Assembly: GCA_028689875.1 (NCBI GenBank)
Contig: JAQVCG010000010.1
Coordinates: forward strand, 6,873-41,824
From: Candidatus Rifleibacteriota bacterium
GTDB taxonomy: Bacteria; Muiribacteriota; Ozemobacteria; Ozemobacterales; Ozemobacteraceae
Direction of reading: 5' to 3'
Length of the DNA stretch: 34,952 bases
The notes under the pieces were generated by a model, which worked only from the letters and a program-made list of their open reading frames with translations, had not been told where the DNA came from and did no database searches. The position numbers and the translations under genes are program-made. Positions 1 to 34,952 of this stretch are shown here, in pieces (position 1 is the stretch's first letter; each line of letters opens with the position of its first letter).

Positions 1-1255
1 AGTAATCTTTAAGTTCGGTATCGTCAATAAGTATGTTGCCTTCTTTGTAGTCATAAAACCTTTTTAAAATTGACGAAATAGTTGTTTTGCCTGCGCCTGT
101 GTGCCCAACTATAGCGATTTTTTCGCCCTTTTTAATTTTAAAAGACACGTTCTTCAAAATCTTTTTTTCGGGATTATAAGAAAAAGAGAGATTTTTGAAC
201 TCTATATTGTTCTTTAATTCTTCGAATTTTTTGCCCGTTTCTAAGTCTGTTTCGGGTTTTTCATCAAACATGTCAAAAACTCTTTCGGCAGATGCCATTG
301 CACTTTGAAATACAGATAATTGTTCGCTTATGTGCCTTACAGGTTCAAAAAAGGATTGCACATAAGAGATAAATGCGATGAATACACCCACCGAAATCGC
401 GCCGTTTAAAGTTAAAATTCCGCCATAAAGCAGCAGCACAGCAAGAGATATAGAAGAGAAAAGCCTGATGCAGGGCACAAACAAAGCATTGTAGTATATT
501 GATTTAAGCTCTGTGTCCATGAGATTTTTGTTCATTTCATCGAACTTTTCACTTCTTGATTTTTCCTGGTTAAATATGTGAATAACATTCATGCCCGACA
601 GATTTTCAGCCAGTGATGAGTTTAAAGTGGCCAATTTAATGCGCGAAAGTCGGTAAGCATCGTGCATTTTAAACCGTATTTTATATGCTAAAAACACTAG
701 AATCGGTGTAGTAAGCAGCGTCAGCAGAGTAAGCGTCGGATGAAGATAAAACATCATACTGCCTATTCCCAGCATAATAAAAATTTCGGATAAAACGCTT
801 ACTAAGGTGCCCGAAAAAAGCTCGGACATGGTTGTGACATCGTTCGTAACCCTTATAACCAGACGGCCTACGGGGTTTCGGTCAAAGAAAGAAATCGGCA
901 GCTTTTGTATGTGCGCGAAAAGCTTGTTGCGCATATCGTGCAGCATATAATTGCCCGTGTATTGCAATAAAAGATCACGTATCGACACTATTAGAAAACA
1001 GGCTATGTGCCCGATTATATATAAGGTTACGTATTTCATTAAAAGAGTCGAAGACGCGTTTTTTATGCCCTCGTCGACCGCTTTTGCCAAAAAAAACGGC
1101 AGCGCTGTCGTTGCTGCTGTGTCGCAGAATACAAGCAGTATTGCGACCGCCATATTAAGTTTATATGGCTTTAAAAACGGCAGCATACGCGCCACTATTC
1201 TGTTGTTCCAGTAGGGCGTCTTTACTTCGTCTGCGTGAAAATATGTATTGCTCAT
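1..1255 (-). CDS. ABC exporter half-transporter, second subunit (3' end outside the window)
   Basis: Partial gene, 418 codons visible, starting at ATG 1255-1253 and running off the left edge. It is a fused membrane-ATPase half-transporter: several hydrophobic segments fill residues 25-300, and the Walker A motif GHTGAGKT lies at about residues 384-391. The Q-loop, LSGGQ signature and Walker B lie beyond the window. Its ATG overlaps the stop of the upstream ABC gene in an ATGA arrangement, so the two are translationally coupled and very likely form a heterodimer of the MdlA/MdlB, LmrCD or TM287/288 type. As the upstream partner has a degenerate catalytic site, this subunit should carry the canonical Walker B glutamate, which cannot be checked here. 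Substrate unknown; multidrug, lipid or peptide export are all possible. Family confidence is high. Confidence 0.93.
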   Translation of the reverse strand, partial: MSNTYFHADEVKTPYWNNRIVARMLPFLKPYKLNMAVAILLVFCDTAATTALPFFLAKAVDEGIKNASSTLLMKYVTLYIIGHIACFLIVSIRDLLLQYTGNYMLHDMRNKLFAHIQKLPISFFDRNPVGRLVIRVTNDVTTMSELFSGTLVSVLSEIFIMLGIGSMMFYLHPTLTLLTLLTTPILVFLAYKIRFKMHDAYRLSRIKLATLNSSLAENLSGMNVIHIFNQEKSRSEKFDEMNKNLMDTELKSIYYNALFVPCIRLFSSISLAVLLLYGGILTLNGAISVGVFIAFISYVQSFFEPVRHISEQLSVFQSAMASAERVFDMFDEKPETDLETGKKFEELKNNIEFKNLSFSYNPEKKILKNVSFKIKKGEKIAIVGHTGAGKTTISSILKRFYDYKEGNILIDDTELKDY

Positions 1256-3012
1256 TCTTTTTCCAACTTTTCTTTAAGGCGTTGGCGCTGCCAAGCTGCT
1301 GCATATCGGCCATTAAGCTTCATAAGGTCGTCGTGCTTGCCCATTTCCACGATCTCACCGTTGTCCATGTAAATTATGCGGTCGGCATTTTGTATTGAAA
1401 CCATACGGTGAGAAACTATGATTTTGGTCTTTTTGCCATGTTTATTCAGCGAGTCCAAAATTTCTTTTTCGGTTTCGGTGTCGACGGCGCTTGTGCAGTC
1501 GTCCAACACGAGAATTGGCCTTTGGGCTTGCAGTGCACGGGCAATCGAAATTCTTTGCTTCTGCCCGCCCGACAAATTGACGCCTCTTTCTCCTAACATT
1601 GTTTCGATTCCGTTAGGGAATTTTTCTACGTCGTCTTTCAGCCCTGCCAAGTTTGCATATGCTAAAGCCTGTTCGGAGTCGTTCTTATTTTCAGCCGAAA
1701 ACAATATGTTTTCTCTAACCGACTCAGAAAACAAAAATACTTCTTGCGGCACGTAAGAAAAAATGTTTCTGAGTCTTTCGGTGTTTACGCGTGCAATATC
1801 AGCGTCTCCAACCAAAATTTGGCCGCTTGTCAAATTTTGCATCTTCATAATAAGCCGCAGTAAAGTTGTTTTTCCGCAGCCAACCGGTCCGGTTATTCCG
1901 AGAGTTTCGCCCTGCAATAGCTTAAAACTAATGTTCTTTACGGCATCTTCGGTGCCGTCAGGGTATTTGTAAGTGGCGTTAACAGCTTCAAGGTCAAAAT
2001 TCCGCGGCGTAAATGGCGTTTGTTCGCTTTCACGATTGTTTTCTTTTTCTTCTTTAAGAATTTGCATGCACCTCTCTAGTGAGGCTTTGCTCTTTTGGTA
2101 AAAAGAAATAATCATTCCGATGGCTCTCATGGGCCAGTTCATTTTGAGCAAATAACCTTGAAAAGCCATAAACACGCCCAAGGTTACGGTTTTTTCTATA
2201 ACCATATTGCCGCCGATAAAAAGCAAAAGTATCATTCCAATGCCGACCAGCAGGTTTATTGCCGGATGAAAAAATGCTTCAAAATTTGCAAGCTTAAGCT
2301 TGGTTTTCACAAATTCTTTGCCGCAAGCATCAAAACGGTTAATTTCTTCTTGTTCGGTGCCAAAACCTTTAATTACCCTTATACCCGATAGGTTTTCCTC
2401 GGCCGTTGAAGATAGGTCTGCCAGCCTAAGTTGTATCTCTCTTGACCGTTTGTGTATAACCGTTTTAGCTAATGTCGCAAACACAGTTATCAGTGTAAAA
2501 GGTATCAGAGTGGCAAATGTAAGCTTCGGAGACAAATAAAGCATAATAAAAGGCACTGTTGAAAGGTAAAAAAGTGCGTCTAACGATATGAGAATGCCCA
2601 TTCCGAGCATAAATTTTATTTCTTGAATATCGTTGGTCATGCGTGACATTATGTCGCCCGTGCGCGTTCGCTTAAAATAGTCAAAAGGCAATTTAAGCAA
2701 ATGATCGAAAAGCTCTTTTCTTAAGTCATAGATTGCATATTGCGAGGTGCCTTGGAAAAATTGTCGCCAATAAAATCTGAATACACTTTGCAGAATTGCG
2801 ATGAAAACTATTGTTAAACTGCAATAGAAAAGAGTGGGGCGTGCTGTTTCAGGACTATTAAAACTGTCGATTGCAAGCTTTAAGCATATTGGCGGAATTA
2901 TATCGGCCACATTTACAATCAAAAGCGATGCTAACCCTTTAAGCAGAAGATTCTTATAAGGTTTTAGCAACTCTTTTAAGAGCTGCATCGGTTTAATACT
3001 ATTATCTTTCAT
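1252..3012 (-). CDS. ABC exporter half-transporter, first subunit with non-canonical Walker B Asp
   Basis: A 586-residue type I ABC exporter half: transmembrane domain in residues 20-310 and nucleotide-binding domain in 340-586. Visible motifs are Walker A GPVGCGKT (375-382), Q-loop Gln423, signature LSGGQ (480-484), Walker B LVLDD (501-505) and H-loop His535. The residue after Walker B is Asp505, where active ATPases have Glu. In heterodimeric exporters such as TM287/288, LmrCD and MdlAB one subunit carries this substitution, so this should be the degenerate-site subunit paired with the gene at 1-1255. The start overlaps the stop of the zinc-ribbon gene upstream by one base (TAATG), and its own stop overlaps the next start, so all three are coupled. 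Direction is most likely export; the substrate cannot be read from sequence. Confidence 0.95.
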   Translation of the reverse strand: MKDNSIKPMQLLKELLKPYKNLLLKGLASLLIVNVADIIPPICLKLAIDSFNSPETARPTLFYCSLTIVFIAILQSVFRFYWRQFFQGTSQYAIYDLRKELFDHLLKLPFDYFKRTRTGDIMSRMTNDIQEIKFMLGMGILISLDALFYLSTVPFIMLYLSPKLTFATLIPFTLITVFATLAKTVIHKRSREIQLRLADLSSTAEENLSGIRVIKGFGTEQEEINRFDACGKEFVKTKLKLANFEAFFHPAINLLVGIGMILLLFIGGNMVIEKTVTLGVFMAFQGYLLKMNWPMRAIGMIISFYQKSKASLERCMQILKEEKENNRESEQTPFTPRNFDLEAVNATYKYPDGTEDAVKNISFKLLQGETLGITGPVGCGKTTLLRLIMKMQNLTSGQILVGDADIARVNTERLRNIFSYVPQEVFLFSESVRENILFSAENKNDSEQALAYANLAGLKDDVEKFPNGIETMLGERGVNLSGGQKQRISIARALQAQRPILVLDDCTSAVDTETEKEILDSLNKHGKKTKIIVSHRMVSIQNADRIIYMDNGEIVEMGKHDDLMKLNGRYAAAWQRQRLKEKLEKE

Positions 3013-4295
3013 TAAACTTTCAGTTGTGAATTTAAACGGTCAATCTGATTTTGAAGCGAATCGCTGTCAGGTTGAAATTTTGGAATATCAAGGCACTGTG
3101 AATAAAGTTCGTAATGTTTTATGTCAGCCGCTTCTAACGCGGTGGTGTCGCTTCCTCCGCCAATGTTGCCAAGGGCGTTGGTGGCGCAGTCTAAAATCAT
3201 CTGCTGTTCAAGGCTTTCTTTAAGCTGTCTAACTTGTAATATGCTTTCAAAAAACTCTCGGGTTTCGGGATACTTTTTGATTATTTCTTCAGATGGAAGC
3301 GGTGCCGGCATAAGCTGTTCATGCCAAAAATAGCGCATTTTGAATGATAATTCCATGGGAACATTCTGAAAGCCTTCTTGGTATGGTTCATGAAGCGGAC
3401 CGTGCCCGCCCAACTGGTTTCCTTCTATCATTTCGCGTCTGAAAGCTTCTTGGGTTTGCTCCTCGGGGCTATAAACAAAAGATTTTAATGAATCGGCGAT
3501 TGTGTCCAGGTGCTGCATCCAGCAATATCTGAGAATTATGGCTTCGCCTTCTCTGATTTTGTTATTTATAGAGACTATTTTGTCTTGAAAAGATACTTTA
3601 TCTTGCGCCACTATCGCATACACATTGTTACGCCATATTATAGCGGTAGTTTCGAGCGATATTCTGGCAAATTTCTTTATTCTTGTGGTCAAGGTTTTGA
3701 TGGCCTGATAAAAATTGTCAAAGGACATCTTTTCGCTTTGTCCCATTGTGAGCCAATTCTTATCGAAAAAAGAAGTTAAAATCATTTGCAGGCCTGAAAA
3801 CATTTTTCCTAACTGGTCTTCTATTTTAAAGTGAACAGAGTAGGGTGAGGCGCCGCCACGCAATTGAAGTCTTGAAACCAATAACGATACGGTAACTGCT
3901 CTAAATAATGATATAAAATCATAAATGATGTAGAGCAAAGCCGGCCAAAAAGCGATAAAGCTGAAAGGAAACCCAGTGCCTGAAATCACCATGGTTCCGC
4001 ATATTATCATCACTAAAGAGGCGATATAAAAATTTTGGCTTGAAGAAAAATCTGCCAAATATCTTTTAAATTCGCTTGTCAGGTTTACAATAAGATTCCC
4101 TCGCGGATTAACATTCGAAGGCATATAGTAAAATTTTGCAGGAATTGCGGGCGCTCTGTTTAGATATTCTTTTTCGATGGGTGTTAAATTGTCGAAAACG
4201 GGCCTGGATATGCCGCATAAAGGACAAACGTGCGATGTCGAAGAAACAGAGGCCTGACATTGTCTGCAAACGCTTTTAAGCAAATAGTTTTTCAT
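3012..4295 (-). CDS. zinc-ribbon membrane protein of unknown function
   Basis: A 427-residue protein that I do not recognise as a named family. The N-terminus has two CxxC pairs (Cys10/Cys13 and Cys24/Cys27) that fit a zinc ribbon. Residues about 90-150 contain two hydrophobic segments with a short loop, likely a membrane hairpin. The remaining 270 residues look soluble and mostly helical, with no catalytic motif that I can see. AAGGAA lies about 8 nt before the ATG. The gene sits 24 bp after the lipoprotein metallopeptidase gene and overlaps the first ABC gene by one base, so it is almost certainly co-transcribed with the exporter. It could be an accessory or regulatory factor for that exporter; this is inference from position only. 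Confidence 0.85.
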   Translation of the reverse strand: MKNYLLKSVCRQCQASVSSTSHVCPLCGISRPVFDNLTPIEKEYLNRAPAIPAKFYYMPSNVNPRGNLIVNLTSEFKRYLADFSSSQNFYIASLVMIICGTMVISGTGFPFSFIAFWPALLYIIYDFISLFRAVTVSLLVSRLQLRGGASPYSVHFKIEDQLGKMFSGLQMILTSFFDKNWLTMGQSEKMSFDNFYQAIKTLTTRIKKFARISLETTAIIWRNNVYAIVAQDKVSFQDKIVSINNKIREGEAIILRYCWMQHLDTIADSLKSFVYSPEEQTQEAFRREMIEGNQLGGHGPLHEPYQEGFQNVPMELSFKMRYFWHEQLMPAPLPSEEIIKKYPETREFFESILQVRQLKESLEQQMILDCATNALGNIGGGSDTTALEAADIKHYELYSQCLDIPKFQPDSDSLQNQIDRLNSQLKV

Positions 4296-4319
4296 GTTTG
4301 ATTCCTTCTGTTTGCTTTT

Positions 4320-6041
4320 TTAATTTGGGGTAAGCCTAACCATTCTTAAGCTAACGCCTTTGCCTTCTGAGGCAATTCTGAATGTGTTATTGCCTGAATA
4401 ACCGGCAGGCTGCGTGATTTTATAAAACACTGCTGCGCCGGGGTTTACGTATGTTGTAATTGAACCATTGCCAAGATCTATGTCTTTGGTCAATTTATAG
4501 CTTGATTCTGTATTTAAAATTGCCGGGAACATTGTTTCATTAAATTTATGCTTAGAATCAGTAATCTGCGATTTTTGAATTATGCCTCTAAAAACAAGCA
4601 CTTCATTTAATACAGCCGTTTGCCAATCTTTTTTTACTTGTTCATAGTTTCTGCCGTCGCCTTGAGATAGCAACAGAGTTTCAATGTTTAGAGCGCTGCC
4701 GATCGGCGTTGAGCTATTGTGCATGGCTTTTATAAAGTCGCTGCGAAATTGTTCATACATATAAAAATTGAAAAGCCCTTTTTGCCCGTAATGAGCATAG
4801 GTGCTTTCCCAAGACTCCATGCCTGTGTTGCTGCTTTCTAACCAACTTCCAAACCTGTTATCGTTTGCGACGCTGTCGGGTTCAATAGCACCTGCACCTG
4901 AAACATCCGCAATATATCCGCTTGATGTGGTTTTGCTCATCGCTGCTCGACGCTGTCTATAACGCGCCTCTACGCCTACTGACAAAGATTCATCGAGCCA
5001 TTCATATTCTTGATTTTGCATATTTAAACCTTTTGCGCTGAAATTAGCTGCATGCTGCAATTCGTGCGCAATGGTCTCACGGGTTGCTGCCCGCCAGTAT
5101 TCACCCTGAAACTTTGCAGAATAGCCCGGTGCCCAAATACCTATCATGTCTCTGTTATTACCGTTTCCCGGATTGCTAAAGTCTGCAGTATTGAATAACC
5201 CTGCAAAACCCAGACGGTTATATTCTTTAGAAAAAACGATCGAAAGCTTGCCGTCGCTGTCTACGTCTTCAGCAAGTCTGTAATTGTCATTAAATAAAGG
5301 GTAAATAAAGCTTTCAAATTCGTCGGCAAAATGATTCAAATCATCGCTTGTAATGTTATAGGTGCCCGAACAAGTAATGTCTACGAAAAATTTTGCGTGT
5401 TCAGTTATTTTTAGTAATTTTGTTGTTACATTGTTATAGCTTGTAGCATTGCCGTCTGTGATTATTTTAATAATCACTTCGTCATTCAAATTTTCGTTCG
5501 AATGATTTACAGAACCTCTTAAACTGCCCTTAGCGCCGTTTCTTAGTGATTGAAACTTGTTTTGTCTTCTCAGATTACTTTCTGTGAGAGCCTTCGCTTC
5601 TAAGTTGCCCCATCTTGTATTTGTCATATCTTGTGAGGGAAGGGGCGTATAATGTTGCTCATAAATCGAAGCCTTTATCGAGGCGGCGGTTTCGTGTAAA
5701 AGCTGAATACTTTGAGCACTGGTGTGTTCATTGTTCACTATCAGGCTGTAGACCACTTCACGATTTCTTTCTACAGGCAGTTCAACCGAAATCCCTTGAG
5801 CTACGTCGCTGAATTCTAAAATTGTGCCCGCTTTCGCAAGAAGCTTTGCACTGTCAGTTGCGGTTATATAGACCCCGGCTCCTATTACGGTCTTTGCGTT
5901 AGGGTCATTGTCGCCTGAGGTCGGTAAGAGTGGAACCGACGAGCTGCTCGAACTGTCAGAACCTAAAATGTCGCATCCGCTTATGAAAAATGTGCTTATA
6001 AACAGAATAAATATCAATACTATGTGGGGCGATTTTTTCAT
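4320..6041 (-). CDS. lipoprotein zinc metallopeptidase, M30 (hyicolysin)-like
   Basis: With the ATG at 6041 the product has 573 residues; a TTG seven codons upstream is possible, but GAGGC lies about 10 nt before the ATG and supports it. Residues 1-23 form a lipoprotein signal peptide ending in a lipobox (ISGC, Cys23), followed by a Ser-rich linker. The zinc site is HELQH at 326-330, and a WLDES motif about 20 residues later offers the third ligand, Glu351. HExxH followed by a W-L-(N/D)-E-(S/G)-L motif is typical of M30 peptidases. The protein should be anchored in a membrane and face outwards or to the periplasm. It lies between an exported S9 peptidase gene and the zinc-ribbon/ABC genes. 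A TATAAT-like hexamer at 6076-6081 could give it its own promoter, but no good -35 box accompanies it. Substrate unknown. Confidence 0.82.
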   Translation of the reverse strand: MKKSPHIVLIFILFISTFFISGCDILGSDSSSSSSVPLLPTSGDNDPNAKTVIGAGVYITATDSAKLLAKAGTILEFSDVAQGISVELPVERNREVVYSLIVNNEHTSAQSIQLLHETAASIKASIYEQHYTPLPSQDMTNTRWGNLEAKALTESNLRRQNKFQSLRNGAKGSLRGSVNHSNENLNDEVIIKIITDGNATSYNNVTTKLLKITEHAKFFVDITCSGTYNITSDDLNHFADEFESFIYPLFNDNYRLAEDVDSDGKLSIVFSKEYNRLGFAGLFNTADFSNPGNGNNRDMIGIWAPGYSAKFQGEYWRAATRETIAHELQHAANFSAKGLNMQNQEYEWLDESLSVGVEARYRQRRAAMSKTTSSGYIADVSGAGAIEPDSVANDNRFGSWLESSNTGMESWESTYAHYGQKGLFNFYMYEQFRSDFIKAMHNSSTPIGSALNIETLLLSQGDGRNYEQVKKDWQTAVLNEVLVFRGIIQKSQITDSKHKFNETMFPAILNTESSYKLTKDIDLGNGSITTYVNPGAAVFYKITQPAGYSGNNTFRIASEGKGVSLRMVRLTPN

Positions 6042-6110
6042 TATATTTTTGCCTCGTTTCAAATCTTTGACGCTAATTATACTGATTAAGCGCTCAAATT
6101 GCCATAAGGA

Positions 6111-8540
6111 TTATTTATTTTTTAGGTATTTATCTAACCATTCAAATTGCTCTGACAATACGTGCAAGATTGACTCTCGCGCTTCGTATCCATGCCCTTC
6201 ATGTGGCAGCACCACAAGACGCGCTATGCCGCCGTGTCCTTTAATTGCCGCGAACATGCGTTCACTTTGCATGGGGAATGTGCCCGAATTGGGGTCATCT
6301 TTGCCGTGGATCATCAAAATCGGCGTTTTGATTTTATCGGCATATGAGAACGGCGACATGGTGTTATAAATGTTCTGGGCCTGCCAGAAGGTTCTTCTTT
6401 CGCCCTGAAAGCCAAATGGAGTGAGCGTTCTGTTGTAAGCCCCGCTTCTGGCTATTCCGGCAGCAAATAAGTCAGTGTGAGCAAGAAGATTTGCTACCAT
6501 AAACGCGCCGTATGAATGTCCTGCCACCGCAATCTGACCCCTTTGAGTAATACCTATTTCAATAAGTTTATTTACCGCCGCTTCTGCTCCGGCCGTCATT
6601 TGGTCAATAAAAGTATCGTTAGCGGTTAAAGGGTCGCCGACTATGGGGATTTCTGCGTTGTATAGAACCGCATATCCGCGAAGTAAAAAGAACAGAATTG
6701 AGCTTCCGCCTATTCTTGTAAATTTGTTTGTAGTGCTTCTTACTTGTCCTGCGATTTCTTTGCTTGTGTATTCTCTCGGGTAAGCCCAAACAATGGTCGG
6801 GTACCTTTTGCCGGGCTTGTATCCGAGCGGATAATAAAGAGTTCCGCTTAAAGGAACACCGTCGTTGCGTTCATATTTTATGAGTTCTTTTTTTACTTCA
6901 GCCAATTCTTTGTTCGGTGAAGTAAAGTAGGTTATTTGCTCCGGCCTTAACGCGACGTTATTTTTAACGGTTCTGATAAAATAATTTGGAGGTGTTTCAG
7001 GGTCTTCTCTTCTTGTTACAATCTGCTTCCTTTTGGTGTCGGCGAATCCTGTAAAGTCTTCGAATTTATCGAGTCCCGAAACAAATATATCTTTCGATTC
7101 CAGTGTTTTAAGACTGAATTTGCGCAAAAAAGGTCTGTAGCCGTCAGGGGTTGCGCCGCTTCCGGTCAGATAAACCCATTCGTCATTTTCTAATATTGCC
7201 GTTCTTTCGCCGTTTGGCTTAGCATAATAGAGCAAATCACCCTTATCGTTATAAATATCGTTGTAGTTTCTTTCAAATATAACGCGGCATTCAGAAGCAA
7301 TATTAGTTTTGCTCATATTAACTTCACGCGCTTTTATCCATTTTGTGTCACGGTCGTAGTCCCAGACTAATGCTGAATCTTGTTTGTCTAATATGTCAAA
7401 GCCCGAGTATCGCATGGGCAGTTTGATTATTTCTCGCGGAGGTTTATCAAACGGAGCATCGTGAGCATAAACTATGTCTCTGAAGTCTGCTTTTATGTTC
7501 GGGTCGCCTTCGTCAAGGGCTTCAACCCAGCACATAGTTGCAGGGCGTTTTTCTTGCCAAAATATGCCTCGCATGCCTTTAGAGACGCCTTCTATGGGTA
7601 TTTCTTCGCCGACCGGAATATGTGCCAGCACTTTAATGAGTTTGCCTTTGTTGTCCCATAATTCGTATCTTTTGGCAAACAGCGCAGAAGGCACATTATG
7701 CGAAAATGGCGTTTCTAAGATTCTTGCAATTGAATACTTGCCGTCGGGGCTTGTAGTTACATTGCTAATAAGGCCCGGTGTGCCGAATTTAGTTGTTTTG
7801 CCTGATTTAACGTTGATTTTATATAATTGCGAAGTTGCGTAATATTCAAAAACTTTTTCGTCATAGGCGGTTTTAATAAGGTCTTGGTAAGTTCTGACCT
7901 GCGAAACGCGTCCGCTTGTTTCAGAAATTTCGGGCGTTTCAGGTATTACAGGAGGCTCGGGCAGCTGTCCGCGTTTTTCGTTCCAAAGGGGGACATATAT
8001 GTATTTACTATCATCGCTCCACCAGAACGGCCCAAAGAGCACTGAATTAACTCGCGGCGGCGACAGCTGTTTCCCTGAATCTTTATTAATATCAAACAAC
8101 CAAACTGATGAACCGCCGGCTTTGTAAAGCACCGCCGCGAACTTTGTACCGTCCGGCGACCAAATCGGAAACCCAAACTTAGCATCGGGCGGTAATTTTA
8201 TGTTTTTAGACTCATTTGTTTTAAGGTCTAATATGTCGAGATCTTCGACAAAGTAGCTTCTTTGCTTAACGTTATATCTTTTTAAGATGCTTAATCCGGC
8301 CACCTTCGCTTTTGGCTCTGCAAGGTCTTCGAGGCTAAGCTGCGTAGAATACTCAACCAAAATGGCTTTGCCTCCCTGAGGCGAAATGCTCAGCTGCGGC
8401 GGGTTCGGCGCGTCGACAAGTTTGACGATTTTTGCATCAGGTTCTTTGTATCCGAAATTTTCCATGGCAAAAGTTGTAGTTGCTGTGAGAATAATCATCA
8501 GCGCACCCAGAGCGCACTGACTAATAGTAATATTTCTCAT
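6111..8540 (-). CDS. exported prolyl-oligopeptidase-family serine peptidase (S9, glutamyl-endopeptidase-like)
   Basis: An 809-residue protein with a Sec signal peptide in residues 1-25. The N-terminal part (about 40-520) has repeated short motifs typical of the S9 beta-propeller, such as SPDGT and SPDGK. The C-terminal alpha/beta hydrolase domain has the nucleophile motif GHSYGA (Ser676), the acid in GKDDPNSGTF (Asp748/Asp749) and the catalytic His783 in a GHGY motif. The pattern GTFPMQSERMF after the Asp and PHEGHGYEARES around the His resembles the S9D glutamyl endopeptidases. AGGAAAGCC precedes the ATG. It is the first gene of the left minus-strand run, behind a good promoter at 8571-8599, and is followed 69 bp later by the lipoprotein metallopeptidase gene. 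It probably degrades peptides in the periplasm. Exact specificity is not certain. Confidence 0.92.
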   Translation of the reverse strand: MRNITISQCALGALMIILTATTTFAMENFGYKEPDAKIVKLVDAPNPPQLSISPQGGKAILVEYSTQLSLEDLAEPKAKVAGLSILKRYNVKQRSYFVEDLDILDLKTNESKNIKLPPDAKFGFPIWSPDGTKFAAVLYKAGGSSVWLFDINKDSGKQLSPPRVNSVLFGPFWWSDDSKYIYVPLWNEKRGQLPEPPVIPETPEISETSGRVSQVRTYQDLIKTAYDEKVFEYYATSQLYKINVKSGKTTKFGTPGLISNVTTSPDGKYSIARILETPFSHNVPSALFAKRYELWDNKGKLIKVLAHIPVGEEIPIEGVSKGMRGIFWQEKRPATMCWVEALDEGDPNIKADFRDIVYAHDAPFDKPPREIIKLPMRYSGFDILDKQDSALVWDYDRDTKWIKAREVNMSKTNIASECRVIFERNYNDIYNDKGDLLYYAKPNGERTAILENDEWVYLTGSGATPDGYRPFLRKFSLKTLESKDIFVSGLDKFEDFTGFADTKRKQIVTRREDPETPPNYFIRTVKNNVALRPEQITYFTSPNKELAEVKKELIKYERNDGVPLSGTLYYPLGYKPGKRYPTIVWAYPREYTSKEIAGQVRSTTNKFTRIGGSSILFFLLRGYAVLYNAEIPIVGDPLTANDTFIDQMTAGAEAAVNKLIEIGITQRGQIAVAGHSYGAFMVANLLAHTDLFAAGIARSGAYNRTLTPFGFQGERRTFWQAQNIYNTMSPFSYADKIKTPILMIHGKDDPNSGTFPMQSERMFAAIKGHGGIARLVVLPHEGHGYEARESILHVLSEQFEWLDKYLKNK

Positions 8541-8570
8541 GGCTTTCCTTTCATTGTTTTTTCAACAAAT

Positions 8571-8599
8571 ATTCTATTGTAAAAGCCGTACAAAGACAA
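8571..8599 (-). promoter_or_regulatory. sigma-70-type promoter of the S9 peptidase gene
   Basis: Read on the minus strand, TTGTCT (8599-8594) is followed after 17 nt by TAGAAT (8576-8571), about 30 nt before the ATG of the S9 peptidase. This is a consistent housekeeping promoter and would drive the run of peptidase, zinc-ribbon and ABC genes. It lies just inside the proposed edge of the accessory block. Confidence 0.55.
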
Positions 8600-8727
8600 G
8601 AAATTAAAAGACCCGCACCGATGAATACGCTGCAAGCAAATAAGAACAGACTTTTTCGTCTGTATCTGTTTTATCTTAAAAAGGAACAAACTTGTTAATT
8701 GATATGCTTCTTTAATTATGCTATTAC

Positions 8728-8758
8728 TTGACTGTAAAATTGCTTTTGAGTGTATAGT
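8728..8758 (+). promoter_or_regulatory. sigma-70-type promoter of the type III restriction-modification operon
   Basis: TTGACT (8728-8733) is followed after 17 nt by TGTATA (8751-8756), overlapping TATAGT (8753-8758) at 19 nt spacing. It points towards the HEPN gene and would give a leader of roughly 95 nt. No operator or repeat is obvious beside it. Confidence 0.55.
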
Positions 8759-8858
8759 GGCTACGGCTACACGGAGATTATTATTACTAAGCAAATATGT
8801 GCGTTACTCACCCGCCGCGTTTTGCGATTGACAAAGTATTCTGTGAGAGGAAAATTAA

Positions 8859-9704
8859 GTGCAGCAGCTAAATGACCAGCAGTTAAAATCGATTTGTGCT
8901 ATTTTAGCCCACACAAATAACGGATTAACGAAAACGGAACTTAAAAATACTCTGCTTTACAGTCATATTGAAGAAATAGACGAAGGAAGCAAAAACAATA
9001 ATAACGGTATGTATTATAAAATTGAGTCTAATAAGCGAGATTGGCTTTATGCTTGCTTTGCGAACGATATAAGCAAATGTCACAATGCTTCAAATATATT
9101 TGAATTTATTGAGAATGCATTATCTCCTATTAGCTATACTACCGAGGAAAAACGCGACAAGTATAGGTGGCTACTTGAAGAAACTAACAAAGTCTTATTG
9201 CTAATAGGATTACAAGTAGGTACAGACGGGAAAATTAGGCATGAAATAAAAGCTAATACACTTGATGAAGTGGATCGCAGGGTCAACAGTCTAAGTAAAA
9301 AATTACATGATAGGTCAATCCATTCAGATGTTGTAAAATATTGCTGCCAGGATTATTTGCGAAAAGATTATTTTGATGCTGTTTTTGAAGCCGCAAAAGG
9401 ACTGGCTGAAAGAGTAAGAGAGGTAACAGGTCTGAGAAATGATGGCGGAGAACTTTTTCAAAAAGCCTTTTCTACAAAGGACCCATACTTATTCTTTAAT
9501 GCAATGCAAACAGAAAGTGAAATCAGCGAGTTTAAAGGCTTGAAAGAGCTCTTAGAAGCAATATTTCATTTAGCAAGAAACCCTGTGGCTCATACTCCAA
9601 AGGTAAATTGGAGAGTTGACGAAACAAAAGCTCTTGATATTTTAACTTTAATTTCTTTTGCACATAAGTATCTTGACGAGTGCCATAAAATGCCGAGAAA
9701 ATAA
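8859..9704 (+). CDS. HEPN/Ymh-family protein (TIGR02391-like) leading the type III R-M operon
   Basis: A 281-residue protein starting at GTG 8859, with AGAGG about 9 nt upstream. The C-terminal half (about 150-275) matches the Ymh/TIGR02391 pattern: HxDVVKYC, then AVFEAAKGLAERVRE, a DGGEL motif, and RNPVAH at 240-245. R-N-x3-H is the catalytic motif of HEPN RNases, and the conserved Arg, Asn and His are all present. The N-terminal 130 residues are a separate domain, perhaps like the N-terminal domains of AbiJ-type abortive infection proteins, but that comparison is from memory. The gene is the first of the operon, 18 bp before mod, so it should be expressed with the restriction system. I infer an RNase toxin or regulator role. 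Whether it cuts RNA is not shown; many Ymh proteins have no known function. Confidence 0.85.
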   Translation: MQQLNDQQLKSICAILAHTNNGLTKTELKNTLLYSHIEEIDEGSKNNNNGMYYKIESNKRDWLYACFANDISKCHNASNIFEFIENALSPISYTTEEKRDKYRWLLEETNKVLLLIGLQVGTDGKIRHEIKANTLDEVDRRVNSLSKKLHDRSIHSDVVKYCCQDYLRKDYFDAVFEAAKGLAERVREVTGLRNDGGELFQKAFSTKDPYLFFNAMQTESEISEFKGLKELLEAIFHLARNPVAHTPKVNWRVDETKALDILTLISFAHKYLDECHKMPRK

Positions 9705-9722
9705 AAGAGGAGTATAAGCCAA

Positions 9723-11588
9723 ATGACTGATAAAATGGACGGTTTTTCAATGGATATTGAGCAGGCGCAACGAGATAAGCTGCAAGCTGTATTCCCCGAG
9801 TGTTTCACTGAAGGACGTTTGGATATCGATAAGCTTTTGTCCCTTTGCGGTGAATATATCACGGACGATTTTGAAAAATATGAGTTCAAATGGAAAGGTA
9901 AAAGCGATTGCTTGCGCCTTGCACAGCGACGTAGTACGGCAACTTTGCGCCCCTGCCCGGAAGAAAGCGTAAACTTCGATACAACACAAAACCTCTATAT
10001 CGAGGGCGACAATTTAGAGGTTTTGAAGCTTCTGCAAAAATCATATTTTCGCAAGGTCAAGATGATTTACATAGACCCACCGTACAACACGGGCAATGAT
10101 TTCGTGTATGAGGACGACTTTTCCGACCCAATGCGCCGTTATATGGAAGTTACGCAGCAGACGACAAAAAGCAATCCCGAAACAATGGGACGCTATCATA
10201 CAAATTGGCTTAATATGATGTACCCGCGTTTGCGGCTTGCCGCTAATCTCATGCAAGATGATGGGGTTATTTTTATTTCTATTGATGATAATGAAGTAGA
10301 CAACCTTAAAAAGTTATGTAATGAGGTTTTTGGGGAAGAAAATTTTGTTTCACAGCTTGTATGGGAGCGAGCCTTTTCGCCAAAAAATGACGCAAAATAC
10401 ATTTCTAACAGCCATGACTATGTATTAATGTATGCAAAATCCATTGAGAGTTTTCAAATAGGCAGATTGCCACGAACAGAAGAAGCTAATGCTCGTTATC
10501 AGAACCCTGACAACGATCCACGAGGAGTGTGGATGTCGAGCGACATATCAGTAAAAACATACAATGTTGAATCTGATTATCCAATCACGGCCCCTTCGGG
10601 GCGAGTGATTGAGCCTCCAGCAGGGCGTTGCTGGAGGCTCTCAAAAAATGCATTTTTGGAGAGACTCCAGGATAATAGAATTTGGTTTGGTCCAGACGGA
10701 GATGGGGTGCCTAGAATAAAACGGTTTTTATCCGAACTGAAATTTGACGGTATGGCGCCAACTTCTATTATGTTTTTTAAAGAAGTTGGACACAGCCAAG
10801 AGGGAGCACAGGAACTTTCAAAATTAATGGATGGCGGGTTCTTTAATGGACCAAAGCCTACAAGATTACTAGGTCGTTTATTAAGGCTTGCTAATATTAA
10901 GAAAAATGATAATGATATAATCCTTGACTTCTTCTCTGGCAGCGCAACAACGGCTCATGCCGTTATGCAGCTTAACTCTGAGGATGGCGGCAACCGCCGC
11001 TTCATCATGGTGCAGTTGCCCGAGGTGTGCGACAAGAAGAGCGAGGCATGCAATGCCGGATATAAAAATATTTGCGAAATCGGCAAGGATAGAATACGTC
11101 GCGCCGGTAAGAAAATCTTTGAAGTTGCTGATGACCTGCTAACAATTGGGGGAATTAAACCATCTGTAGATATTGGCTTTAGGGTGTTCAAATTGGATAG
11201 TTCCAATATGAAGTTATGGGACGATACTCCTATAGAGGATAACAACATTGAAACATTGCTTGACCGTATGGCGGCGCACATTGACGGTTTGAAGTTCGAC
11301 AGGAAAGATAGTGATTTGGTTTATGAAATACTGCTTAAAATGGGATACTCTCTTACAGAAAACGTGACCGTGCTTAACATAGACGACTTGACTGTTTACA
11401 GTGTGGGAGAGAGCAATTCTATGCTTGTCTGTTTGCAGCCTGGAATTACTGCCGAGCATATCGAAAAAATGGCTGTATTGCAGCCGAAAAAAATAGTTAT
11501 TGCGGAAAATGCCCTTGCGGATAATTCCGCTATGTCAAACGCCTTTTATCTTCTTGAAAACAAAGGCATTGAGCTGAAAACGGTGTGA
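9723..11588 (+). CDS. mod: type III restriction-modification system, DNA adenine methyltransferase subunit (Mod)
   Basis: A 621-residue beta-class N6-adenine methyltransferase. The N-terminus has the type III Mod block NLYIEGDNLEVLKLLQKSY (residues 90-108), catalytic motif IV DPPYNTGNDF (118-127), a target-recognition region in about 190-390, and the AdoMet-binding motif DFFSGSATTAH (402-412). Motif IV before motif I defines the beta class. AGAGGAG lies before the ATG. Mod should recognise a short asymmetric site, methylate one strand, and also serve as the recognition subunit of the Mod-Res nuclease. The stop is close to the next start. Two strong inverted repeats lie inside the recognition-region coding sequence (10583-10640). 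No homopolymer or tandem repeat suggests phase variation. The recognition sequence cannot be predicted here. Confidence 0.96.
   Translation: MTDKMDGFSMDIEQAQRDKLQAVFPECFTEGRLDIDKLLSLCGEYITDDFEKYEFKWKGKSDCLRLAQRRSTATLRPCPEESVNFDTTQNLYIEGDNLEVLKLLQKSYFRKVKMIYIDPPYNTGNDFVYEDDFSDPMRRYMEVTQQTTKSNPETMGRYHTNWLNMMYPRLRLAANLMQDDGVIFISIDDNEVDNLKKLCNEVFGEENFVSQLVWERAFSPKNDAKYISNSHDYVLMYAKSIESFQIGRLPRTEEANARYQNPDNDPRGVWMSSDISVKTYNVESDYPITAPSGRVIEPPAGRCWRLSKNAFLERLQDNRIWFGPDGDGVPRIKRFLSELKFDGMAPTSIMFFKEVGHSQEGAQELSKLMDGGFFNGPKPTRLLGRLLRLANIKKNDNDIILDFFSGSATTAHAVMQLNSEDGGNRRFIMVQLPEVCDKKSEACNAGYKNICEIGKDRIRRAGKKIFEVADDLLTIGGIKPSVDIGFRVFKLDSSNMKLWDDTPIEDNNIETLLDRMAAHIDGLKFDRKDSDLVYEILLKMGYSLTENVTVLNIDDLTVYSVGESNSMLVCLQPGITAEHIEKMAVLQPKKIVIAENALADNSAMSNAFYLLENKGIELKTV
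10583..10640 (+). repeat. two adjacent inverted repeats inside mod
   Basis: The first pairs AATCAC (10583-10588) with GTGATT (10605-10610) and contains an inner CCCC/GGGG stem around TTC. The second is a perfect 12-bp palindromic stem, GAGCCTCCAGCA (10611-10622) with its complement at 10629-10640, around a 6-nt loop. Both fall in the conserved Mod segment encoding TAPSGR and PPAGRCWR, so the protein sequence partly constrains them. They could form strong mRNA hairpins. Confidence 0.8.
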
Positions 11589-11599
11589 GGGGAATTGAC

Positions 11600-12139
11600 A
11601 TGAAAAAATTCCTTGAATCTTCTTGGACAATAGGAATTGCAACAACTTTACTTGGTTTCATTCTTACCGTTAGTTATGACTTAATAAAGGAAAAACAAGT
11701 ATTTACAACGATAGGGAAGTTCTTTTCAATATTATGGGGTTGGATTATCACATTTCTAACTTTTGATTTGAAAGTATGGTGGGTATTGTTAGGAATTGCT
11801 GTTATATTTTTTGCTTTATATACTATTGTAAAAATTATCGAAAAGAAAGAGCTATTGAAACCTGAATTTACTGACTATACACAAGATAAATTTCGTATAT
11901 GGAAATGGTCTTGGGGGTGGAAATTTAACAAAATGAAAAATGTTTGGCAAATTGTAAATCTACAAGCTCATTGCCCCAAATGTGATACTCCGATGATTAA
12001 TAAAGGCTTTGGCATATTTCAATGTCCCCGATGTGCTTATAATCCAGAGAGTTATGATCATGAGGAACCATATGAAGTTGTAAAGGTAATTTCTGATAAC
12101 TTGTACCGTCAAAAAAATAAGGGAGAAATACAATCGTGA
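11600..12139 (+). CDS. membrane-anchored zinc-ribbon protein between mod and res
   Basis: I chose ATG 11600 (179 residues) because GAGGGG lies 7 nt upstream; a GTG at 11585 would add five residues and overlap the mod stop. The N-terminus has hydrophobic segments at about residues 9-26 and 58-80, with a third possible at 40-56, so it is an integral membrane protein. A Trp-rich stretch follows (100-108), then a zinc ribbon with Cys125/Cys128 and Cys142/Cys145. There is no enzyme motif. Its stop overlaps the GTG of res (GTGA), so it is translationally tied to res. Standard type III systems consist of mod and res only, so this is a passenger. Membrane placement with a ribbon that could bind nucleic acid suggests an effector or sensor role, but that is inference. 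Confidence 0.83.
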   Translation: MKKFLESSWTIGIATTLLGFILTVSYDLIKEKQVFTTIGKFFSILWGWIITFLTFDLKVWWVLLGIAVIFFALYTIVKIIEKKELLKPEFTDYTQDKFRIWKWSWGWKFNKMKNVWQIVNLQAHCPKCDTPMINKGFGIFQCPRCAYNPESYDHEEPYEVVKVISDNLYRQKNKGEIQS

Positions 12140-15100
12140 AATTGAAGTTCAAGCAACAAAATTTTCAGACTGACGCAGTTAACGCAGTATGCGCTCTTTT
12201 TGACGGTCAGCAACGAGAAACTTCTGCGTTTAGCATGGAGCGCAGCGGTAATGAAATGCGCTTGTTTAAAGATTTTGGTCTTGCAAATGCGCTATGCTTG
12301 AACGACGAGGATATTGTTGAAAATATGAGGGCGGTACAGAGAAAAAATCTTTTGCCGCAGACAGAGGATTTGCAATATCGGCAGTTTTCAATTGAAATGG
12401 AAACGGGTACTGGGAAAACCTATGTTTACACAAAAACCATTTATGAGCTAAATCGTCTTTATGGCTTTACAAAGTTTATCATTGTAGTGCCGAGCGTTGC
12501 AATACGTGAGGGTGTATACAAATCCTTGCAAATCACTCAGGAGCATTTTTCAGCGCTGTATGATAATGTACCTTGCCGTTATTTCATATATAATAGCGCA
12601 AAACTGTCTGATGTGCGCTGCTTTGCCACAAGCGCTAATATTGAGATTATGATTATCAATATAGACGCTTTCCGCAAAGCAGAAAATGTAATAAATCAAC
12701 AGCAAGACCGTTTGAATGGCGATGCTGCAATTCGCTTAATACAGGCCACAAATCCTATCGTCATAATCGACGAGCCGCAGAGCGTTGACAATACTCAAAA
12801 GGCAAAGGATGCTATTTCGTCCCTTAAGCCCATGTGTGTTTTCCGCTATTCAGCTACCCATCGTGAAAAGGTTAACCTACTTTATCGCCTAACGCCTGTT
12901 GATGCTTATCAAATGGGACTTGTAAAGCAAATATGCGTATCAAGCAATCAAATTGCCGGAGGATTTAATAAGCCGTATATCAGACTGTTGTCTGTTTCTA
13001 ATGACAACGGGTTTCGTGCGCGTGTTGAAATAGATATTGCAGACAAGGACGGAAAGGTTAATAGAAAATCAATTATCGTAAAACAGGATGCGGATTTGTA
13101 TAAGTTGTCTGGAAACCGCAATTTATACGAGGGATATACCATTTCTGGTATTGACTGCACGCCTGGAATGGAACAGATAGAATTATCTGGTGTGGATGAA
13201 GTGCAACTTGGAAAATCCATGGGTGATTTTGACGAAAATATAATCAAGCGTGCGCAGATACGCCGGACAATTGAGGCTCATTTAGACAAGGAATTGCGAT
13301 ATACTGAAAAAGGGATAAAGGTTTTGTCTCTATTCTTCATTGATGAAGTGAAGAAATATCGTAGCGAAGACGGTGGCAAGGGCATCTACGCCGAAATGTT
13401 TGAAGATGCTTACTCTGAATTAATGAAGCTGCCTAAATATGAACAGTTGCGCAGACGCTTTCTCAGCGATGCAGAACGCATACATGACGGATATTTTTCG
13501 CAGGACAAAAAGGGCAACTACAAAAACACCAAGGGCGACACACAGGACGATTACAACACCTACAACACGATTATGAAAGACAAAGAATGGCTTTTATCTT
13601 TCGATTGCCCCTTGCGCTTCATTTTTTCCCATTCTACGCTAAAAGAAGGGTGGGACAATCCAAATGTATTTCAGGTTTGTACCTTAATTGAACAGAAAAG
13701 CTCACTTACTGCTCGTCAAAAGGTTGGACGTGGCTTACGCCTTTGCGTTAATCAAAATGGAGAGCGCATAGAGGATAGGGATATAAACCTTCTGCATGTC
13801 ATGGCGAATGAAAGTTTTGCAGAGTTTGCAGATAAGCTGCAAAGGGAAATTGAAGATGAAACAGGTGTAAAGTTTGGCGTATTGAAGCTTGACTCGTTTA
13901 GCGGAATGGTATTTGAAGAAACTGTTACCGAGGTAAATCCGCTGACAAAGGAACAGGCTACAACGCTTATTTCCCACTTAGCAGGCGAGGGTTTTATAAA
14001 ATCCGATATGCCCGCATCTGCGCCTTTTGAATTGCCACAGGAGCTTGAAACTGCAAAAACAAAAGCCATAGAGGTTATTGCCCGCGAAGGTGTCATTACT
14101 CCGGAAGCCATAATCGAACTTACTGCGCAAAAAACTGTTGTTGTGCAAAAATCCATTTCTTATGACAATGCGCAAGAGCTTTTGACTTGTTTTGAAAACA
14201 AGGGATATATAACGAAGTCAGGCAAGATAAAAGATGGTATGAAAACCGCCATACAGGGCGGAACGCTTGAACTGCCACCGCACTTGGAAAGTGCAAGGAC
14301 GCAGATTGAAAATGTGATACGTCGTGCTGATACAAAACCGCATATTCGTGATGCTTCGAGGGATGTTACAGTATGTCTGAAAAAGGAAGTCACTGTATCG
14401 CAGGAGTTCTTAGAATTGTGGGATAAGATAAAGCAAAAGACCACATATCGTGTAAAAATTGATGAAAGCGAATTGGTGTACAGAAGCATCAAGAGATTGG
14501 TGGACATGGCGCCAATACCCATGGCGCGTTTAATTACTCAGACAGCTGATATTCATATTGACAATCCGGGTGTAACCTACACCGAGCGCGGTATAAAAAC
14601 TGCTACTATTTCGGACAGTTATTTGTCACTCCCAAATATTCTTACAATTATAGGCGAACAAACTTTAACTAAACGTGCGACTGTTTATGAAATACTCAAA
14701 GAAAGTGGGCGCCTTTCGGATTTTCTGAACAATCCGCAGATGTTTATTGAGAATGTGACGCAGATAATTTTAGATGTTCGTCGCACTCTTGCGATAGATG
14801 GTATTAGTTACAAAAAAATCTATGGTGAAGAATATTTTATACAGGAGATTTTTGATAGCGCAGAGCTTATCGCTAATCTGGACATAAACGCTATAGCTGT
14901 AGAGCATAGCGTTTATGATTATGTTATTTATGACAGTACAACGGTTGAAAAGCCGTTTGCACTTGAGTTGGACGATGATCCCGATGTAAAGATGTTTTTT
15001 AAACTGCCGAGTCGTTTCAAGGTGGATACGCCTATAGGCACATATAATCCCGACTGGGCGGTTTATCTTGAAATTGACGGAATGAAAAAACTTTATTTTG

Positions 15101-15255
15101 TGCTGGAAACAAAGGGAAAGATTAATGAGCTTGATTTGCGAGGTCGTGAGGATTTGAAAATCCGTTGTGGTAGGGCGCATTTCAAAGCATTAGGCAATGG
15201 CGCAGAACTTAATGTGGCTACCAGATGGAAAGATTTTAAGACAAGAAATGTTTGA
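12136..15255 (+). CDS. res: type III restriction enzyme, Res subunit (helicase and endonuclease)
   Basis: A 1039-residue protein from GTG 12136, with GGGAG about 10 nt upstream and a GTGA overlap with the previous gene. The superfamily 2 helicase core has Walker A METGTGKT (88-95), Walker B DEPQ (212-215), motif III SAT, and the GWDNPNVFQVCTL and QKVGRGLRL motifs of the second RecA-like domain. The C-terminal nuclease shows a PD-(D/E)xK signature: Asp973 in NPDW and Glu991-Thr-Lys993 in LETKGK. The length is normal for the family (about 900-1050). Res would hydrolyse ATP to move along or slide on DNA from Mod-bound sites and cut beside them. All key residues are intact, so the system looks active. 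No clear terminator follows. Confidence 0.96.
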   Translation: MKLKFKQQNFQTDAVNAVCALFDGQQRETSAFSMERSGNEMRLFKDFGLANALCLNDEDIVENMRAVQRKNLLPQTEDLQYRQFSIEMETGTGKTYVYTKTIYELNRLYGFTKFIIVVPSVAIREGVYKSLQITQEHFSALYDNVPCRYFIYNSAKLSDVRCFATSANIEIMIINIDAFRKAENVINQQQDRLNGDAAIRLIQATNPIVIIDEPQSVDNTQKAKDAISSLKPMCVFRYSATHREKVNLLYRLTPVDAYQMGLVKQICVSSNQIAGGFNKPYIRLLSVSNDNGFRARVEIDIADKDGKVNRKSIIVKQDADLYKLSGNRNLYEGYTISGIDCTPGMEQIELSGVDEVQLGKSMGDFDENIIKRAQIRRTIEAHLDKELRYTEKGIKVLSLFFIDEVKKYRSEDGGKGIYAEMFEDAYSELMKLPKYEQLRRRFLSDAERIHDGYFSQDKKGNYKNTKGDTQDDYNTYNTIMKDKEWLLSFDCPLRFIFSHSTLKEGWDNPNVFQVCTLIEQKSSLTARQKVGRGLRLCVNQNGERIEDRDINLLHVMANESFAEFADKLQREIEDETGVKFGVLKLDSFSGMVFEETVTEVNPLTKEQATTLISHLAGEGFIKSDMPASAPFELPQELETAKTKAIEVIAREGVITPEAIIELTAQKTVVVQKSISYDNAQELLTCFENKGYITKSGKIKDGMKTAIQGGTLELPPHLESARTQIENVIRRADTKPHIRDASRDVTVCLKKEVTVSQEFLELWDKIKQKTTYRVKIDESELVYRSIKRLVDMAPIPMARLITQTADIHIDNPGVTYTERGIKTATISDSYLSLPNILTIIGEQTLTKRATVYEILKESGRLSDFLNNPQMFIENVTQIILDVRRTLAIDGISYKKIYGEEYFIQEIFDSAELIANLDINAIAVEHSVYDYVIYDSTTVEKPFALELDDDPDVKMFFKLPSRFKVDTPIGTYNPDWAVYLEIDGMKKLYFVLETKGKINELDLRGREDLKIRCGRAHFKALGNGAELNVATRWKDFKTRNV

Positions 15256-15567
15256 GCAAGATTTGAGATTGCTTCTTTTATTGTCTTTGTCAATACATTA
15301 AATTTTAAATTGCGTTCGCAGGCGGCCACGATTGCGTGCGTTTCATTAACCGTATTACTTCTCAAAGTTGAGTCATACGACCTTTGAATTGTCGCATAAT
15401 TTGCGACAGTTGCATTATCCAGTTCCTCTTTTAATGCATTGTTGATGTGTTTACCAATTGTCTTAATATTACGATCAAATAATTCTGCCAGTGTTTTGAC
15501 GGCAATTAAAAAGACACGCGGTTGGCGGGTCTTTGTTAAATACAGTTCCTTGAACGCAAGCTTTCTT
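15256..15567 (-). pseudogene. rhuM-family gene relic
   Basis: This 312-bp stretch between convergent genes is a broken gene on the minus strand. About 15500-15392 reads as a RhuM N-terminal segment, with LAELFDRN, IKTIGKHINNALKEELDN and ATVANYATIQ. The next stretch (about 15390-15333) matches the intact RhuM-Fic gene around 16082-16136 at the DNA level, sharing GAAGTAATACGGTTAATGAAACGCACGCA. In the intact gene's frame GGA has become TGA. About 20 bp are missing before this point relative to the intact gene. The reading frame continues into the antisense of res with no further family features. The relic has no proper start. It is most likely the remains of a second rhuM gene. Confidence 0.65.
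15491..15539. repeat. direct repeat, copy A (degenerate)
   Basis: This 49-bp segment matches 16573-16619 in the same orientation with only a few differences (T/C, A/C, and one- or two-base indels). It includes a decayed version of the terminator hairpin at 16590-16617, since AAAAAGACACGC no longer pairs fully with GCGGGTCTTTG. The two copies flank the intact RhuM-Fic gene. Confidence 0.8.
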
Positions 15568-16491
15568 TTAAGCTATGCAGTTCATTATAATATTTATCAT
15601 CATTTCTTTTTCTTCCGGACGAGATTCTGCAATCATAATCGTCAAAGCAACTAATGTATAATCAGCGAGTCGTTTTTCTCCATTACTAAACAAGGCATTG
15701 TTTTTATCCAAAAAATATAGAAAAATAGTTGCTGCAATTCTTTTGTTCCCATCTGAAAAACTATGGTTTTTCGTTATGAAGTAAAGCAGATTTGCTGCTT
15801 TTTCTTCAAGAGATGGATAGATATCCTTTCCAGAAAAAGTCTGATAAATATTTCCAATACTGCTCTTAAATGATTCATCCTTTTCACTTCCAAACAATTC
15901 AGAGTTTGAAGCAAATTTCATACTGTCAATGATAGTTCTGCATTCCTCATAACTCAGTATATAGGTGGTCTCATTGCCTTTAGGTTTTTTTATAACTTGA
16001 TGGTCGTAATCATCAAGCAGATCAAGCGCGACATTATAGTGTTCAATTACCGAAAGTACTTGTTTGGCATCAAGAGAATTCTGCGTGCGTTTCATTAACC
16101 GTATTACTTCTCCAAGCTGATTCATACGGTTATTGTTGACTGCATATCCTTTGATTATGTAGTCTTTAAGGACGTTGTTTGCCCAACGGCGAAAAGCTAC
16201 ACCGCGTTTGGATTTTACACGGTAGCCCACAGAAATTATGACATCGAGATTATAAATTTTAGGCGGTCTATGACTCGGTAAATTACTTTCGTGCATATTT
16301 TGCACGGAAGTGGTTTCTGTTAATTCACCTTCCTTAAAAATATTCAAAACATGCCTGCTAATTACACTCCTATCTTTTTCAAATAGCTCTGCCATTTGAT
16401 CTAATGTCAGCCAAACTGTTTCCTGATCCGGAGATACAGGAACTTCAAGTCTCAATTCATTATCTTTAAATATTACGATTTCATTGCTCAT
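15568..16491 (-). CDS. RhuM-Fic/Doc fusion protein
   Basis: From ATG 16491 the product has 307 residues. An upstream TTG would add 32 residues that overlap the repeat and are not family-like; the ribosome site before 16491 is weak. Residues about 1-125 are the RhuM part, with TVWLTLDQMAELFEKDRSV, then YNLDVIISVGYRVKSKRG and FRRWANNVLKDY. The C-terminal part is a Fic/Doc domain with HSFSDGNKRI at 243-252, which fits the Fic consensus HxFx(D/E)GN(K/G)R. Doc-type proteins modify targets with AMP or phosphate. The protein lies convergent to res. It is probably a toxin-like or defence factor; no separate antitoxin gene is visible, so inhibition may be internal or absent. A shattered relative lies directly downstream. 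Confidence 0.88.
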   Translation of the reverse strand: MSNEIVIFKDNELRLEVPVSPDQETVWLTLDQMAELFEKDRSVISRHVLNIFKEGELTETTSVQNMHESNLPSHRPPKIYNLDVIISVGYRVKSKRGVAFRRWANNVLKDYIIKGYAVNNNRMNQLGEVIRLMKRTQNSLDAKQVLSVIEHYNVALDLLDDYDHQVIKKPKGNETTYILSYEECRTIIDSMKFASNSELFGSEKDESFKSSIGNIYQTFSGKDIYPSLEEKAANLLYFITKNHSFSDGNKRIAATIFLYFLDKNNALFSNGEKRLADYTLVALTIMIAESRPEEKEMMINIIMNCIA

Positions 16492-16536
16492 TTTAGTTTG
16501 CCATTTCTTGAAGTGCCTTGGATAATGCGTCTCGTT

Positions 16537-16558
16537 ACTATAACACGTAATCACGTAT
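16537..16558 (-). promoter_or_regulatory. possible promoter and operator of the RhuM-Fic gene
   Basis: On the minus strand TATAGT (16542-16537) could be a -10 box, but no good -35 box lies upstream. Just before it TACGTG occurs twice, 8 bp apart (about 16557-16544), which could be a binding site for an autoregulator. The evidence is weak. Confidence 0.3.
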
Positions 16559-16572
16559 GATGCTACCCATCT

Positions 16573-16619
16573 GTGTTTTGACGGCAATCAAAAAGACCCG
16601 CGTTGGCGGGTCTTTTTAA
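16573..16619. repeat. direct repeat, copy B (intact)
   Basis: Same-orientation partner of 15491-15539, 1,082 bp further on. This copy contains the intact terminator at 16590-16617 plus GTGTTTTGACGGCAAT on its left. It marks the junction between the accessory block and the resident operon to the right. Confidence 0.8.
16590..16617 (-). terminator. intrinsic terminator of the C39 protein operon
   Basis: AAAAAGACCCGC (16590-16601) pairs perfectly with GCGGGTCTTTTT (16606-16617) around a 4-nt loop, giving a 12-bp stem with T-tracts on both strands. It lies 26 bp after the stop of the small membrane protein gene at 16644 and could also stop transcription from the other side. Confidence 0.85.
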
Positions 16620-16643
16620 GTAGGTGTATTACTTTTCCGGAGG

Positions 16644-16829
16644 CTAGTTTTTTCTTCCCAGTATGACGTATGAAACTAAGCCTATAGGGCCTGTTATAGC
16701 TGTAAAGGTAAGCCACTTTGGCCTTGCTGACTTGCACTTTGTGTCGAGAGCCACGAAGCCGACTGCCAGAACCATAAATACTATGGCTGAGACAACGTAT
16801 GTTGCTGCTAGCGGTGCGAAAAAGCCCAT
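16644..16829 (-). CDS. small two-helix membrane protein
   Basis: A 61-residue protein with two hydrophobic segments (about residues 5-28 and 42-57) separated by a basic loop (TKCKSARPKW). The ending GPIGLVSYVILGRKN resembles the C-terminus of small PLDc_N-type membrane proteins, but it is too short to assign. GGAAGG lies about 8 nt before the ATG. It follows the C39-like gene by 27 bp and is ended by the strong terminator at 16590-16617, so the two form a two-gene operon. It could protect against, or help localise, the product of its neighbour; that is inference. Confidence 0.75.
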   Translation of the reverse strand: MGFFAPLAATYVVSAIVFMVLAVGFVALDTKCKSARPKWLTFTAITGPIGLVSYVILGRKN

Positions 16830-16856
16830 ATGATTACCTTCCTTTCGTTTGTTTGA

Positions 16857-18131
16857 TTATCTGAATACGTAACCGAGTTTGTTGATTAAGTTGCCTGCTG
16901 CAGAAGCTACGCCCGAAAGAATGTTTCCTGCGGTTTTGCCGACTGCTCCGGCGATTTTGAGGGTGGTTCCAAGAACTACTGCGCCGCCGCCTGCTATTTT
17001 GTTAGCTGCTCCGGATTGAGCGAAAGTTGTTTTGCCCCAGTCGTTGATCTTGTTGCCAAGACTGCTTACGCCTGTTGAAACAACTCCTGCTGCTGCGCCG
17101 GGTATGCCAAGCACGCATTTTGTGGTGCCGCCCAGTAATCTCATAATGTCGAAGTGTTTGAACCCTGTTACAACGTCGTTGATACCATTAGCTATGTTGT
17201 CTTCGGTGGCTGTGCTTATGTTAAAGTTGAACAGGCTCGGGCTCTTGTCTTTGGTTTTGGTGCCCTTAATGTCGATCATTACATTTTTGTAACCAACAAA
17301 ATTGCTGCCAAAACCGCTGCCCAAAGGTGCGTTCCATCTTTGTAAGAAGGTTTCGGTATCCATTTTGTAGCCGCTCTTGGTGCCCCAATATGAGTCGCGC
17401 ATTTCAACAGAAACTACTTTACCTTCTGCATCACAGTCGTAACCGTAAATGGTAACCCAGTGAGGAGTGCCGTCAGCTGTTGACATTAAAACCATTGCCG
17501 GCAAACCTGCGTCAACTTTTTTTACCAGGTCAGATAAACTTGAGTTTTGTCTTGATACAGCGTCTACGCCGTTCATATTCAAGTATTCGGTTATTGTGGT
17601 CGGAGCAGTGAAAATTCCGGCGGGGTTAGTGTCTTCGTAAATCTTTTGTGAGTCGGCAGTGATGCCCAAACCTTTGAATACGGCTGTCATTGCGAATTGG
17701 CCGCAATAGTTGTTGCCGTTAATCAATATCTGCTGTTCTTCGTAGCCTTCTAAGCGCTTTTCAGTGGTTGCAGAGTTTTCGGTTGCTGTGCTTTCGCCGC
17801 CGTTACCGATTGCAAAAACTTTTTTTACGGTGTCTGTAACTTTTGTGACAATGCCTTTAGCTTTTTCTTTTGTTTGATCGGAAGGAGTGAACGCTGCGCG
17901 TGCTTCATCGTATCTTTTTTTGGCTAGCGCGACTTCTTTGCTTAGCTCGGCAGCCAAACTGGTTTTTGCATCTTGAACAGCTTGTGTGTACTGTTTGAAT
18001 TTGCGTTCATAGTCCATTTTCAGCTCTTCTATTTGCTGCGGAATACTGACCGCCATAACAGCAGGAACTGATAAAACAGCTAATGCAAACAAGATAAATA
18101 CTAAATATTTAACAGAACTGACGCTTTTCAT
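16857..18131 (-). CDS. exported C39-like papain-fold protein with coiled coil and Gly/Ala-rich tail
   Basis: A 424-residue protein with a Sec signal peptide (residues 1-27, ending VMA). Residues 30-85 are a charged helical, coiled-coil-like segment. The central domain (about 130-290) has a C39_2-like papain fold: Cys143 in NNYCGQFAMTA, His224 in PHWVTIYGYD and Asp246 in RDSYWG form a plausible catalytic triad. The last 95 residues are rich in Gly, Ala and Val with repeated small-residue patterns, similar to membrane-inserting or glycine-zipper regions. GGAGG lies about 6 nt before the ATG, behind a strong promoter at 18176-18204. The protein is probably active outside the cytoplasm as a peptidase or a papain-fold binding protein. 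The tail is unusual for the family and its role is unknown. Confidence 0.82.
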   Translation of the reverse strand: MKSVSSVKYLVFILFALAVLSVPAVMAVSIPQQIEELKMDYERKFKQYTQAVQDAKTSLAAELSKEVALAKKRYDEARAAFTPSDQTKEKAKGIVTKVTDTVKKVFAIGNGGESTATENSATTEKRLEGYEEQQILINGNNYCGQFAMTAVFKGLGITADSQKIYEDTNPAGIFTAPTTITEYLNMNGVDAVSRQNSSLSDLVKKVDAGLPAMVLMSTADGTPHWVTIYGYDCDAEGKVVSVEMRDSYWGTKSGYKMDTETFLQRWNAPLGSGFGSNFVGYKNVMIDIKGTKTKDKSPSLFNFNISTATEDNIANGINDVVTGFKHFDIMRLLGGTTKCVLGIPGAAAGVVSTGVSSLGNKINDWGKTTFAQSGAANKIAGGGAVVLGTTLKIAGAVGKTAGNILSGVASAAGNLINKLGYVFR

Positions 18132-18175
18132 ATAAACCTCCGAACTTTTGCCGGTTTCTTTTACGGATTTCTTTA

Positions 18176-18204
18176 AATATACGGATTAAACACGAAAGCG
18201 TCAA
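18176..18204 (-). promoter_or_regulatory. strong sigma-70-type promoter of the C39 protein operon
   Basis: On the minus strand TTGACG (18204-18199) and TATATT (18181-18176) are separated by exactly 17 nt, about 45 nt before the start codon. It is the best promoter in the window and suggests high expression of the exported protein. Confidence 0.7.
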
Positions 18205-18228
18205 TGTACCGGTTACTTTTTTTGAAAT

Positions 18229-19158
18229 TTATTTTTCAAGCCATTTTTCTGCGTCGAGGGCTGCTGCACAACCTGTGCCTGCGGCGCGAATAGCTTGTCT
18301 GTATGTCGGGTCTGTTACGTCGCCGCACGCAAAAACACCCTCTACAGATGTTTGCGTTGTGGGCGATTTAACTTTTATGTAGCCCTTTTCGTCCAGTTCG
18401 AGAGCGCCGTTTAAAAAGGCAACATTGGGGTTGTGTCCGATTGCCATAAATAAACCCTTACATTCTAATGATCTGATTTCGCCCGTAATTACATTTTTTA
18501 CTTTTAACCCTGTAACGAATTTGTCGCCTACAACTTCTTCTATAACCGAATCTAGCACCGGCTCAATCTTGGGGTGCGCTAAAGCCTTGTCTTGCATGGC
18601 TTTGCTTGCTCTGAACTCTTGTCGGCGGTGAATCAAATACACCTTTGACGCAAATCTGGTTAAAAAAGTAGCTTCCTCTAATGCCGTGTCGCCGCCACCA
18701 ACAACCGCTAACACCTGATTGCGATATATGGGAAGCGCTCCGTCACAAGTCGCGCACGCCGAAATGCCGCGGTTCCAAAATGCGTTAACACTCGGCAAAT
18801 CCAGCTTCTTAGCTCCCGCTCCGGTAGCGATGATCACTGACTCTGCCTCGATGGTTCTGCTCGCATTAACAAGCTTAAACGGTCTATTAGAAAAATCAAC
18901 GCTGTCGATGTCTTCCATTATAAAGGTTGTGCCAAATTTTTCGGCCTGCTTGCGCATATTCGTCATGAGCTCAGCGCCGTGTATTCCCTCAGCAAATCCG
19001 GGAAAATTTTCGATTTCCGTTGTGGTCATAAGCTGCCCGCCCGGCTGCCCGCCTTTCATAAAACCTTCAATTACGAGCGGCGCCAAACCTGCTCTTGCAG
19101 CGTAAATTGCAGCTGTAAGTCCTGCAGGACCCGAACCGACTATAACCAGTTTATTCAT
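18229..19158 (-). CDS. trxB: thioredoxin reductase
   Basis: A 309-residue flavoprotein that transfers electrons from NADPH through FAD to thioredoxin. Residues 8-13 hold the FAD-binding GSGPAG motif, Cys135-Ala-Thr-Cys138 is the redox-active pair, GGGDTALEEA (154-163) binds NADPH, and VEGVFACGDVTD near the C-terminus is the second FAD motif. Length and motif order are normal for TrxB. AAGGAG lies close to the ATG. The start overlaps the end of flbD by 8 nt, so trxB is translationally coupled to a flagellar gene, which is an unusual partnership. No thioredoxin gene is in the window. Confidence 0.97.
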   Translation of the reverse strand: MNKLVIVGSGPAGLTAAIYAARAGLAPLVIEGFMKGGQPGGQLMTTTEIENFPGFAEGIHGAELMTNMRKQAEKFGTTFIMEDIDSVDFSNRPFKLVNASRTIEAESVIIATGAGAKKLDLPSVNAFWNRGISACATCDGALPIYRNQVLAVVGGGDTALEEATFLTRFASKVYLIHRRQEFRASKAMQDKALAHPKIEPVLDSVIEEVVGDKFVTGLKVKNVITGEIRSLECKGLFMAIGHNPNVAFLNGALELDEKGYIKVKSPTTQTSVEGVFACGDVTDPTYRQAIRAAGTGCAAALDAEKWLEK

Positions 19159-19363
19159 CTTTTATCTCCTTTTTTACTCTCGTCGTATGAATCATTCTTC
19201 TATATTTGATTATTCTTCTTAATATCGTTTCGATGGGCTCTTTCACCATTACCGTTTTGCCGCCTATAAGCGTTATTACCGTGTCCGGCGTGCATTCAAT
19301 GTATTCAATCAATTCCGCGTTCAGATAAAACTTCTTTCCGGTGATTCTTGAAACTTCTATCAT
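19151..19363 (-). CDS. flbD: flagellar FlbD-family protein
   Basis: A 70-residue protein that fits the FlbD family (PF06289): a compact start with IEVSRITGKKFYLNAELIEY, ECTPDTVITLIGGKTVMVKEP, then a helical tail ending in a basic and acidic stretch. FlbD proteins usually sit in flagellar operons near motA/motB; their exact function is poorly known. Here the gene is 3 bp after the exported TPR protein gene and overlaps trxB. AGGAAA lies about 12 nt before the ATG, overlapping the upstream stop region. It should be expressed with the neighbours on both sides. Confidence 0.9.
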   Translation of the reverse strand: MIEVSRITGKKFYLNAELIEYIECTPDTVITLIGGKTVMVKEPIETILRRIIKYRRMIHTTRVKKEIKDE

Positions 19364-19366
19364 ATA

Positions 19367-20383
19367 TTAGCGTATTTCCTTAATTTTTTCTTTAACAGCC
19401 TGCCACCCGGGAAGGGCGTCTCGCAATTTTTCAAATATCTCCAAAGCTTTTTCTTTTTGTCCGAGTTTGAGATAAAACGTTGCCAAATTGAACTCTGACA
19501 TCAGTTTGATATCGCTGTCTTTCAGGTTCTTTATGTTTTCTTCAATAGGAGCAGCGGTGTTTTTACTTAGCGCATTCAGCAGGGCAACATTAAAATTTAT
19601 AAGGTCTTTTGCAACATTAATCGGTATCATAAAAGTATCGCCGTTGCCCTTTTCTAGTAACATGGGTTTGTTCGAATTTTGCATGCGGCTTATTATCAGA
19701 TCGCCGATTTTTTCTGCATTAACATAATTTCTGCTGCCTGTAAAAGAGGCGAAAGCCCTTAAACTTTCGGCCTCAAAGCCACTGCTTTGTACGGTTTTAG
19801 GGTTCCAAATATAATATTGTTGGCCGTCTTTAAAGGTTTCGAGCTCGGGAGCTGTTTCTTCAACAGAAAACAATGCATTATCTTTGCGTAAAAGCAAAGG
19901 CATAATTTTGCCAATATAAACCGGACTACTTAATTCTTTTACTTCATTTTGCATAACTGCAAGCATTGAGGGTTTGTTAGCGTATTGCTTATTAACGAGG
20001 GCAAGCATTTCTTTTTTGTCGGGCAGCCCTCTGATTGCCATATCTAACCAAACAGAAGTGCCGGTTTTAACGTGAAAACTTTGTTCGAAAACAATGTTTT
20101 CGCCTTTTTTTAAGAGTTTAGCGAAGTATTTTTCATTTTTCTTTAAAATTGGCGTAACGCTTTTTGACGGAGTAATATTGCAGCTTAAATCGCTGATATC
20201 TGCTGACAGCGCAGTTATTTTTGTTGCAATGGTAACTTCGCCCTTCTCTGGGTTCCACTCAGAGACTGTAATATTATACTGATACCAGTCGGGTAGGGTG
20301 ACTCTCGGTGTCATGGCGTTTGCACCTGTAAAAATGCTTAGAGTAAAGGCTGTTATTAAAAATAGAATAGTTTTAGCGGGCAT
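19367..20383 (-). CDS. exported protein with C-terminal TPR-like helices
   Basis: A 338-residue protein with a Sec signal peptide (residues 1-23, ending ANA). The centre has no family that I recognise. The last 45 residues (LGQKEKALEIFEKLRDALPGW) form one TPR-like repeat. AGGAGC lies about 8 nt before the ATG. It is 3 bp before flbD and 85 bp after the acetyltransferase gene, so a flagellar or envelope role is possible but unsupported by sequence. No catalytic motif is seen. Confidence 0.78.
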   Translation of the reverse strand: MPAKTILFLITAFTLSIFTGANAMTPRVTLPDWYQYNITVSEWNPEKGEVTIATKITALSADISDLSCNITPSKSVTPILKKNEKYFAKLLKKGENIVFEQSFHVKTGTSVWLDMAIRGLPDKKEMLALVNKQYANKPSMLAVMQNEVKELSSPVYIGKIMPLLLRKDNALFSVEETAPELETFKDGQQYYIWNPKTVQSSGFEAESLRAFASFTGSRNYVNAEKIGDLIISRMQNSNKPMLLEKGNGDTFMIPINVAKDLINFNVALLNALSKNTAAPIEENIKNLKDSDIKLMSEFNLATFYLKLGQKEKALEIFEKLRDALPGWQAVKEKIKEIR

Positions 20384-20468
20384 AATTTGCTCCTGTCTTT
20401 GTTTAAGACTTTAAACGATTTTAATTCGGTGCACAACAAAAAACAAGCAAAATAATCACTGTATATTG

Positions 20469-20921
20469 TTAGCTTTTGTGAACATACATTCGTGACATTT
20501 CTTGCTCGCCGTCGCCCTGAGCTAAACAGAAAAACTGCCAGTCGTATCTTTCGTAGAATGAATCGTGGTCGGTGAGTAAATACAGAGTGTCTATTCCCTG
20601 AGACTTCATATCATTGCAAACGTAACTTAGCAATTTTCCGGCAATACCTTTATTCCGGAAATCTTTTTCGACATAAACTGCGCAAACGTTTGGGGTTAAG
20701 TCTTTTCTATTATGAAAATCATTTTCAATAACGCCCATGCCGCCGATAATTTTATTGTCTTGTATCATTATATACCATTCAGGCACAATATTGCCGGGTT
20801 TTGAGCTTTCGGCCATACTTTCTTGATATTTTTCTAAGGGGATTTTCCACTTTTCGTGAAACCATAGTGCTGCTTTGTCTGCTAATTCTGCGTTTTCGCT
20901 GATTTTAAATATTTCCTGCAT
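20469..20921 (-). CDS. GNAT-family N-acetyltransferase
   Basis: A 150-residue protein with the GNAT fold pattern: a beta strand NVCAVYVEKDF, then the acetyl-CoA pyrophosphate-binding loop RNKGIAGKLL (89-98), a helix, and a C-terminal LYLLTDHDSFYERYDWQF segment that matches many single-domain GNATs. It transfers an acetyl group from acetyl-CoA to an amine; the substrate is unknown. AGGAGC lies about 7 nt before the ATG. It diverges from the metallopeptidase gene at 21031, and no terminator separates it from the next minus-strand gene. Confidence 0.9.
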   Translation of the reverse strand: MQEIFKISENAELADKAALWFHEKWKIPLEKYQESMAESSKPGNIVPEWYIMIQDNKIIGGMGVIENDFHNRKDLTPNVCAVYVEKDFRNKGIAGKLLSYVCNDMKSQGIDTLYLLTDHDSFYERYDWQFFCLAQGDGEQEMSRMYVHKS

Positions 20922-20973
20922 GAGCTGCTCCTGAAATGATTTGAGGCTTTTTTAAAAAAAATAACAATCTGTA

Positions 20974-21002
20974 TGGACGTACCCCAATTATTTTCTTATA
21001 AT
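20974..21002 (+). promoter_or_regulatory. sigma-70-type promoter of the exported metallopeptidase gene
   Basis: TGGACG (20974-20979) and a perfect TATAAT (20997-21002) are separated by 17 nt. Transcription would start near 21009, about 22 nt before the ATG. Confidence 0.55.
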
Positions 21003-21030
21003 TAAGAAATATTACATAAGCAGGTATAAC

Positions 21031-22452
21031 ATGGCAATATCTTATCGCAACTTAAAACTTGGAGCTGTTTTGGCTTTTTTCATGGTCAGCTCTGTTTTGT
21101 CGGTTTTTGCCGGCAATTTTATATTAAAATATGAACAAGTTGTTACAGACTCATACGGCAACGAAATCGGGTACAGAACTTCTTCGATAACAAATCTGAG
21201 CCAGTTGCCCGCCGGTTCTCCCTGGCGAGACTATTTGAATCTGAAGCTTGATTCAGGTAAAACTATTTACCAGTATGCTTCAACTATCTCTAAAAATTTG
21301 AATAAAGATTTTACTTTGACCATAAGCGACCGTGACAGCAACTCTTATAGTTGCAAAACCGGATCGGGCTACAATGTTAACTTGTATGGTTATGTTAACA
21401 ATTATGCTTCAGATGCAAGCAAAACCTTTTTGTTTTTGCACGAGTTCGGTCATACGACCATGTTAAATTCTTATCCCGGTTCATATGATTTTAACGACTT
21501 AAACTATGGCACAGATGGCGTTCATTATCTTGACGAAATATTGCCGAACTATAATACGGCATGGGTTGAAGGTTGGGCGAATGCTTTCGGCGCATATAAC
21601 AATAAAGGAAAAGTTTTCTCTATCGATATTAATTCTGTTTCTTCGTTGTCATTCTTAAGCGACAATACTTTCGAGCAAATGACAAGAAACGAATTGTTCG
21701 TGAGTAAGGCTGTCTACGACTTTATGAAGCGTATTCCCGGCGGGCAGGCTTCTGTTTATGATACCTTTGCAAAAAGCGGGCCTCACAATTCGTTGTATGA
21801 CTTTTGTAACGCTTACGCGAAGTTGTATCCTGCAAATAAGGCTGCTATTGCCCAGGTTTTGGTTGAATGTTCACAGGGTAAGGCCACGTTAGACGACATT
21901 CTTCTGTATGTGAACGGCGGTTCACGCACAGTAAGCCGAGATCTTTATAATTACCTGACAGGGGCAGGTTTGATCAAAACAAGCACCGGCAATCAGGTTG
22001 CTTCAAACAACAACACATCGAACACACAAAAACAATCTTTCTTCGGCAGGATATTCAGCTGGTTTGCCGGTTTGTTCAGTTCTAAAGAAGCCGGATCAGG
22101 CGTAGCTTCTTCTGTCGGTTCAGCGCTAAACAGCGTGTTAAGCCCGAGTGTTGGGCAAAGTGCGAATGGCGGCAGTGATTACAAAATCTCTCTTGATGGC
22201 AGTCTCGCAGTTAAAGGGTCTGTTGGCCAGGGTTCGGGAGCTGTGTCAGCGGCATCACCGACCGTAGATGCGAAAATTACGAATGCCGATTATGACGATT
22301 ATCCGGCTCTGCAAGAAATGTATTACACTCATTTTGCAGAATACAATAAGTTAATGCTTGATGGCAATGGCGATAAAGAGCGCATCAATGCCGTAAGACA
22401 AAAAATGATTGCTGTAAAAAATAAATTAAAAGAGCTTGAAAAAGGTAGATAA
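21031..22452 (+). CDS. exported HExxH metallopeptidase of unrecognised family
   Basis: A 473-residue protein with a Sec signal peptide (residues 1-28, ending FAG). HEFGH at 137-141 is a zinc-binding HExxH motif, and Glu180 in AWVEGWANAFGAY, 39 residues later, is a likely third ligand in the style of gluzincins. Residues about 330-420 are rich in Ser, Gly and Ala with low complexity, and the last 50 residues are a charged coiled-coil-like helix. It has its own promoter and is closed by a terminator at 22466-22508, so it is a single-gene unit. The protein probably acts on extracellular or periplasmic substrates. I cannot name the family. Confidence 0.82.
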   Translation: MAISYRNLKLGAVLAFFMVSSVLSVFAGNFILKYEQVVTDSYGNEIGYRTSSITNLSQLPAGSPWRDYLNLKLDSGKTIYQYASTISKNLNKDFTLTISDRDSNSYSCKTGSGYNVNLYGYVNNYASDASKTFLFLHEFGHTTMLNSYPGSYDFNDLNYGTDGVHYLDEILPNYNTAWVEGWANAFGAYNNKGKVFSIDINSVSSLSFLSDNTFEQMTRNELFVSKAVYDFMKRIPGGQASVYDTFAKSGPHNSLYDFCNAYAKLYPANKAAIAQVLVECSQGKATLDDILLYVNGGSRTVSRDLYNYLTGAGLIKTSTGNQVASNNNTSNTQKQSFFGRIFSWFAGLFSSKEAGSGVASSVGSALNSVLSPSVGQSANGGSDYKISLDGSLAVKGSVGQGSGAVSAASPTVDAKITNADYDDYPALQEMYYTHFAEYNKLMLDGNGDKERINAVRQKMIAVKNKLKELEKGR

Positions 22453-22465
22453 ATGTTATAAGCTT

Positions 22466-22508
22466 AAAAACAGTTCTTAAAAGAAATATATTAGGAACTG
22501 TTTTTTTT
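22466..22508 (+). terminator. intrinsic terminator after the exported metallopeptidase gene
   Basis: AAAAACAGTTCTTA (22466-22479) pairs with TAGGAACTGTTTTT (22492-22505), one G-T wobble allowed, followed by a T-run to 22508. It separates the metallopeptidase gene from the long run that starts at 22547. Confidence 0.85.
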
Positions 22509-22546
22509 ATACTTTTTTACGAAGATTATAATGAAGAGGTACGCTA

Positions 22547-23395
22547 ATGGCACCGAATTTAACCATTGAAGAAAGAGACGAAGCCAACCAGCACTTAGAC
22601 CGATCGATATCTTTTGCTTTTACCGGTAAGTATGACTTGGCGATTGAAGCTGTTAAAAAGGCGATTCAGATTGACCCCGAATTTGCTCAAGCTTACAATA
22701 AACTTGGCGATTATTATGTCAAAAAAGGCATGAATAAAGAAGCAGCTTCGGCGTATAAAACTTCTCTTGAGTTAGACGATACCAACGAAAATTCACATTT
22801 TGACTATGGTTGCACTCTTGCTGCTTTAGGCAGCTACGATTTAGCAATGCACGAACTTGAAAAAGCTCTTGCAATGAAACCCGACCATTTTGAAGTATAC
22901 GGTCATATAGCCAGAATAGCTTATGAACGTGGTATGCATTCTGAAGCGGTTGAAAACGCCAAAAGGGCTTTGGTCGCAAACGAAAACGATGTTATGGCCA
23001 GATTCACCTTGGCTTGCGCTTACCTGGCTCAGGGCTATACCAACAATGCATATGACAACTTTTCCAGAGTTGTAGAGCGATATTCAGAATTAGTAAAAGT
23101 TAAAACAAGATTTGCCGAAGGTCATTACTATATTGGCAGAGCTTACTACTTCATGGAAAAATACAAACTTGCAGTTGAAAATTTGCAGCGCGCAGTAGAC
23201 TATGACACTGAAGCAGTCGATTATCACTACAGTTTTGGAATGCTTTACAGCGATGCAGATGCGTTTTGTGCATTGGCAGAAGCACAGCATGCTGCCGGTA
23301 TGCCTGAACTTGCCAAAGAAAACATTAATAAAGCACTTGAATTGTTGCCCGAGAGTGCACGATTTCAAAACGTTAAAAAGACAATTTATGGATAA
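22547..23395 (+). CDS. TPR-repeat protein
   Basis: A 282-residue protein made almost wholly of tetratricopeptide repeats. Good repeats are seen from about residue 15, with AFTGKYDLAIEAVKKAIQID, KGMNKEAASAYKTSLELD, LGSYDLAMHELEKALAMK and RGMHSEAVENAKRALVAN, and further repeats run to the C-terminus. It has no signal peptide, so it is probably cytoplasmic. GAAGAGG lies 7 nt before the ATG. It lies 15 bp before flgJ and is the first gene of the run containing flgJ and rho. TPR proteins mediate protein binding; the partner is unknown. Confidence 0.92.
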   Translation: MAPNLTIEERDEANQHLDRSISFAFTGKYDLAIEAVKKAIQIDPEFAQAYNKLGDYYVKKGMNKEAASAYKTSLELDDTNENSHFDYGCTLAALGSYDLAMHELEKALAMKPDHFEVYGHIARIAYERGMHSEAVENAKRALVANENDVMARFTLACAYLAQGYTNNAYDNFSRVVERYSELVKVKTRFAEGHYYIGRAYYFMEKYKLAVENLQRAVDYDTEAVDYHYSFGMLYSDADAFCALAEAQHAAGMPELAKENINKALELLPESARFQNVKKTIYG

Positions 23396-23410
23396 CAACA
23401 AGGAACAGAA

Positions 23411-23719
23411 ATGACGGTTCTTCCCATCTCTCAAGCGCCGAGAAGTCAGAATACAGATGATTTGAGCGAAAAGCAAAAAAATGAGCTTGAGCATCTGAAA
23501 AAAGCATGTTCTGATTTTGAATCGATTTTTATGCATCAAATGCTCAAAGAGATGAGAAAGACCGTGAACAAAACAGGTATGATACACGGCGGACAGGCCG
23601 AAGAAATTTTTTCTGACATGCTTGACTCAGAAAGATCTAAAGAAATGAAAATCGGTCTAGGTGACATGCTGTTTAATCAATTATCTCAAACAATAATAAA
23701 ACCAAATAAACCCAAATAA
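23411..23719 (+). CDS. flgJ: FlgJ-type flagellar rod-binding protein without muramidase domain
   Basis: A 102-residue protein matching the N-terminal rod-binding domain of FlgJ (PF10135): LKKACSDFESIFMHQMLKEM (residues 25-44), then GGQAEEIFSDMLDSE and MGLG-like helices. In enterobacteria FlgJ is about 310 residues with a C-terminal glucosaminidase that opens the peptidoglycan; that domain is absent here, as in many other phyla. AAGGAA lies about 6 nt before the ATG. It is between a TPR protein gene and rho. The cell-wall opening could be done by another enzyme, for example one of the peptidases or amidases downstream; that is inference. Confidence 0.9.
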   Translation: MTVLPISQAPRSQNTDDLSEKQKNELEHLKKACSDFESIFMHQMLKEMRKTVNKTGMIHGGQAEEIFSDMLDSERSKEMKIGLGDMLFNQLSQTIIKPNKPK

Positions 23720-23756
23720 ACCCCATTAGTGGGTGTTGAACAAAGGACGCGCGATC

Positions 23757-25052
23757 GTGGAAAACAATAATCCATCATTTACCTATTTGCAGCTTTGCGA
23801 ACAGCCTGTTAAGAACTTAAAAGCAATTGCCGAGGCAATGGAATTGCAAGACATCAAAAAGATGAGAAAACCGGAACTCATCCATGCGATTTTAAAAAAG
23901 CAACTTGAATTTGATGGACTTACAATAGCAGAAGGCGTTCTTGACATCGTAACTGATGGCTATGGTTTCATAAGGGTTGCAAGTTATATTGAAAGCGATA
24001 ATGACGTTTACGTCTCTCCGTCACAAATAAAGAGATACGGCCTTATTGCAGGCGATACCATCGTTGCGCAAGTAAGATTGCCAAAAGACGAAGAAAGCTA
24101 CCACAGCTTACTAAGAATTGAAGCTGTTAACGGAGTAGCCCCGGATAGAGTTAAAAACAGAATCAACTTTGAAGATGGAATTCCGGTATTTCCATCTGAA
24201 AGATTCAAATTAGAAACGGGCGAAGCAGATATTTCGATGAGAATATTTGATTTGGTATGCCCCATAGGCAAAGGACAGCGCGGATTGATCGTTGCTCCCC
24301 CCAAGGCGGGCAAAACTGTATTGCTTAAGCAGTTGGCAAATGCAATTATTGCAAATCACCCCGAAGTGCTTGTTCTTATTTTGCTGATTGATGAACGTCC
24401 CGAAGAAGTTACAGATATGCGCAGGTCTGTTGATGCAGAAGTTGTAGCTTCAACTTTCGATGAACATATTAGCAATCATATTAAGGTTTCTGAATTATTG
24501 CTCGAAAAAGCAAAAAGATACGTTGAACTCGGAAGAGACGTAGTAATTCTGTTAGACTCAATCACCAGATTAGCCCGTGCATACAATATTTCAATGCCCT
24601 CAGCGGGACAAACACTTTCGGGTGGTGTGAATCCATTTGCGCTTTATAAACCTAAAAAGTTTTTGGGTGCAGCAAGAAAAATTGAGCACGGCGGCAGTTT
24701 GACTGTTATCGCAACTGCTTTGATTGATACCGGTTCTAAAATGGACGAAGTCATTTTCGAAGAATTTAAGGGCACCGGCAACATGGAACTTCACCTTGAC
24801 AGAAAACTCTTTAACAAGAGAATATTCCCCTGCATAGACGTTAAGATGTCAGGAACTAGAAAAGAAGAACTCTTGATGGATGCGGAAGACCTCAAGAAAG
24901 TTATAATACTTAGAAGAGCATTCGAAGATAAAACATCTCAAGAAGTTATTGAAATGCTCGCTAAGGGTGTATCGCAAACTAAGACAAATCGCGATTTCTT
25001 AAGCTTGATTAATCCAAACTATAAAGGCTCGACATCAAAATCTAACGACTAA
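23757..25052 (+). CDS. rho: transcription termination factor Rho
   Basis: From GTG 23757 the product has 431 residues; AAAGGA lies about 9 nt upstream. A GTG at 23733 would add eight residues and is less likely. The order is: an N-terminal helical domain ([11 protein letters not shown]), the cold-shock-like RNA-binding domain with DGYGFIR, the P-loop APPKAGKT (about 180-187), [13 protein letters not shown] and [10 protein letters not shown] of the ring ATPase. All motifs are intact and length is normal. Rho is a hexameric ATP-driven helicase that ends transcription. It follows flgJ by 37 bp and precedes the M23 peptidase gene by 3 bp, so it is embedded in a cell-envelope and flagellar run. 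Confidence 0.98.
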
Positions 25053-25055
25053 TAT

Positions 25056-25841
25056 ATGTTCTCGGCAGCAAAATATAAATCTGAGTATGTGCCTTTATCT
25101 CATGCAAAGCGATTTGCATTGATTTTGTGCGGATTTATTCTTTTGCAGTTGAGTGCACCGAAAAACGATCTTGATGCTCTGGACTTGTGCTACAATTTTA
25201 AATTATTGTCTTCTTCGGCTTATGTGCTGACTTCGCAAAAAGAAATTTTTACTCCCGCACCGCCGAAATTATCTGATTTAAAGCCAATTACTAAAAATAG
25301 CCAAAATATATTTTTACACCCGTTTGAAGCGGTTGTATCGAATGTTAAACACATCGTTGAAGGCTACGGAATCAGGATTCCTCAAGAAGAAGAAGTTATC
25401 AAAAAATGGAAAATCGTTAAAATTGAAACGAAAAAAATTACTGATAACAGGCCGTGTTGGCCTGTTAAAGGCAAAGTGACTTCTCCATTCGGTATGAGAT
25501 TGCACCCGGTTAGTAAAGTTAATAGGTTTCATCGCGGAATAGATATTCGAGCCGGTTATGGTACACCGATCTTGTCGCCTGCCGATGGCGAAGTTATTGC
25601 CGCCGGAAGAGAAGGCGCATTTGGCAGATTAGTAAGAATAAAAACTGCCATGGGAAACAAAACACTTTTGTTTGGGCATTTGCATAGAATTAAGTGCAAG
25701 GTTGGGCAAAAGATTACAAAAGGCCAGTTAATCGGAACAGTCGGATCTTCGGGGCGATCTACAGGTCCTCACCTCCACTTCGGAGTTTTAGACAGTAAAA
25801 AAGAATATATAAATCCGATTCTTTATTTGAATTCGAGATAA
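25056..25841 (+). CDS. M23 (LytM-type) peptidoglycan peptidase
   Basis: A 261-residue protein with one N-terminal hydrophobic helix (about residues 18-34) that should anchor it in the membrane. A linker follows, then an M23 domain in 140-258: His159 and Asp163 in HRGID, GHLH (207-210) and HLHF (239-242) with the zinc ligand His241. The full set is present, so it is probably an active endopeptidase that cuts peptide cross-links in peptidoglycan. The ribosome site is weak and the gene starts 3 bp after rho, so it depends on upstream transcription and probably coupling. Division, growth or flagellar passage are possible uses. Confidence 0.93.
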   Translation: MFSAAKYKSEYVPLSHAKRFALILCGFILLQLSAPKNDLDALDLCYNFKLLSSSAYVLTSQKEIFTPAPPKLSDLKPITKNSQNIFLHPFEAVVSNVKHIVEGYGIRIPQEEEVIKKWKIVKIETKKITDNRPCWPVKGKVTSPFGMRLHPVSKVNRFHRGIDIRAGYGTPILSPADGEVIAAGREGAFGRLVRIKTAMGNKTLLFGHLHRIKCKVGQKITKGQLIGTVGSSGRSTGPHLHFGVLDSKKEYINPILYLNSR

Positions 25842-25915
25842 TCAGTTATTCTTAATATTTTAAGGTTGTTTTGCCGATAGAATTAAGGGTTAACCTTATT
25901 TTACGGAGCATACCG

Positions 25916-26989
25916 ATGCGGAGACACATTCCTTTTTGCTTGTCAGTAGCTTTTGCTACTGTTTTTGCATTCACGCTTCCGGCAAATTCTGTCCCTCTAA
26001 AAGATAAAGTATTGACTATTCCTAATCACGATTCAGAATTGGCTCTAAAAGCTTATGAAGCCGGTTATAATCATTACAGAAATGGAAATTTTGAATTAGC
26101 CGAAGACGCTTATATTGAAGCTCTTTCAATGGAGCCAAATCTCATAAAAGCCCATTATTGGCTTGGAAAATTGTATAAAGAGCAAGGCAGACTAAATAAT
26201 GCAAATTTTCACTGGGAAGAAGTATCTCGCCTTACAGAGCTTATAAAAGAGCGTAGAATTGCATTATCAATAGAAGATAACGAATACCCGGCTGCTCCGA
26301 AAATACCAAAAAATCAAGAAGTCATGAAGTCAGCGCGAGATGCTTTTGAGCGTGGCTTAAGATTATTAGACGGAGGCCATTGGGAGGGAGCTGTAATCGA
26401 ATTTAAAAAAGCTCAAAAGCTTTATCCGGCTAATCATAAATATTTGTTGCAATTAGCTAGGACTTTATGCGATAAACAGGATATTCAAGAAGGCGTAAAG
26501 TATTACAGAGACTTGCTTTCTCTTCGTGATGTGAGTTATAAAGATTTTAAAGAGGGAATAACTGTAATGCTTGGAGCAAATATGGACTACGTAGCAGCTC
26601 CTTTGGTAAGAAAACAATCCGGCAGATTTGCGCAGTTTAAAGGTTTTTCAGAGATTTCCGATTTGTTTAAAACAGTCAAAAGTAATCCGGTCGTTTCAAT
26701 TGGAAAGGTTGTTCAAAGAATGGACGGCCAGGTTATAATAAGTATCGGAATGGAAGAAGGACTTAAATTGTCGGATGAATACAGCTTAGCTTTACAGGCT
26801 TTTAAAGCCGGTGACGATCTTTCTGAGCCTGAAACGGGAAGAGTCTTGGGTCGGGCGCCGAATATTCCTCTTGCAGAGCTTTTGGTTACAAAAGTATATA
26901 AAAACACGAGTTGGGCATTGATTCGAAAAGAATACGGGTCAGGCGTGAAAGCAGGTGACTTAATTGAATTCAAAAAAACAATCCGCTGA
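25916..26989 (+). CDS. exported TPR protein with FlgT-like C-terminal domain
   Basis: I chose ATG 25916 (357 residues) because GGAG lies 9 nt upstream and it gives a proper signal peptide (MRRHIPFCLSVAFA, ending ANS). A TTG at 25871 would put 15 residues before it. Residues about 35-110 and 140-190 hold TPR motifs such as GNFELAEDAYIEALSMEP. The C-terminal 110 residues (IGKVVQRMDGQVIISIGMEEGLKLSDEY, ending VKAGDLIEFKK) resemble the small beta domain at the end of FlgT, which also occurs in other exported proteins. It should be periplasmic. Its stop overlaps the smpB start by 26 nt. Confidence 0.8.
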   Translation: MRRHIPFCLSVAFATVFAFTLPANSVPLKDKVLTIPNHDSELALKAYEAGYNHYRNGNFELAEDAYIEALSMEPNLIKAHYWLGKLYKEQGRLNNANFHWEEVSRLTELIKERRIALSIEDNEYPAAPKIPKNQEVMKSARDAFERGLRLLDGGHWEGAVIEFKKAQKLYPANHKYLLQLARTLCDKQDIQEGVKYYRDLLSLRDVSYKDFKEGITVMLGANMDYVAAPLVRKQSGRFAQFKGFSEISDLFKTVKSNPVVSIGKVVQRMDGQVIISIGMEEGLKLSDEYSLALQAFKAGDDLSEPETGRVLGRAPNIPLAELLVTKVYKNTSWALIRKEYGSGVKAGDLIEFKKTIR

Positions 26990-27440
26990 GGGTTCAAAAC
27001 TGATTGCGGCAAATAAAAAGGCGCATTTTGATTATTTTATTATTGAAAAGCTTGAAGTTGGCATAGAGCTTAAAGGCTCTGAACTGCGACCATGTCGCGA
27101 GGGAAGAGTTAATCTTAAAGATTCATATGTGGACGAAGAAGCCGGCCAGTTCTGGCTTTATGATGTTCATATCGGTTCTAATCCCTTTTCAAATAGGAAT
27201 GATCATGAGCCTGAGCGAAAACGAAGATTACTTGCTCATAAATCACAGATTATTAAATGGGGACAAAAAGTAAGAACCTCGGGAATGACAATTGTCCCAT
27301 TAAGAATGTATTTTACAGACGGTAAAGTTAAGCTTGAAATTGCACTTGTAAAAGGCAAGGCTCAATACGACAAAAGAGACGCCATAGCGAAAAAAGATGC
27401 GAAACGTGATTTAGAAAGAGAGCTTGGAGGGCGACGGTGA
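26964..27440 (+). CDS. smpB: SsrA-binding protein SmpB
   Basis: A 158-residue protein that binds tmRNA and brings it to stalled ribosomes. The family signature is clear: ANKKAHFDYFIIEKLEVGIELKGSEL, GRVNLKDSY, then NPFSNRNDHEPERKRRLLAH, and the basic C-terminal tail KKDAKRDLERELGGRR. The start is TTG 26964, with AGGTGA 5 nt upstream, and overlaps the upstream gene by 26 nt in another frame. There is no ATG nearby that would keep the conserved N-terminus. The stop overlaps the GTG of the amidase gene. The tmRNA gene is not in the window. Confidence 0.96.
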   Translation: MNSKKQSAEGSKLIAANKKAHFDYFIIEKLEVGIELKGSELRPCREGRVNLKDSYVDEEAGQFWLYDVHIGSNPFSNRNDHEPERKRRLLAHKSQIIKWGQKVRTSGMTIVPLRMYFTDGKVKLEIALVKGKAQYDKRDAIAKKDAKRDLERELGGRR

Positions 27441-28771
27441 TTGTTAATAAATGGTTGCGATGCTTTGTTATAATTAATATATTGTTGTTTTGCACAACAG
27501 CTTGGGCTCAGATGCGCCCGATTGCGACAACGCCCGCACCTAATCCGCTCGTTTTGCCGAAGTCTTTGCCAAAGGCAGATGCTATTTTGACAGCTTTGAG
27601 GCACAGTATACGAGAAGACCATACTCGCGTTGTTTTAGAGTTTAGTTCAGATATTAAATACAGCACTGAATTTAAAGATAAGGTGTTTCGTTTGGTTTTA
27701 ACCGGATGTAAAAATTTGGTTCCAACGAACAAGAGTGACCCTGTTGGGCGTGATATTGCAAAGTTATTTATTAATAGCGGTCCCGACAGAAGCGGTCTGA
27801 TACTTACGTTTCATTTGAACCAAGCAAAGATAATGCCCTTGGTCGAGTCTATTGTTGAGCCATTCAGGTTGATAATTTCTGTTCCGGCCGGCGAATATAT
27901 GCCAAATTCAGCAATAACTCCGCCTCCTGTAACACAGGCTACGCTTCCTGTAGCGCAAACATCCCCCTCTGCTGCGCCAACAACCGCTATTCCTGTGGCG
28001 CCAACAACTACGCCGACTGCCGAGCAACCGACTAAGCCGTCTACTGTGCAAACAGCGGCATCGGCAGCAACTTCTGCTGTGGAGCAGCCCCCTGAAATAA
28101 ATATTACTGTTGCGCCTGCAAAACTTGAAAATCAAGAATTCTTAGGCAGAACAGTAGTAATTGATGCCGGGCACGGCGGAAGCGATTTTGGTGCAGTTGC
28201 TGAAAACAGACCAAAAGAGAAAGATTTAAATCTATCGGTTGCCTTAAAGTTATACGATACCTTGAAAAAATATGGGTTCAGAGCTGTTTTAATAAGAGGC
28301 AACGACTCAGAATTGTCTCAGAGTCAACGAATTGCGATTGCTAATAAAAATGGCGGAGATCTTTATATTTCGCTACATACAGGTTTTTCAGCCGACGGTT
28401 CTAAACATGGGGTCGCATGTTATCACTTTGACCCGGTTGGTTATTACGTTGATGGCCGAGCTGCCGGTGCAGGTTATGATGCCGTTTTTAATGAATGGAT
28501 TAAAACGACAAGATTTGATTTGGCTTTATATTTGGCAAAAAAAATAAATGAACGTTTGACAGGCCATTTAAATACGAAGAGCCGTGGAGTAAGGGGCTTG
28601 CCTTTGCAGTCTTTAAAGTTCATTATGAACCCTGCTGTTCTTGTTGAAATTGGCATGTTAAGTGATTCAATAGACGGAAAGAATCTTTTGTCCGAAAAGT
28701 ATCTGCAAGCAATAGCTGATTCTATAGCAAATGCTGTTGTAGACTTTTTTAACGGCATAGTGGTCAGATAG
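27437..28771 (+). CDS. N-acetylmuramoyl-L-alanine amidase, AmiC-type with AMIN-like domain
   Basis: A 444-residue protein from GTG 27437, with GGAGGG about 6 nt upstream and a GTGA overlap with smpB. Residues 1-25 are a signal peptide. An AMIN-like domain covers about 50-150 and may target the enzyme to the septum or other wall sites. A Pro/Thr/Ala-rich linker runs from 155 to 220. The Amidase_3 domain (235-440) has the zinc ligands His246, Glu261 and His314 (VIDAGHGG, KEKDLN, ISLHTG) and the catalytic Glu404 (VLVEIGMLSD). It cuts the bond between the sugar chain and the peptide of peptidoglycan, mostly at division. The linker composition is normal for the family. Confidence 0.95.
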   Translation: MIVNKWLRCFVIINILLFCTTAWAQMRPIATTPAPNPLVLPKSLPKADAILTALRHSIREDHTRVVLEFSSDIKYSTEFKDKVFRLVLTGCKNLVPTNKSDPVGRDIAKLFINSGPDRSGLILTFHLNQAKIMPLVESIVEPFRLIISVPAGEYMPNSAITPPPVTQATLPVAQTSPSAAPTTAIPVAPTTTPTAEQPTKPSTVQTAASAATSAVEQPPEINITVAPAKLENQEFLGRTVVIDAGHGGSDFGAVAENRPKEKDLNLSVALKLYDTLKKYGFRAVLIRGNDSELSQSQRIAIANKNGGDLYISLHTGFSADGSKHGVACYHFDPVGYYVDGRAAGAGYDAVFNEWIKTTRFDLALYLAKKINERLTGHLNTKSRGVRGLPLQSLKFIMNPAVLVEIGMLSDSIDGKNLLSEKYLQAIADSIANAVVDFFNGIVVR

Positions 28772-28782
28772 GAGCAGTTTAA

Positions 28783-29424
28783 ATGGCATCCGGTAAATCA
28801 TCAAGGCGAAACCAGGAACGGGTTTTATTTGTATTAATGGGCTTAATCATAATTGGGTTAATAATTTCAGGTTATTTTTTATTTGTTCGTAAAATTTTGC
28901 CTGAATTATCTGCTCACAAAGTTGAAAATCCGTTGCTTGCCAATAATTCAGATGATTCAACTGTTGTTGAAAAAGAGGAAGATGCAGAGTTTATTCCGGA
29001 AAACGAAGCTGTCGTAATTAAACTGTTTTTTGGAAAAGTTGGAGAAGACAGTCTTGTTACCGAGGCTCGCAGAGTAAGAAGACGCACTATGCTTAGTGCT
29101 CAGGCGCAGCAAATTGTTGAAAATATACTAATTGGGCCTAAGAAACAGGAAAACTGTCGCATTTTGCCTTTAAATACTGAATTACGCGGATTGTTTTTTG
29201 AATCAGGCACTTTTATAATTGATTTATCAGAAGAATTTGCAAAAATAAGAGAATTAGGCGCTGCTGAAGAAACAATGGCTGTTTATTCGGTAGTAAATGC
29301 TTTAACCGAACTTGATGCCAGGGCAAGGGTGAAATTTTTGATAAACGGCACCGAACCGATATCTGATTCGGGTCACATAGACTTGTCTGCAACCCTTACA
29401 AGGCTGCCCTCACTTATACAGTGA
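28783..29424 (+). CDS. membrane-anchored GerMN-domain protein
   Basis: A 213-residue protein with a single transmembrane helix (about residues 14-36, LFVLMGLIIIGLIISGYFLF) and an outward GerMN domain (PF10646; about 70-200), with AVVIKLFFGK, ILIGPKKQENCRILP and FIIDLSEEFAK. GerMN was named from the spore-germination protein GerM but also occurs widely in bacteria that do not sporulate, often near amidases. AGGAGC lies 8 nt before the ATG. It follows the amidase by 11 bp, so joint work on peptidoglycan is likely. Its stop is two bases from that of the convergent flhF gene. Confidence 0.88.
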   Translation: MASGKSSRRNQERVLFVLMGLIIIGLIISGYFLFVRKILPELSAHKVENPLLANNSDDSTVVEKEEDAEFIPENEAVVIKLFFGKVGEDSLVTEARRVRRRTMLSAQAQQIVENILIGPKKQENCRILPLNTELRGLFFESGTFIIDLSEEFAKIRELGAAEETMAVYSVVNALTELDARARVKFLINGTEPISDSGHIDLSATLTRLPSLIQ

Positions 29425-29426
29425 CC

Positions 29427-30953
29427 TTACCTAAACATCATTGTGCTGCTTAAAAAGTTATTATAGAAATACTCAAAATCAGCTTTGTTAATGTTTGTTG
29501 GCACTTGTTGTCCGTCAGTAACAAAAGCCAGCGGAGTATTCTTTTGCAGCATGATTGCCAGAAGGGGCCCAATACTGTTAGTCTCGTCCAGTTTTGTAAA
29601 AATTAGGTTGTCGTAGCCTACAAGACCGAATTTTTCTAGGGTTTCTAACATGTCAATATACTTTGCGGTTGCCGAAAGAACTAAGTATTTCGAGGCATTT
29701 GGCAATCTTTCAAGAATATCAGACAATTTTTCTAATTCAGTGGTTTCTTTTTGGCATCTGCCTGCGGTGTCTACGATAATCAAGTCTTTATCTTGATGTT
29801 CTTTAAGCTTATCGTCAATATCTGTTGCACTGTAGATGATTTCCATGTTTATGTCTAAGTGCTGTGCATAGTGTTCAAGCTGTTCGGGTGCACCTATCCT
29901 ATATGTGTCAAGGGTGAAAAAAGCCACCGATTTCTTTTGTTTTTTACTTAGGGAATAAATTGCCGCAAGTTTGGCTATTGTAGTGGTTTTGCCTACCCCT
30001 GTCGGGCCTATCAAAACAATAACCTTCGGGCCTTTGCTGTTGTCAAAATCTAATTCATCTGAAAACTTAAGTTTATCAATGCACCAGTTTTCATATGCTT
30101 TAGCCGTTTGCAGAGGGTTATTTTGCGCTTCAGGAGTCAGCGATTCTGAAACGCCTTCAATGATCTTTTGGATTACATCGTTTGGGGTTTCAACCTCTGT
30201 AAGATTCCTTTTCATCTCATTGAGACCCTTTGGCAACTTGTAATTATCATAAATTAAGCCTTGAGACTGGCTATTTAGCTGCTTAATTTCCTCTCTCATT
30301 GTGTTAAGCATGCCTTCCATTTGGCGCAAAAGCTGAATGCTTAAAACATTTGGCGAATTGTATTCTGAATTTTTCGGGTTTGTTTTGTTCTCTTTCGTGG
30401 GTGAAACCGGAGAATTTTTTGAGGAAAAGATCATGGGGTCCAGTTTCGTCTTATTCTTATGTTCAACAAGCTTTTCGAGCATTACTCTTGCCGTAAAATC
30501 CGAATCGTCTGCGCATTGGTCTATTTTTTGTGAATGAGGAGGTTTGACACCTTCTTGAATTGATCTTATACCGTTTACAGAGCGCATCTTTCTGGCCCCC
30601 TGATTTGGTGAGTAGGTTATTGGCTGCTCAGGAACTCTGAGTTCCGGAAGCCCGTCTTCTGTTATAAAGTCCGGTATCGGAACTTCCGGTGCTGTCTCTC
30701 TTTTTATTTGGACAGGCGGCATTTCTACGTTAATTTGAGTGAATTTTTTAGCAGCTTTTGTATTATTGTTTTCAATTTTAATTGTCAACTCATACATTTC
30801 TTTTTTTATTAAACCTAATAGCTTTGATTTGTAGATTGTCTTACCGTCAATAATTGAAAAACCGTCTTTTCCGTATTTTTCTTCGGCATTCAATTTCGCT
30901 TCAAAGGAGGTATCAGCAGTAATTATTTCTAATGAATTATAATCTGTTGTCAT
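29427..30953 (-). CDS. flhF: flagellar SRP-type GTPase FlhF
   Basis: A 508-residue GTPase of the SRP/FtsY family that positions the flagellum and starts basal-body assembly at the pole. The N-terminal 200 residues are a long, low-conservation B domain. The NG domain follows, with the P-loop GPTGVGKTTT (316-325), the FFTLDTYRIGAPEQL motif, IVDTAGRC and the TKLDET guanine-binding region. Its ATG overlaps the stop of flhG (ATGA) and a near-perfect AAAGGAGG lies 8 nt upstream. The partner FlhG is the next gene upstream. All GTPase motifs are intact. Confidence 0.95.
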   Translation of the reverse strand: MTTDYNSLEIITADTSFEAKLNAEEKYGKDGFSIIDGKTIYKSKLLGLIKKEMYELTIKIENNNTKAAKKFTQINVEMPPVQIKRETAPEVPIPDFITEDGLPELRVPEQPITYSPNQGARKMRSVNGIRSIQEGVKPPHSQKIDQCADDSDFTARVMLEKLVEHKNKTKLDPMIFSSKNSPVSPTKENKTNPKNSEYNSPNVLSIQLLRQMEGMLNTMREEIKQLNSQSQGLIYDNYKLPKGLNEMKRNLTEVETPNDVIQKIIEGVSESLTPEAQNNPLQTAKAYENWCIDKLKFSDELDFDNSKGPKVIVLIGPTGVGKTTTIAKLAAIYSLSKKQKKSVAFFTLDTYRIGAPEQLEHYAQHLDINMEIIYSATDIDDKLKEHQDKDLIIVDTAGRCQKETTELEKLSDILERLPNASKYLVLSATAKYIDMLETLEKFGLVGYDNLIFTKLDETNSIGPLLAIMLQKNTPLAFVTDGQQVPTNINKADFEYFYNNFLSSTMMFR

Positions 30954-31885
30954 TTTTTTGAACCTCCTTTAAAAAATTTAGATACTTTGTCGAAAAATCC
31001 TGCGTGGTTTTGGTCTGTAATGGTTTCCGGTATTTCAAAAATTGTTTTTGAGACAATTTTTCTCAGCTCCGATGCTGCGGGCGACATCGGCGAGAACACC
31101 ATCAGCGGCGTTTGCTGCCTTATCGCGATATGCATGTTCCGGTCTTGGGGCAGGCTTCCCCAAAATTTAATGTCAAAATTTAAAAAATCCTTAGCTACCT
31201 TTGCCAGTCTATCGTAAACGTGAACCCCTTCTTCGTCTTCTTCAACTCTGTTTACAATTAGTGATACTTTTGATTCGGGGCTTTGATTGCTTAAAACCTT
31301 AATAATTCCGTATGCGTCGGTTAAAGATGTGGGTTCGGTGTTGGTTATTACTAAGACTTGGTCTGCAGCGCGGCAAAACGATAATACGCTGTCGCTTATG
31401 CCGGCTCCGGTGTCGATTAACAAAAAATCTGCTTTGTCTTCTAAGAAGCCTAATTGTGCAAAGAGTCTTTCAGATTTTTCGTTTTCAATGTTTGCCAGCT
31501 CTCTTACGCCTGAACCACCGGCAATTATTTGAACACCGCGAGGGCCCTGAACCATTATTTCGTCGATATTTTTATCGCCGTTTAAAACGTCTATAAGGCT
31601 GAAAGTGGGCCTAACGCCAAAAACTACATCAATATTTGCAAGCCCTAAATCTGCGTCTAAAACTATAACTTTTTGCCCTGCCTGCGACAGGCATATAGCC
31701 ATGTTTGCCACCAAACTTGTTTTACCTACGCCGCCTTTTCCTGAGGTCACCGTAATGGTGCGAGCAATCTTTTGTCCCGCTTTTCTGGGAGTTCGCGCCT
31801 CAAGTCGTTTAAATACATAGGGCTGTATTTCTTGGCGTGTTTCGGCAATGATGGCTTCGATCGGCTTAACAATGGCTTCAGACAT
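30950..31885 (-). CDS. flhG: flagellar number regulator FlhG (MinD-like ATPase)
   Basis: A 311-residue ParA/MinD-type ATPase (also called YlxH or FleN). Residues 49-56 hold the deviant Walker A GKGGVGKT, followed by VIVLDADLGLANIDVVFG, the switch region LLIDTGAG, and the C-terminal KVAKDFLNFDIKFWGSLPQD. FlhG stimulates FlhF GTPase activity and limits flagellar number. The N-terminus has a short extension (residues 1-40) that may contain the FlhF-activating segment. It is immediately downstream of the degenerate paralogue at 31886-32710 (TAAATG) and overlaps flhF, so the three are coupled. Confidence 0.95.
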   Translation of the reverse strand: MSEAIVKPIEAIIAETRQEIQPYVFKRLEARTPRKAGQKIARTITVTSGKGGVGKTSLVANMAICLSQAGQKVIVLDADLGLANIDVVFGVRPTFSLIDVLNGDKNIDEIMVQGPRGVQIIAGGSGVRELANIENEKSERLFAQLGFLEDKADFLLIDTGAGISDSVLSFCRAADQVLVITNTEPTSLTDAYGIIKVLSNQSPESKVSLIVNRVEEDEEGVHVYDRLAKVAKDFLNFDIKFWGSLPQDRNMHIAIRQQTPLMVFSPMSPAASELRKIVSKTIFEIPETITDQNHAGFFDKVSKFFKGGSKK

Positions 31886-32710
31886 TTATATTGTTCCCGG
31901 TATTTGGTATACTACATTCTCATTTAAAACAAACAAAAAGTCGATACACTGCATTTTTGTTTTTTGTGCTTCAGAAGAAAAATGAATGATACTTTTTCCA
32001 TTTCCTTCTGCGTTACTAGAAAGTACCACCCCTAACCCTATTAGGTCAAGCCCCAAAAAATCTTTTGCAACTTTTTTTATTTTATTTGAATGCTTTATGC
32101 TTGTATAGCCGTTTTCTGAGGTGAACTCTAATAATTCAATTTGCGAAAAATGTCCGTTGTTTCTTAATACTTTAACCAATTCGTAACATTTTATTGCGGC
32201 ATCGGGGTGATCCGGCACCATCAAGCATATTTTATTGACGGCATTCATAAGTGCGAAAGCAGTTTTCAGCTCGGTATCTTCAATTGATATCCATACTTCC
32301 GAATAATTCTTTAAATTGTGGTTTAACTGCCTCAAAAACCGTATTCTCTCTTGCTGAGGCCCTTTAATTATCGCCGCAAAATCATTTTGTTTTGGCAAAA
32401 CGGTAATTGTTTCGGTGTCGGTTTTTATAACTTTTGGCGTCTGATATCTGAGCGTGGTGTGGGTTTTGGGGAGCAGCGCTTCATTGACAAGACCCGCTTG
32501 GTCCCAGAGACATGATTTGTTATTTCCCATTATTTCTGTTATCCAAGAAGTTATTTCAGGGAAGCAGCCTCGAAACTCTTGCGGAAATACCAAGGCTGTA
32601 GCGCTGTATTTGTTTGTTCTCGGAACAGAACCAAGAAATTCTTCGGGTGATTCTTGGCTCGTTCCGACTGTTTCAACAAGATTTTGAAGTGTTGATGCTT
32701 GATTATACAT
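31886..32710 (-). CDS. FlhG-like protein lacking the P-loop (degenerate paralogue)
   Basis: A 274-residue protein that would be called hypothetical on its own. By eye it aligns with FlhG next door. WDQAGLVNEALLP (69-81) matches FlhG LDADLGLANIDVV. NAVNKICLMVPDHPDAAIKCYELVKVLRNN (156-185) matches RAADQVLVITNTEPTSLTDAYGIIKVLSNQ. KHSNKIKKVAKDFLGLDLIGLGVVLSS (206-232) matches the YDRLAKVAKDFLNFDIKFWGSLPQ part of FlhG. At the P-loop position it has FPQEFRGCFPE instead of GKGGVGKT, and the switch Asp-Thr-Gly-Ala-Gly is missing. It should not hydrolyse ATP. It lies 5 bp after flhA and directly before flhG. It may be a partner or decoy for FlhG or FlhF. Confidence 0.72.
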   Translation of the reverse strand: MYNQASTLQNLVETVGTSQESPEEFLGSVPRTNKYSATALVFPQEFRGCFPEITSWITEIMGNNKSCLWDQAGLVNEALLPKTHTTLRYQTPKVIKTDTETITVLPKQNDFAAIIKGPQQERIRFLRQLNHNLKNYSEVWISIEDTELKTAFALMNAVNKICLMVPDHPDAAIKCYELVKVLRNNGHFSQIELLEFTSENGYTSIKHSNKIKKVAKDFLGLDLIGLGVVLSSNAEGNGKSIIHFSSEAQKTKMQCIDFLFVLNENVVYQIPGTI

Positions 32711-32715
32711 ATCGA

Positions 32716-34803
32716 TTATTTATCTTTTTTAGGTTGAATAGTTATGACGCCTACAGACTCAATTGCAATAGTATTCGGTATTTCTTGATAAGAAAGCACC
32801 ACAAGTCTTGGAAGCATTTTTTCGCTTAACTGCTTAATGCTTCTTCTTAACAATGAGTTGCATATGATTATGGGGGTTAGCCCCTCGTTCATGACTCTTT
32901 CGATTTCAACTCTCATTGTTTGCAGCAATATTTGAATAGAGTTTGGCTCTAATGCAAGCTGCATCATGCCGTCTATCTTTTGCATTGCATTAGACAGCAT
33001 TTGTTCAAGTTTGTGGTCAAGTGTTAAGACTCGCATTGTGCCTGTTTCGTCCGTTAAATTCTTGCATATGTGGCGTTTAAGGCCTTGTCTTGAAATTTCT
33101 GTAAGCGTGTCAATGTCTTTTATTCCGCCGCAATCTGCCAAAGACTCCAGAACGCTTGCGAGGTATCTTATTGATACGCCTTCTGCCAGAAGGTTCTGCA
33201 ATATTTTCAATAAAACGGGTTGACTGACAATGTTGGGTATAACTTCGTCGTGTAATTGTTTGTAGTTTTCTTTGAGTTTGTCGAGCAATGACTGCAATTC
33301 TTCTCTGCCCAATACTTCTGCGGCATTTGCTCTGATGATTTCAGTAAGATGTGTTGCTATAACCGTTGATGGATCAACGACTGTGTAACCGGCGTTCTCG
33401 GCGCGTTCGCGCAAAGAGCTTTGTATCCAAATTGCCGGAAGTCCGAATGCAGGTTCTTCAACCTGAATTCCGTTGATGTTGCTTGTTATGTTGCCGGTTA
33501 TCATTGCCAGTAAATGGTCGGGCAATATTTCGTATCTTGCAAATTCGCTGCCTTTAATTTTAAACAGATACGATGAAGGCGGAATTTGTATGTTGTCTCT
33601 GATTCTTATAGAAGGAACTATAAGCCCTAAGTCCATGGCTATTTGCCGTCTTATGAGGGTGATTCTGTTGAGCAGGTCACCTCCTTGATTCACGTCGCAT
33701 AAGGGTATTAAATTGTAGCCTATTTCCAGTTCCAGTTTGTCAACCTCAAGTAATGAGGTAACATCTTCGGGACCGGCAGAATCTTTCTTTTCGGCTTCGT
33801 CTTTTAATTCCTCTTCTTTAGCTTTAGTTTCTGTAACTGTTTTGTAAGATATATAGGTCATAGAGCCAAATACTGTGGCTAAGAACAATAAACTGAACTT
33901 AGGTAATCCGGGAATGGCACCGAGAAAGAATAAGAGAGCAGAGGTGATTCCCATAACTTTGCTGTTTCTAAATAATTGTCCGGTAACTTCTTCGCCTAAG
34001 TCGCCGTCAGAGGCGGATCTTGTAACGACGATACCGGTCGCGACAGATATCAAGAGTGCCGGCAGCTGCGAGCAGAGGCCGTCGCCGACAGTAAAAAGCG
34101 CGTAGGCCGACAAAGCTTCCATGGGCGCTTCCCCCCTTAATAATACTCCGATTGCAACACCGGCCAAAAGGTTGATTCCGGTAATGATTAGGCCTGCAAT
34201 GGCATCACCTTTAACGAATTTGCTCGCACCGTCCATAGACCCAAAAAAGTCTGCTTCTCGATGCAGGTCTAGTCTTCTTTTTGTGGCGGTTTCTTGGTCT
34301 ATGGCGCCGATGTTTAAATCTTCACCTATGGCCATGCTCTTAAGGGGCATTTCATCGAGGGCAAATCGGGCCGATACTTCGGATATGCGCTCTGCACCCT
34401 TGGTAATAACCATAAATTGTATGATAACTATAATTGTAAAAATAACAATACCGACAATGTAGTTGCCGCCTACGACAAAATTGCCGAATGCCTTAATCAG
34501 AGCCATAGAGGCACCTTGCCCTGAAAGAATCAGTCGAGTTGTGCTAACGTTTAATGCCAGTCTGAAAACAGTTGTTAACAGCAATAAGCTCGGAAATGAT
34601 GAAAACTGTAATGGTTCTGTATTGTAGACTGATACAAGTACCATAACTACGCCGAGTGTTATGTTTATGGTTAAGAGCAAATCGAGTAAAGTCGGAGGAA
34701 TAGGCACTATCATCATTACGACGACAGAAACAACTCCAAAAGCAAAGATGATATCTTTGTTTTTGGTTATGAATTTAGCTGATAATATCTCTTTAAGATT
34801 CAT
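32716..34803 (-). CDS. flhA: flagellar type III export gate protein FlhA
   Basis: A 695-residue protein. The N-terminal 330 residues hold about eight membrane helices with the FHIPEP signature region GAERISEVSARFALDEMPLKS (136-156) in the cytoplasmic loop, and the C-terminal half is the soluble cytoplasmic domain that binds export chaperones and substrates. FlhA is the core of the flagellar export gate and responds to proton-motive force. Length and motifs are normal. GAGGG lies about 10 nt before the ATG, in the 24-bp gap after flhB. It heads the flhA, FlhG-like, flhG, flhF run on the minus strand. Confidence 0.97.
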   Translation of the reverse strand: MNLKEILSAKFITKNKDIIFAFGVVSVVVMMIVPIPPTLLDLLLTINITLGVVMVLVSVYNTEPLQFSSFPSLLLLTTVFRLALNVSTTRLILSGQGASMALIKAFGNFVVGGNYIVGIVIFTIIVIIQFMVITKGAERISEVSARFALDEMPLKSMAIGEDLNIGAIDQETATKRRLDLHREADFFGSMDGASKFVKGDAIAGLIITGINLLAGVAIGVLLRGEAPMEALSAYALFTVGDGLCSQLPALLISVATGIVVTRSASDGDLGEEVTGQLFRNSKVMGITSALLFFLGAIPGLPKFSLLFLATVFGSMTYISYKTVTETKAKEEELKDEAEKKDSAGPEDVTSLLEVDKLELEIGYNLIPLCDVNQGGDLLNRITLIRRQIAMDLGLIVPSIRIRDNIQIPPSSYLFKIKGSEFARYEILPDHLLAMITGNITSNINGIQVEEPAFGLPAIWIQSSLRERAENAGYTVVDPSTVIATHLTEIIRANAAEVLGREELQSLLDKLKENYKQLHDEVIPNIVSQPVLLKILQNLLAEGVSIRYLASVLESLADCGGIKDIDTLTEISRQGLKRHICKNLTDETGTMRVLTLDHKLEQMLSNAMQKIDGMMQLALEPNSIQILLQTMRVEIERVMNEGLTPIIICNSLLRRSIKQLSEKMLPRLVVLSYQEIPNTIAIESVGVITIQPKKDK

Positions 34804-34827
34804 TGTCTAAATTGCCCTCATTGCATT

Positions 34828-34952
34828 TTAAGCGGCTACTCCTTGTTGATAAGCTTTTTTGCCTCTAATTTTGATTAGTATTTCTATTACAGTTTGCCAG
34901 AGTTCTTGAGGAATTTCATCTCCTACTTCAGCTTTTTTAAATAGCTCGCGTG
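34828..34952 (-). CDS. flhB: flagellar export protein FlhB, C-terminal end only
   Basis: The last 40 codons of a gene that enters from the right edge. The visible residues (RELFKKAEVGDEIPQELWQT, ending KAYQQGVAA) match the end of FlhB, where the pattern A-R-x-L-(Y/F)-K-x-x-E-V-G-x-x-I-P-x-x-L-(Y/W) follows the self-cleaved NPTH segment. The NPTH motif lies outside the window. FlhB switches substrate specificity of the flagellar export machine. It is 24 bp upstream of flhA, the usual flhB-flhA order. Confidence 0.9.
   Translation of the reverse strand, partial: RELFKKAEVGDEIPQELWQTVIEILIKIRGKKAYQQGVAA

Follow-up and report, generated by a model that had tools for sequence, protein, structure and literature searches.

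In an uncultured member of the Ozemobacteraceae (Candidatus Riflebacteria), the gene between flhA and flhG encodes a diverged homologue of FlhG, here called X, in which the ATP site is gone. X retains the FlhF-activating motif of FlhG in most species and the C-ring-binding residues of FlhG in all of them, and the motif has been lost from the FlhG encoded next to it. Judged from these sequences, the functions of FlhG are probably split in this family between two proteins, X activating FlhF and acting as an adaptor to the C-ring without nucleotide, and the neighbouring FlhG serving as ATPase and membrane switch.

FlhG ancestry and the lost ATP site of X

The window, by which we mean the whole stretch of 34,952 nucleotides analysed, was compared with metagenome-assembled genomes. 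Its minus strand carries flhA, X, flhG and flhF in this order (Table 1), with 5 bp between flhA and X, 0 bp between X and flhG and an overlap of 4 bp between flhG and flhF. X is encoded in the flagellar cluster beside flhA and flhF, an operon place that it has in common with FlhG, and the ORF coordinates and all 22 genomes with the gene agree with the position between flhA and flhG given in the initial annotation. Elsewhere in the window, a Type III restriction-modification set is found on the plus strand (9723..15255), composed of an N6/N4 DNA methylase (9723..11588), an ORF of 184 aa and a ResIII/RE_endonuc protein (12136..15255). At E 1e-5 Pfam has no match for four long ORFs (424-580 aa), three of them on the minus strand (3012..4295, 4320..6062 and 16857..18131) and one on the plus strand (21031..22452).

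Table 1. Genes of the flhA-flhF region of the window and sites within X
Feature	Positions	Strand	Basis
flhA	32716..34803	-	PF00771 3.4e-250
X, ATPase-dead FlhG homologue	31886..32710	-	Open ORF, 274 aa, ATG start; FlhG homology; kept in 22 genomes
X residues 3-9, NQASTLQ: weakened DQAxxLR, Gln kept	32684..32704	-	DQAxxLR in 19/22 relatives
X residues 44-51: counterpart of the P-loop, lost	32558..32581	-	FlhG alignment; Walker A lysines 0/22
X residues 69-74, WDQAGL: remnant of DADLGL	32489..32506	-	Asp-Gln invariant in X
X residues 140-146: counterpart of switch II (LIDTGAG in FlhG), lost	32273..32293	-	Asp 0/22
X residues 176-219 with K180, K210, F218 (Geobacillus K177, R207, F215): putative FliY-binding face	32054..32185	-	Ungapped 4rz3 alignment
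flhG, ATPase intact, without DQAxxLR	30950..31885	-	P-loop GKGGVGKT; PDB FleN 2.4e-52, FlhG 1.5e-51
flhF, SRP-type GTPase on which X is proposed to act	29427..30953	-	PF00448 6.8e-41, TIGR03499 8.8e-49

No Pfam or NCBIfam model matched X at its cut-off; BLASTP aligned it with the neighbouring FlhG over 74 aa (E 3e-7). A profile of 22 X proteins searched against PDB revealed FlhG of Geobacillus (4rz3 and 4rz2, E 2.4e-8, ungapped over 86 residues) and FleN (about 1e-6). The profile-profile comparison proposed in the initial annotation, run against FlhGs of other phyla, gave a probability of 98.4% (E 5.9e-15) over 221 columns starting at the N-terminal helix. The structure prediction proposed there likewise yielded the FlhG fold and not an unrelated one: AlphaFold models of the window X (pLDDT 76.7, pTM 0.77) and of the DQAxxLR-bearing X of a Candidatus Rifleibacterium genome, G016 (pLDDT 80.8, pTM 0.80), both had FlhG as the top three Foldseek matches in PDB (E 7.5e-10 and 5.1e-9, respectively). 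The TM-scores of these matches are moderate (about 0.6 for both models), hence X is assigned to FlhG on the concordance of sequence and structural matches.

Thus, X has a MinD/ParA-type fold closest to that of FlhG (also known as YlxH, FleN or MinD2), with the elements in the same order as in the Geobacillus protein. The second-best structural match after Geobacillus FlhG is FleN of Pseudomonas (5j1j, 5jvf, 8p53), a member of the FlhG family that, contrary to X, binds ATP and acts as FleQ antiactivator. MinD shares the superfamily fold and matches X less well than FlhG does; we know of neither a DQAxxLR helix nor a C-ring partner in MinD.

The FlhG-like blocks and the missing P-loop and switch-II aspartate, all reported in the initial annotation, were recovered when X was aligned with FlhG. 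In X, residues 44-51, within FPQEFRGCFPE, stand opposite the P-loop GKGGVGKT, WDQAGLVN stands opposite DADLGLAN, and VKVLRNN and KVAKDFLGLDL align with the corresponding blocks of FlhG. None of the 22 X proteins has the deviant Walker A motif GKGGVGK(T/S), the Asp of the switch-II motif D(T/S)(G/A)AG or the Asn of the VNR motif, and profile, profile-profile and structure searches together with these counts bear out the earlier view that X is derived from FlhG and has lost its nucleotide site. X also stops short of the C-terminal amphipathic membrane-targeting sequence, which in the neighbouring FlhG reads GFFDKVSKFFKGG (alignment, by inspection). FlhG and MinD dimerize via bound ATP, and the motifs required for ATP-dependent homodimerization are missing from X, which, if functional, would be ATP-independent.

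X was present in 22 of 24 Ozemobacteraceae genomes and in 22 of the 22 with a complete flhA; of the two others, one (G007) has no flhA match and in the second (G022) flhA is cut by the contig end. The gene is therefore found in every close relative whose flhA place is visible, contrary to the absence that the initial annotation had named as grounds for doubt. All 22 genomes share the order flhA-X-flhG, with flhF next wherever the contig extends so far, and the X frame is open in each of them, across about 11 genera. The dN/dS of X is 0.07-0.23 (Nei-Gojobori, five close pairs), showing that X is under purifying selection; its rate of change is about that of FlhF and higher than that of FlhG. 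A contig scan with a single X protein gave no match, and one with the X alignment found 18 loci, on contigs of Ozemobacteraceae genomes, along with one ordinary FlhG (Thermobacillus). No X was found on viral contigs, and beyond the Ozemobacteraceae all matches were ordinary FlhGs, the contig scan using one short pattern that a very diverged X could escape.

Activating motif and C-ring residues

Known FlhG proteins switch off FlhF, a GTPase that places the flagellum, with a short N-terminal helix. The Gln of this DQAxxLR helix is co-catalytic for the GTPase of FlhF (PMC12826062). The strict motif begins 19 of the 22 X proteins, the co-catalytic Gln is kept in 21, and the motif is retained even in X proteins that are 19-25% identical to that of the window. 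In the model of the G016 protein it lies on a helix (residues 2-18) separate from the fold, a region of low pLDDT in the model of the window X. In the genus of the window both the Asp and the Arg of the motif are changed (NQASTLQ), and activation by X is possibly weak there; NQ at the motif start is as well seen in some FlhGs of other phyla (L161, L163), so such variation occurs in ordinary FlhGs. The X of a further genome, G010 (L042:7062-7871, plus strand), starts with MQLITDNCV, having lost the activator helix and kept the remainder, and FlhF activation in this species may be weak or lost. A search for a change in FlhF common to those species in which the motif is weakened or lost found none.

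DQAxxLR is absent from all 20 FlhGs of the family, the N-terminus of which is instead a conserved PIEAIIAETRxxIQPYVFKRLEAR. Among the 146,106 residues of ORFs at these loci, DQAxxLR was counted 20 times, 19 times at the N-terminus of X and once in an ORF that runs antisense to X. ATPase and activator helix are therefore encoded by different genes. Hence the description of the neighbouring FlhG as intact holds for the ATPase and fails for the FlhF-activating motif. X had been proposed to add a further level of control to a complete FlhG; with the helix on X and not on FlhG, it probably does half of FlhG's normal work instead. The helix lends specific support to the earlier suggestion that X could bind FlhF. 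Motif-less FlhGs without an adjoining X exist in other phyla, and loss of the helix need not demand a partner.

Rates of X and FlhF covary (partial r 0.57). In a branch-level test with operon controls the correlation was 0.50 (p 0.011) and dropped to 0.32 (p 0.15) when three branches were removed, and in the same test the rates of FlhB also correlated with those of FlhF; since the test is marginal and FlhB behaves alike, the covariation is not counted as support.

Furthermore, FlhG of Geobacillus binds the C-ring protein FliY through Lys177, R207 and Phe215, and nucleotide is not needed for this (PMC12327844). This paper prints the Arg as 277 in its text and the mutant as R207E; in the PDB chain 4rz3, with an offset of 8, Lys, Arg and Phe stand exactly at 177, 207 and 215. 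At the corresponding, putatively C-ring-binding positions, all 22 X proteins have Lys, a basic residue and Phe. FliM and FliY of the family both bear the N-terminal peptide LSQxEI(D/N)ALL; FliM had no match in the window's own genome, which is 71% complete.

Tandem FlhGs of neighbouring families and the origin of X

Other Riflebacteria present a range of FlhG arrangements. A single FlhG with DQAxxLR and P-loop is found in family f4, one with DQ(I)xNLR in f5 and one without the motif in f2. In three families, as with X and flhG, flhA and flhF are separated by two genes of FlhG type. In f7 and f6 the upstream copy carries the motif (DQAVKLR and DQLSDLR, respectively) and the downstream copy does not, the same placement as in the Ozemobacteraceae, whereas in f3 (L052, L053, L108, L110) neither of the tandem P-loop FlhGs has DQAxxLR. 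Contrary to X, both tandem copies keep the P-loop. The upstream f6 protein (L107:3044-3940, plus strand, genome G028), with DQLSDLR and GPKGGCGKTT, is very diverged (end branch 2.42) and is perhaps a parallel step toward an X-like protein.

In a tree of X and all FlhGs, X forms one clade (100/100), the FlhGs of the family form another with f2 as its sister, and the downstream copies of f3 and f7 also form a clade. The stem of X is so long (3.15 changes per column) that the tree cannot assign X to a given FlhG copy. X likely originated by tandem duplication of flhG followed by division of labour, and the range of single and tandem FlhGs in the neighbouring families fits this origin, with X as the extreme; flhG may have been duplicated more than once. 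A separate FlhG/MinD-like ATPase (L148:3913-5025, minus strand) has an N-terminal stretch resembling a MerR-type helix-turn-helix, and neither flhA nor flhF was found in the 7.5 kb covered.

Proposed division of labour and rival explanations

In the division that we favour, X would need no ATP to bind FliM or FliY by their N-terminal LSQxEI(D/N)ALL peptides, and it would offer its helix to the FlhF homodimer where a flagellum is forming. The Gln of X would then speed GTP hydrolysis, upon which FlhF would let go, and the helix-less neighbouring FlhG, the motifs of which are intact, would run the ATP-driven monomer/dimer and membrane cycle. That X binds FlhF and the C-ring, stimulates the GTPase and affects flagella are predictions from sequence comparison. 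In B. subtilis, FlhG Q8A resembles an flhG deletion, the distribution of hooks is not discernibly altered in the hydrolysis-dead D65A, and removing the membrane tail has a modest effect (PMC12327844), suggesting that the parts of B. subtilis FlhG are separable. D65A still binds ATP and is constantly dimeric, and is thus an incomplete mimic of X.

The strongest rival is a pure C-ring adaptor: X would serve as a scaffold or C-ring chaperone via its K/R/F face, the helix being unused on FlhF or used in some species only. The K180, basic and F218 positions are indeed conserved more strictly than DQAxxLR, the binding peptide is on both FliM and FliY, the motif is weakened or lost in three species, and X is still retained in the window's genus and in G010. 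However, the persistence of the motif in X proteins only 19-25% identical to that of the window and its disappearance from FlhG point to FlhF use in most species, and we consider the pure adaptor unlikely.

A dead heterodimer partner, as proposed in the initial annotation, would poison or tune the FlhG ATPase dimer. The common ancestry of X and FlhG and the tight, nearly overlapping genes, which suggest co-production, would suit such a partner. With P-loop lysines, switch-II Asp and VNR Asn gone from every X, though, an ATP-bridged heterodimer of X and FlhG is unlikely; moreover, X rates do not track FlhG rates (r -0.29), and a helix-less FlhG would require X for more than tuning. This proposal now appears quite improbable.

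Still less probable is an unrelated role on the FlhG scaffold, such as binding of a transcription or polarity factor, with the kept blocks serving fold stability. Its appeal lies in the very long stem of X and in residues invariant in and peculiar to X (W140, S231 and E264), but X retains precisely those FlhG residues for which functions have been published, and its N-terminal helix does not contribute to the fold. A decaying pseudogene of a duplicated flhG, as the loss of every catalytic motif might suggest, is rejected by the open frames, the low dN/dS and the fixed position in all 22 genomes.

Returning to the split FlhG, we tentatively extend it to an obligate two-protein system in the Ozemobacteraceae, comprising an ATP-free, C-ring-docked FlhF activator and an ATPase that no longer touches FlhF. 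In the literature searched, with most subscription papers outside its reach, no description of a split or ATPase-dead FlhG was found. A split would bear on how far the three activities of FlhG (FlhF activation, C-ring feeding and ATP/membrane cycling) depend on one another when flagellar number and place are controlled. An obligate two-protein FlhG, if true, would mean that FlhF release is uncoupled from the ATP cycle, at which the B. subtilis point mutants merely hint. A conserved gene that escapes the Pfam and NCBIfam models moreover acquires a role that can be tested. If two activities of FlhG do reside on separate genes, the Ozemobacteraceae would amount to a separation-of-function experiment done by nature, within a phylum where single and tandem forms occur as well.
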